Shown in pieces: positions 1 to 64,000 of a stretch of DNA of 64,000 bases. The position numbers and the translations under genes are program-made. The stretch lies in contig NC_087082.1 in NCBI RefSeq assembly GCF_026151205.1, forward strand, positions 13,239,865 through 13,303,864, given 5' to 3'. The DNA is from Bolinopsis microptera (lineage: Eukaryota > Ctenophora > Tentaculata > Lobata > Bolinopsidae). Positions within the stretch are counted from its first letter, which is position 1. Each line of letters starts with the position of its first letter. The notes under the pieces are model-generated. The model saw only the letters and a program-made list of their open reading frames with translations. It was not told where the DNA came from and made no database searches.

Positions 1-154
1 ACAGCTTTTTTAAATGAGTTTAAATATAATGTAAATGTAAATTAATAAGTTTTCTTACCCTGGGCTCTGGAGTTAAAACTGAAATTGCTATTGTATACAG
101 TTATCATATTATCCATAATTCAACGATCCACTAGAATTGAAATACCCCTAATAG

Positions 155-2384
155 ATTTGGGACCGGAGGAGCAAGGAAGTTGAGCAACAGTTCACACCGT
201 CAAGCTGGCAAAAAGCCAAGAGGAGTAAACTAGGATGTCACATAACTTGTCTAGATGTTTGGGATGATTGGGTGGTATGTGGGGGTGGTCCTAACCTCTC
301 TTTGTGGTACCTCAAAGAAGGTACATACCTATTATCTAGTACCCCTCACAATATGCAAGTTAAAGTGTACATCTCTATTATAATTCAGAGAATTGTTTTT
401 GTATGATAAAATTCGGTAAAAAGCAAAAGGTTGCAAAGTAACCATGGTAACGACCAAAAAGGGTTGTTACACGCACGTGCGCGTGCAAAGATTGTTAGAA
501 CGGCATTTTTATCGGTTTTGTTGATATTACGTTGTGTTTAGTGCGAGCAATATTTTTATCGGCTGTATCTTCGGTTGTGTAGGATATTTGTTGATTAAAC
601 TTACTAACAAAAAATACTATTAGCTTCCTTCCTGTGACCACGGGTTTTCTAGTTTATAATATAATATGTATTGCCTGTGCCCATGGAATTGGAAAGGAAT
701 ATTTTCTAATTCTAAGGTCTGTAGAACTGTTGATTATTTTTTTCTTAAAACTTATAAACTTACTGACACTCTCTGTAAATATTTGTCATAGCTTTTGAAA
801 ACCACTGTTTTGCCAGAGAGTGGGATAGCCCTGTTGGATATGGGGGATGCAGTACCATCAGTTGTTCGCTTCATGCCAGATACCATTGTAGCTGCAGGAA
901 ACTCACCTTATCTCATGCACTGGGGATTATCAGGAAAACTCAAATATAAGGTAAGAATATCCTGTGTTTGATAGTTGCAGGCTGGGTGGTTTTAAAATAC
1001 TAGATTGGACATGAAATTATAGTTAGTGGACACAGTGGGCTGTGAGTGGGGGTCATGCTAGCATAGGGTATTTTAGACCATCACACATGCCCCTAACTTT
1101 GTTTCTACGGTAATTTGGGTATAAAAATACGATTCCAATCATTTACAGGGCCGAAAATGTCTCAGAAAAAATTTTTGGACCGATTTTGAGCAATCTTGTA
1201 GTCCAAAAATAGGAGGCTGATCCCAGGAAAAGTTGTTTTTTTAGAGGTTTAATCAATTTTAAAGCTCTTTTATGAACTGTAAACGAAGGACAGCTATCTT
1301 AGAAACTCAAATCTTTTTGAATTATGAAAAAATATTGATCAGAACAAAAGTTGTGCCCATTTATATGACCAAAATTTTCTGAAACACCAAATTGTTCCTG
1401 TTATTTTCAAAAATTTCGTTTAAAATCACGATTTTTTGGATTTTTATCAATTTTAACTATAATAATTGAGATATCTTGATTTTTCATCCATATGCATCTG
1501 GTCTAGGATGCAAAAAATGCCACAAACATGGAGAATAACTAAAATATGTCAATTTAATAGCAAAATTGAGCTCATAAATTATCTAAAAATGCAGCAAATT
1601 TTACCCAATTTTTGAGTTTCTTAATTTTTTAAACAGATATAACCCAAAGTTGCCCAAAGTGATTCATATTGCATCTGATTGGGAATTGTCTAAGCTTTCT
1701 AATGATACCATGCATTATATCGAACTATTGCAAACAAACAACGATTTCTGTCATCAAATACCCCAAAAATTGCCTAAAATACACGCCATAAAAAAGGCGC
1801 GGTCAAAAATCAGGTGAAAATGTTAAAGTCATACAGTTTTTTTAGATGGCTGAGTATTCTTAAGTACTATACTGTATTTCAATTATTAAAAACTGCCTTA
1901 ATCAGGCATTTTAGCCCAAAATAATAAATATTAGGCAATTTTTGGTTGAAAAATGCAAAATTTCTTGACAGTGAAAAATGGTATTTTTTCACGCGACGCC
2001 ATTTTGGCATCTTACAAAGTTTTTAATTACGGTTTTTTGCATGAAATCGGGCTAGCTTTTCACAATAAGAAAAGCTTATTTTCAAAGAAATTTAAGAAAG
2101 TCGATTTTAGGCCTATGCTAGCATGGTAGCCCACTGTGGTGGAGGTGATGGATATGTTCATTTAATTACCCAATTATAATCACCCAATAATTATCTTGAC
2201 TGCTCCACCAACTCTCCACACCTTAATTACACAGGTGACCAGTAAACTAGAATCAGTGAAAGACATATCAGTTAACACTGTTGCGAGAGAACAGCCTGTA
2301 CTTCTCGCTGCCGGTACTCCTTCAGATATAAATGTGTTCTTAGACCTTGGTTATCTTAGTCACACTGTACCCTTTTTAGTGTAG
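155..2384 (+). CDS. THOC6: THO complex subunit 6 (WD40), 3' part, three exons
   Basis: THOC6 is a WD40 subunit of the nuclear THO/TREX complex, which couples transcription to mRNA export. I join exons 155-320, 817-950 and 2235-2384. The first starts after a TAG acceptor with IWDRRS, a classic WD-repeat end, and ends at donor GTACAT in phase 1. The second starts after TTTTGCCAG and ends at GTAAGA in phase 0. The third starts after TTACACAG and ends at TAG. Phases agree throughout. From my knowledge of human THOC6, WVVCGGGPNLSLWYL, AAGNSPYLMHWGLSGKLK and AAGTPSDINVFLDLGY align in order with its last repeats and C-terminus. The 5' exons lie before the window. The final intron holds a transposon. 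I rate family identity as very likely. Confidence 0.88.
1031..2138. mobile_element. Non-autonomous TIR DNA transposon in the last THOC6 intron
   Basis: The ends are inverted copies of each other: CACAGTGGGCT at the left and AGCCCACTGTG at the right. A few bases further in, ATGCTAGCATAGG is matched by its reverse complement. The 5-bp sequence GTGGA directly flanks both ends (1026-1030 and 2139-2143), as expected of a target-site duplication. The 1.1-kb interior is AT-rich with no coding potential. The superfamily is not clear from 11-bp ends and a 5-bp duplication. Confidence 0.7.
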
Positions 2385-2989
2385 TATTTGATGATGCATG
2401 TTGTGAAATTGCTTGACTTGCTTTCAATTCTTTTGCAAGATAAAACTGATAAATTTCAACTTAGATTATAAAAACTTAAGAACTGAAACACGTTTATTTA
2501 TCAGGCCTGATATTTTTTGGACCACGGAAAGATTTTTATTTGAAAGCTTGTATAATATTAATGCTGCTCATGCCAAATTATTCTATTTAAAGATGTTATT
2601 CACAAACACCTAATATTTTACACTCGAACCAGTCTTTGCCAGAAATTAGGTCTTGTCTTCTCACGAGTATCAATATTTGAATAATTGAATTTTATGATGT
2701 TGAATGTTTATTAATTGAGTAAAACTTCAAAAACAGTTTGAATAGAGCTTTTTTATGGAACCTAGATGTAGCCTACAACATTACTGCGTACCTTCATATT
2801 ACCCATATCCTAATTCTATTAATTCAAATTCTTTTCACTTGATGCGGAAAAGAAGATCAGTAAATAAACACTGTTTTATTAGACTGGTGTTTGATCACGA
2901 GTCTAGGCATCGTTATAAAATTCTTCTTTTTCTACTACTCATTACATTATCTAGGCACATGAATAATTTGAAGCACCTATGCTGAAAGA
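2385..2989. other. Intergenic spacer
   Basis: AT-rich spacer between the THOC6 stop and the acyltransferase start. The open frames here are short and have no recognisable domain. It presumably holds the THOC6 3' UTR and the promoter of the next gene; I see no distinct motif. Confidence 0.5.
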
Positions 2990-3916
2990 ATGGAGAAGAT
3001 AATCCCTTTAAGATCTTCAGAAATCCCCAAAGATAAGACCCTCTTTAAGCTTCAATTAAAATTTATTGAGGAAGGGTGGATTAAGGAGGAATGTACAGTT
3101 CAATTTTTCCGGTCGAAGCAAGGAAATATTTTTGGAATCATCTTCCATCTTGATAAGCAAGGACTGATTGACGGTCCTTTTGGGATAACCCTTTACATCG
3201 ATGACAATGCAAACATTACTGAAGTTAATACATTTCTCCAGGATATTTTACTTTGTGAAGGAAATTTAGAACGCTTTAGCAAGCAGGCTATTGGAATTGC
3301 TTTACAGTCGTCAAAGTTGTATGAATGTGTATTAAAGCGGATAGAAGAGAAAATAGGTTCACGTTATAGAGAGGAGCATTCGATTTACAAACACAAAATG
3401 TTCAAGTCTCCAATAGAATCTATGGTGGACATACCAATGCCTCAAGGCTACAAAATAGGGCCATTGTTAGAGAACCATATCAACTTTATAGTAAAACATT
3501 GGGCAATTGATATTGAGCTGCATTCGGATCCAGACACACCGACAGAGAACTTTTCAGACTTTCCATTTCGCCCATTAGTCGTATCAAATATTACAGAAAG
3601 GCCTGGATTTGGTGTATTTTCTGAGAGTAACCCTGTTACACCAGTAGCATGGGCAGCGTTTTACCCTGGAGGGGACGTGGGGATGCTCCACGTCTTAGAG
3701 AAACATCGTGGAAAGAAACTGGGTCGCATTATCCTCCGACACATGCTGAAGGTACTTCGAGAGGCACACGGTTCGGACTACCGGACACAGGGCTTTGTAA
3801 AGTTACACAATGTTGCGTCTATGAATTTGTTATCATCCGAGGGGTGGGAAGAACAGCCTTACAATAACAAACGGATCTTCTTTCACGAAGATTTTCTTCA
3901 GCAACTTAAGAAATAG
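2990..3916 (+). CDS. Glycine N-acyltransferase-like protein (GNAT fold), single exon
   Basis: A 308-residue intronless frame starting at ATG. GLYAT-family enzymes transfer an acyl group from acyl-CoA to glycine or another amino acid. The C-terminal half is the GNAT-type domain: a beta strand with VAWAAFYPGG (about 219-228), then HVLEKHRGKKLGRIILRHML (about 233-252), whose HRGKKLG fits the CoA-pyrophosphate loop (R/Q-x-x-G-x-G/A). FVKLHNVASMNLLSSEGW (269-286) matches the Asn-containing helix followed by a Gly-Trp turn. The N-terminal half fits the GLYAT N-terminal region in length only. Total length is close to vertebrate GLYATs (about 295). No signal peptide is visible. The acyl donor and acceptor cannot be read from sequence. 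Confidence 0.8.
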   Translation: MEKIIPLRSSEIPKDKTLFKLQLKFIEEGWIKEECTVQFFRSKQGNIFGIIFHLDKQGLIDGPFGITLYIDDNANITEVNTFLQDILLCEGNLERFSKQAIGIALQSSKLYECVLKRIEEKIGSRYREEHSIYKHKMFKSPIESMVDIPMPQGYKIGPLLENHINFIVKHWAIDIELHSDPDTPTENFSDFPFRPLVVSNITERPGFGVFSESNPVTPVAWAAFYPGGDVGMLHVLEKHRGKKLGRIILRHMLKVLREAHGSDYRTQGFVKLHNVASMNLLSSEGWEEQPYNNKRIFFHEDFLQQLKK

Positions 3917-4527
3917 GCGCTTTAATCAGAAATTATAGATTTTTTTAGTAATTTTAATTTTAAACAGATTTTCTATCTTTTTATGGGGATATAATCTTAT
4001 TATTAAAAGGATGACATATTTAATTCAAAGACATTATCTCTGTAATATCTAAACTAGTAACGCCGTTAGAGCCAGCCACTTTGGCTTACATTTTAAAGTT
4101 TGGCTAAGTGGTCATGATGATGATGAAACTAATACCATTATTTCGAATGACTTAGATTAACTTTTGATTAATTTGAATAAACGTTTAAGTACAGATATTT
4201 CTGTGCGAGGACCTAGAGACAGATCCTAATCCAATCAAAGCTGTTTGGTTAAAATTATATGTTGATCACCTTCTTCAGTTATATCAATATTGTTTTTAAC
4301 TAATACTTGATACGTTTTAAAACGTAAAAAATATTCTGATTTATGTTCCTTTTCACTCACTTGTTGTTGACTGATGTGATCAGGATTTATATAATTTGAA
4401 TTTAAACTCATTTATTTCAAAACGTGTCACTTCATATCTCAAAGTTCTGCAAACTAACCAAAATTATTCCTCACAAGTCATTGTCGTTAAGCTAGACTTC
4501 AAAACTGACTTCACCCGCTTTCTGAAA
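3917..4527. other. Intergenic spacer
   Basis: AT-rich DNA between the acyltransferase stop and the BTB gene. The frame upstream of the BTB start stays open from about 4396, but there is no ATG before 4528, so I do not count it as coding. No repeat or element was recognised. Confidence 0.4.
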
Positions 4528-5647
4528 ATGAAGAATAAGATACAACACACAGTGAAAGTGGTAACAAAAAGTGAAGTGATAGAATGCAGTGGAGCAGTGT
4601 TATGTCAACACAGTGGTATTCTCCAGCAACTAGTTGCTAAGGACAACGAACTTTTCCTAGATAACTACACTCACGTACAGGACTGTCTGCTAGTTCTTCA
4701 CGGAGCTGAGGTTTCTCTTAACATGGACAATATCCTGGATCTTATGAAGTTCAGTGTTCAGTTTGGTATCAACGAGGTTTACTTGCAGTGCCTGGACTGG
4801 ATTGAGACTAATTTTAGTGTGGAGAACTTTCTGGAGATATTTAATATATGCAGCAGTGTTTCAAAATTTGCAAAACTTTGTGGAACTGAGTTACTTAAAG
4901 ATCCATGTATTCATATCGCTACGTATTTGAAGATGGTTGGACCTGATGCTGTAGTGAATCTTTATAAGAGTGATTCTGAGGTCAATCAAACTGATCTGCT
5001 CAAGTTTATGTTTGCCACAAAAGTTCTCGTCAGTTGTTTTGCTGATTTGATTTGCAAAATAGTTTCGGAAGAAAACGTCGCAATGGTGCTTCCTTTGCTT
5101 TGTAACAGCTTTGATGAGATTACGAAATTCTCCGAGAGAAATTTTCGCTGTCTGATCACGAAAATTGATTCCGCATCCATTGAAACTCTTGCGCCCAAAG
5201 GATATATTGATTATAAGAAGAAGCTTTGGTCAATTCTCATGGAAGCACGATCTCCTTGTAGTATTCCTCATTTTCTGTTTGATGGGGTGATTTGTCTCAC
5301 TGATGCTATAGTTAAAGACAAGCTTTGGAAGAAAATGAACAAAGATCAAATTATAGAAGCACATAGGCTCTTTGATACACACTCGAAACATTTTATCTAC
5401 TCAGAAATTATGATTGCTTGGATCGTTGAGAACAAACCATCCCCAGGAAACTGTGACTGAACTTCTTCTGGAATTAAAACCATACCAACTTGGTCCTGAC
5501 TACGTTTCCATGTTGAATGATAAATTCAAAGTTCTTGGTTATACTGAAACCATATATCAGCTCCGTTATTTTCCACTTGGAGGCTCCCAAACCATTTCAT
5601 ATCAGAGACCATCTATCATCACCAAGTTAGTAATGGGTGCGGTATAG
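4528..5647 (+). CDS. BTB/POZ-domain protein with one frameshift near its C-terminus
   Basis: I take the first in-frame ATG (4528, MKNKIQ) as start. The N-terminal 100 residues have a BTB/POZ pattern: beta strands in HTVKVVTKSEVIECSGAVL, the CQHSGILQQLV helix, then FLDNYTHVQDCLLVLHGAEV and NILDLMKFSVQFGINEVYLQ. BTB domains dimerise and often recruit Cullin-3; no Kelch or zinc-finger partner domain is visible. The frame ends at 5460 just after a CCCC run at about 5436. Removing one C would join VENKPS to the overlapping frame that continues QETVTELLLELKPYQ to a stop at 5647. This is either a sequence error or a recent lesion. The far C-terminus (after about 5575) may be read-through of an exon end. 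Confidence 0.65.
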
Positions 5648-5742
5648 GTATGCAGTTTACAATTCATTGTAGGAGTAATGTCAGCCAAGTCAACCTCACT
5701 ATGTCTCGTTTGGTCGACCTGAGAAGGGGGTGATGCAACGTC

Positions 5743-5905
5743 AATTAATGTCAGTATTCCATAAAAACCCCAAACTGACATTGACATTAATTGACATTAA
5801 TTGACATTAATTGACATTAATTGACATTAATTGACATTAAATGACATTAATTGACATTAATTGACATTAATTGACATTAATTGACATTAATTGACATTAA
5901 TTTGT
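5743..5905. repeat. 10-bp minisatellite (TTGACATTAA)n with conserved leader
   Basis: About a dozen near-perfect copies of TTGACATTAA run in tandem from about 5778 to 5900. They follow a leader (GTCAATTAATGTCAGTATTC ... AAACTGACATTGACATT) that is partly an inverted copy of the unit. The same leader and a shorter, decayed repeat run recur at 7858-7975, so this is a mobile or duplicated unit, not simple slippage alone. Confidence 0.8.
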
Positions 5906-6309
5906 CTTGAAATTTGAGATTATCATTATGTTTGTTTGTTTGTTTGGGCCCGGACGGTGCCGGTGGTTCTAATGACCATTTACTAAAATACATAAATACA
6001 AAATACAATATAGTATAAATATTATAATCAGAAGTTTTATAAATCCTATCCGTCCAAGTTAAACTTGAAGGGCGCTACACGCACGACGAAAACTCCCTTT
6101 AATGTGAGCTGAAGTAGACTACTAGTAGTAGAGCTAGTAGCGCTTGAAATTGACAGAACTGAAAACGAAATCTGACAATTGTCGCGAAAACTGACAGTTT
6201 TGTGTGCTCAAAGTGTCGAGAAATACTGACAGTGCAAGACTGGGCACACAAGAGTGAGTTAAAAACATCCTCCACATAAAAACTTGAATACACTAATAAT
6301 AATAAATTA

Positions 6310-7000
6310 TTACACACAAGCTCATTCTGCAGTCTTATTAGTCTTATCAGTACTCTTTATAGCACCGTTTCTGATAAAGTGTAGCTTATCAGGCTGCTCA
6401 GTTACCAGTCGTTTCATGTCCCTGACGAGTTCTCTTTGCTTGGCTCTCTGTTCTGGAGATCGATCTGGGCTGATAAAAACAGTTTAAACTTTTCCGTTGC
6501 TCGCAGGTTTCTCGATTTAGCGAGAATCTGATTAACAATTGTTGCACTTGCCGCAGTCACTTTAACTGGTCTCACAGCCTTGCCAGGTTTGAGCTTTCCG
6601 ACTCTGCTAGCTTCGATTCTGGGTTTCTCTCCGATTGCTAAAAACACTTCACTGACCACGGTGCTGAGCTCCTCATTGTCCTGCTCCGATAAACCAAAAA
6701 TCATCAGATTTTTGTTTCGGTCTTCCTCCTGTACCACAGTTTTCAGCACTTTTCTTGATCATTTCAGAACTGACAGGCTTCTGAGATTCTGGACAATTCG
6801 CCTGTAATACCGAGCTGAAGGATTTGAATCAGCCTTGACAGACTCTCCGACTGACGATTTTAATGACGTCTTGCAACGCTTCCAACGTTTCATTTTGCAG
6901 GCTAGTAGTTCTTGACTGAGCTTAATGATGGACTCCCTGTGTCTCGAACATCTGAGTTTAACTGAGTTTTGCGGCCATCTTGTAGTCCGTGGTACGACAC
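6310..7000 (-). mobile_element. Decayed LINE ORF1 (RRM-like) remnant
   Basis: On the minus strand, 6749-6414 is open and reads RNKNLMIFGLSE, then RPVKVTAASATIVNQILAKS, then KLFLSAQ. This is the pattern of the ORF1 nucleic-acid-binding protein of many invertebrate LINEs. After a frameshift near 6470, the characteristic C-terminus follows in another frame: RSPEQRAKQRELVRDMKRL and PDKLHFIRNGAI. The upstream part (to about 6990) is broken by stops and frame changes. The copy is dead. No reverse transcriptase follows it, so it is truncated or was cut by later insertions. Confidence 0.72.
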
Positions 7001-7857
7001 CAGTGAACTCCCTCCAAATATCTTAATGCCTCGTGGCAACAAGTTACACGCAGTGTCCTTGTTCATCTTCTTCATTCACGCAGAAGGGGATAGTTGCTTC
7101 ATTGCTGTGATCTCCACTCGTACATAGCGCTAGCTGAGAGGTTCAACTGAGTCTCTCCTTAACATGTTGATATCCTTTCACCATACTCGCTGGCGGGATG
7201 GTCATGGTCGGGTAACACGGTGATACACAAAGCCTCTGTAGCTGCACGTTACAATCAACAAGATAAGCACAAGATAAGAGAGTAAGAAAAGAGCAACGTA
7301 TGCAATTAGTGTAATACTGAAACTGAGATAAATATCAAGATAATCCACTCAATGTAAGTTAGACCGGTTCCAAAAAACAAAAAGTCCCCTTGAATAATTA
7401 ATGAGTATGTTCTTATCTTGTTGATCCATAGGTTCAAAACCACCAAAAAAAATTACAGCTTCCAACTCTTCCAGCTTCGTCCCCACCGGCCACTCCCATA
7501 TTTTTATTGGTTTCTTATACGAGGTAAAATATCTTGAATCGGCTTTTTTAGTATGAAGAGTAATGTTAACTGTTTAAGAATTCGTTTATTCAAATATAAA
7601 TGTCATGAAGGCATTTCGTTTAATATGTGGTTTTAAGTTTTCTGATGATGTTGAGAACCACGCCTTGGTGGCCACGCCCATTTAAGAAAATTAAATTGTT
7701 GGAAAAACCGTAATTATTTTAGTTTTATATTGTTTAATGATCTTAATTTTTCACATTTCACATTTCCATATGTGATTATTAGAGAATAAATTTATGATAT
7801 AAACGTTCTAAATTGCAAAAAATGTAGAACTACATAATCTCTGGTCGAAAAATATCG
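7001..7857. other. Intergenic, unassigned
   Basis: The first few hundred bases may be 5' leader of the LINE ORF1 copy read on the minus strand. The rest, to 7857, is AT-rich with no recognisable gene, RNA or repeat. Confidence 0.35.
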
Positions 7858-7975
7858 TGTCAATTAAAGTCAGTATTCCGATAATTTTGCAAAACTGACA
7901 TTGACATTATTGACATTAATATACATTAAATTGACATTACTTGACATATAATTGACATTAATTGACATAATTGAC
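7858..7975. repeat. Second, degenerate copy of the TTGACATTAA minisatellite unit
   Basis: GTCAATTAAAGTCAGTATTC and AAACTGACATTGACATT repeat the leader found at 5743. They are followed by about eight imperfect TTGACATTAA units with small insertions. The copy has the same orientation as the first and lies about 2.1 kb away. A poly-C tract follows at about 7984-7998. Confidence 0.7.
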
Positions 7976-7998
7976 GTGCATCCACCCCCCCCCCCCCC

Positions 7999-8257
7999 TG
8001 AGAATGGTGACGAAAGATTCCACTGGGTTTGGTACAAAACTAACCCTCCATGTAACGATTCTGATGATTTCCTAAGATGTCCCCTTGATACAGTTCAGAA
8101 CACAGGGGAGAAGGAGAGGATTATGTTTTATGGAACAACTAAAGATAACGTTCACCTTCAATTTCATACTGACTGCGATGATGCTATTTCTAAGTGGAAC
8201 ACTGGTGGACATGATTTGAATGTTAAATGTGTACAGTTTGATAAACTTTCAAATTAA
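7999..8257 (+). CDS. Possible terminal exon of an unrecognised protein
   Basis: After the poly-C tract an open frame of about 85 codons runs to a TAA. It includes GDERFHWVWYKTNPPCNDSD, LRCPLDTVQNTGEKERIMFY and KWNTGGHDLNVKCVQFDKL. The composition is protein-like, with four Cys and several Trp, unlike frames in the surrounding AT-rich DNA. CCCCTGAG before AATGGTGACG could be a splice acceptor. I do not recognise the family, find no upstream exon, and cannot exclude a chance frame. Confidence 0.3.
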
Positions 8258-8593
8258 AAGAACCGTTATGAGGTGAATGGTCTGAATAACTTCCGTTGCT
8301 CTTCAAACCTTGGAAAGAGAAACTGTAGTTGTAAAATATGGTAGATGTAATGGAGCTGTAATGTACGAGGTAGTGGCCGTCTTACAGGTCAAAATATATT
8401 TTATCTATGAATTTATCTTTTAAAAAACCTAAGGAAGTGTAATCGAACTCCTCGTTCATACTAATAAGTAGGATAAAGTTCGCTTATTTTACTTGGTATA
8501 GACTCCGACAAATCGTGTAAAGTTTTCTATACTTCTGCTTTTCTGTTTTCTAGTTGACTTATTTACTGACGCTGCCAACACTCTGAAGGCATA

Positions 8594-9500
8594 ATGTCCG
8601 GTTTAACAGACATTAGGTATGACAATTACACTCTGTACGGTATCCAGAGCATGACAGAACGACAACTCCTTATTGGTTACACCTCTCTTATCTCAATATC
8701 TTCCCTTATCGGGGACACTCTCATATTAGTCGGATCTTCAAGGTACAATGCAATTAAACTTCATAAGATCATGGTGGTGTTTATCCAGCACATCGCTGTT
8801 GCTGATCTGGCTTTCTCCCTGTTTAAAGCTCTGCCTGGGGCCGTTTCTCTAGCTGCGAATGATTGGATCCTAGGTCGGTTCCTCTGCTTTGCTGCATACT
8901 ATGCAACATATATCTCTGCATTATCCATGTGTCTTCTTATAAGTGCTCTAGCATTACCAAGCGCCTGATGTCAGGGATCCATTCCGCTGAAGCAATTATC
9001 TTCTTTCTCCAGTAAGTCTGCTCACATGATAGCTTGTGGTATTTGGGTTTACAGTGCCATCTTCCCTATTGCTGCCACAATAAAAGAGAAGTTCGACATT
9101 TATTTTAGTTATCTGGACTACAACTGTGAATCATACGGAGAGTGGAAGCCATTGGAGAACTTGATTTACACCTCGGCTGTTGGGTTTAGTATACTAGCCT
9201 CAGATGTGGTTACCTTGGTTAGCAGTGTAATGCTCATTCACCTGGCAAGGAAGGCCACTCAAAGAGGACTTGGGGAACTTCAATGGCGAGGAATCGCTAC
9301 TGTTCTGCTGACTGGTAGCTGTTCACATTGTATCTACCCTTCCTCTCGCCGTATACTTCGTAGGTTCGGCAATTACAAGTTCAACTCTTTTCCAAGTGGA
9401 GTTCCACAGATACGCACTCTACATAGCCCTTTTTGATACCATGGCAAACTTCTACATCTACACTATTGAACTCTCAGGAAGCTTAGAAGTTCTTGAATAG
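8594..9500 (+). pseudogene. Class A G-protein-coupled receptor, frameshifted
   Basis: A single-exon 7TM receptor with its parts in three frames. From the ATG, TM1 is YTSLISISSLIGDTLILVGS, with Asp where the usual Asn stands. TM2 is VVFIQHIAVADLAF, with the conserved L/V-A-x-A-D core. TM3 begins after the conserved Cys in RFLCFAAYYATY. A stop at 8966 interrupts the second intracellular loop; the same frame resumes and gives TM4 (IACGIWVYSAIFPIAA) and TM5. Near 9314 one extra G shifts the frame. The next frame encodes TM6 (VAVHIVSTLPLAVYFV) and TM7 (LFDTMANFYIYTI, in place of NPxxY) to a TAG at 9500. All seven segments remain, so it is a very young pseudogene or an intact gene with sequence errors. 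The ligand is unknown. Confidence 0.75.
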
Positions 9501-9955
9501 TCCCAAATCCGGTGTAAGTTTCCTCTCTTTCGGTTGGATCACGTGCTCTAAACGAAGACAGAACAATCACTACTGATGCAGAAGAAACTGAACGACAGAA
9601 ACTTCTGACTTAGCTGGGAAGCAGGTCCCACTCCAGGTTTCAATAATTGTTTCCATGTCCATATATGTTATATTTTCTGAATACAATATACATGCGTTTT
9701 TGGGAATCTTATCTTCATTTACTCAATTGTGGTACATAATATCAAATTACGAACTATTTTCTTTAGCAAGATTTTTGTGTTGAGGACCTAAAAAGTTAAG
9801 TTTCAAACCAGTGATTTTCATGATTAACTCCGACATGATTGCTGGATTCATTAATTGTAATATTTCTGAAACACTCTAGATAGTGGTTCACCACAGACCA
9901 CCTCCTGTTGATTAATTTGTATTTACACAGCTGTGGAAAAGAGGGAAAATATAAG

Positions 9956-12900
9956 TTAATCCTGTACCGTGGGCAAAATCCCCGCACGACAATTGGGACG
10001 TCCTCTAAGTTTCTCGATGTAAATCCGACTTTTATGACCCTAAATAACACTATTCACTCGAGTACACTATTTCACCAGTGGGGCATTTCTCGGAATCACC
10101 CCCGCTATAAATTATCTCAGCTTATAATTCTGATTGATATACAGAACTCGGGGCTTGAAGAACTGCACCGAGAGAATCAGGCTCGGGTATTCAGAAAAAC
10201 AGGTCTTGCATAGATCAATTTATTCGCACCGTACTATTATCACAACAGCATTGAGTTTAATCTCCCCCTTTACATAAAGCTGACTTAAAAGCTGCATTCG
10301 ATTCACTTAATCGGGAGTTTATATCTGGAAAACTTCAGTCATTATGGCTTTGCCGTGTAAATACATTCGCATAATGAAGCGATTCTTTTGCGGCACCGTC
10401 AGCGCTGTCAGACAGTAATGGCGAGCTCTCTGAGTGGTTTGACGTTACATCTGTTCTAGGCATGGGATATTCCCGTGTCCCCCTAAATCATTAATGTATT
10501 GCATCAACTCGCCTGCGCAGCGGCGAGAGATAAACAAAGTGAGTTGTCAACACGGGGCAGTGCTGCAGATGAGTTTTACCACCTTTGCTCTGGTCATGAT
10601 ACAGTCGTCCTGGATACTGACTATGCAGGATGATTTAGCTATCATGGACACCCCCTAGGACGGTCTCCAGAGTAGGAGCGACTGATCTTTTATGCAAGAT
10701 CTCGATGCGGCTCAGGCTGGACTCCCCCCCTCAGAATCAATGCAAGAAACAGATGGTTATGGCCATCGGCAAGAATAACATCCACAGAGGGCCTGATACT
10801 GAAGCATCAACGGTGGACATTACAGTAGGAGACACGGCTATCCAGCACGTCAGCAACTTCACTTACCTTGGGTCATTATATTGAAAGTGATGGGACTATT
10901 GACCGGTACTTGTCTGCACGGATCCAGAAGAGCCTCAGTAGCATTCAATCAGCTTCGGTAATACTTTGGAAGAATCGCCATCTATCCAACTAACACCAAA
11001 ATACGGATATATGTTGCATCGGTTCAAACAATATTTACTTTATGGAAGCGAAGTCTGGAACACTACTTCAAAGCAACTACAGCGCTTCGAAGTTTTCATC
11101 AAAACTGTTTGAGGAGAATCCTTCGAATTAAGTTGTCTTCCCACCGACGAGCAATGTTCAATGTTGGAGCGGGCAAGAATAAACCCGGATTATAACTACA
11201 TCAGTGCCAACCCGTCTTCGCTGGTTTGAACATGTTTTCTAGAATGCCGGACACCGAGCAATCCAAAGTAATCTATATGATGGACACCTGCTCACGGCAG
11301 AAGATCACGTTGTGCGGCCAAGAAAGAATTGGCGAACCTGTGACCTAAAGACGCAGTAACATTAACAGGAGATCCAGACATTGTATTTGATAAGGTCCGA
11401 GCGTTGGCAGGAAACCGAAAGCCCTGGAGAGAGATGATACGACATAAGCGGCAATTCCTTGTGCAGGCCACTCGAAATGATTGAGGAGACCCTCATCAAG
11501 TAAATCAAGTAAGTAACAGAACTCAGCCATGAACCTAAATGTGCCTAAGATTGCTGATCTTATCTTAGTGCTATGAAACAAACTTAAGGCCTAAGAGACT
11601 TAGCTTTTGAGAAATCGCCAAATATCCGATTTTACTATACATATTAGCAGTCTCACGAGTAACTATTATCACACTTATTTCAAGGTATCTCAGCTTCTGA
11701 TTGTAGCTAAGCGATCATCTAGGGCATTGAAATGGTCAGAGTCATCATGTTGAGTGAGGTAGAGGATCGGTTTTAAAGTTTTCAGACTTCAGGTTGTTGA
11801 GTTATTAGGTCAGACCCCATTTTTATTCTCTCACAGTTAGCGATTGATGTACTTAATTCAAATTAAGCTGAAAAGTATACATCCATGGAAACCTGCACAA
11901 TATAGAATTATGTAAATCTGTTCACTCATTTAAGGAGGGTGATAATGATAGCGGCAGCTCGTTATTGAAATATTTGCAAAACAAGATGTAGCTTATTTAC
12001 CTTCTTCAGATCTCTTTTAACTAGTAGTACTAGTAGTAACCGACTAATAATTACCATTAATATTTCGGATACTATGAACAATAGATTTAATTCGGGGTAC
12101 GAAATTTGAGATTTTTATATTACAAACTTCTTAGCATTGAGACATGACAAAACTTTTAAATATTATCAAATCCCATTCTCAGGAAAATCAAGACAAGGAT
12201 TTAATTCTAGGATCAAATTTTTGTTGAGTCAGCTATTCTCAATACCATTAATTATTTCCCAACTCCCAGAATTTCCATCTCAGGCAAGCACTCTGACTGG
12301 CGTCTCCAAGTAATCGTAATTTCCTACTCAATTTGTTAAAATATGGTTAATCAACCTAACCCGCGTGGAACGTACAAGGAACTGAAATTTAGTTCTACGA
12401 ACTTCTTGGCATGAAAATTAGTAAAATATATATCACATCCTTTCTCATGGAATCTGGACCACGGATCAAATCAAGTAATTCAATTATTTTATTGCCAGTA
12501 AATTTTCATAAGAATTAATTAAATTGTATCTTTTCAGCTCCTCCCTCAGCCTAGCTGATTGAGCGATTGGTGTTTTACCCCAATTCTTTGATCTACCATT
12601 TATAAAATGGTTAACATTTCTCACGGGTATGCTGTATGCACGTGCACGGTCGTTTAGTTATTAGGTTATACCCCATTTTTACGCTCTCACGAGCCAGTCA
12701 CTTTTGGATATAATAATTGTTGCTATTTAAAGTTACCAAATACATTATTTAAAGCAACGAAAAGTTCGCAATTTTGCTTTAAAAGTACGTTAAGTGCGTA
12801 CAAACCAAATATGATGACTCTGACCTTTTCAATGCCAAAGATGATCGCTTAGCCGCAATCAGAAGCTGAGATATCTTGAAATAGTTGTGATGAATGTTAC

Positions 12901-13214
12901 TCGTGAGACTGCTAAATAGTAAATCGAAATTTAGGCGATTTCTCAAAAACTTAGTTTCGTAAGGCCCTTAAGTATGTTCATAGCACTAATATAACCAAAC
13001 ATGCCATCTTAGCACATTTTTGGTTCATGTCAGAGTTTCTGTATCTCAATCAGAAACTGAAGATAATTGTTAGTGGGGGCGCGATATGGGGTGTCGGGTC
13101 AAAAAGAGTAACCCGAGTAATGGTGCTATTTAGGGTCATATAAGTCGGATAAAATCGAGAAACAAGCCGGACGTCCCCAACTGTGTGCGGGACTGTTGCC
13201 AGGTACATGATTAA
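9956..13214. mobile_element. TTAA-flanked fold-back element interrupted by a LINE
   Basis: The left arm (9956-10149 plus 11525 to about 11770) and right arm (about 12790-13214) are long imperfect inverted copies. TTAATCCTGTACC at the left faces GGTACATGATTAA at the right. Interior matches include ATATGACCCTAAATA-type sequence near the ends and, deeper, GCAGTCTCACGAGTAAC, AAGCGATCATCT and GTCAGAGTCATCAT. TTAA bounds both ends. Its own interior shows no coding region. A LINE fragment was later inserted into the left arm. Confidence 0.7.
10150..11515 (+). mobile_element. 5'-truncated, decayed LINE reverse transcriptase
   Basis: Translating across several frames gives the order of a LINE RT. It begins near ELHRENQARVFRKTGLA, then DLKAAFDSLNREFIWKTLQ (motif A), then NGELSEWFDVTS, VVLDTDYA (catalytic-motif region), HVSNFTYLG, and a thumb with IRIYVASVQTILLYGSEVWN and VPTRLRWF. 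Multiple stops and frame changes show it is dead. ACAGAACTC flanks it at 10141-10149 and 11516-11524, a 9-bp target duplication. The 3' end has a short AAGTAAATCAAGTAAGTA tail. It sits in the left arm of the fold-back element. Confidence 0.82.
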
Positions 13215-13297
13215 ATTAAATAAAATACTCGGAATAAAATTTTAATTTTGTAAAATTTGCACAAATCAAGTGTTATCAATAAATAGCTTAATTTTGC

Positions 13298-13530
13298 ATT
13301 GTTTACTTTTGATGTTAAGATTTACTAATATTTTAATTTTGTTTACTAAGATGTATTGTTTATTTGATTTCACAGATTTTGACTTTTATCATTGATTGGT
13401 ATTTTTGATAATAACATTTGATTTTGTTATTAAGATTTATAAATACTTTAATTTTTTTTACTAAGATGTATTGTTTATTTGATTTCGCAGCTTTTGATTA
13501 TGTATCATTGATTGGTATTTTTGATAATAA
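13298..13530. repeat. Two-copy tandem duplication of about 116 bp
   Basis: The AT-rich stretch containing ACTAAGATGTATTGTTTATT, then CATTGATTGGTATTTTTGAT, occurs twice in direct order, offset by about 116 bp. The copies differ by small indels. It lies upstream of the rhotekin-like gene; no function can be read from it. Confidence 0.6.
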
Positions 13531-13832
13531 CATTAATTGCTTTATTGTTTCCCTTACATTGTCATTTTGACAGTGAAAAAAAACTTGTTCCATGAAATAT
13601 TAACGACTAATTATAATTATACAGAGTTCAGATCTCGACTATTGAGGAACTATTATACCTATTTTTTGGGATCATTATTCATATCTTCTGTTATTCAATA
13701 TTCATAGTGATTCATTGAAATTTAGTAAAGTGTTATTTAAAAAAATCCAATCTAAAGCTGACATTCACTTTAGATTTACTAACTCAATAACTTGATTAGA
13801 ATATAATTCGCGAATTGCGGTACTAAAGAAAT

Positions 13833-16800
13833 ATGGAGTCAACGCGCAGAGAGTTAGGTTTTGCGGAGATGATATTGCGAAAGGGACGTCCGAAGAAAAA
13901 GAAAGTTCCGGTGATAAAGAAAAGTGAGGTAGAAGAGAAGTTACTGTTTGAAATGGGGATGAGGGAGGCGGCACAAAGACTGCTATCTTCTGCGTGCTGC
14001 CCCAATCCACCAACAAAGGGGGGAGGAACCGCGCCGCGCTAGTCATATTATTAAGTGTCATTTATTTGTTAGGCACTTTTTTAACATGGCCAGAACAGTT
14101 AAAGTCACTCTTTTAGTCTAATTCCCTTATAATAATAATAATTATTATTTAATTACTAAATAAACCGCAACTAAGTAATATTTAATTTATCACCTAATTA
14201 ATCTCAATTACGCAGGTTAGACGCAGGTAAGACAATACTTACCTCCAACAGCAGAACACTAGCACTTATGACAGCACTACAAAAAGAACATGTTAAAGAA
14301 GTAGAGGATGCTCACGGTCTCACTGACTTGTAAGTTATTTTTAAAAGTTAACAATTTAGAAGTTTAATTTATTTTGTATCGCAGAAACAAGGCCTAGACA
14401 GCCAGCTTCGTATTCCTCTGCAGTTAACCACTGATAGCTAATTACTACAAACCGTTGGATTGATTATTCTGATTCTCCAAACATTGAGAAACTTCCTTGT
14501 CAGGAAAGACAAAGACGAGCTGCTGAGAGAGGAAATGATGGAATCAGTCTCACTAGCAGACGTGACAATCTCAAACATAATCGTGCCTCTGAAATGGTGC
14601 AGGATCGACCACAATAAGTACAAGACAGACTGCTGGAAGTACCAGGTGTTCTGTCTCATTAGGAGTGGGATACAGGTTCTAGATTGTTCCGAGCTGACCA
14701 AAGTGGACATTCTCACTGAGAATATCCAGCTTAAGGATACATTCGTTCTGTAAGTGCTCTTATTCTGAAGTTTTAGTAAGTCCGAACTGTATCATTTTTG
14801 CCAGATTATTTGATTGGAATAGTGTGTGGTGCTTAACGATAGCCCTCAGGGTTTTAAAATTGATTAATAAGTCTGCCCTGATCTGTATCAGGTAATTCGA
14901 TGGTAGTTAAACCTCCTTAATTGCAGGAAGGATATGGGACCGGACTTTGTTATAGACCTTGAGTTTTACTACACCCAAACTGAAGATCCTGTAAAGAAGA
15001 AAGATAAGAAGAAGGTATGCTCCGCTCTTTGTTTCTATTGTTCTCGTTAATTTCAGTCGGCGGTTCATATTCCATGTCTTTTCGATGTAGAGATATTGCT
15101 TTTCCGTGTCTATCTGTGATGATTAATTAGCATTTCCCTTAAATATGTTACATATCTTGACATATTCAGATCATCAGGTCTCTAGTCCTTGCAAGATAAT
15201 CTGTGATATCATATCCAAATACCTTACACGGCGATCTTACACCAATATTCGAAATTGCCTCCAAAATGTTGGAGTACTTTCAGGCGGGCGCGGCGTCATG
15301 TTTGTTAATGCATGTGCGCAAAGCACGCACGTACGTACGTAACGTACATTGCATACCATGACAGTTTATTTATTATATTTTTTATATTTCTTGATTCATT
15401 GCCATTCGACGAAAACAAAGCCTTCAAAATTTTGAATTTTGCTTCACAATCAATCAAACTGTCAGCAAATTCAATAAGTCGCACTATCAATTTACACTAT
15501 CAGATTCAACTTAACTGAAAAGTTAAATTAGTTATTAAAATTTCTCAATTTCTTCTGTTTTCAGGCCGAACAAACAGAAGCACCCGCGTAAGTACTGGGT
15601 GTTAGTCAAAAATATTCAAACAAACCCTTGATTTATTTACTTTTTCTACATCACTACAGAGCACATCCTGCATGAAACATTACCTTATCACTTTTTCAAA
15701 CAACTCTCTTCTATCTCCCTTCCTGACAGGCCTGTGTTTGCGATAGCAGCAACCGCCTCCCTCTCCCTAGCACACTGCAATATCTGGTCTCAGAAAGCAG
15801 TCCCTGAAGTCGGGTGCTAAAGGGCTACCAGCGCACATTACAGCCCCTACCTCTCTCCCTGACCTGCCTCCTCTACCTGTTCTCAACTTTTATAGAGCAG
15901 AGATAAACGTTACTCCTCATTTCACTTTGAAACCTTCAAAGGAAGGGTTCCTTGGTTAGTTTGACGGAATCCTGCAGTTCATGTGTTTCACGGAACTTAT
16001 ATTTTATCTAATTTAACAGGTCAAAACGTTTAAAACTATCTAAAAACACCGTGTGCACAGTGATCCTTCGCAGCGTTGCTCAGTGCCTCTGAGGCGTTAT
16101 TGTGATAGATTAGCCACCGTATCATTAAAATTTCTGTTCCAGATGTCCAGCAAATGAGTCAAGGTATGCCTCACTGGGTAAAGTGTTGGTGCTCACTCCA
16201 AGGAATGTACTTGAAGTCATGGAAACAGCCAGAGGACCAATTCGTTTCAGAGCCGCTACTCATTATCGAGATTAACGAGGTAACTCATAAATGATATGCG
16301 TATTTCTAAACTTGCTACCGTTAGTTAGAATGAAAAACAAGCTTTTTCTGTAACGTTTTGAAATGAAAAAGATATCTGGATGGAAATCTAGTCAATGATT
16401 GAGAAATATTTCAGCACATGATGCTGGATCACGTACCAAGGACATCAGTTCAGCGACCCAACAATATCCACATTAGTTACTGCAAGGCACCCTATGTTGA
16501 TCATTTCCTTAGTACCGACACAAAGGAGGATCGCATTCTTTGGGAGATCGGTTAGTTCATCTCAGTACAGGTCCTGTTTCCTGGAAAGTTGGATGTGTAA
16601 ATGTTTAACTAATTGAGAGCACGTTTCCTTGATTCTTGTAGTGGATTTGAGTGCTTTTTTCACCACTGCAGTGCTTTTATGTTCCGGGGTAGGTGGAACA
16701 TATTTTGGTTAAAAATGGTTCTGGCCTGTCCCTAACCATCATAAAAATCAAGTTTCGAACTCGCTCAATACTCTCAACCGCCCACTTCGGGGCGGCCACT

Positions 16801-19800
16801 CCCAGGGGCCACGCCCCTCCCAAAATGAACCGAATCCCAGCTAAAATCAAGACTTTAAAATCTTTAACCCCTGTAGTGCCATTTAATGTCCGGGTAGGTG
16901 GGACATGTTTTAATTAAAAATGGTTCTGCCTGTCCCAAACCATCATAAAAATTCAAGTTTCGACCTCTCAACCCACCCGGGCCACTCCCAGGGCCACGCC
17001 CATCCTAAAATTACAGAATTAATCTAAAATCTAGACTTTAAAATCTTTACCCCTGTAATGTTTTATGTTCCGGGGTAGGTGGAACATGTTTTAGATTAAA
17101 AATGGGTTCTGGCCTGTCCCAAACAATCAAAAAATCAGTTTTCGACCTCTCAACCCTCTCGGGCCACTCCAGGGGCCACGGCCCATCCAAAATGAGCGAA
17201 ATCCAGCTAAAGTCCAGACGTTAAAATCTTTCCCCTCCTGTAGTGCTTTTATGTTCCGGATGGTGGACATGTTTTAAGATTAACAATGGGTTCTGCCTGT
17301 GCCCAAACCATCAAAAAAATCATGTTCGACGATCTCAACCCACAGCGGGCCACTCCCAAGGGCCACGCCCATCCAAAATGACCAAATCCAGCTAAATCCA
17401 GACTTTAAAAATCTTTACCCCTGTAGTGCTTTTTATGTTCTCGGGTAGTGGACATGTTTTAGATAAAAAATGGTCGTCTGCCAGTCCCAAACCATCATAA
17501 AAATCAAGTCTCGACCTCTCAACCACACGGGCCACTCCCAGGGGCCACGCCCATCCCAAAATGACCGAAATCCAGCTAAAATCCAGACTTTAAAACACAT
17601 CGTTTTACCCCTGAGTGCTTTTTGTTTCCGGTGGGTGAGGTGGAACATTTTTAAGATTCAAAATGGTTTCAGCCTGACCCAAACCATCATAAAAATCAAG
17701 TTTTCGACCTCTCAAACGCCACTAGGCCACTCCCAGGGGCACGCCTCATCCAAAATGACCGAAATCAGCTAAATTAATCCCGACTTTAAAGATCTTTACC
17801 CACTGTAGTGCTACTTATGTTCCGGGGTAGGTGGACATGTTTTAGATTAATAATGTTTTGCTGTCCCAAACCACCAAAAAATCAAGTTTTTCACCTCTCA
17901 ACCCACCCTAGCAAATCCCAGGCCACGCCCATCCAAAAATTACTGAAAATATGCTAAAATACAAGGACTTTAAATCATACCCTGTAGTGCTATTATGTTC
18001 CCTCCTGGGGTAGGAGGAACATGTTTTTAGTTTAAAAATGGGTTCTGACTGTCCCAAACCATCATAAAAATCAATTTCGTTACGCGACCTCTCAACCCAC
18101 TCGGGCCCTCCCATGGGGCCATGCCCATGCCCAAAATGAACCGAAATCCATCTAAATCCAGACTTAAAAATCTTTACCCCTGTAGTCTGTAGTGCTATAT
18201 GTTCCGGGGTAGGTGGGACATGTTTTTAGTTTTAAAATGTTCTACCTGTCCCCAAAACATCATAATAATCAAGTTTTCGCTCGACTCTTCAAACCCACTC
18301 AGGCAGGGCCACTCCCAGGGCCACTGCCCATCCCAAAATTTCCGAATCCAGCTACAATCACAGACTTTAAAATCTTTACCCCTGTAGTGCTTTTAGTTCC
18401 GGGTAGGTGGGACCTGTTCTAGTTTAAAAATGGGTTCTGCCTGTCCCCCAAACCATCATAAATAATCAAGTTTCGACCTCCTCAACCCACTCGGGCCACG
18501 CCCATACTAAAATGACCGAAATCCAGCTAAATCCAGACTTTTAAAATCTATTACCCCTGTAAGTGCTTTTATGTTCCGGGTAGGTGGAACATGTTTTAGA
18601 TTACAATGGGTTCTCTTCCTGTCCCAAACCATCATAAAAATCAAGTTTTCAGGTCCGATCGACCTCTCAACCCACTCGGGCACTCCAGGGGCACGCCCAC
18701 CCAAAATGACCGAAATCCAGCTAAAATCCAACATTAAAATCTTTACCTCCCTGTAGTGCTTTTATGTTCCGGGGTAGGTGGACATGTTTTAGATTAAAAA
18801 TGGGTTTCTGCTGCCTGCCCCAAACCACATAAAAATCAAGTTTCGCGACCTCTCAACCCACTCGGGGCACTCCCAGGGGCCACGCCCATCCCAAAATGAC
18901 CGAAATCCAGCTAAATCCAGACTTAAAAATCTTTGCCCCTGTAGTCTGTAGTGCTATATGTTCCGGGGTAGGTGGGACATGTTTTAGTTTTTAAATGGGT
19001 TCTACCTGTCCCAAACCATCATAATAATCAAGTTTCGACCTCTTCAACACCCACTCCTCAGATGCCACTCCCAGGGCCACGCCATTTCAAAATTAACCGA
19101 AATCCAGCTAAAATCCAGACTTTAAATAATCTTTTACACCCCTGATTGCTATTTATGTCCGGGGTAGGTGGGAACAAGTTTTAAAGATTAAAAATGGGTT
19201 CTGCCTGTCCAAAACCAACATAAAATCAAGTATCGACCTCTCAACCCACCCGGCCACTCCCAGGGGCCACGCCCCATCCTAACATTACTGCATATAATGC
19301 TAAAATCTAGACTTTAAAAGCATTTACCCCTGTAGTGCTTTTATGTTCCGGGGTAGGTGGAAATGTTTAGATTAAAAATGGGTTCATGCCTGTCCCAAAC
19401 CATCATAAAAATCAGTTTCGACCACTCCACCCTCTCGGGCCACTCCCAGGGGCCAGCCCAACCCAACATGATGAAATCCCCCTACTAAGACCAGACTTTA
19501 AAAATCTTTTACCCCTGAAGTGCATTTATGTTCCGGGATAGGTGGACATGTTTAGATTAAAAATGGTTCTGCCTGCCCAACCATCATAAAAATCAAGTTT
19601 CACCTCTCAAAACCCACACGGGCCACTCCCCAAGGGCCACGCCCAACCCAAAATGACCGAAGATCTCATGCTAAATCCAGAACTTTAAATCTTTACCCCC
19701 CTGTATTGCTTTTATGTTCCGGGGTAGTGGAACAGTGCTTTAGATTAAAAATAGGTTCGTGCCTGTCCCAAACCATCCTAAAAATCAAGTTTCGACCTCT

Positions 19801-22800
19801 CAACCCACACGGTGCCACTCCCAGGGCCACGCCCGATCCCAAAATGACCGAAATCCAAGCTAAAATCCAACTTTAAAATCTTTACACCCCTGTAGTGCTT
19901 TTATTTTCGCGGTAGGTGGGACTTGTTTTAGATTAAAAATGGGTTTCAGCCTGTCCAAACCATCATAAAAATCAAGTTTCGACCTCTCAACCCACTCGGG
20001 CACACTCCCAGGGGCCTCGCCCTCCTAAAATACTGAAATTAATCTAAAATCTAGACTTTAAAATCTTTAACCCCTGTAGTGCTTTTATGTTGCCGGGTAG
20101 TGGGACATATTAGATAAAAATGGGTCTGCCGGTCCCATACCATCATAAAAATCAAGTCTCGAACCTCTTCAACCCACACGGGCCACTCCCATGGGCCCGC
20201 CCCTCCCAAAAAGACCGAATCCAGCTAAAATCCAGACTTAAAATCTTTAACCCTGTAGTGCTTTATGTTCCGGGTTAGGTGGAACATGATGTATATAAAA
20301 ATTGGGTTATCTGCCTGTCCCAAACCATCATAAAAATCAAGTTTCCGACCACTCACCCACTCAGGGCCACGTCCAGGGGCCACGCCCAACCCAAATGACC
20401 GAAATCCAGCTAAAATCCAGACTTTAAAATCTTTACCACCCCTGTAGTGCTCTTATGTTCCGGGGTAGGTGGGACAGTTTTTAGATAAAAAATGGGTTTT
20501 TGCCTGTCCCAAAACCACCATAAAATAAAGTTTCGACCTCCAAAAACCCACTCGAGCCACTCCCAGGGCCACGCCCATCCTAAAATTACTGAAATTAATG
20601 CAAAAACTAGACTTTAAAATCTTTACCCCTGTAGGTGCTTTATGTTCCGGGTAGGTTGGAACATGTTTTAGGTTAAAAAATGGGTTCTGACTGTCCCAAA
20701 CCATCATAAAAATCAAGTTTCGACCTCTCAACCCACTCGGCATCCAGGGCCATGCCCATCCCAAAAGACCGAAAACCACTAAATTCCAGACTTAAAAAAA
20801 TCTTTACCCCTGAAGTCATATCGTGCTATATGTTTTCCGTATGTTGGACATGTTTTTAGTTTTAAAATGGGTTCTACCTGCCCCAAACCATCAAATAATC
20901 AAGTTTCAGAACTCTCAACCCACTCAGGCCACTCCCATGGGCCACGCCCCATCCCAAAATTACCGCAAATCCAGCTACAATCCAGACTTTAAAATCTTAC
21001 CCATGTAGTGGGCCCCCCTTTTTTATGTTCCGGGGTAGGTGGGACATGTCTAGTTTAAAAATGGTCGCCTGGCCCAAAACCATCAAAATAATCAAGTTCG
21101 ACACTCTCAACCACTCGGCCACGCCCATACCAAAATGACCGAAATCCACTAAATCCAGACTTAAAATCTTTACCCCTTGTAGTGCTTTAAGTTCCGGGGT
21201 AGTGAACATGTTTAGATTAAAAATGGGTTCAGCCTGTTCCCAGAACACATCATAAAAATCAAGTTTCGACCTCTCAAATCAAACCCACCTCGGTCCACTC
21301 CCAGGGCCACGCCATACCAAAATAGGACAGAAATCCAGCTAAAAATCCAGACTTTAAAATCGTTACCCCTGTAGGCTTTGATGTTCAGTGTAGGAGGGAC
21401 ATGATTTTAGATTAAAAATGGGTTCTGCTGTCCCAAACCATCATAAAAATCAAGTTTCGACCTCTCAACCCACGTCGGGGCCTCCCAGGGCCACGCCCAT
21501 CACAAAATGACCGGAAATCCATCTAAATCCAGACTTTAAAAATCTTTGCCCCTGTATACGTAGTGCGATATGTTTCCAGGGTAGGTGGACATGTTTTAGT
21601 TTTTTTAAAATGGGTTCTACCTGTCCCAAAACCATCATAATAATCAAGTTTTCGACCTCTCAACCCACTCCAGGCCACTCCCAGGGGCCACGCCCATTTT
21701 CAAAATACGCAGAAATCCCAGCTAAAATCCAGACTTTAAAATCTTTAAACCCCTTTAGATGCATTTATGTTTCCGGGGTAGGTGGGACATGTTTTAGTTA
21801 AAAAGGGATCTTACCGTTCGCAAATACCATCAAAAAAATCAAGTTTTCGAGCCTTTCGACCACTCAGGGAGCCACTCCCAGGGCCACGCCCATCCCAAAA
21901 TTCACCCGAAATCCAGACTAAAAATCACAAACTTCAAAATTCTTTACCGCTGTAGTGCGTTAACGTTTACGGGTAGGTGGGACATGTTTTTGTTTAAAAA
22001 TGGTCTACCTGTCCCAAATAACCATCATAAAAACAAGTTTCGACCTCTCCCCCTCTGAGGCCACTCCCAGTGGGCCACGCCTTACCCTGAAAAAGCAACA
22101 GTAGTGGGGTTGGGCAAAACAAACGTTACATACGTTTGAGTCTTATACCACCACTGTGTTTTCATATTATGTTACCGGCCCCCCAAAACTTTGCAGATGG
22201 CATGCTGAACAACTCATTCGGAGGATTCCTCGCCAATGTTCAAAAATTTGAATTTTTAGACACACCCATATAATATTAAATCACCTATATTTTTCTTTCC
22301 GGACATGCTAGACGCCCATTTATTTGAGATTACTGCAGATTATTATTGTTGCATCTGATCTGAAACATAATTAGGCAAACGTATTTGAAAATGACGAAGT
22401 TATCAAGCAAATCAATGTATCTCGTTAACAATATTGATTTGGTGATTATGGAATATGTCACATTGAATTTGGTTCCCCTGTGCAATTTGACGGGGCCAGC
22501 TAATCACCTCATCAGTAATCGAATCACCTGATCACACGTAATGGACAAACTCGTCATGCCTCGTATCCTTGGTCATCTGAGAGGCTACAACTCTCATTTT
22601 TTTTCCAGATACAAACGTAATATGAATGGCCCAAATAACACCCTATACAACTTGGCTTCGATCGGATTATCAAAACATCAATAAATGCATTCATAAACCT
22701 TCATTAAATAAAATATTTAAAATGAAAAATGAATATTCTTTGATTTAATATATTCCTCGAATGGAGTGGTGATAGTAAGTCATACCAAAAAGAACACCCC

Positions 22801-25800
22801 GGAACAGGGGTGTAGGAAGCGGGGGGGGGGGCAGGGGGCCATCCCCCCTCGCGCCCTCCCCATGAAATCAGGCAAGGGGCAAAAAGGCCAACAATTTTTT
22901 GAAAAAATTGTTTTTCCCGAAAATTTTACAAGTCAAAAATTTTGTAAGTAAAAGATTTTTGGACCTGAGGGTCCCCCTTTGTAATGCGATCTCGGAAGGC
23001 AGGCCCCCCTTTGCGAATACGAGCTTCGAAGCGGGAGCAACTTTCAGAGGTACCTATCGAGTATGACTTGACCGAAAATTTTCGAAGTCAAAAATTTTCA
23101 AAGTTTTCCTTGGAAACTACTTTGTCCAGTTTTCCTGCTACCCTGATCATTATGACCAAAACTATTTTTTCGTTTTCCGAAGTTCGATATAAGATTTTGA
23201 CTCGAGGGACCCCCTTGTAATGCGATCTCGAAGGCAAAGGGCCCCCCCCCCCCCCCCCCCCCCCCCCCTTTTGCAAACGAGCTCGGAAGCGGAGCCAGCT
23301 TTCAGAGGTACGTATCGAGAGATGACTCGGACCGGAAATTTTCTAAGTCAAAAATGTTCAAAAGTTTTCTCGGAAACCTACTTTTGTGTCATGTTTTCTG
23401 CAACCCTGATCATTATGAAGCCAAAAATGTTTTTTTCGGTTTATTCGAAGTACGATATAAGATTTTTGGACTCGAGGGTCCCCCTTTGTAATGCATCTCG
23501 GAAGGCAGCCCCCCCCCCCCTTGCAATACGATCTCGGAAGCTGAGCTCAGCTTTCAGAGGTACGTATCGGAGAATGACTCGGACCGAAAATTTTCAAAAT
23601 CAAAAATTATTAAAGTTCTTGAAAACTACTTTGTTCATGTTTCCTGCTACCCTGATCATACAACAATGTTTACCTGGGTAAGGTCTCCCTCCTAGTCGGT
23701 TATGGAGTGGCCTGCATACACACATCGCGTTGGCGGCGTAAAACATATGTCTCCCCAACTGTACTCGTTTGGTAAGCCAAGCTTTCTGTTGTGTTGTTGT
23801 CGATGTTTTTCAACACCTGTAAACTTAGCAGCATCTAGCATCTTCGAGTACGCAGGACTTCCCAGTTCTTACGGTCTGCCCTTGACCACTTTCCATAATT
23901 TGGCTTCCAGTTCAACAGAAATCTCGTTAGGGTAGAGTCCTGGCATTCTAACTAACATTCCATATCATACCAACGTAGCCTGGCAGCACTGATGAAAGTC
24001 CTCAACAGACTTGATGCCAGCCCTCAAAGAACTCTTCGATGGTTCACATGAAAGAAACCTTTAATCCTAAGGATCCTTCTCAAGTAGGTTTGATGGAAAA
24101 CCTCGAAGCGTTTCATCTGCTTTTTGTGAGAGGTTCCAGACTTCAGCTACAAACAATAAGATGGTGAGGACAGCAGCCCTATAGATCCTGATCTTGTTGG
24201 AGTCTCTTTATAGTCTGCTATTCCAAATGTTCCGAGCTGATGAAAGCGCCATTAGCCTTCTGGATACGGACATCCAGGTCTCTGTTGATTGTCCCACTCC
24301 CCACTGATAGTTTCACCTAGGTAACAAAGTGCTAACCTGCTCGACGGTTCACCCTCAACCGGTCTGTTCACTACAATCACCTTGATGAAAGTGAAGGTTC
24401 CCCCCCGCTGGGAGGCGCACTTGCTTACAGCCATGCATTGGGTCTTCTTTGCATTTATTCTGAGCCCACAGCGTAGGACAGTAATGAACAAATAGATCAG
24501 TTGACTCCTTTAGCCCTTCCCTGAGGTTTCCCATAATAGCCAGTCATCAGCATAATCGGTGTCCAGAATGACGCATTTCCTCGACCGTCTTCATCTCTTT
24601 CTGCAGCACTGCGCCTTGACTGATGAACTTGTTGGTCTCAGCCAGAATGCAGAAAATTTAGGCATAATAAAGACAGGAGGTCTTGAATGTCACCCTGGAC
24701 CTTGCCTGAGTTAACAATCAAAACCAGTCTGTTAGCGCCCGCATTAACCCTCACCGGAACGTCATGTACCCCCAAAAAATGACTGAAATATTCTGACAAT
24801 ATATTTCAGGCAGCCCATAGTGTCTCATACAGGCACCAAATAAATTGCCCTAACTGATAGAATTTCGAAACGCTGCCCTTGAATCGACAAAATTAATGTA
24901 AAGAGAATTTAAAACCCCGACATTTATGAATAATAGTTTCAGAGAATAAATCTGATCAATACATGAGCGTTCTGTCTAAATCCGCACTGATTTTCCCTGA
25001 GAATACACTCCATACCAGCATGTAACAGCTTAAGAAGAATCATCCCCTGAAACAGCTTTGATGCTGTAGACTTAAGGTGATCCCTCGTTTTCCCGCAACT
25101 GAAGTGTCTCCTTTCATCCCAATACAATGAATTACACCCTTTAACCAATCTCAGGAACATCTCTTCTTCCCACACATTCTTTGAATAGACACCTAGTTGA
25201 TTCAACTAGAGCACTCGCACCTACTTCAGTTGCACGTTTTCTTTCCCTCGTCCACATCTCTGGGCTTTTGTTGTTCTTAACTTTGTCAGGGAATAACTAA
25301 TCTGTCTCTGGTGGTTGGTCCATCCGAACAAGAGAGAGAGTCAAAGATGGGGGTTGGGGTGTACTGTATCAAGGTCTGCAAGGTCGACACTTGATAATGA
25401 GGGTTCAGAAGTTCAGTAAAGTGCTCCTTCCACCTATCTCCTCTGCTGTTGGGAACCGTGATCTCCTACCGTCTTGTCCCGGACACAAGATGCTTGTGGC
25501 TAATTTCTTGTTCTTTACCATAGAACTTCTTGATCTTTGCCCATACCCTCACGCGCTTCTGACCTTTGCTCCCTGCATCCTCAAGATCAGTAGCTACACT
25601 AACTGCCAGTTATTGTCGACTAGCTGCTGCTTTTCTTGACTAACTATTAAGTTTTAGAATATTCTGACCTGTTAGCGTCCGAGTTTGGGTCTATTGCGCT
25701 TAAACGTGCCCGCTGAATCAATAAAACCCATTGGATTTCCCGTGACAGGTTTTGCTCCTTTGCCTTCCGGGGTCTTTTTCCTAGTACCTTCCAGTGAGAC

Positions 25801-28800
25801 CTCAGTGACGGTCGACTGAGGATTACTCACTCGCCCGCGGTTGAGTGTCCCGAAGGGACGACCTCGACTATCCAGACTTGCAAATTCGTTTTGAAAGCAC
25901 AGTTGTACTTCTGTAACCGTAGTACTATCCCCTCCAGGCGCTCGATGGCATGCACATTGGGCCTGTTTGGCGTTGATCTTTGTCACTTGAACTGAAGTTT
26001 TGGATTTTCAGCAGTCCTAGAACCAATAGATGATCGGGAGGCCGATGTCTGCCTCCGCGACAGTACCCTAACATCAAAAGAGATTGACGAAACCGCCTGT
26101 TTCCCCCTTCCCCCCCAATGCAGATATGATCTATCTATTGACGGTGAGACCCGTTGGGGGACCGCCATGCCCTTGTAATGTCTTTGTGCAGAAGAGAGTT
26201 CCCCCGATGACAAGCTGGTTCGTCGCACAGAAATCCACAAGTCTTTGTCACCGTAGTCATTTGATGAGCTATGGAGTGATTCCCCACCGATGAGACCGCT
26301 TCACTTCCATTCTGTCTGATTGTTACTTTTGCTTAAAATCGCCGAGCAGTAACTTGATATCGTGACGAGGTACCCTCAAAATTATCTGTGAGTGTCCTAT
26401 AAAACTTATCTTTCTCATCTCCTCTGGGCACCCTCATTTGGAGCATAGGCCACAACAACAGAGATTGATTTCTTACTATGCAGCCTAGCAGTTAAACCCG
26501 CTCCGATGTGGGAGTGAACGAATATCAGGGAGTTTTCTGATGTTTTGAAAGACTGAGACCGACTCCCTGTCTCTTGATCCCGTCGACTCTACCGGAATGG
26601 ATGAGTAGACTGCCATTGTCCAGTAGAGTGGTGCCAGATCCAGGCATGTGAGTCTCGGTGATCCCCAAAAGATCCAATCTGTACTGATCAATGTTTTGAC
26701 TAAGTTGGTAGAGCTGTGTAGATGAGCTGACAAGAGATAGAACGTTCCATGTTCCAAAACGTAAAAACTGTTTGCAATAATTTACTGGATTGGATTTGTT
26801 GGAAGCAGGGTCAACAAGGATGATCTGTTGACTAATAAATCTGGTCGGATGACGAGTACCCTGATCATTATGAGCCAAAAATATTTTTTTCGGTTTTCGA
26901 AGTTCGATATAAGATTTTGGACTCGAGGGTCCCCCTTTGTAATGCGATCTCGGAAGGCAGGCCCCCCCTTTGCAATACGAGCTCGGAAGCGGGAGCTCAG
27001 CTTTCAGAGGTACGTATCGAGAATGACTCGGACCGAAAATTTTCTAAGTCAAAAATTTTCAAAGTTTTCTTGGAAACTACTTTTGTTCATGTTTCCTGCT
27101 ACCCTGATCATTATGAGCCAAAAATATTTTTTTCGGTTTTCGAAGTTCGATATAAGATTTTGGACTCGAGGGTCCCCCTTTGTAATGCGATCTCGGAAGG
27201 CAGGCCCCCCCTTTGCAATACGAGCTCGGAAGCGGGAGCTCAGCTTTCAGAGGTACGTATCGAGAATGACTCGGACCGAAAATTTTCTAAGTCAAAAATT
27301 TTCAAAGTTTTCTTGGAAACTACTTTTGTTCATGTTTCCTGCTACCCTGATCATTATGAGCCAAAAATATTTTTTTCGGTTTTCGAAGTTCGACATAAGA
27401 TTTTGGACTCGAGGGTCCCCCTTTGTAATGCGATCTCGGAAGGCAGGCCCCCCCTTTGCAATACGAGCTCGGAAGCGGGAGCTCAACTTTCAGAGGTATA
27501 TATAGAGTATGACTCGGACCAAAAATTTTCAAAGTCAAAAATGTTCAAAGTTTTCTTGGAAACTACTTTTGTTCATGTTTCCTGCTACCCTGATCATTAT
27601 GAGCCAAAAATATTTTTTTCGGTTTTCGAAGTTCGATATAAGATTTTGGACTCGAGGGTCCTCCTTTGTAATGCGATCTCGGGAGGCAGATTTTAGCTTA
27701 ATTTCAGTAATTTTGGGATGGGCGTGGCCCCTGGGAGTGGCCTGAGTGGGTTGAGAGGTTGAAACTTGATTTTTATGATGGTTTGGGACAGGTAGAACCC
27801 ATTTTTAAACTAAAACAAGTCCCACCTACCCCGGAACATAAAAGCACTACAGGGGTAAAGATTTTAAAGTCTGGATTTTAGCTGGATTTCGGTAATTTTG
27901 GGATGGGCGTGGCCCCTGGGAGTGGCCTGAGTGGGTTGAGAGGTCGAAACTTGATTTTTATGATGGTTTGGGACAGGTAGAACCCATGTTTAAACTAAAA
28001 CATGTCCCACCTACCCCGGAACATAAAAGCACTACAGGGGTAAAGATTTTAAAGTCTGGATTTTAGCTGGATTTCGGTAATTTTGGGATGGGTGTGGCCC
28101 CTGGGAGTGGCCTGAGTGGGTTGAGAGGTCGAAACTTGATTTTTATGATGGTTTGGGACAGGTAGAACCCATTTTAAACCTAAAACATGTCCCACCTACC
28201 CCGGAACATAAAAGCACTACAGGGGTAAATATTTTAAAGTCTGGATTTTAGCTGGATTTCGGTAATTTTGGGATGGGCGTGGCCTGAGTGGGTTGAGAGG
28301 TCGAAACTTGATTTTTATGATGGTTTGGGACAGGTAGAACCCATTTTAAAACTAAAACATATCCCACCTACCCCGGAACATAAAAGCACTACAGGGGTAA
28401 AGATTTTACAGTCTGGATTTTACCTGGATTTCAGTAATTTTGGCTTTTTGTGATGGGCGTGGCCCCTGGGAGTGGCCTGAGTGGGTTGAGAGGTCGAAAC
28501 TTGATTTTTATGATGGTTTGGGACAGGTAGAACCCATTTTAAAACTAAAACATGTCCCACCTACCCCGGAACATAAAGAAAAATCAACAATAAACTATTA
28601 CAGGTTAGATGTTTACCTGAGTTCTATATCTTTCGATAGCAACTCCATCTATAAATCTGATTAGCAAGTCATTCTGTATTCCACCAGTACTTGTGATCCT
28701 GGTTGCAGCTTTCAACATGTTTTATGGGCCCAACACTCAGCTTTCACAGTTTATGACTTCTGGCCTCCTTGCGATGTCGTAGCAGGTAGACCATTTCTTG

Positions 28801-31800
28801 TTGTCGCGGGCTAACCAGATTGTATAGGAACATCGAAGAGCGACCAAAGCAGCCTCATTCAGGGCTTTATTCTTCGTTCTCTTCGCCAATCCAAAGTAGT
28901 TGAATAGAGCTGGTACAGTATGGTGCCAGAAGCCCCTACACCCAATCTCTATTGTAAAGAGCAGAGCTTTCCAACCGCACCCGTCGATGCCAGGAATCAG
29001 CTCTCTGTTGTAGCGTGCTTCTTTACGTGCTACTTGGTCACTGAAGTTACTCTCGTCACCACAAGTCAGTTCAATCAGAACTACTTCTCTCAAACTATCC
29101 GACCATACTACCATGTCGGGTCTCTCCGCTGTGTTGTAGATGTGCTGTGGGAACTGGGCAGGTAGTGTATCCTCGTCCCATATCAGCTTCCAGTCTTTCG
29201 CTCTCTCAAAGGGCCTCTCCTTCCTCAGCTTTGGCTTTGGGTGTTCATACTTCCCATCCTTCGACTTGAACCGTATCCATTCTTTGTCGGAGGTCGTGGA
29301 ACCTGAGGAATTGTACATCTTGAGTTGGTCAAGCAAGGCTCCGGCTATAACACGTAGGACGTTGTCATGTCTCCAGTTGTACCTTTTGGAGTTTCTTGCT
29401 ATACTGCAGACGGCTAGGATGTGCTTGATGTTGCACGTCTTCCAACCACAAAGTGTACAATTTCCTGTACTCGAGTAGTTCCACAATTTCATGTTTGCAG
29501 GGGTATTAGCCACGTCGTGTGTCGAGTTTAGGTGGAATTTAAGGAGAGCCGGGCTCATCTTGTAGTTGTAGATAAGGCTGTTCCATCCTAAGTCTAACTG
29601 CATCGTGTTCTCCCATGTCAAGAACTTGCCCTGTACTCCCTTGTTTACCAGGGTGACTAGCATGTTGTTCTCTGACACCGATTCTACCAGTTGTCTTAGC
29701 TTCTGCCTCTCAGTCAACTTTGGTTTGCATCCGAGTCCTACTCGGTCTTTAGTCACTACTCCAACCAACTCCTGGAAGTAGAGATCTCGCTCTCTTGCCG
29801 TCAGCTCCGTTGTATAAGACCATCTCGGGCTGTTCTCCTGTTTCTCTCTCTTGTTATTATAGGCTTCTACAACTTTGGTGTCATCACTGTTCTTCAGGGC
29901 GTGTCCCTTTGATACCTGAAGAGACTTGTATAAGTCACTTAGCTTCTTCAAGTTTAGCCCGAAGTAATCCTTGCTCCTGTACAGGACTGTCACAGTAATT
30001 GATCTAGTAACACCCAACCACTTCTTCAAGAATCTGGTGCAGATAGCATCCAGTTCCTACACAAAACTTACAGGAAGGTTGTAAATCATCAGATCCCAGG
30101 ACATCTTGCTAGTCAGCATGTTATTGTAGATCCAACACTTCATGACACCGTTGAGACCACACTCATCCACTGTCTGAAACAGAGTTTTTAGTTTGTCTTC
30201 AATCCGTTGTTCAGTGGCGTAACGAAAGGCCCTGCTGACCCCGCTGTGCAGGGGGGCGCCGTCTTAGGGGGGCGCCAAATCGTCGTTCGAATGTGGGACA
30301 ATTTCGAAAACTTAACTAAAGTACTAGCAAAACTGCGCGTTTTGCTCTAGATACACACTTTTTTAGAGATTTTACCGGCGTATTCTTTAAAATCACCTAG
30401 TTTGTTCAATTTTAGGGAGGGGCACCAAAAGGGGAGGGGGCGCCAACAGGGGGGCGCTTTTTTCGGCAGGGGGGCGCCAACAGGCAACGTTACGCCACTG
30501 CCGTTGTTTAGTGTCATTTAACCCTAGATCGACATAGATCCAGTGGCCCAGGAACTTAATCGGGTTGTTTCCTACATAGCTGATTATCTGGCCGTCAATC
30601 AATATCTCTGGGTCATAAGCCTGGTACGTACCATCTATCACCTTCATTCCCAGGGAGACACACTTGCTAGGCTTGGCCTTCATTTTCCTACTCCAATCCA
30701 AAAACTGCTCCATCAACTCTATCTGCTTCTTTACCTTCTCTAGTCTGGAGGACATAAGTGTTAGGTCATCTGCAAAAGCCCGATTCGATGTAGGTTGCGA
30801 GCTAAAGGAGGGCTTATAACCCAGTTCTTTTTGATCTTGTAGAAGATCTAACAGTAGGTTGAATACAATCAGGAACAACACTACTGAAAGAGGGTCTCCT
30901 TGAAAGAGGCCTAACATGTAGTAGAACCAATTTGACTTCCAGTCTTTGGTTACCACCCTTACAATCAGTTCATCATAGTACTTAAACATGTAATCTATGA
31001 GCCATTCAGGGAATTTGTAATGCCGGAGGGCATAGAGGATCAAGTTGTGTGGGACTCTGCCATATGCATTCATTAAATCTACCCAGACAACGAATATCTG
31101 GCGTCTAGTAGTTTGGCGTCTTTTAGTTCTTCCATAAGCACTTGGGTGTGTTCAAGACAACCAGGAGTCTTCTTCAGAAAGCCCTTCTGAACTGACTTGT
31201 CTATGTACTTATTAGACACCATATAATACCACTACAGGGGTAAATATTTTAAAGTCTGGATTTTATCTGAATTTCGGTAATTTTGGGATGGGCGTGGCCC
31301 CTGGGAGTAGCCCGAGTGGGTTGAGAGGTCGAAACTTGATTTTTATGATGGTTTGGGACAGGTAGAACCCATTTTTAAACTAAAACATGTCCCACCTACC
31401 CCGGAACATAAAAGCACTACAGGGGTAAAGATTTTAAAGTCTGGATTTTAGCTGGATTTCGGTAATTTTGGGATGGGCGTGGCCCCTGGGAGTGGCCCGA
31501 GTGGGTTGAGAGGTCGAAACTTGATTTTTATGATGGTTTGGGACAGGTAGAACCCATTTTTAAACTAAAACATGTCCCACCTACCCCGGAACATAAAAGC
31601 ACTACAGGGGTAAAGATTTTAAAGTCTGGATTTTAGCTGGATTTCGGTCATTTTGGGATGGGCGTGGCCCCTGGGAGTGGCCCGAGTGGGTTGAGAGGTC
31701 GAAACTTGATTTTTATGATGGTTTGGGACAGGCAGAACCCATTTTTAAACTAAAACATGTCCCACCTACCCCGGAACATAAAAGCACTACAGGGGTAAAG

Positions 31801-34800
31801 ATTTTAAAGTCTGGATTTTAGCTGGATTTCGGTCATTTTGGGATGGGCGTGGCCCCTGGGAGTGGCCCGAGTGGGTTGAGAGGTCGAAACTTGATTTTTA
31901 TGATGGTTTGGGACAGGCAGAACCCATTTTTAAACTAAAACATGTCCCACCTACCCCGGAACATAAAAGCACTACAGGGGTAAAGATTTTAAAGTCTGGA
32001 TTTTAGCTGGATTTCGGTCATTTTGGGATGGGCGTGGCCCCTGGGAGTGGCCCGAGTGGGTTGAGAGGTCGAAACTTGATTTTTATGATGGTTTGGGACA
32101 GGCAGAACCCATTTTTAAACTAAAACATGTCCCACCTACCCCGGAACATAAAAGCACTACAGGGGTAAAGATTTTAAAGTCTGGATTTTAGCTGGATTTC
32201 GGTCATTTTGGGATGGGCGTGGCCCCTGGGAGTGGCCCGAGTGGGTTGAGAGGTCGAAACTTGATTTTTATGATGGTTTGGGACAGGCAGAACCCATTTT
32301 TAAACTAAAACATGTCCCACCTACCCCGGAACATAAAAGCACTACAGGGGTAAAGATTTTAAAGTCTGGATTTTAGCTGGATTTCGGTCATTTTGGGATG
32401 GGCGTGGCCCCTGGGAGTGGCCCGAGTGGGTTGAGAGGTCGAAACTTGATTTTTATGATGGTTTGGGACAGGTAGAACCCATTTTTAAACTAAAACATGT
32501 CCCACCTACCCCGGAACATAAAAGCACTACAGGGGTAAAGATTTTAAAGTCTGGATTTTAGCTGGATTTCGGTCATTTTGGGATGGGCGTGGCCCCTGGG
32601 AGTGGCCCGAGTGGGTTGAGAGGTCGAAACTTGATTTTTATGATGGTTTGGGACAGGCAGAACCCATTTTTAAACTAAAACATGTCCCACCTACCCCGGA
32701 ACATAAAAGCACTACAGGGGTAAAGATTTTAAAGTCTGGATTTTAGCTGGATTTCGGTCATTTTGGGATGGGCGTGGCCCCTGGGAGTGGCCCGAGTGGG
32801 TTGAGAGGTCGAAACTTGATTTTTATGATGGTTTGGGACAGGCAGAACCCATTTTTAAACTAAAACATGTCCCACCTACCCCGGAACATAAAAGCACTAC
32901 AGGGGTAAAGATTTTAAAGTCTGGATTTTAGCTGGATTTCGGTCATTTTGGGATGGGCGTGGCCCCTGGGAGTGGCCCGAGTGGGTTGAGAGGTCGAAAC
33001 TTGATTTTTATGATGGTTTGGGACAGGCAGAACCCATTTTTAAACTAAAACATGTCCCACCTACCCCGGAACATAAAAGCACTACAGGGGTAAAGATTTT
33101 AAAGTCTGGATTTTAGCTGGATTTCGGTCATTTTGGGATGGGCGTGGCCCCTGGGAGTGGCCCGAGTGGGTTGAGAGGTCGAAACTTGATTTTTATGATG
33201 GTTTGGGACAGGCAGAACCCATTTTTAAACTAAAACATGTCCCACCTACCCCGGAACATAAAAGCACTACAGGGGTAAAGATTTTAAAGTCTGGATTTTA
33301 GCTGGATTTCGGTCATTTTGGGATGGGCGTGGCCCCTGGGAGTGGCCCGAGTGGGTTGAGAGGTCGAAACTTGATTTTTATGATGGTTTGGGACAGGCAG
33401 AACCCATTTTTAAACTAAAACATGTCCCACCTACCCCGGAACATAAAAGCACTACAGGGGTAAAGATTTTAAAGTCTGGATTTTAGCTGGATTTCGGTCA
33501 TTTTGGGATGGGCGTGGCCCCTGGGAGTGGCCCGAGTGGGTTGAGAGGTCGAAACTTGATTTTTATGATGGTTTGGGACAGGCAGAACCCATTTTTAAAC
33601 TAAAACATGTCCCACCTACCCCGGAACATAAAAGCACTACAGGGGTAAAGATTTTAAAGTCTGGATTTTAGCTGGATTTCGGTCATTTTGGGATGGGCGT
33701 GGCCCCTGGGAGTGGCCCGAGTGGGTTGAGAGGTCGAAACTTGATTTTTATGATGGTTTGGGACAGGCAGAACCCATTTTTAAACTAAAACATGTCCCAC
33801 CTACCCCGGAACATAAAAGCACTACAGGGGTAAAGATTTTAAAGTCTGGATTTTAGCTGGATTTCGGTCATTTTGGGATGGGCGTGGCCCCTGGGAGTGG
33901 CCCGAGTGGGTTGAGAGGTCGAAACTTGATTTTTATGATGGTTTGGGACAGGCAGAACCCATTTTTAAACTAAAACATGTCCCACCTACCCCGGAACATA
34001 AAAGCACTACAGGGGGTAAAGATTTTAAAGTCTGGATTTTAGCTGGATTTCGGTCATTTTGGGATGGGCGTGGCCCCTGGGAGTGGCCCGAGTGGGTTGA
34101 GAGGTCGAAACTTGATTTTTATGATGGTTTGGGACAGGCAGAACCCATTTTTAAACTAAAACATGTCCCACCTACCCCGGAACATAAAAGCACTACAGGG
34201 GTAAAGATTTTAAAGTCTGGATTTTAGCTGGATTTCGGTCATTTTGGGATGGGCGTGGCCCCTGGGAGTGGCCCGAGTGGGTTGAGAGGTCGAAACTTGA
34301 TTTTTATGATGGTTTGGGACAGGCAGAACCCATTTTTAAACTAAAACATGTCCCACCTACCCCGGAACATAAAAGCACTACAGGGGTAAAGATTTTAAAG
34401 TCTGGATTTTAGCTGGATTTCGGTCATTTTGGGATGGGCGTGGCCCCTGGGAGTGGCCCGAGTGGGTTGAGAGGTCGAAACTTGATTTTTATGATGGTTT
34501 GGGACAGGCAGAACCCATTTTTAAACTAAAACATGTCCCACCTACCCCGGAACATAAAAGCACTACAGGGGTAAAGATTTTAAAGTCTGGATTTTAGCTG
34601 GATTTCGGTCATTTTGGGATGGGCGTGGCCCCTGGGAGTGGCCCGAGTGGGTTGAGAGGTCGAAACTTGATTTTTATGATGGTTTGGGACAGGCAGAACC
34701 CATTTTTAAACTAAAACATGTCCCACCTACCCCGGAACATAAAAGCACTACAGGGGTAAAGATTTTAAAGTCTGGATTTTAGCTGGATTTCGGTCATTTT

Positions 34801-37800
34801 GGGATGGGCGTGGCCCCTGGGAGTGGCCCGAGTGGGTTGAGAGGTCGAAACTTGATTTTTATGATGGTTTGGGACAGGCAGAACCCATTTTTAAACTAAA
34901 ACATGTCCCACCTACCCCGGAACATAAAAGCACTACAGGGGTAAAGATTTTAAAGTCTGGATTTAGCTGGATTTCGGTCATTTTGGGATGGGCGTGGCCC
35001 CTGGGAGTGGCCCGAGTGGGTTGAGAGGTCGAAACTTGATTTTTATGATGGTTTGGGACAGGCAGAACCCATTTTTAAACTAAAACATGTCCCACCTACC
35101 CCGGAACATAAAAGCACTACAGGGGTAAAGATTTTAAAGTCTGGATTTTAGCTGGATTTCGGTCATTTTGGGATGGGCGTGGCCCCTGGGAGTGGCCCGA
35201 GTGGGTTGAGAGGTCGAAACTTGATTTTTATGATGGTTTGGGACAGGCAGAACCCATTTTTAAACTAAAACATGTCCCACCTACCCCGGAACATAAAAGC
35301 ACTACAGGGGTAAAGATTTTAAAGTCTGGATTTTAGCTGGATTTCGGTCATTTTGGGATGGGCGTGGCCCCTGGGAGTGGCCCGAGTGGGTTGAGAGGTC
35401 GAAACTTGATTTTTATGATGGTTTGGGACAGGCAGAACCCATTTTTAAACTAAAACATGTCCCACCTACCCCGGAACATAAAAGCACTACAGGGGTAAAG
35501 ATTTTAAAGTCTGGATTTTAGCTGGATTTCGGTCATTTTGGGATGGGCGTGGCCCCTGGGAGTGGCCCGAGTGGGTTGAGAGGTCGAAACTTGATTTTTA
35601 TGATGGTTTGGGACAGGCAGAACCCATTTTTAAACTAAAACATGTCCCACCTACCCCGGAACATAAAAGCACTACAGGGGTAAAGATTTTAAAGTCTGGA
35701 TTTTAGCTGGATTTCGGTCATTTTGGGATGGGCGTGGCCCCTGGGAGTGGCCCGAGTGGGTTGAGAGGTCGAAACTTGATTTTTATGATGGTTTGGGACA
35801 GGCAGAACCCATTTTTAAACTAAAACATGTCCCACCTACCCCGGAACATAAAAGCACTACAGGGGTAAAGATTTTAAAGTCTGGATTTTAGCTGGATTTC
35901 GGTCATTTTGGGATGGGCGTGGCCCCTGGGAGTGGCCCGAGTGGGTTGAGAGGTCGAAACTTGATTTTTATGATGGTTTGGGACAGGCAGAACCCATTTT
36001 TAAACTAAAACATGTCCCACCTACCCCGGAACATAAAAGCACTACAGGGGTAAAGATTTTAAAGTCTGGATTTTAGCTGGATTTCGGTCATTTTGGGATG
36101 GGCGTGGCCCCTGGGAGTGGCCCGAGTGGGTTGAGAGGTCGAAACTTGATTTTTATGATGGTTTGGGACAGGCAGAACCCATTTTTAAACTAAAACATGT
36201 CCCACCTACCCCGGAACATAAAAGCACTACAGGGGTAAAGATTTTAAAGTCTGGATTTTAGCTGGATTTCGGTCATTTTGGGATGGGCGTGGCCCCTGGG
36301 AGTGGCCCGAGTGGGTTGAGAGGTCGAAACTTGATTTTTATGATGGTTTGGGACAGGCAGAACCCATTTTTAAACTAAAACATGTCCCACCTACCCCGGA
36401 ACATAAAAGCACTACAGGGGTAAAGATTTTAAAGTCTGGATTTTAGCTGGATTTCGGTCATTTTGGGATGGGCGTGGCCCCTGGGAGTGGCCCGAGTGGG
36501 TTGAGAGGTCGAAACTTGATTTTTATGATGGTTTGGGACAGGTAGAACCCATTTTTAAACTAAAACATGTCCCACCTACCCCGGAACATAAAAGCACTAC
36601 AGGGGTAAAGATTTTAAAGTCTGGATTTAGCTGGATTTCGGTCATTTTGGGATGGGCGTGGCCCCTGGGAGTGGCCCGAGTGGGTTGAGAGGTCGAAACT
36701 TGATTTTTATGATGGTTTGGGACAGGCAGAACCCATTTTTAAACTAAAACATGTCCCACCTACCCCGGAACATAAAAGCACTACAGGGGTAAAGATTTTA
36801 AAGTCTGGATTTTAGCTGGATTTCGGTCATTTTGGGATGGGCGTGGCCCCTGGGAGTGGCCTGAGTGGGTTGAGAGGTCGAAACTTGATTTTTATGATGG
36901 TTTCGGACAGGAACTACCTATCTAAACGCTAAAACATGTGCCACCTACCTCGGAACACAAAGGAACTACAGTGGTAAAGATTCTCGATCTGGATTTTACC
37001 AGGATTATAGTAATCTTGGGATTGGCATGGCCTCTGGGAGTGGTTTGAGTGATTCAAGAGCTTAAAACTAGGGGTTTGTGATGGTTTGGGATATGTACTA
37101 CCTATTTAAACACCAAAACATGTTTCAAATAGTCAGCAACACAAATCATCTCAGGGCCCAGGGGTAAAGATTCTCATTCTGGATTTTTAGGGATTTTTCA
37201 CAGATTTCAAGCTATTTGGGATTGGCGGCCTGAGTGGGATGGATGTGTTACTTAGATTTTCATATCTTATAAGTGTCTATAAAAGTATAAGCACGAGCAG
37301 TTTATTGAGACTTCTGACTTCTACCGTCGTAGATTCTACAATGATAAATATTGTAAAGTACGTGCGGCGCGCAAAATCCACTACAAAATCCACTACAAAA
37401 TTTAAGGAAACGTCTTCTGACTAATTTTCACAAATCATAATATCACTCTCAGTTTTATTTTATGACTATAATCTTTTTTGTTTTTAGCTAAATTTAAATC
37501 ATGTAATTCCCCAGTGTTACGTAAAGCAATGATAAACTCGAGCACATGGCATCCCAACAAGCTAAGTTCAGCTGAGGTACGTATATTTTTTCCCGATCCA
37601 TGACTCAAAGTGCCGAAGGCACAAAAGAGTCAAGGACAAGGGTTAGCGATCGAGGTTTTTTTTAAATATGGTAGCTTTGAGACCGTGCGACCGTGCCTGC
37701 GAGTGTGCGACCGTACCTGCCCTCGCGCACTGTTATCGCCCACGTGACTACCTGCGCAAAGTTATTTTGCGCACAAATCTGAATTAAATAATTGTCTCGC

Positions 37801-40800
37801 TTGGCATGTCACTTCGCCATATTTGCATGTTTATATAAACAGTAAAGACTGGGCCGTCCCCAGGTTGTATGGAATATGATAAAATACGCCATCACGGATC
37901 GGGAAATTGAGCGGCCATCCACAAAAGAAAAGCGGCCGCATTTCTTGTTCTTAAGGGGGCCGGGGGGGGTCTTCATCAAAATTCTCTCGAAATCGAGTTT
38001 ATAGTTGTTTCTGATAGAGGGGAGTGATATCTATCAGCTGCTTTTGGTCCCATGGAAAAATATTGTTCCTAGCCGAAATTATCGCCGGTCAAAGGTTAGC
38101 GCTTATGTGTAATTGTATTGCGCGAGCAATTTTCAATCGCGCGTTCTGAAAATCGAGTCTAAAAATCTATCTTCTCCTACATTTTTTGAGCAATCACCCT
38201 AAAATTTTCAGGATATGTTCTTAGGATCAGTTAGAAGAGAACTCTAGAGCCAGAATTTTGAGATAGGCCTTTAAAGATTTTTAATCCGATTTTGAAAATC
38301 TTGGACCTTTAAAAATCAAGGTCCAAGATTTTCAAAATCGATTTAAAAATCTTTAAAGGCCTATCTCAAAATTCTGGCTCTAGAGTTCTCTTCTAACTGA
38401 TCCTAAGAACATATCCTGAAAGTTTTAGGGTGATTGCTCAAAAAATGTAGGAGAAGATAGATTTTTAGACTCTATTTTCAGAACGCGCGATTGAAAATTG
38501 CTTGCGCAATACAATTACACATAAGCGCTGACCTTTGGCCGGCGATAATTTCGGCTAGGAACAATATTTTTCCATGGGACCAAAAGCAGCTGATAGATAT
38601 CACTCCCCTCTATCAGTGACAACTATAAACTCGATTTCGAGAGAATTTTGATGAAGACCCCCCCCCCCCCCCCCCCCCCCCCGGCCCCCTTAATACAATG
38701 AGAAAACTATCGATCAGTTTCCATCTTTAAAAGAACCTTCTCTATCTTATATCAAATATTTTGTAATATTCACCAAACCTACCATGACCCTCTCTAGAAC
38801 CAAGGAACCTGCCCGTCCCCACTAAAGTCGCCTCCCCCTAAACCTCCTAGACCGGTTACAGGGCCCCAGTTCTGCTACACGCCTGATAATCCTTGTCTGC
38901 CTTCTTACCGAGCGCGGTATGAGGCCGGAAGGAGCTCCAGGTTCGTGTCCGTTATTAAACTTTTGTATTTTTATGGAACAGTTCACAATATTATTCGAAA
39001 GAGATCAGAATGTGATGACATAACTTCCATCACAAAACGTGTATTATATTTGATTTACAGAATGGGAAGTGGTTCTACTAAAACTCCCATTATACTGTCA
39101 GATTAAATATTTACGTCCCTCTTAAAGAGGCTTTGACATAGCGCTCTTTAGGAAAGATAAGCTGGTGGATTGGACACCAGGGAAGCGAAGTAAGAGCGCA
39201 GAACGTAAACCCAAGACTCCAGCCACTCATGATACGCAGCGATCTAGAGCTAACACGTGGTAAGTTACTAACACGTGGTAGGTTTCAAAGGTTGAACGCT
39301 GATGTTGGTAGTTCTCACCCCTGGGGACAACTGATAGCTAACTCATATCACCGTGATCAAAATAACATCGGCTTTACTATCTATGAATCATATGACAAGA
39401 ATTAAGCTAAACTATATATTCTGAACTTATGATATATTTTGCAGCAAGAAGCCGAACAGAAGAAGGTCGAGGTCTGTAGAAATGACTCCCCTCCGCATGA
39501 CCGCCCCAAGTACTCCTAATCCTCACATTATGGGAACTCCTAAAGATCCTAAAGATCGGGTGTCCGACGCTACGTACGTGTCCATGCACAAGTTCAGCAG
39601 AGTATCTGTGGATAGTACCCCCAAACCTTCCAGAAACCCGCCCCGACCTCCAAGTCTCAGTAATCTGCCCGGGTGAGAAATTTGCTGTTTACGTTACAGT
39701 GGTTACTAAGGTTACATGTCATGTGAACGAAGTCATACCACGACTGATTTGGCTCCGAGTGCTTATCTTGTTCTTACTAAATACTTGTCAAACATCAGGT
39801 CTGCTAGCAAGAAAACTCCCGGAAGACCGTTAAGCAAGATCAACGAGAGTTATAGGACAGCGCTGAACAAGAACACTCCTCCCTCCGCCTCTTCTACAGG
39901 GTAACACATTTTTAACGTTCTTGTAAAATTATTTGGTATTTTCTGTTATCTTGTCTTGCCTTGATAAATCTATAAATGGTAACAGCTGTATTTCAGATTA
40001 AATGGTTTCATACAGATTGTTAGTAACTTGCTACATTCCATTAAAACTTGTTCTTGTTAACAGCTCGTTTCCTATCAGGAAGGGGTCCCCGTCCAAAGGA
40101 ACTCCTCGCCGATCACCAAGACAACAGAAGCTGCAAGCAGATTTGAGCAAGAGAGAGAACAAGAAAAGAGCTCCTATTCCACAAGGGACGAGTCCTCAGA
40201 AGAATTGTAATGTTCACGCCACCAGGTCAGTAATCGTGTCAGGTGAAACTATGCGACATTAATCAGGATTCATTCAAATTCAGCCAAATTTTCCATGTTT
40301 TTCTAATCTCAATTTGAAATTGTTGCAGATCTAAGAAGAGTCCAGCGCCGGAACCTCAGCGCAAAGTAAGAGTGCCCAGACATAGTCAAGGTGGAACGAA
40401 CAACCTCGACTCTCCTAACCGATCAGATCTCAAAAATAAGGAGGGGCTCATGAATGTCTACATCGGCGAGGTTGGGAACTCCAAACTTCATTTTTTAAAT
40501 ACGTTTCAGTCTCAAGTCGCCCACATGTTTATGTTTGATCATCTTAACCGTATTCCCTGTGTAAAATGAAAAAAAAAACTGACTTCCCTGAATTTTTCAG
40601 GAATCGGACACATCACTCTCTCCCTCGATAAAGATATGCAACACACCTTCCAGCAGTGTCACCTCTACCCCAACCAGCTTCACCTTCGATGTAGAGAACT
40701 ACATCGACGAAGCGTTCGGTTGCCTCCAAGCGGAGAGCACTGCCATGACAAACGATGTTACCCCTTCGTTCCACTCAGCAAGTGCAAGGAGAGCTGCCCC

Positions 40801-41739
40801 GAGGGCCCCGTCAACCCCTAAAACGCCAGCAGGGAGGACTCTAACTAAGACCCCTAATAGGAAAGTGTCCAGAAACACGCCTCTCACCTCCACCATGAAA
40901 CAAGGAGCGCCTGATTTCGACCTTCCAGGTGAGATATTATAATCCCTCCCTGTGAAAAGGAGCCTAGTATTTTATGTATATATTTTTTAAATTCTGTCCA
41001 GGACTCCAGGATTGTATATCATGACTGCCATTATCAAGGTGGTAATTAAGTTGATGTTTGATTTGTTGATGATTAATGAATTTCAGGAGACGTAACCGCG
41101 ATTGACAGCGGATCTATGCGACGTAAAGCAATGAAGGAGGTACTCGACATCACCCCCATCATCGAAGAAGAGGAGGAAGAAAAAGAAGATAGCAAAGAGC
41201 GAGGAGCAAGTATCTTAGATGGTTACTTTGACAGCTCTATCGACAGCACTATCGACGAGGATGAGGACACTAAGGAGAACGAAACACCCTGTAATATGTC
41301 CGATCTTTCTCCTATCTATGCAACTTCTCAAAAGAGGAGATCTGAGTCTCCTGTAAAGGAGCACAACTCTCCTTCAAAACGTCTCGCTACAACTGGAAAA
41401 TCTCCTGCGACTCCTGCTTCAAGAAGTAGGAAGTCTCCTGCCACCAGAAGTAAGATTTCTCCAGCAACACCTGCATCCAGGAGTAGAAAATCTCCTGCTT
41501 CAAGGAGTAGTATGTCTCCTGCGACTCCTTCTTCAAGGAGTAAGAAGTCTCCTGCTGTGACAAGCAAAAGGAGCAGTCGATCTCCTTTGGGTTGTTTGAA
41601 AGGATCCAACACTACCTCTTTTAAGAAGGGTGAAATGTCACCAGCTGACCCTGATTTTAATGGCAAAGAGAGCCCGATAACCGTCCGACCGAAGCCTAAG
41701 TTTAAAGTGGTTAACGGAAAACTGATGCCCATATCATAA
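13833..41739 (+). CDS. RTKN: Rhotekin-like protein (HR1, anillin-like, PH, long S/T-P tail), 16 exons
   Basis: Rhotekins bind GTP-loaded Rho through HR1 and act at septin/actin structures. Exons, joined by matching phase: 13833-13993, 14216-14329, 14504-14749, 14927-15014, 15565-15587, 15730-15954, 16143-16279, 16415-16550, 37488-37576, 39162-39259, 39445-39672, 39799-39900, 40064-40225, 40329-40365, 40601-40928, 41087-41739; about 941 residues. HR1 (about 30-95) has EKLLFEMGMREAAQRLL and LTSNSRTLALMTALQKE. The anillin-like region has ADVTISNIIVPLKW, YQVFCLIRSGIQVLD and GPDFVIDLEFYY. PH (about 285-395) has GFLDVQQMSQGMPHWVKCW, QPEDQFVSEPLLIIEIN and EDRILWEIAKF. The remaining 540 residues are basic, proline-rich and poorly recognisable. 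Exon 5 is a 23-nt micro-exon. Exon 6 needs one base fewer near 15795 to stay open. Intron 8 is about 20.9 kb of satellite and transposons. Joining tail exons to the head rests on phase. Confidence 0.82.
16671..22088 (-). repeat. 185-bp satellite array 1 (indel-rich), inside rhotekin intron 8
   Basis: About 30 head-to-tail copies of a roughly 185-bp unit. Each contains ATGTTCCGGGGTAGGTGGGA, CTGTCCCAAACCATCATAAA, CGACCTCTCAACCCACTCGG, GGGCCACGCCCATCCCAAAA and TTAAAATCTTTACCCCTGTA. It is the reverse complement of the array at 27691-37230. Copies differ mainly by one- to few-base insertions and deletions, many in homopolymers, so unit lengths vary. No unit has coding capacity. Confidence 0.93.
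22089..22799. other. Spacer between the satellite and the 243-bp array
   Basis: Single-copy-looking AT-rich sequence with no open frame of note and no recognised element. A G-rich stretch starts at about 22800, where the 243-bp family begins. Confidence 0.4.
22800..23659 (+). repeat. 243-bp tandem repeat, left part (indel-rich)
   Basis: About three noisy copies of the unit seen cleanly at 26857-27690. Shared blocks are CCCCCTTTGTAATGCGATCT, CGAAAATTTTC..AAGTCAAAAATTTTC and CTGCTACCCTGATCATTATG. C runs are greatly expanded here, including a run of more than 30 C near 23240. The start at about 22800 (GGGGTGTAGGAAGCGGGGGG ... CATCCCCCCTCGCGCC) looks like a transposon end. The array stops at 23659, where a LINE has been inserted. 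Confidence 0.8.
23660..26856 (-). mobile_element. Decayed LINE with AP-endonuclease and reverse transcriptase
   Basis: Read on the minus strand from 26856 down. The apurinic-type endonuclease comes first: FGTWNVLSLVSSSTQLYQL, then LGITETHMPGSG, then VVVAYAPNE and a GDF motif (about 26790-26000, several frames). Reverse transcriptase follows: ILRENQCGFRQN near 25000, LDTDYADDW (catalytic YxDD) near 24555, GLRINAKKTQCM with LCYLGETISGEWD at 24490-24300. Frameshifts are numerous. The element is about 3.2 kb and almost full length for this type, resembling RTE or a related clade. TACCCTGATCAT flanks it at 23648-23659 and 26857-26868, a 12-bp target duplication inside the 243-bp repeat. Confidence 0.87.
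26857..27690 (+). repeat. 243-bp tandem repeat, right part (clean)
   Basis: Three and a half nearly identical copies with an exact 243-bp period: CTGATCATTATGAGCC recurs at 26861, 27104, 27347 and 27590. As 243 is 81 codons, several frames stay open through the array by chance. The array ends mid-unit at 27690, directly against a partial 185-bp satellite unit. Confidence 0.95.
27691..28577 (+). repeat. 185-bp satellite array 2, segment left of the retroelement
   Basis: Almost five clean 185-bp units in the orientation opposite to array 1. Most carry the variants GGTAATTTTG, GTGGCCTGAG and GGTAGAACCC. One unit lacks the CCCCTGGGAGTGG block near 28283. The last unit breaks at GGAACATAAA, where a retrotransposon follows. 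Confidence 0.95.
28578..31225 (-). mobile_element. 5'-truncated non-LTR retrotransposon with restriction-like endonuclease (R2/NeSL type)
   Basis: Read on the minus strand. From about 31210: QKGFLKKTPGCLEHTQVLM, then, after a frameshift near 31100, VVWVDLMNAYGRVPHNLI (RT motif A, catalytic Asp), GLFQGDPLS (motif B) and RAFADDLTLMS (F-A-D-D catalytic motif, about 30770). The thumb continues across a hAT MITE and one in-frame stop near 30055 (DECGLNGVMKCW, ELDAICTRFLKKWLG). The 430-codon frame at 30029-28737 holds a zinc knuckle CTLCGWKTCNIKHILAVC (C-x2-C-x8-H-x4-C) and a PD-(D/E)xK nuclease: RPDMVVW, 14 residues on ELTCGD, then KEARY. Domain order RT, zinc, C-terminal nuclease is that of the site-specific R2/NeSL/CRE-like elements. 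The N-terminal part is missing. Confidence 0.87.
30212..30500. mobile_element. hAT-type MITE in the retrotransposon RT
   Basis: The element is 289 bp and starts with CAGTGGCGTAACG and ends with CGTTACGCCACTG, typical hAT-family termini. CCGTTGTT flanks both sides exactly (30204-30211 and 30501-30508), the 8-bp duplication expected of hAT. The interior is G/C-rich with repeated GGGGGGCGCC motifs and no coding region. Deleting it with one duplication copy restores the RT reading. Confidence 0.95.
31226..37230 (+). repeat. 185-bp satellite array 2, main segment
   Basis: About 31 head-to-tail units with an exact 185-bp period (for example TAAACTAAAACATGTCCCAC starting at 31376, 31561 and 31746). 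Units are nearly identical. Most carry GGTCATTTTG, GTGGCCCGAG and GGCAGAACCC. The first two units and scattered others carry the alternative GGTAATTTTG or GGTAGAACCC. Single-base changes mark 34012 (extra G), 34962 and 36624 (missing T). From about 36900 to 37230 two final units are strongly diverged, the usual decay at an array edge. Nothing suggests coding function. Confidence 0.96.
37589..37906. mobile_element. Possible short MITE in rhotekin intron 9
   Basis: TTTCCCGATCCATGA at the left end is matched by TCACGGATCGGGAAA at the right, giving inverted ends of about 15 bp around a 318-bp non-coding segment. I could not identify a clear target-site duplication, so the limits and class are uncertain. 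Confidence 0.45.
37951..38693. mobile_element. TTAA-flanked palindromic (fold-back) element
   Basis: Almost the whole 743 bp is one inverted repeat. The left arm (37951 to about 38312) and right arm (about 38321-38693) pair over some 350 bp with few mismatches around a loop of roughly ten bases at TAAAAATC. The ends read TTAAGGGGGCCGG and CCGGCCCCCTTAA. The right arm has an expanded C run against a shorter G run on the left. No coding region. It lies in intron 9 of the rhotekin-like gene. Confidence 0.88.
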
Positions 41740-43057
41740 GGGCGTGTACATGCCCATATTAGGACAATAAATGGCGCAGGATTTAATGGAATCGTCATTT
41801 GACTCCGTATCGCTCGAAATGAACTGGTGAAAGAAATGAAACAGTTTGAAGATGATAAGGAACTCGCATGGTACTTCTCCTCAGACACATAGTAAAACAG
41901 TCTGCGAATATTTGAACATCATGAAAAATATCAAACAAAATTCACGCCCAAAAATGTACAATCAGCAATCAGAATATGTACAGGATATGCATTTTTATTT
42001 TTTTGATTCAATGATAATTGATTTATGATATGTCACGGAAAATATTAGCATTTGATTGGATCTGGATCTTTTTTTCAGGTTTTTATTTCATTATTTTTAT
42101 GAATACAAAGTGAAGCAGTTAAATTCCCAGTTTCTTGAGATACAGTTTTTGCATGCATTTAGCTTAGACTCATCTGATAGTGATTAGTGATTTAAATCTT
42201 AATTAAAATGGGTACGAGATCTTGTGAAACTCCCATTTTTAAAGGTATGTGAATTTGTTCACTAATTTTCACTGCAATCATTTCGCTGGATTGTTTAGCC
42301 AATGGTCAAATTTTGATCATGTTTGGCAACGATTTGATCTAATTTTTTGAAAAAAATTTTCAGCACAGTTCAGTTTCAGAACTCAGACAATAACTGAGAC
42401 CATTTTTTAATTAATCGTTTTCCATGTCAAAAATTAAATTGGCAACCCGATGCAAAAAGAGAAGACTCGTTTTTATTTACAGGGTTATTTTGTAATTCCA
42501 AAATTTTGCTGAAAACATTTGTATCGTTAACATCTCTGTTTTGTTTATTATCCTGGAGATGTTATGTGGTTTAAAACTTGACAATAATTTGATAGCTGAA
42601 AGTGGAAACATTGATTAAAAGCAAAATTATTGTGAGCTTGAAATTACTACCCATCATCACAATATGATGAAAGCATCGCTGAATTAAACAAAATATGCTA
42701 TGATACGGAAGTATTATAATTACAATTGACCCATTACAATATCTACGATGAAATACTAGTAGGAACCCTTGTCAGAGTTCAATATCCATTGTCCAGTTTC
42801 AGTCCGTACAGATAAATTTATTCCATGCCAATTTGCCAAATCAATAAATGTAAAACTAATGAAGCGAGCTGAGGTTTTGAGATTTTATTGAAGATCAAAG
42901 ATGATCCAATCTTTAGTGCTCGTGAGGATTTGGATTCTGGCGGATCTTCTTGTGTTGATCTTTTGACAACTTGTCCTAAATTGAGCTAGCCTTTACATTT
43001 GGTAATTCCAGAGCTCAGTCTGAGATACATTTTGCATTCAGCATTGGATGAATTACG
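41740..43057. other. 3' UTR and intergenic spacer
   Basis: AT-rich DNA after the rhotekin-like stop. AATAAA-like sequence occurs soon after the stop (about 41767) and again near 42843; either could serve as a polyadenylation signal. Otherwise no gene, RNA or repeat recognised. Confidence 0.4.
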
Positions 43058-44447
43058 TTAGTTTTTGGTATTCCTCAATTTGCGAGAGCAGTCCTCTAAT
43101 CTGATAATTTTAACAAGTTCCCTTCTCAATGATTTTGGAGTTAAGAGATACACTAAGGGAGAGAATCCAATCAGGATTTGTAGCACCGAGTAGAAAACAT
43201 CAAAAACAAAGGAAAAATATCTTCCCTCCACATAGCATAACAAGCATTTTAGTTATATCAACAGTGAACAGTGTAGACAATCATCCCAGCCCAGGGTAGC
43301 GTTGTGGTAAGACAGACTATCACAGTGGAGTTCCCACCTACGAGTGGTGGCTGAGAGGTGATGTACAGCGCAACAACAAAAATGTTTGGTAGAAGAAGCC
43401 CCACCACCAGGACAGTGCTGTAGAAAGCCTTGCATTCCGACTTGTTTCTATCATCGTAGCTACAGTAAACCATCTTATCGCTTTTGTCTTTGAATAATAT
43501 GATTTGAAGAACCACTTTACAGAGCCCAAAACTTGGAGCAGCTGCTATAAGCCCACATATAAATACTGCCCCTCCGAATGCAGCTAGCTGGTATTTCTTC
43601 TTTATAAAGTCGAAACAACAGAGAGGGAAGGTTACGAAGTTGCTCCTTACAACAGTGATGATCAGAATACTGTATCCAAGCAGAAGAAGAGTTAACGGGT
43701 GATACTTGTAATATATCTGTTCCAGGACCGTCGACGAGTCCAACTCGGCGCGCGTCCTGGTAGGTTGTAAACCTACAAAAGAAGAGCAAATGTTTGGAGA
43801 GCTTGCTTTATTTTTGTATCACGTGGTGACGGCTCTTACTAAATCGCTCGCCCAAAAATTTCACGTGACTTTGGTTTTTTTGGTTTTGCAGCCGTACAAA
43901 ACGGTTTTACATAAACCCAAGCCCTAAATAATCGAATTCACGTTTTACTAGCCTGTCATGTGACCAAAACGGTTTTTTGCCCATAACTCTCCAGGGAAGC
44001 ATTTTAACCCTACGTCATGGGGGGTGATTCGGAATCAGCGTCCAAAAATACACCGGTTTAGATCACTTTCATGCCTAAAGGGCCTTTTCACAAGAATTTT
44101 CTTTAAATTTGGGCGAGCGATTTATAGTAGGAGCGCGTGGTGACCCCCACTGTCGCTTCACTATAGAGTTTCACCTGTAGAGTTTCTACGATACAGGGGA
44201 GCCGCGCACTCGTGCGCGGCGGGTCATACAACGTATGACAACTTTATTTCACATCTAGATTGTGTTTCTTTAGGGTCCAATAGTTCAGTTATCCATGAAA
44301 CTGTGAGAAGCATTAGAAGAAGCATTATATATAGAACAATATGGAGACATAAATATTAATCAGTGATCTAAAGCGTTTGAAGATGATGTAGAAAGCCAAA
44401 AAACTGAATATTATCAAAGCAATGGAGCTGGGAAAAGAGAAGCTCAT
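43058..44447 (-). pseudogene. Seven-transmembrane receptor-like gene, broken
   Basis: Minus-strand pieces give a receptor in order. From ATG at 44447: TM1 SIALIIFSFLAFYIIF, a short basic loop, then TM2 INIYVSILFYIMLLLMLL, which needs a frame change at the TATATATAA near 44325. Past a MITE, an acceptor TTTGTAG at about 43775 opens a frame with KYHPLTLLLLGYSILIITVV, TM4 LAAFGGAVFICGLIAAAP, a Cys-containing outer loop, TM5 TVLVVGLLLPNIFVVALYI and TM6 IVCLTTTLPWAGMIVYTV to a stop at 43258. After further frame change, SFVFDVFYSVLQILIGFSPLVYLL supplies TM7 and a basic tail to 43058. The family is class A-like but not closer identified. It is either a pseudogene or a gene with extra introns and sequence errors. 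Confidence 0.55.
43830..44135. mobile_element. MITE with 8-bp target duplication (hAT-like)
   Basis: Left end CGGCTCTTACTAAATCGCTC and right end (reverse complement) CGCTCCTACTATAAATCGCT match with few changes. CGTGGTGA flanks both ends (43822-43829 and 44136-44143). The 306-bp interior is non-coding. A core with CCCTACGTCATGGGGGGTGA is shared, inverted, with the element at 46831. Confidence 0.75.
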
Positions 44448-46711
44448 ACTAAAAGTAAGATTGTGTTTAAATGGGTTTGGAACAACAGGATCTGGTGCCT
44501 CAGATATTGGGTAAGATGTATGGCCGGGTGTTGTTGATATAGTAGTTTACCAACAAACTAGGACTCGACCGGTGACCGAACTTTTGAGGGGGTCCCGGAC
44601 CCCAACTGCCAAACGGTTCCCGCGGGGCAGCCACGCCCATATTTGGCCCAAATTAGGCTCAATTTTGCCAAATACCCTAAATATGCCCAAAACCCAGATT
44701 TTAGGTGCCTAACTTGTAGCTTGTAGTCCCTTGAACTCGTATATACATTTTCATCAAGATTGAAAAAAATGACTGAGTAATATGAGCCAAAAACCATATG
44801 ACCATATTTGGGCATACGCACCAAATTTGATCGATTTTGGCCCATAAATTGGTCAAATATCAATATTTTTGAATGAAACCAAATTTATATGGAAGGTAAG
44901 CTTATACTACACATTCTCTATGATTAACAGCTCAGTATCTACCTAACTATGGATTCTGTGTTCAAATAATCGCAAAAAATGAACAAAATTGCCCATATCT
45001 TAGTTTGCGATATTTTCGAAACTGACTTCGCTCAAAACAATAGAACTCAATAGGGTTTCAATATTTTTACATCAAATTTTCAGAATCAATGTAGGATCGC
45101 ATTTCGACCTTAAGTTTTAATATGGAATTTTGAGTTAGGCCTTTTTAAAAATTTGGCGGCCAAATTCTGAAAAATGCCCGGCTAATGAGTTGCGAATTAT
45201 AAGGGTATTTTAAAGATTCTGTGCCGAATTAGGCTGCATATTGAATAATAATATACCCTGTATTTCATTTTGAGATTATACCACGAATTGATTTAATAAC
45301 CTTTATTAAAGATAAACGGAGAAGCTGAATGAAATGCCTCGCAATTGAAGACCAATAATAGCTCGGCTAGCAGATCACGTGACGATGAAGCGAAGCGGAT
45401 GTTAGACAGGGAGACTAGTTCATGGTAGTAAGTTTATTGGGGTTCCTTGATCTGAGTGGGGTTTTAATTAAAAAACGTAGATTTCAAATTAGCAGGCTAA
45501 AATTGATCAATGCAATGATAATTTATAAGTGTTGTAACAGGAGCTTATAATAAAAAGAGAGCTGAGGTGAGTATGGAGAGTGGTTTGGAATTTTAAATTT
45601 AGTGATTTTCTAATGAGCCCGGTATTTATCAATATCATTGTTACTGTTGAGTTCAATTATTATTAACAGTGGCACTAGTACGCTATTGATAAAACTTTTC
45701 TAGTTGGCAGATCGTGCGTTTTAGCTCCCCTCGGTCTGCACGTTTTCGACTCAATTAATATAAATGAACTCATTTGTAAAACGTGATCATTTGATAGATT
45801 ATAGAATATAGGTAGTATTGTGTAATATGTATCTATGTTAGTGAGTTATTATTATGTAGTGGAAGTGGAACATCGAGTTCTGGTCTACGTGAAAGGTTGG
45901 GCGGATCTGCACCTGGGAGAGTGCAGTTAATGCACCACCTCAGAGGAGAGGGGCTGTGAGACAATAAAGTTAGAGTTAAGGGCTTTAAAACACAATGATG
46001 TTCAGCGATTTAGACTGCACCTGGGAGATGATAAACATATCGCTTCAGAGTTAACTTTAAGGATAACAGCCTCATATAATAGAGATCATCATCAAAGGGG
46101 TAGGAGTGGCTAGTCAACAGAGTGCGAAGGTAACAGCTGAACCTGTAACTCTGGTTGAGTTCTGGTTGGCCGGGAGAGGGATCGACAGGGGACATATTAG
46201 TGTCATGGGTCATGGTTTATTTAAGCTAGGATTTTCAGCGTGAATATATACAAGTATTGACGGCCGACTTTATAGTATGTCTGGATATAGTAAGACTAAT
46301 AGTGTAGTGATTGTATTTTATATAGTGTATATTTCTATCGTTTTATAATACGTGTATTAAATTATTAATCATTAGGCCTTCAACGTCAGTGTGTAATAAT
46401 CGCCACTGTTCGTATCAATTAAACTTAAAGCAGGAATACCCACTGCTTACACATTTGCTAAACTTGTGTGCTAAAACCGGGAAATCTGCATTTCTTAGTC
46501 TTACACGTTAACATGTGGTCAGGTGGTACTCATAAAGTCATAAGAACTTTAGAGCATAAATGATATTGATATCAAAAAATTATCCGACAATGTTTAACAA
46601 TTCTTTGATTTATTAATTTTCATCACATTTTCATCATTATCATTATCGATTATTTTTCTATTATTAACGAAGAAAATTTGTATTTTGTTTTCCAACTGTA
46701 TACTTGCAGCA
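44448..46711. other. Intergenic region, unassigned
   Basis: AT-rich DNA with no convincing coding region. The stretch at 44560-45190 (GGTCCCGGACCCC, then repeated GGCCCAAATT-type motifs) looks like old transposon sequence without clear ends. 45700-45960 has a few G-rich blocks of unknown nature. 46440-46590 is repeated downstream of the next gene. Confidence 0.35.
46440..46590 (+). repeat. Direct repeat, 5' copy flanking the TSP1/lectin gene
   Basis: The block with GTGCTAAAACCGGGAAATCT, CTTACACGTTA and ATAAATGATATTGATATCA recurs in the same orientation at about 48695-48805 as TTAAAACCAGGAAATTTG, CTTACACGTTA and ATAAATGACATTGATATCAG. The copies sit just before and just after the gene at 46712-48407. 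Confidence 0.65.
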
Positions 46712-48407
46712 ATGAAGAAATTTACATATTTTATGGTCGGTTTTCTGCTTCTTTTCGGAATAAATACTGCTAGAATCAACACGGTACGTATTTCCGAATT
46801 CCAATAACAATTATAAAAACGAGCGTGCTGAATCACTCTACAGTCGATCTTCGAAATTTTTCTAAAAGGGCCCCTAACAGTTGAAACCAACTTCGATCGA
46901 CGTATTTTCGGACGCTGATTCCCAATCACCCCCCATGACATAGGGTTAAAATGCTCCCCTAGCGAGATATTGGCGAAAAACTGACTCGATCGCGTGATAT
47001 GACCATATACGGAAGTTAGTCTAATTTCTCGTTAGGGTTAGGGTTTCAGCATATGCTTTTGTTAGAGATTGGGTTAGGGTTAGGGTTGGAATCAGATTAG
47101 AGGGCTATGATTTCGAATAGTCATTCAGGGCCACCAAGAGAACGTGTTTAAGAAGTCACGTGACAGTCGAGTGTAGAGTGATTAATCATCATCCTTATAA
47201 AAACATAACTGCTGCATCTCCCACATATTGTTAACTCCTTAGAGTAGTAATAGTATACACTATAAACTATACAGTAAAACCCCGAAAATCAGCATAAATT
47301 GAAATAATATTAATGGTATTATTGCAGAGTTCATTTTAAAAATTAACCTTATCCTTATTAGTATTTTTTCATTTCATGGTGCTTGCCCCTTAGCTATTTT
47401 ACGTTTTTCAGGAACAAGAATCGAAAGAAATTGCTGCGGACGATCTCAAGGACCTTATCTTTACATCTATGCACAACATCGTATCCCTAAATGGTCTGGT
47501 TACTGAACTTACCCAAAGAATAGCCCAACTTACACTCTCGTTCGTTGATACTAAAACAGAAACAAAAATGGTGAAAACAGATATAGAAGACTTGAAGAAG
47601 GAGATGTATAAAGTAAATGAGGAGTTAAAGAAACTGAAGGAGTCTCGTGAGGGAAAGTGGACTGAGTACGGTGACTGGTCAGAGTGCTCAGCTGAGTGTG
47701 GGGGTGGAATACAGAACAGAACCAGATCCTGTACCAACCCTGGCCCTGCTAATGGAGAAGCTAATTGTGAGGGAGATGAAGAACAAACTCAGACGTGCAA
47801 TATGGACAAATGCCCAGTTAATGGAGGATGGACAAGTTGGGCAGATTGGTCCCAATGTTCTGTGCCGTGTGGAGGAGCTGGAACTAAAACGAGAAACAGG
47901 ACCTGCACAAATCCCTCTGTAGCACACGGAGGTAACGAATGTACTGGAACAGGCTCGGAAACTGGATCCTGTAACAAAGGAAACTGCGGCAATGTGGCCC
48001 GGATAGGAACAGCAACTCAAGTGAATACATACCATTCGCCTTCAACTGCCGACAAGGCAATTGATGGTAACACTGATGGTCATTGGAGTAGAAATTCTGT
48101 TGCAGGCCCTGCAACGGCTGGAAGTGGCGGTTGGTGGGCTCTTACGTTTCCTGAACCAATGTACATAGATTCTATCGATATTTATGGTCGAACGGGTTGC
48201 TGCGAACACGAAATCGACGGATCTACTGTCTCGATTGACGATCGAATAGTCAAGACCCTATATCACACCGGAAGTTTCCTTTACCAACTGACAACAATCA
48301 GAAGGGTTGGATCTCGAATAAAATTCAGGGGTCACGGGTCAGCTGATAGCAATAAGCATCTCGTCTTGGCTGAAGTTATGGTCTATGGAACATATGCAAA
48401 CGGTTAA
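46712..48407 (+). CDS. Secreted protein: coiled coil, two TSP1 repeats, FTP lectin domain
   Basis: Two exons, 46712-46783 and 47412-48407, phase 0 (donor GTACGT, acceptor TTTTTCAG), 355 residues. Exon 1 is a signal peptide (KKFTYFMVGFLLLFGINTA). Next comes a heptad-like region (about 45-103) with KTDIEDLKKEMYKVNEELKK, likely an oligomerising coiled coil. Two thrombospondin type-1 repeats follow: WTEYGDWSECSAECGGG (about 106) and WTSWADWSQCSVPCGG (about 164), each with the WxxW and CSxxCGGG signatures and six Cys. Residues 218-355 form an F5/8-like fucolectin (FTP) domain: NVARIGTATQVNTYHSPSTA, KAIDGNTDGHW, GWWALTF, IDSIDIYGRTGCCEHEIDGS, LAEVMVYG. The adjacent CC is typical of fucolectins. Extracellular glycan recognition, perhaps in immunity or matrix, is inferred from the domains. 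Confidence 0.88.
46831..47184. mobile_element. MITE-like element in the TSP1/lectin gene intron
   Basis: Left end AATCACTCTACAGTCGA and right end GACAGTCGAGTGTAGAGTGATT are inverted copies apart from a small indel. The core TGATTCCCAATCACCCCCCATGACATAGGGTT is an inverted relative of the core of the MITE at 43830. I found no certain target duplication. It includes a short run of TTAGGG-like hexamers (47033-47090). Confidence 0.55.
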
Positions 48408-48694
48408 ATTGAAAACGCGACTCTCCTCACGATTGTATTATGAGCTATGCAATGAAATATATTACATATATTAATATAGTGTAACATAATCAATTAATGA
48501 TACGTTTGTCTCACTGTTTCCTTTATTGTTTCCATTAACTCATTAAGATTGTTAAACATATAGAAAGTAAATCAATAAAATTCTGTTGGGATAAGACTGA
48601 AAAGCACAAAATCGTCACAGATGGTTCCAGATATGTATCGTATATCTCCCATACTAATAGTTTTTAAGTAGGCAGATCTTGCGTTTCAGCTCCC

Positions 48695-48805
48695 CCAATT
48701 CAACCTATTTGTTAAAACCAGGAAATTTGTATCTCTTACACGTTAGCAGCTCGCACCTTTAGACTTAGAGTATAAATGACATTGATATCAGAAATATCCA
48801 GCCTC
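48695..48805 (+). repeat. Direct repeat, 3' copy flanking the TSP1/lectin gene
   Basis: Downstream partner of the block at 46440-46590, about 75-80% alike by eye. Because the 5' copy ends about 120 bp before the signal-peptide ATG, this copy may be the leftover promoter side of a lost tandem gene duplicate. Confidence 0.6.
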
Positions 48806-49667
48806 TGGCTTTAGTTATTTGACCTCGAATAGTCCAATCTGGTGACCCATTAACAAACACTTGCAATCAGAATCTCCATCAAAAGATCCGACTAGAGCTT
48901 AAAATTCACATGTTCGAAAAATTAACGTTTACACCACCACGTGTGCTGATTATAATGCATAAACGGGGGTTTCAATAATTTGATTAGAATTTTTACACAG
49001 TTCATGTTAAATGTCAATGGCTGAGTTGTCGCTGTTCATTATATACGGATCACTGCATAAGCTGCATTAAATTTAATTCGGAAAATTATGGGTAGCTGAA
49101 TCGAACCAATGATCGGAATTTAATTTAATAAGTCAGGTCTCCGTCTAGGTGGTGTGTTACATCTCTGATTCACGTTCTCATTTTCAACACAAGTGTGATT
49201 TAGTGTGAACTTATTATGTTGCACTCTTGTAGTACAGCTGCTGCTCTCATTATGAATTGTATTTGTAAAACGGGGGTTTCGATAATTTGATTCGAATTTT
49301 TACACAGTACATATTACTATATACAAAGAAACACTATTTTGATGAGAAAATTAAGTACAAGCCTCATGAAAGATCTTCGAATACATTTTTTGCTAAGGAT
49401 TATTATAAATATTTTACACTGCAACGTTCAGTAATGCTATTTAAAATTGAAAGGTTTCTATTATAATTCGAAATTGTAATGATAATACATGAATAAAATA
49501 TAGCGCACGACATTGATCAATTCCTGGTACCCCTTCCCTAGTGACATTTGTAATATCTGCAAGTAAATTGTTTCGGAATCCCTGCCCAACATTCCTTTAA
49601 TAAAAATTCTGGAAAATCTCCCCTCCTCTTAACCCAGCTCGTGCCTGAAAGCAAACATCTACTTCTC
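48806..49667. repeat. Spacer with a 40-bp direct repeat
   Basis: ACGGGGGTTTC, then AATTTGATT and GAATTTTTACACAGT, occurs at about 48963 and again at about 49270, in the same orientation and with a few changes. The rest is AT-rich with no gene recognised. Confidence 0.55.
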
Positions 49668-51404
49668 CTAAAGTGCCACCAGTTTCTCCCTCTTCTCTTT
49701 CTCCAGCAATTTCATTTCAAGTTCCTTGATCTCGGCAGTAGTCAAGTACCTCAGCACTCCATGCACTCGGTTATCCTCGTCTTCAGTCATTCTACCGTCC
49801 ATACACCGGTACACGATTCTACCAAGCTCGATCACATCTGGGAGGGTATAAGTCAGTTTGGAAGTGTCTTGAGATGAGATTTGAGATGCAGTTTGCCGAC
49901 GATACAGTTTGCTTACGGTTAAATTAAAGATAACAAGTAAAAGTAGCTTAGTTTGCAGCATAAATTCGCAGAATAAGTAGTAGTTGATAACCTATCGAAT
50001 ATGATTTGACTTTAAACATAGTCTTCAATTAAATCACAAAAAATAACTGTGGACGTACCATTGTGAAAGACGATATTGTTGTTGATGAAACAAGGGCAGT
50101 CCTTCTCCTCGCAGTGAATAATGTCGTTACCGTAACACGTGCACATCTCACAGTCCTTCTTGAACTTCTCCCCAACATCGTAGTTCATTCCGTTCACTGA
50201 GCACTTGTCAGGGCACTGCAAAGTTTGTTTGATTTTTGAATGTAGGTATTGATTTCTTGGAATCTATAAAGTACAGTTTATCTTGATAGTAGATCGGTTC
50301 CCCGACAGACGCCCTAAGTTGATGTGCTTGGTTCCTCACTAAGTCTGGTTATTAAGGCGTGGTTAAGCCAAACTTAAGGGACACTTAAGGCACAGTATTC
50401 ACTGAACTTATAATTCGATGTACTATGAGGCCTCATGTTGTTGTGTTAAATTTTTGCTCTGTGAAGAGAGAAATAAGAAAACATTGTTATTGCTAGAGTT
50501 TTTATTGTGAAGAGCAACTCTGGCGAACACACGAAACTAAAACATCAGTCGAACAAAATATAAGTTCTTCGAATTGCATGGGGTCAAGCATAGTGAGGAA
50601 GTGTTACTGTCATGACTCATGATTATAGAGATAACGTTAATTGAAAGTTAGCATTGCAACTATTCATAAATTATAGTGGATGCAAACAAAAAGCTTGCAA
50701 TAGATAAACAAAGCTATAATGTATTATTGTTACTTAAACTTAAAAGTTAAAGCAACTATTATACGAGGGGAATAAATTCCAACTTTTATAATTAAACAAT
50801 ATTCAGGACGCACCTCTCGGTTAATACAAGTGAAAGATCCATCATCGCACTCGCAGTTGTCACATGTTTCGTCATTGTACCACTTCGTTCCATGGTCGTA
50901 TCTATTCCCCTTGTAGAAACACTGTCTGGGGCACTTTAGTGTTGCTGGGCACTTAATGTGGCCTGGGGTGGTGCGGTTGAAACATAGAAGTGAATACGAT
51001 AGTTTGTAAACAATAGCTTTAAAATAACAGATGTTAATTGTCTTCAGCTGTGCAGGTGGAAGGGTTAAAAGTCAACCTGCAGTCTGCACCACTTTATATA
51101 AAATATCTTATGATATTCGGTCCTATCACGGATTGGTCTGGGAATGATATATCATATTTATAAGTTGAATTAAGTATGCATTGCTTAAATATGAATATCA
51201 CATGACTTCAGGTTGAAACTATCAGCACCTTTAAATCGTTATCCTAGTCAACATTTCATTCTTACCGGGTAAACAGACGCACTCATCACATCCGATCGTT
51301 ATTATCTGGTTGACTCTGTACTCGCTGCCATCGTGACTGCACCCATGAGGGGCTAAGTGAGCCAGACTCACCAGTGTGCTCAGTGTTACCACAATCAGCA
51401 ACAT
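49668..51404 (-). CDS. Small secreted cysteine-rich protein, VWC-like modules, four exons
   Basis: Minus-strand exons 51404-51266, 50962-50814, 50215-50059 and 49867-49668 join in matching phases (1, 0, 1) to 214 residues. Exon 1 starts with a signal peptide (MLLIVVTLSTLVSLAHLAP) and GCDECVCLPG. Exon 2 has KCPRQCFYKGNRYDHGTKWY, then CDNCECDDGSFTC. Exon 3 has CPDKCSVNGMNYDVGEKF, then DCEMCTCYGNDIIHCEEKDC. The C-x2-C-x-C and C-x-G-x-x-Y patterns are those of von Willebrand factor C-like modules, which often bind BMP-type ligands or matrix. The fourth exon is charged and helical (TTAEIKELEMKLLEKEKREK). Its own frame extends upstream to an ATG at 49961 with a hydrophobic start, so an alternative first exon is possible. 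Ligand unknown. Confidence 0.78.
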
Positions 51405-51827
51405 CTCTTCAAATTAGTCCTTTATCAAAACTTACCAGGGTCTCCTAAATGGAGTTTTGAACGAAATTAAATGGATGAATCAGCTTTTCTAAATTTAATA
51501 CGGCTTTGAGCGGCATTTATAATATAGGTGTCAAATATACGTTATGGGTGATAATTTATAGAATTGGGTCACGGGACTCGGAACATATTTCAAAAATATG
51601 CTTATATTAGCCACATATGGCTATATTCCAAAACGCTAGAACTAGAAGTACATGACATTAAACGGCACAGTTCGAACCGAGTACGGTAAAATCGGTATCA
51701 TGTGTAAGTTTATAACCTACTAAAAGTACTAACGACGTTATAATATTTCAAATAAATATTTGACGGGTATCTGTACCATCCACCCGTTAAGGTATCATCA
51801 TCACAGGTTAAAATTGTATTTGTCACC

Positions 51828-54530
51828 TTAAGGGGAGATACACCAAAAACGTTTTTGCTCCGAACATCGATTTTATTTTATATTATGGTTAAATAGACAA
51901 AAAGAATAAGATTGCAAACCTTCAAAATTTTCTAAAAATATTCCCTCATCGAGAAAAAAAATATTTTTCTTTTTCGAAAATTTTTAAAATTTTGATAAGT
52001 CTGTCACTGTGATACCGATAGTTCGGCCATTTTAAAAGTTTTTTAGCTGATTTTTTTACTGAACATTACTTACAATCCGTACAAGAAGCCATTGAAAGGA
52101 TTATATAATTCTTCCAAGCAGAGTTACTGGCTTTACTCCACCTCTGTATCCACCTCTCCAAGAACTTTTACGAAGCTACTGAGCTCCACATCTGTATCGA
52201 CAGCAAAGCAGTTCTTCTTGCCTTATCGGGCACTATAACCCGATCCCACCTCATCCTAGACACTCTAGGAGCCTTCAACGCACTTAGCAGGACGCTATCC
52301 GTCACCCTCCACTGGGTACCGGCGCATAGTGGAATTAAAGGCAATGATCTCGCAGATTCTCTGGCAAACAAAGGATCCGACTCTCCTCCCATTGGACCGC
52401 CTCCTTTTGCCCCTTACACTCACTCCTCTCTCTCTAATATTTTAGACAGTTACTTTTCTCGACTTCACTATATTCGTTTATTACTCTTCAGATCCTCCAC
52501 TGATTTTCACCAATCCAACATTATTAGTTTCTTTGACAGACACCTTGACGTTAAACGACATAATAGAGACAATATCAGAATTCTTACCCATCTATTCACA
52601 GGATGCAGTTATCTCAGATATTTCCAAAACAAGATTGGCAACGAACCCAACAGCATATGCAAAAAGTGTGATGAAGACAAGGAAACTACAGCACACTACC
52701 TCACAAGCTGTCCAGCATTCTCCATACACAGGAAATACTACCTTGGTAACTATACCATCAGAGAGGACACCTTCCATCAAACCTTCTCTATCAGTAACAT
52801 AGTGGGGTTCGCTAGAGCTACCAAGTATCTAGATTTCTATGAACCCCCTTAGTCTCTTTCTCTTAGCCATAGCTGACGTAATTGTCCCTCTACCACAATC
52901 ACCCTCCCCTCCCCAGATCGTGTTCAGACTTGCAGCAGGTCCTGCTACCCAGCCAGTTCTAAGGGCTCAATAGTCCACTGGACGGCTCTCGTAGCTTGAC
53001 TTAATGCTTGTCTCTCTCTCCCCCCCCCCCCCCCCCACCCCTTTTTTTCTTCTTTGCTGATTGTGGAAGGGACAACCACGTTACATACTCAGTCTCCTTT
53101 TATTTCTCATTCACATGATTCAGTGACCTCCCCAGCCCTCTATATCTTTAACATGATACCTCCCAGGACCATAGTATTCCATACCAGACATTTCTTTAAC
53201 TCCTCGTTACAGCAAGACTAATACAACACGGAGAAGAAAAGAAATAGAGACAAGAATACGACAGCCATGGACTCTTACAAAAGACTAACAGAAGGAACAT
53301 CCCGGTTTGATCCTTCTGAACTATGCATCTTATATCGGTATAGTATTGGTATCTATTTATTACCTATTGTTATTTTTTATCTTTGCTAGTTAATCAGGTT
53401 TTTGGGTACCGGGCCATCCTGTTTACCTTGCTATGGGCCGTTCCCCTGGCTTCTGCAGGTCTAGTTTACCCATATATATATATATAATTGAACGATAAAT
53501 GACGAAGTTACAGACCAAACAAGGTCGAAAAAATACAAATTGAAATGTTTCCCACTTCTAAAGTTGTACATTTCACCAATCACCCGGGTCAGCAGATATC
53601 GCTTCAAAAATTCTTGTGAGTGTAGCTGATGATCATATCAAACTTTTTGGAGTAGGATTTCTCTCAGATTTGAGTTTTAAGCTATGCAATGTGGCCTCAA
53701 ACGACTTAGTAAAATTCATCGTAAAAAAGGGCAAAAAAAGGCAGATTTAAGGCTTAAAATGCCTATAACTCAAAAAGTATCAGTTTTTTTGAAATCATTT
53801 TTAGCTCGAACACAAGGGTCCCCCCTTGTATAAATTTTGTACAAATTGTACACATTTTTTTACAAATTTTGTGTCTTTAAATATTATAAATGTCGTACTA
53901 AAAGATTCGTCTTACCAAGCTGATTACGATCCTGTAGAAATTATTTCAAAAAAACTGATACTTTTTGAGTTATAGGCATTTTAAGCCTTAAATCTGCCTT
54001 TTTTGCCCTTTTTTACGATGAATTTTACTAAGTCGTTTGAGGCCACATTGCATAGCTTAAAACTCAAATCTGAGAGAAATCCTACTCCAAAAAGTTTGAT
54101 ATGATCATCAGCTACACTCACAAGAATTTTTAAAGCGATATCTGCTGACCCGGGTGATTGGTGAAATGTACAACTTTAGAAGTGGGAAAAATTTCAATTT
54201 TTATTTTTTCGACCTTGTTTGGTCTGTAACTTCGTCATTTATCGTTCAATTATATAATCCTTTCAATGACTTCTTGTACGGATTGTAAGTAATGTTCAGT
54301 AAAACAATCAGCTAAAAAACTTTTAAAATGGCCGAACTATCGGTATTACAGTGACAGACTTCTCAAAATTTTTAAAATTTTCGAAAAAGAAAAATTTTTT
54401 TTTTCTCGATGAGGGAATATTTTAAGAAAATTTTGAAAGTGTGCAATCTTATTCTTTTTGTCTATTTAACCATAATATAAAATAAAATCGATGTTCGGAG
54501 CAAAAACGTTTTTGGTGTATCTCCCCTTAA
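51828..54530. mobile_element. TTAA-flanked fold-back element interrupted by a LINE
   Basis: The ends TTAAGGGGAGATACACC and GGTGTATCTCCCCTTAA bound two long inverted arms. The left arm is 51828-52110 plus about 53485-53795; the right arm is about 53940-54530. The arms match closely over some 600 bp (for example AAACGTTTTTGCTCCGAACA and TCGTTTGAGGCC-type blocks). The loop of about 140 bp is AT-rich. The interrupted left arm rejoins exactly when the LINE is removed. Native length would be about 1.3 kb; no coding region of its own. Confidence 0.87.
52111..53484 (+). mobile_element. 5'-truncated LINE with RNase H domain and zinc-binding C-terminus
   Basis: An open frame without its own ATG runs from the insertion point to TAG at 52851. 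It starts inside RNase H: FQAELLALL, then ELHICIDSKAVLLALSG and LHWVPAHSGIKGNDLADSLA, the usual acidic and His motifs. After a linker comes ICKKCDEDKETTAHYLTSCP (C-x2-C-x8-H-x4-C), typical of the C-terminus of Jockey/I/R1-like LINEs. The 3' UTR has a poly-C/T stretch and ends in a (TA)n tail. TATAATT-type sequence is repeated at both junctions (52103-52110 and about 53478-53486). The frame has no internal stop, so the insertion is young. Confidence 0.87.
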
Positions 54531-57003
54531 CCACCCAATTAAATAATGAATAAGCTAGTACTGTACTATAGCTCCATTTTACCCTAGAACAGGGCAGAAT
54601 GTGTTTACTATATAGTTGACGAGGGTCGAGGACAGCAATTCACGTACTCTTATAGTTCGACACAAATTCTAGTTCGACAACTTAAGTTCGTCAGAAATCA
54701 CCCCTTTCGAAGTTACGGTACGTGTGGAACTACAGTCCAGGTAGCGTACTCTATGACTATAATTCAACAAATAGTATCTGCTTGTGATTCAATAGCTATT
54801 ACTGGGTCCTTATCAATATCATAGGATAACAGTGTTCAATGACAGGTGCACGGGATCATAAATTTCAAAACGTTTGGGTTATTAAAAAAAGTATTTTCTG
54901 ACATCAAGCAACCAGCGGTAGGAAATTTAAAAACCATTCAGTATCGTTTTAATTTTCCTGTTTGCCACTCAGTTCCGGTCTAGCAAACAGGAAAATAGAT
55001 TGATATCGTTTGTGTTTATATCTAAAAAGATGTGTATAGATCTAAAAAGTACGAGTTACCTGGGACACCATGACGATAGCCGCTTAGTGCAGTAAATTTT
55101 GCTCACTGACAATTATCCACATTACACATATTATTAGTTAAACAGCATGCGATTAAAGTGGAAAGGAAATAAAATTAAAAATTGCCAATGTGATATCAAT
55201 GAGGACCGATTTTCGTGTTCTTTCGCGATCCCATATTGGCAAGCACTTAAAAGCACTGGTGGCGGTGCTACTCATATTAAACTACTTAACTGTTGCTGCA
55301 CGCTATTGGATCACATTTGATTGGGATAACAAGCTCTCGTGGTATATAGGCCTCTCTTTTAGTCTTGCTGTCTCTTCCAACCGGATATTATCCAACTATC
55401 AGTATCGGTATATAGGCCCAATCCCATGAAGGTACAATAGTTTTATTGAACATCATGTCCTCTACTGTTACCTTAATTACTTCTGGCTCACGGAATGTTG
55501 TCAAATTTCATATATGACTCAAAATTGTTCGATAAAAAACTAAATTGAAAGATAATCTGAATTACAAAATTTATCTTTATAAATATCTTTTAATTCATCC
55601 AGTCGAAGTTCTTTTGTCGAACATTTGTCAGCAAAGCAGACAAATGTCATGTCAAAAATCAAAATATAATATTATTATCGAGAACTTCAGTTCGATTAAG
55701 ATCAGAGAAATTAGCCACGTAGCAAAAGACAATACAACAGGTGTAAAAAGCTTCTTCTAGCGACAGTACTAGCGACAACAAAAAGCTTTTTGATGAGAAC
55801 ATATACACATTAGCGCTCATCAAGCTAAATAACGCCCTTGAATTTGCAATCCATATTAATCACCACATGAAAATTTTCTCATGGCTAATGAAGTGATTGC
55901 GTGTGCTGCTCAGTGCTAAGACGGTAAAATACATTTGCACATGGTCCACGTACTAAGTACTTATGTTTCATCGTAGAGCGTACTTCGTCTTCACTTCATA
56001 GGTATGCATATGGACACCAGGAAGAACTGAACTTAACATTGGTCTTTAAAAACACATTCCAACTCGAGTCGTTTCGTCCCATAAGTTTGTGATAAATCAT
56101 GCTTGTAGAGTGAAATGCGTTTTGAAATGGGCACTAGGGGACTCGATGGGCGTGACTACCATCATAAATCATTCCTCGAATTCAAAAATTACTAATTACA
56201 GTTACACGATCTCCAAATAATAGATTTGCTCGATGTTTTTAGAAATGTCCCATCCTTGAAACTGTATAAAATTGCAGGGTTTGATTGTACAGGAGCCATA
56301 TTTCCGTTAACACATTTTATACAATCAATGCTCGTTGGTCGATCTAAGATTAGATTTATCCTATTATTTTCATTTATTTAATACGAATCACCAGTAAATT
56401 ATCATTTAACATTAACGTTTAATTTAGTCAACTTCGCAAAATCAATTGGTGATGTTTAGATCTGAGAAGAAGTACTGTAAAACTAAATCACCCTTAGTAC
56501 CCTTGCCACCAGTGGTACTAATATCGTGTACATAACACAATATCAAGTCTTCTCAACAAACGTGCTTCAAGTCCTCATTTTCAGTGATTGCTGTAAAACT
56601 AACTTGAACTTTGAAGTATAAGAGTTGTTGAACTTTGAAGTATAAGAGTTGTGAACTGTGAACGGCAGTACGCAGGTCCAAAGCGTACATCTGACAAACG
56701 AATCTATGATTGAAAAAGATGTAAATCAGTCATGGTTTTGTTGACTGTATTGCAGAATACTGATTTTCAAGTCCTCTCTCCGTTGGTTGAATCGTAAAGT
56801 TCATTTTCAGTTCCACTTTCACTGCTATGGTTTCTCCTCTTTCCCAGAAGGGGTGAAGTTGCTGAGGTGTATTCTGATTTTGCTCCAATTACTTCCCTCA
56901 TGTAAGGCTGAAAGAACATTTACTGTTATACTCACTGCTCTATTAACATTAAGTTTAACATTTAATAGATAGCTGCGGTTAAATGTATTTCAAACTGTGT
57001 TTA
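54531..57003. other. Intergenic region, unassigned
   Basis: AT-rich DNA with no recognised gene. A 79-codon frame at 55190-55429 has one hydrophobic stretch but nothing else to support it. A 23-bp block (GAACTTTGAAGTATAAGAGT and flanks) is tandemly duplicated at about 56609-56656. Confidence 0.4.
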
Positions 57004-60000
57004 TCATTTGTAATTCTCAACAGATTCTTTCATTTCATTTACCTTGTCATAAGCTGATATGACGAATATGGTGTTGATGAGACCATGAAGACAAAGAGAG
57101 AACCCGAAGATGGTGGCTATAGAGTTGTAGGACATGTAATCGTACAAAATACCTCCCACCGCGTTACCTGCACCCTGTTGGGACATGTCACATGAAATGT
57201 AGCACGTGGTCTCTTATACTTCGGTACGTGGGTTTAACATTGATCTTATAACGGAGGCACTTAATCTTACGTTCAGGAACTAATTTTATAATTAAGCGCA
57301 TGAGTTTATGTGACCAATCATTCATGCGGTAAGTTTTAGATTAAATTAGACCAAATGTTGAAGAATTGTGGTCGATTGAATCAGATAATCAGGAATCAGC
57401 TCATAATTGATAGAGGGTGTTTCAAAAGTCTGGAAAGTATGATCTTATTAACGATTAAATGTATTATACTCATATAGCTCAGACCATACGACATCATATT
57501 AAACTCCGGCCTTACCTCACCCAAAGAGAAAGTAACAAGGAAGATTGAGGTGATGTAAGCAGAGTAGTCGGTATCTCTGTCAGGTTGGATTCCTCGCCAC
57601 ATGGCTGTCAGTGATCTCAGACCTGGTCCACAGGCCACTCCGAACCCAGAGGCTGTGTAAGTGAGATATTTTAACCATGAAGCTGTTTTAACGATGTTGT
57701 AGTGCGATGTTATATGCAGTCTTAAATTATAACAAAACCTAAATTAGGACATCATTCGAGTTTAAGATTATTTCACTCGAATGATTTGAATATTTTTATT
57801 ATTGAAGCAATGCTGGATGTTTTTTAAAGTGACCATTTTGGTTTTTACAGTAATTAATGCAAAGTGTACAACTACCAACTTACAGCTGATTGCGAACCCA
57901 ATGAGGATCCAATTGTAGGAGGGAGTGAAAGGGAGGAAGAACGCGGGACCAATCAGTAGATTACCGAACGCTTGGATGAAGGGACATATTGCAAAGACCC
58001 AAAGTGCCAATTTTTTGAACCTGGAACGAAATTTATCGTTTGCAGAATAAATATGTATAATCTTGATTTGCGTGACAACATGAAATCTTTGGTACTTTAA
58101 CGCTGATACCCAAATTCAAACATCATAGATTGAAATGCAGCAAGAAAGCTTTAACTTTGTAGCTTGTGGTATAACAGTAACTAACCTGGGGATATCAGTA
58201 AGGAAGCCTGATAAGATAACAAACACTAAGTATCCTACTGCGTCCACTAGAAACAGGACTCCCGCCGAAACTGATCCCTTGTCAAAGGCATCGTCAATAT
58301 AGGGTGCTGTAATTATGATATCTAGATTAGCTTTAGAATATCACAACGAAGTTCTGCTATATGGATTCTTTGTAAACAAATAGAGATGATGGAATGATAT
58401 TTCACATAAAAGGTGAAAAATGGTACACAAAAAGAACCGATGAGAAAAGAACCGAACAGATAATTTAAGTAATTTCAGGTATTTTAGTATCAGTGACAAA
58501 CCTGTTATAGTTAAAGGTAGATTAGTAACAAAAGATCCGTAGAAGGGTAAGAAAAGAGTTAGAACAATTTGCCAGTAACTGAAAGTAGTTAGTTTCAGAA
58601 ATTTAAGCTTCAGATCAACGTTCAAATTTTATTGTCAATCTTTCGCAGCTCGGCGTCGCCCAATGGTGCATGATCGCGCTAAAACGTTCAAATGATGTTA
58701 AAAAATGATCTTAAATTTATAGATGATTTAAGTTACGCTTTATGAAAGCTTAACAATTAACTGTATTGTCTTTTAACCTCAAAACTTTCAAAAATCCCCC
58801 ACTGCTGTTACATTCTTCTGAGCCAGAGTTTGGTCTAGAATAGGTTCTCCTTTTGAACTTAACGTTCAACTCTCGTGAAACTTGTCCCACAAACCACATA
58901 AAAACCACCGTTGCCAGGCACATTGGTAGTAGACACGTTGTGGAAAACTTCCCTGTCCTGCAAAAATATCTTAAACACAAAGAAATGTCTGAATCTCAGT
59001 TGAATTATCAAAATAGCCAGCGCAGTGAACTTGAACTATCAATAACATATTCTTACTAATACTATATAGCTAAAAATTTATTTACCATGTGTATAGAGCT
59101 CCTCCTAGAATTGGTCCTATCAAACAGCCGACGTTAATAGCGGTTTCAATGGCCGCTGAAAATGAGAATTTAATGATAGATTTCAGTTATGATCTAGCAA
59201 TTATAAACTTTTCAACATTTATGCTTTGAAAACTATTACAATTACATACTACGCACAATTGAAGTAAAATTGATTTAGCTTGCTATGTTCAATATTAATC
59301 GGTGACTTACCGCTAAAGGCACCTATTCTACCAGGAAATTTCCTTACAAGAGTTGTGCTAAGAATATTCTCGAAAACCCCTGCTGAGAAACCAGCCAGTG
59401 CTCTCAACGATATCCCCACGCCTGGAAGCTGCAAGGAAATTTCAATGTGGTTATAACTTCCTAAGAAATAGTAGTAGTATTAATAATAAACATTAAATCT
59501 AAACACGCGATGTGGTGACATTAGAATCTAAACATAAGACTAAATTTGAGTCACAAATCTGCGGAACGATGTGCAATGGATTTTAACAGAGGCCTACCTT
59601 GAATGAAGTTGCCATTATTATATCCGACACAAATTGGGCTACCTCATTCAAGTTCAATTGTTAATCATATGATAGTTTACAAAAGACTTGATTGGATAGT
59701 AAATCTCACTCACCAAATATCGAGGTAACCCGATAATGAAGGAGAATGCGATCCCAGATATTAGAAAAATGAAATACGATACGACCATTATCAAATTTGA
59801 ATCCAGACAGTCGTCTAATTTTGGGGACACGATGCACGACAAAATGTACGTAAACCTGAGGATGAGCTTGGTTACTCGGCGCTAACGATGATCGTTCGTA
59901 ATTGGATCGACTTAGCTGATTGAATTAAAGTTATACATTTCTTTTTGCAATGTAACCAACAATTTTTAAATAAAAAGAACAGTAAATTTAAATTGATATA

Positions 60001-60319
60001 TACATAAAACCTATTAATTCTTTGCGAATGAGTTCAAGAACCTAACAGAATAAACAAAAGGCACAGTGATTTTCAACCATGCCGAAACCCAACAAATATT
60101 TTGATTAGTCCCACAATTTAAATTAGTTGTAATATCTAACGTTGAAGATGATATGATGATGGCAGATGTGCTCTCCGGAATGCCATAATCTTGTCTGAGA
60201 ATGACTGGCATGTATGTGGAGGGCATGGTCTGGAACAGGAATGTAATCCCAAGAAGTATGAGTCCAGGCGTTGCGTCCAGTACTTCCCGTAACATCCTCC
60301 TTTTCAGGGTTCTAGTATC
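57004..60319 (-). CDS. SLC18B1: MFS transporter, SLC18B1-like (vesicular polyamine-type), 11 exons
   Basis: SLC18B1 loads polyamines into vesicles by proton exchange. Minus-strand exons 60319-60141, 59855-59714, 59642-59598, 59428-59311, 59155-59086, 58957-58778, 58578-58502, 58306-58186, 58020-57884, 57652-57516 and 57174-57004 join with consistent phases to about 458 residues, close to human SLC18B1. TM1 is PGLILLGITFLFQTMPSTYM. The later halves follow the family: LRALAGFSAGVFENILSTTL, then VRKFPGRIGAFSA, AIETAINVGCLIGPILGGAL (the conserved G-P-x-x-G-G of TM5), SYWQIVLTLFLPFYGSFV, VGYLVFVILSGFLTDIPRF (loop signature), and TM11 GAGNAVGGILYDYMSY. The first exon stays open upstream of MLREVL to an acceptor at 60320, so a short 5' exon may be missing; ATG at 60295 is the fallback start. 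Exact substrate is inferred. Confidence 0.83.
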
Positions 60320-60691
60320 CTGCTCATATCAACAATTAAAACTGGAAACATGTTCGAAAAATTGTAAAACTAAGCAAAGGCTTTTAATTCACGAAAAGCG
60401 TTTTTATTTCTTAAATCACTTTTAGGCAAGAAAATAGGAATTTTGTGTTTCAGCGTTGGGAGTCGGAACTGATGCTAGTATTTCAAAACATGATTTTTAG
60501 CTTTCACGAAGAGAAGTTTGGGAGCAAAATAACACAATTATGCATATGACACCATCTGAAAACACCAATGTGCAAGAGCAAGAAAATTGTCTAATCGCAA
60601 CTTATTCATCATAAAAACTGAAATAGGATCATCTATTTGCTTCCTATGTGATATGCAGTGGCTTGAGTGGTAAGTGGCTGGGCTATGACAA

Positions 60692-61577
60692 GGATGGTAA
60701 ATGCGTTTTGGGGAGACTACGCGTAGGTACTACGCATACGTATTTCCCGATGATAAATTACGTATTTCAAATTAAGTTGCAGTAACGCGCGAACATCTAT
60801 ATATAAATATTACATTATAGTATATGGAATCGTGGCTTAATTGGTTAATACGCTAGCTCCATATCAGCAGATTGCGAGTTCGAGACTCGGAACACGGAAA
60901 GGATAATTTTTTCCCATACTTTTTGGCAATTATGAATAACTAATGAATAACTAAAAATACCTCTGTAATATAACTAGCAAGGTGAAATGAAATCGTCATC
61001 CGGCCGAAAAATTTATTATAGCCGTTTTAAAAGTTTATTATAGCCGTTTTTTCTTTCCAGGCTGGATTCCTAGTCACTTTTTAAACTTATGCCACTGGGA
61101 AGTCCGTGTTAATCCGGTAACCGGTTTCAAAATTCAAGCAAGAGAGACTTGTGATCTTAGTCTGCGAATATTGTAATAGATAAAAATGCACTGGAACTGG
61201 GTCTCGGTTGAAAGTCTATTCCTCGAGGGAGGCATAACTGCTTTATAACCTGAGAAGCTCTGCTCTGCAGCAGACTGACTGATTGGTTGGTTCAGCATAA
61301 GAATAGCAAGTCGCTGCAGCGTTTTCATTCGAGCACCGTGAAGTCTCCAAAACGACTGTCAGTATTGCTATATTAATATACCACTGCACACTGGGCCAGC
61401 GACGCACGCGCAAATATCACTAATCTGTAATCACGTATTTCGAAAGAGATACGCGCGTATTTTGAAAAATTTTACCATCAAAGAATTTAAGCGCCAAATT
61501 TTGCCGTATTTCACGTATTTCTTAGAATTTTTGAATACGGCGTATTTACAGGCGATTTTTTGACGTATTTACCATCG
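60692..61577 (-). mobile_element. Relic hAT transposon with dimerisation domain and subterminal repeats
   Basis: On the minus strand, 61328-61134 encodes LAILMLNQPISQSAAEQSF, then GYKAVMPPSRNRLSTETQF and YYNIRRL. This is the hAT C-terminal dimerisation domain (S-A-A-E-x-x-F-S ... R-N-R-L). The rest of the transposase is gone. GGATGGTAAATGCGTTTT near 60692 faces ATTTACCATC at 61568-61577. The motif ACGTATTT and close variants recur at both ends (60739-60770; 61434, 61454, 61511-61520, 61548, 61563), like hAT subterminal transposase-binding repeats. I could not find a clean 8-bp target duplication. Confidence 0.65.
60830..60905 (+). repeat. tRNA-like sequence, probably the head of a SINE
   Basis: TGGCTTAATTGG fits the Pol III A box and GAGTTCGAGACTC fits the B box, 32 bases apart, and the T arm can pair (GCGAG/CTCGG with one mismatch). 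The anticodon stem is weak, position 33 is not U, and the acceptor stem does not close, so it is not a working tRNA. It lies inside the hAT relic and is best read as tRNA-derived SINE or pseudo-tRNA. Confidence 0.45.
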
Positions 61578-63564
61578 ATGGATTAATCACGAGTCATTAT
61601 TTCTGTCTACTTTCAACAATTATTGATAATTCGACTTGTTTCACAAGTTTTAGCAATGCGAAAATTTCTAAACTTGATTATCTCTAATAAGGAAATTTAC
61701 ATCTGAGACAAAATTTTTGAATCTAAAATTGAAAGGTTTGACACCGGTAAAATGTCGACCGGGAAAATGTGATGGGTTTTGAGCAATTTCGCCATATTTT
61801 TCCCGAACCATATTTTAACCGGTCGTTAAAGGGATCATCAAGTGTCCCCGACTTAATCGTCAAAACATTTCACATATACTATCACATAGAAACACTAATA
61901 TAAGAATAGGGCTCGGAATTCCCAGATTCGTAACTTAATTATGTCGCGTGAAATCGATACTGGAATATCGCCCTATTTTGTTGGATTGCGGCTAACTGTC
62001 AGACACCGCAATAGAAACAGTGTTAAAATACACATTTTTATTCATGTGCTGTGGCGCCAATTTAATTGATAAAATCTTCAAATTAACGACACTTGATAGA
62101 TTTGAATTGACTTTTATCTTTCGAAAATTGTGGTTGTATAATGTGCATAATATACACAAGCGTCAAATAATTGTCTTATAAATTTCCTAGTAAAAGCTCT
62201 TACGGGCATTTTCTGCTCGATACGCTAGGGACTCCACATACATCTTTCTAGACGTACTTTTGACCGTAGAATCGATTAAACGTGGTTTTGAAATGATAAG
62301 TCTGAGTTTCCCCAGGTAAAATCGCAAAAACTGATTTTTGGGCCAAAAATATGCCAAAAAACCATGTTTTTTGAATTTTTGAGCAAGTTAATTTCGTTGG
62401 CATATCAGCAAAATGTGCATGAAGATAGCTGATACACAGCCGCACATGATGGCATTAAAATTAAGCTATTATTCCAGGATTTCGTGCTACATTCAAGTTC
62501 CATGAAGTGAGCTGCCTTTAATTGCTTGTAGGAACTAGATTAATCGCTGTACACCAAATTTAGGAAGATATGTGAAATATAATGGTTTATACCTGATGGT
62601 AATCTTGTCGGTTCAAAAACATAACCAACAGAAAACTTGTTATGGACGATTAAAATCAGGTGTTTTTACACATGTCGTATATGCTATCCTGTCACCTAGC
62701 CGCAACTTGGAAAAATGTAATTGATATGCCCCATATTATCTCAGCTTGTGAAGCAATTACGACGGAGCTATTTTGGGATTGCGGCAGAATTACCAAGCCT
62801 AGCTCACTACCCAAGTTTCGAGTATTTTTGAAGAATTCGCAAATTTACACTTCATGATCTCGTCGCAATAATCCCGAGTAAGGTATAAGGACAGCTGTGC
62901 TCATCATATTTGGTCTCAACATTCCTCCTTATCTGCTTACTTGTATCAAGATAATATATATCTGTATCAAGATATATATCTGTAGTCTCGTGCGAACGTA
63001 GTATTTAAACTGTGCTACACTTCAGTCTGTTACTATGATCTGTGATAAATTTAAATTAAATTAAAATTTGTAAATGTTCAAGTAAAAGAAGGCTGTTATA
63101 AATGAGAATTTCACTGTAGTTTGCTTGCATCAAGATACCTTACTAGCTTGCATCAATATTAAACTTATAGTATGGTAGTAGTATGCTGTTATATGGTAGA
63201 TCTAAATGAACTCTACTACACTTCAATCTGTTACTGATCCGTATAAGTTTTAAAAGGAATTTAAAGTATACAGCTGTCGAAATGGAAACTCGTTACTGGA
63301 CTGGAGTGGAATAAAGGCAGCGATCTCGCTGCCCGGGTGGTCAGCAACTCTGATGACCCGATAGAGGATTCTATGAAGCACACCAAAGTAACCAAAGTAA
63401 ATATACGAACTGAACTCATCTGACCGATATGGTGCGCAAATTTCTTTAAAACCTCTACATTACTTTTTCTTATTCATGTCATCTTTAACATTGAATTAGA
63501 ATTTTGAACTTGAATATACCTGCTGAACTACTTTCGATGAGTCTAAATGCCTGAAAAACAATTA
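61578..63564. other. Intergenic region, unassigned
   Basis: AT-rich sequence with only short chance frames on either strand. No gene, RNA or repeat unit recognised. It could contain the promoter and first exon of the SLC18B1-like gene, but I cannot point to one. Confidence 0.35.
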
Positions 63565-63675
63565 AGGGGTATAATAGTAAAGGGGGTATAAAAGTAAAAG
63601 GGGTAAATAGTAAAGGGGGTAAATAATAAAGGGGTAAATAGTAAAGAGGGTAAATAGTAAAGGGGGTAAATAGTA
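63565..63675 (+). repeat. Minisatellite (GGGGTAAATAGTAAAG)n
   Basis: Seven or so imperfect units of about 16 bp, each with AGTAAAGGGGGTAAAT or a close variant. The two chance frames through it on the minus strand read as repeated hydrophobic peptides and are not genes. Confidence 0.8.
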
Positions 63676-64000
63676 TTGTGAAAATAAGAGGCACGGTCAT
63701 GCTTGCCAGCATTGTGATACCGTACACCCCGATATTCCATTCCCAAAACTGTACGGTAAATCGGGGTTTTGCTGTATTTAAAGAGAACTGAGGTAAAATT
63801 AAATGGATACCAAATCAAATTCAAATCAAAATTCCAGTCATTTCTTAGACTTAGAGATAGTGGGATGAAATAAACTTATAAACAGAATGGAATTTTATCG
63901 GTAGGGATCAAAGTTTTCTTCAACCTATCGGGCTTATTATTTCCATGGTAACAGTTGCGGTTCAAAGATAATGGAAAATTGAATAAACGCACAAGGATAA

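Follow-up and report, generated by a model that had tools for sequence, protein, structure and literature searches.

A candidate foldback transposon with satellite-like arms in an intron of an anillin/rhotekin-like gene of Bolinopsis microptera

The window (the whole stretch of 64,000 nucleotides analysed, from contig NC_087082.1 of Bolinopsis microptera) contains a gene with two oppositely oriented arrays of approximately 185-bp units between its predicted exons 8 and 9 (16794-22081; 27689-28577 and 31223-37043). In the gene model, built from the sequence, exon 8 (16415..16550, plus strand) is an open frame preceded by AG and followed by GT, and ends in phase 1. Exon 9 (37488..37576, plus strand), followed by GTACGT, is open in one of the three frames, and this is the frame that fits the phase-1 donor. 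Thus the segment at 37488, proposed as the continuation of exon 8 in a first-pass annotation, is indeed a plausible one. The placement of the repeats inside an intron was confirmed as well: intron 8 in its present form (16551..37487, plus strand) starts with the GT donor at 16551, ends with the AG at 37487, and encloses both inverted arrays.

By its domain match, the host gene is predicted to be anillin/rhotekin-like. The joined exons, the joins themselves being predicted, match the Anillin homology domain PF08174 with 59.7 bits (E 5.6e-16, cut-off 24). No match to the HR1 family, the N-terminal Rho-binding repeat of rhotekin, was found in the joined exons; the N-terminal part of the gene may nevertheless resemble rhotekin. 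A weak anillin PH match is also present. The earlier description of a PH domain split by the array is weak, as the Pfam PH match (PF00169, 18.8-20.8 bits) lies under the curated cut-off of 25.1 and stops before the junction of exons 8 and 9. Exons 7-8 alone score 19.4 bits against this family and the exons joined across the junction 18.8 bits; the score is not raised by adding exon 9 and so does not support this exon as a part of the PH domain. A search for a paralogue of the PH exons elsewhere in the genome produced chance-level matches only (best E 0.75), and one match across the exon junction, on contig C6, proved to be a short repeat.

The intron contains a single transposon copy of 20,805 bp (16615..37419), whose ends are common to copies elsewhere in the genome. 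It consists of short inverted ends, inverted arrays of approximately 185-bp monomers, a non-coding core and, nested within the element, two LINEs. The locus had been described as a complex of satellite and transposons; the inverted 185-bp arrays in the intron are there, but they belong to one element with its own ends, a target-site duplication and the two LINEs nested in it. The duplication ACTAATT is found at 16608..16614 and 37420..37426. The left inverted end (16615..16648) starts with GAGAGCACGTTTCC, and the right one (37386..37419) with CAGAAGACGTTTCC on the reverse strand. The left arm, an array of approximately 185-bp monomers (16659..22081, minus strand), is followed by a conserved non-coding core of approximately 700 bp (22091..22806, minus strand). 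Next come repeats of approximately 243 bp in two parts (22957..23659 and 26857..27688, both minus strand), which are separated by nested LINE 1 (23660..26856, minus strand). LINE 1 is flanked by a 12-bp duplication, TACCCTGATCAT (23648-23659 and 26857-26868), the left copy of which forms the end of the first part, and it has an Exo_endo_phos domain match under the cut-off. The right arm (plus strand) comprises a first part at 27689..28577 and a main part at 31223..37187, the latter 99% homogeneous up to 37043 and consisting of diverged monomers thereafter. LINE 2 (28578..31222, minus strand) is nested within this array and has a reverse transcriptase (RVT_1, E 5.9e-17) and a zf-RVT match of 20.4 bits, under its cut-off. 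Neither LINE has a counterpart in the other element copies compared.

The two halves of the element differ in sequence quality. The satellite had been called homogeneous. This is true of the right array, with 0.2% substitutions and 0.4 indel events per kb, whereas the left arm shows 5.3% substitutions and 54 indel events per kb, a difference that likely reflects sequencing error. Of the 133 deletions in the left arm 121 are single-base events, as are 104 of its 153 insertions, and the ratio of transitions to transversions is 69/173. Errors resembling those of raw reads extend over approximately 9.9 kb (16635..26542; the flank left of 16615 is outside the comparison), and the noisy stretch stops abruptly at 26542, inside a LINE. 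The indel-rich, mostly single-base errors and this abrupt stop rule out natural decay of the left arm and identify its divergence as a sequencing or assembly artefact. Probably, the left half is a gap fill of raw-quality sequence, and the length of the left arm is not trustworthy. Other copies are not all clean: C8_15.25 has 20 indel events per kb in the left arm and 28 in the right arm, and the right arm of C3_2.55 has 8, so the same artefact may recur there. In this assembly, gap filling can thus affect both the length of an array and its apparent divergence.

Inverted arrays (the left on the minus strand, the right on the plus strand) and the same ends were observed in all 16 copies examined. 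The end pattern has 156 matches genome-wide, compared to none for the reversed control. The core occurs in both orientations, minus in five copies and plus in six; the other five of the 16 copies have no core match and are omitted from this count. For the analysis of target sites 18 loci were entered, 14 of them with both ends. The four dropped (C5_13.6, C3_2.55, C7_8.93, C7_9.53) have no intact right end in the sequence retrieved, and L049 and L055, for which one end was retrieved, are outside the count. Matching duplications flank 12 of the 14 two-ended copies, being 8 bp long in eleven cases and 7 bp in the window copy, and two copies have none. Among mismatched flank pairs, used as a control, 0 of 182 are duplicated at 6 bp or more.

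The copies fall into two subfamilies by their ends. The first comprises 16 copies with the ends GTAGTGG. In 15 of these a clear majority of the monomers reads GTAGTGCT; the remaining one, C7_8.93, contains a single monomer of each type. The second comprises four copies with the ends GTAGGGG, and in all four most monomers read GTAGGGGA. The ends and many internal monomers appear to have been altered together across the two subfamilies. Such a pattern would be predicted by a role of the arrays in multiplying binding sites, with selection or conversion keeping them in agreement with the ends. One tentative possibility is that the satellite monomer carries putative transposase-recognition sites. 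Shared descent with conversion, involving no binding role, is another possible source of the match between ends and monomers.

No autonomous partner or transposase was found in the element cores, among the output listed. In an end-bounded interval of 17.8 kb, the initial 9.0 kb contain a long LINE frame, and no transposase was recognised in that part by eye; nor was one found in two whole end-bounded intervals and a part of a third. Pfam searches, which left out long frames in the cores of other copies, produced no hAT match (150 of 365 candidates scored) and no MULE match (131 of 131 scored) inside the listed end-bounded intervals, as judged by eye. Searches for P-like and KDZ transposases gave no match. 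However, the control genomes were equally silent, and thus this result is no evidence of absence.

Foldback elements such as FB of Drosophila and TU of sea urchin have long inverted arms made of tandem repeats, with units much shorter than approximately 185 bp. The long inverted terminal regions, the tandem repeats in the arms and the near-constant target-site duplication identify the element described here, at the level of sequence features, as a foldback-type DNA transposon. By its published description, the closest known kind is Tetris (TIR-220) of Drosophila virilis, a non-autonomous foldback-type element with approximately 220-bp tandem repeats in inverted arms, a non-coding middle part and 8-10 bp duplications (PMC4079207). 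The arm repeat of Tetris has expanded in a satellite-like manner, and its transposase likewise was not found, according to that report (PMC4079207). The likeness by description covers the tandem repeats in the arms, the non-coding middle part and the 8-bp duplications. However, the inverted arms of Tetris reach at most 1,735 bp in that description, which deals separately with satellite arrays comprising as many as 66 copies (PMC4079207), whereas single elements of Bolinopsis contain several kb of array per side. Galileo of Drosophila, a foldback-like element of the P superfamily, is described in the same report as having tandem repeats in its arms with extra transposase-binding sites (PMC4079207), to which the motif shared by ends and monomers in Bolinopsis may be analogous. 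Unlike the case considered here, the transposase of Galileo is known from that account; our P-like search was empty, as was its control. In the literature searched, no report of a foldback element in a ctenophore was found.

The locus had originally been read as heterochromatic satellite. The monomers do occur in large numbers, a monomer 28-mer having 1,595 matches genome-wide. Among the 100 matches listed, all on contigs C1-C3, 71 are in or beside end-marked intervals and 29 are outside, as judged by eye; thus some monomer arrays have no recognised ends. These numbers, together with the long and homogeneous right array, are what could be expected if a true heterochromatic satellite had grown inside the gene and transposons had inserted later. 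However, the monomers lie on several chromosomes inside end-bounded mobile elements, and the array in the window, contrary to a satellite locus, itself lies between transposon ends that are flanked by a target-site duplication. The ends common to other copies, the duplicated target sites and the arrays inverted in pairs led to the rejection of a heterochromatic satellite locus, and make growth of the satellite prior to the transposons extremely improbable. A misjoined scaffold, or an insertion present in one haplotype only, is improbable too. The error-rich sequence with its abrupt end, and the gap-fill-like left half, would agree with it. On the other hand, the 7-bp duplication stands on both flanks beside correct ends, as a single insertion predicts. 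Since a misjoin is not expected to produce such a duplication, the flanks very probably belong together. This partial check speaks against the misplacement of the arrays considered in the first-pass annotation. Further, queries with the flanks matched the unique flanks at this place only and revealed no second allele.

The borders of the element are 64 and 68 nt from the splice sites of intron 8. Without the element this intron would be approximately 125 nt long (64 + 68 - 7 nt), similar to the neighbouring intron 7 of 135 nt. Given this size and the duplication common to both flanks, insertion into an intron is the simplest explanation. Very likely, a non-autonomous, satellite-armed foldback transposon inserted into a short intron of the anillin/rhotekin-like gene, which is probably still transcribed across it. 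The sequence itself shows the ends with their duplication, the inverted arms, the nested LINEs and the layout common to copies; the steps linking them would be as follows. The insertion would have created an 8-bp target-site duplication, 7 bp of which are still readable, with movement provided by a transposase encoded elsewhere. Unequal exchange may have altered the length of the arms, and recombination between the arms may have inverted the core. The gene would still be transcribed across the element, which would be removed by splicing as part of an enlarged intron 8. In the pre-mRNA, the two arms could pair to give a long hairpin. It is less probable, indeed rather doubtful, that the insertion is real but the gene broken, so that transcripts end or start inside the element and no longer join exon 8 to exon 9. 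A 20.8-kb insert with long inverted arrays could impede transcription or splicing, and the PH match is not improved by exon 9. However, the predicted splice sites appear intact, as does the reading frame of exon 9, and the element lies at a distance from both sites. Judged from the gene model, transcription across the element is probably to be favoured over a gene cut in two, given that the intron would have been short before the insertion and that exon 9 is open in the matching phase.

Hence a gene split by heterochromatic satellite is replaced by a mechanism, in which a foldback transposon carries satellite into an intron, and the element represents a candidate family of foldback elements in a ctenophore. 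The apparent joint change of the end motif and the monomers makes the origin of the satellite testable. If the monomers do carry recognition sites for a transposase, the element would both make homogeneous satellite and deposit copies of it in introns.

The two arrays of an approximately 185-bp monomer reported by the first-pass annotation are present in opposite orientations (left, 16659-22081, minus strand; right, 27689-28577 and 31223-37187, plus strand). As it proposed, they lie within an intron, between the GT donor at 16551 and the AG ending at 37487. The genome (264.65 Mb, 232 contigs), in which the window occupies C11:13239865-13303864, was searched for copies. Among the matches listed, those of the left-junction query (301 bases) begin elsewhere only at about 16605-16615 and run inward, and those of the right-junction query (451 bases) stop at about 37419-37427. 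Some 30 copies were paired by eye from these matches, and 15 of them were fetched; the left query covered part of the monomer, so the choice of copies is not independent of array content. The 15 copies share the left end GAGAGCACGTTTCC and, on the reverse strand, the right end CAGAAGACGTTTCC. The array is on the minus strand on the left and on the plus strand on the right in 16 of 16 copies, including the window copy, and copies having both ends span approximately 1.3 to 20.8 kb. The end pattern has 156 matches genome-wide with at most two mismatches, and the reversed control has none. Instead of the complex of satellite and transposons described initially, the shared ends delimit a single element (16615-37419, 20,805 bp). 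At C5:13629766-13630443, three right-type ends occur approximately 325 bases apart, so that the element end itself is tandemly repeated.

An 8-bp target-site duplication was observed in 11 of 14 copies with both ends, allowing a one-base offset, which is the only way it is reached in the copy C8_16.38. Two of the 14 have no duplication, and the window copy has one of 7 bp, ACTAATT. Mismatched flank pairs gave no duplication of 6 bp or more in 182 comparisons, and three of 4-5 bp. Judged from the sequence, the 7 bp matching on both gene flanks is the trace expected of a single insertion, and the same match argues against a misjoined scaffold. Without the element, and with the duplication counted once, intron 8 would be 64 + 68 - 7 = 125 nt long, compared with 135 nt for intron 7.

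A non-coding core of approximately 700 bp and repeats of approximately 243 bp recur among the copies. The core is in the minus orientation in five and in the plus orientation in six of the 11 core-bearing copies, and is missing in five of 16. The window copy contains two LINEs, both missing from the other element copies compared. LINE 1 (23660-26856) is flanked on either side by the 12-bp duplication TACCCTGATCAT, and LINE 2 (28578-31222; RVT_1, E 5.9e-17) breaks into the array. No transposase was recognised in the element copies read. Elsewhere in the window, the dimerisation domain of hAT transposases is matched weakly at 61170-61355 on the minus strand (C11:13301034-13301219; 39.6 bits, E 9.2e-8).

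In our own gene model, where some exon borders are approximate, the joined exons match PF08174 (Anillin; 59.7 bits, E 5.6e-16) as well as solved anillin chains (best E 2.8e-09); thus the host gene is anillin/rhotekin-like. The sole open frame of exon 9 (37488-37576) is the one fitting phase 1. The suggestion that the array cuts a PH domain mid-way was not borne out, as the joined exons score under the cut-off of the PH family, and adding exon 9 does not raise the score; at most the last few positions of the profile could lie beyond the exon 8/9 junction. No paralogue of the host-gene exons was seen in the genome search. Upstream of the gene are long single-exon open frames at 2972-3916 and 4375-5460 (314 and 361 aa).

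Among the end matches listed, some ends have GTAGGGG in place of GTAGTGG. Two of the fetched copies, L053 and L054, belong to this second subfamily and have two ends each, with an array of related monomers on either side; of the two, only L053 shows a duplication, of 8 bp. The end motif and the monomer motif vary in step: in 15 of 16 first-kind copies and in four of four second-kind copies, a clear majority of monomers are of the type that matches the copy's own ends. The exceptions are C7_8.93, where each type is represented by one monomer, C2_18.03 and C3_8.0, with a single GGGA monomer each, and C5_4.52, with two, where the fetched stretch takes in part of a neighbouring second-kind copy. 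On sequence grounds, this co-variation could equally be explained by shared descent with conversion or by selection for transposase binding. Copies of the two subfamilies lie nearly end to end, with about 30 bases between them, at L043 and L055 (C5:4517916-4528316). At L049, a 923-aa LINE open frame (704-3475) adjoins a second-subfamily end.

The left arm has 5.3% substitutions (transitions/transversions 69/173) and 54 indel events per kb; the right arm (31223-36900) has 0.2% substitutions and 0.4 indel events per kb. Over 3,041 aligned bases, LINE 1 differs from the copy at L052 by 105 substitutions (25 of them transitions), 77 insertion and 64 deletion events. The final indel is at 26542, and beyond it there is a single mismatch (26817). 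Approximately 9.9 kb of a chromosome-scale contig (16635-26542) has a raw-read-like error rate that stops suddenly within a LINE. The LINE query gave 41 non-self matches, which share 87-91% identity with the window sequence; 17 of these, counted by eye, are exactly 2,648 bases long, versus 2,701 in the window; thus it is the window copy that is odd. Other element copies are mostly cleaner than the window left arm, with the exception of C8_15.25 (L038/L039, C8:15253341-15266941), whose arrays have 20-28 indel events per kb and are perhaps a second unpolished fill. Excerpts of PMC10232365 list PacBio CLR, HiFi and Iso-Seq among the libraries of the species it covers; according to them, the B. 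microptera genome was assembled with wtdbg, scaffolded with HiRise, gap-closed by TGS-Gapcloser and polished by pilon with Illumina reads. Taken with these excerpts, the error pattern would fit a gap fill in a repeat beyond short-read polishing.

The nearest known kind of element, as excerpted from PMC4079207, is Tetris, a non-autonomous foldback element with arm repeats of approximately 220 bp, duplications of 8-10 bp and satellite-like expansion; the same excerpts describe additional transposase-binding sites within the arm repeats of Galileo. In Mnemiopsis, according to PMC12221973, many transposable elements have integrated at looping promoters; its section on ctenophore loops does not mention the element of the window. 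A literature search combining foldback and ctenophore found no paper, and none describing the element was noticed in related searches. The element is a further case of a known foldback kind, in a phylum for which no report was found.
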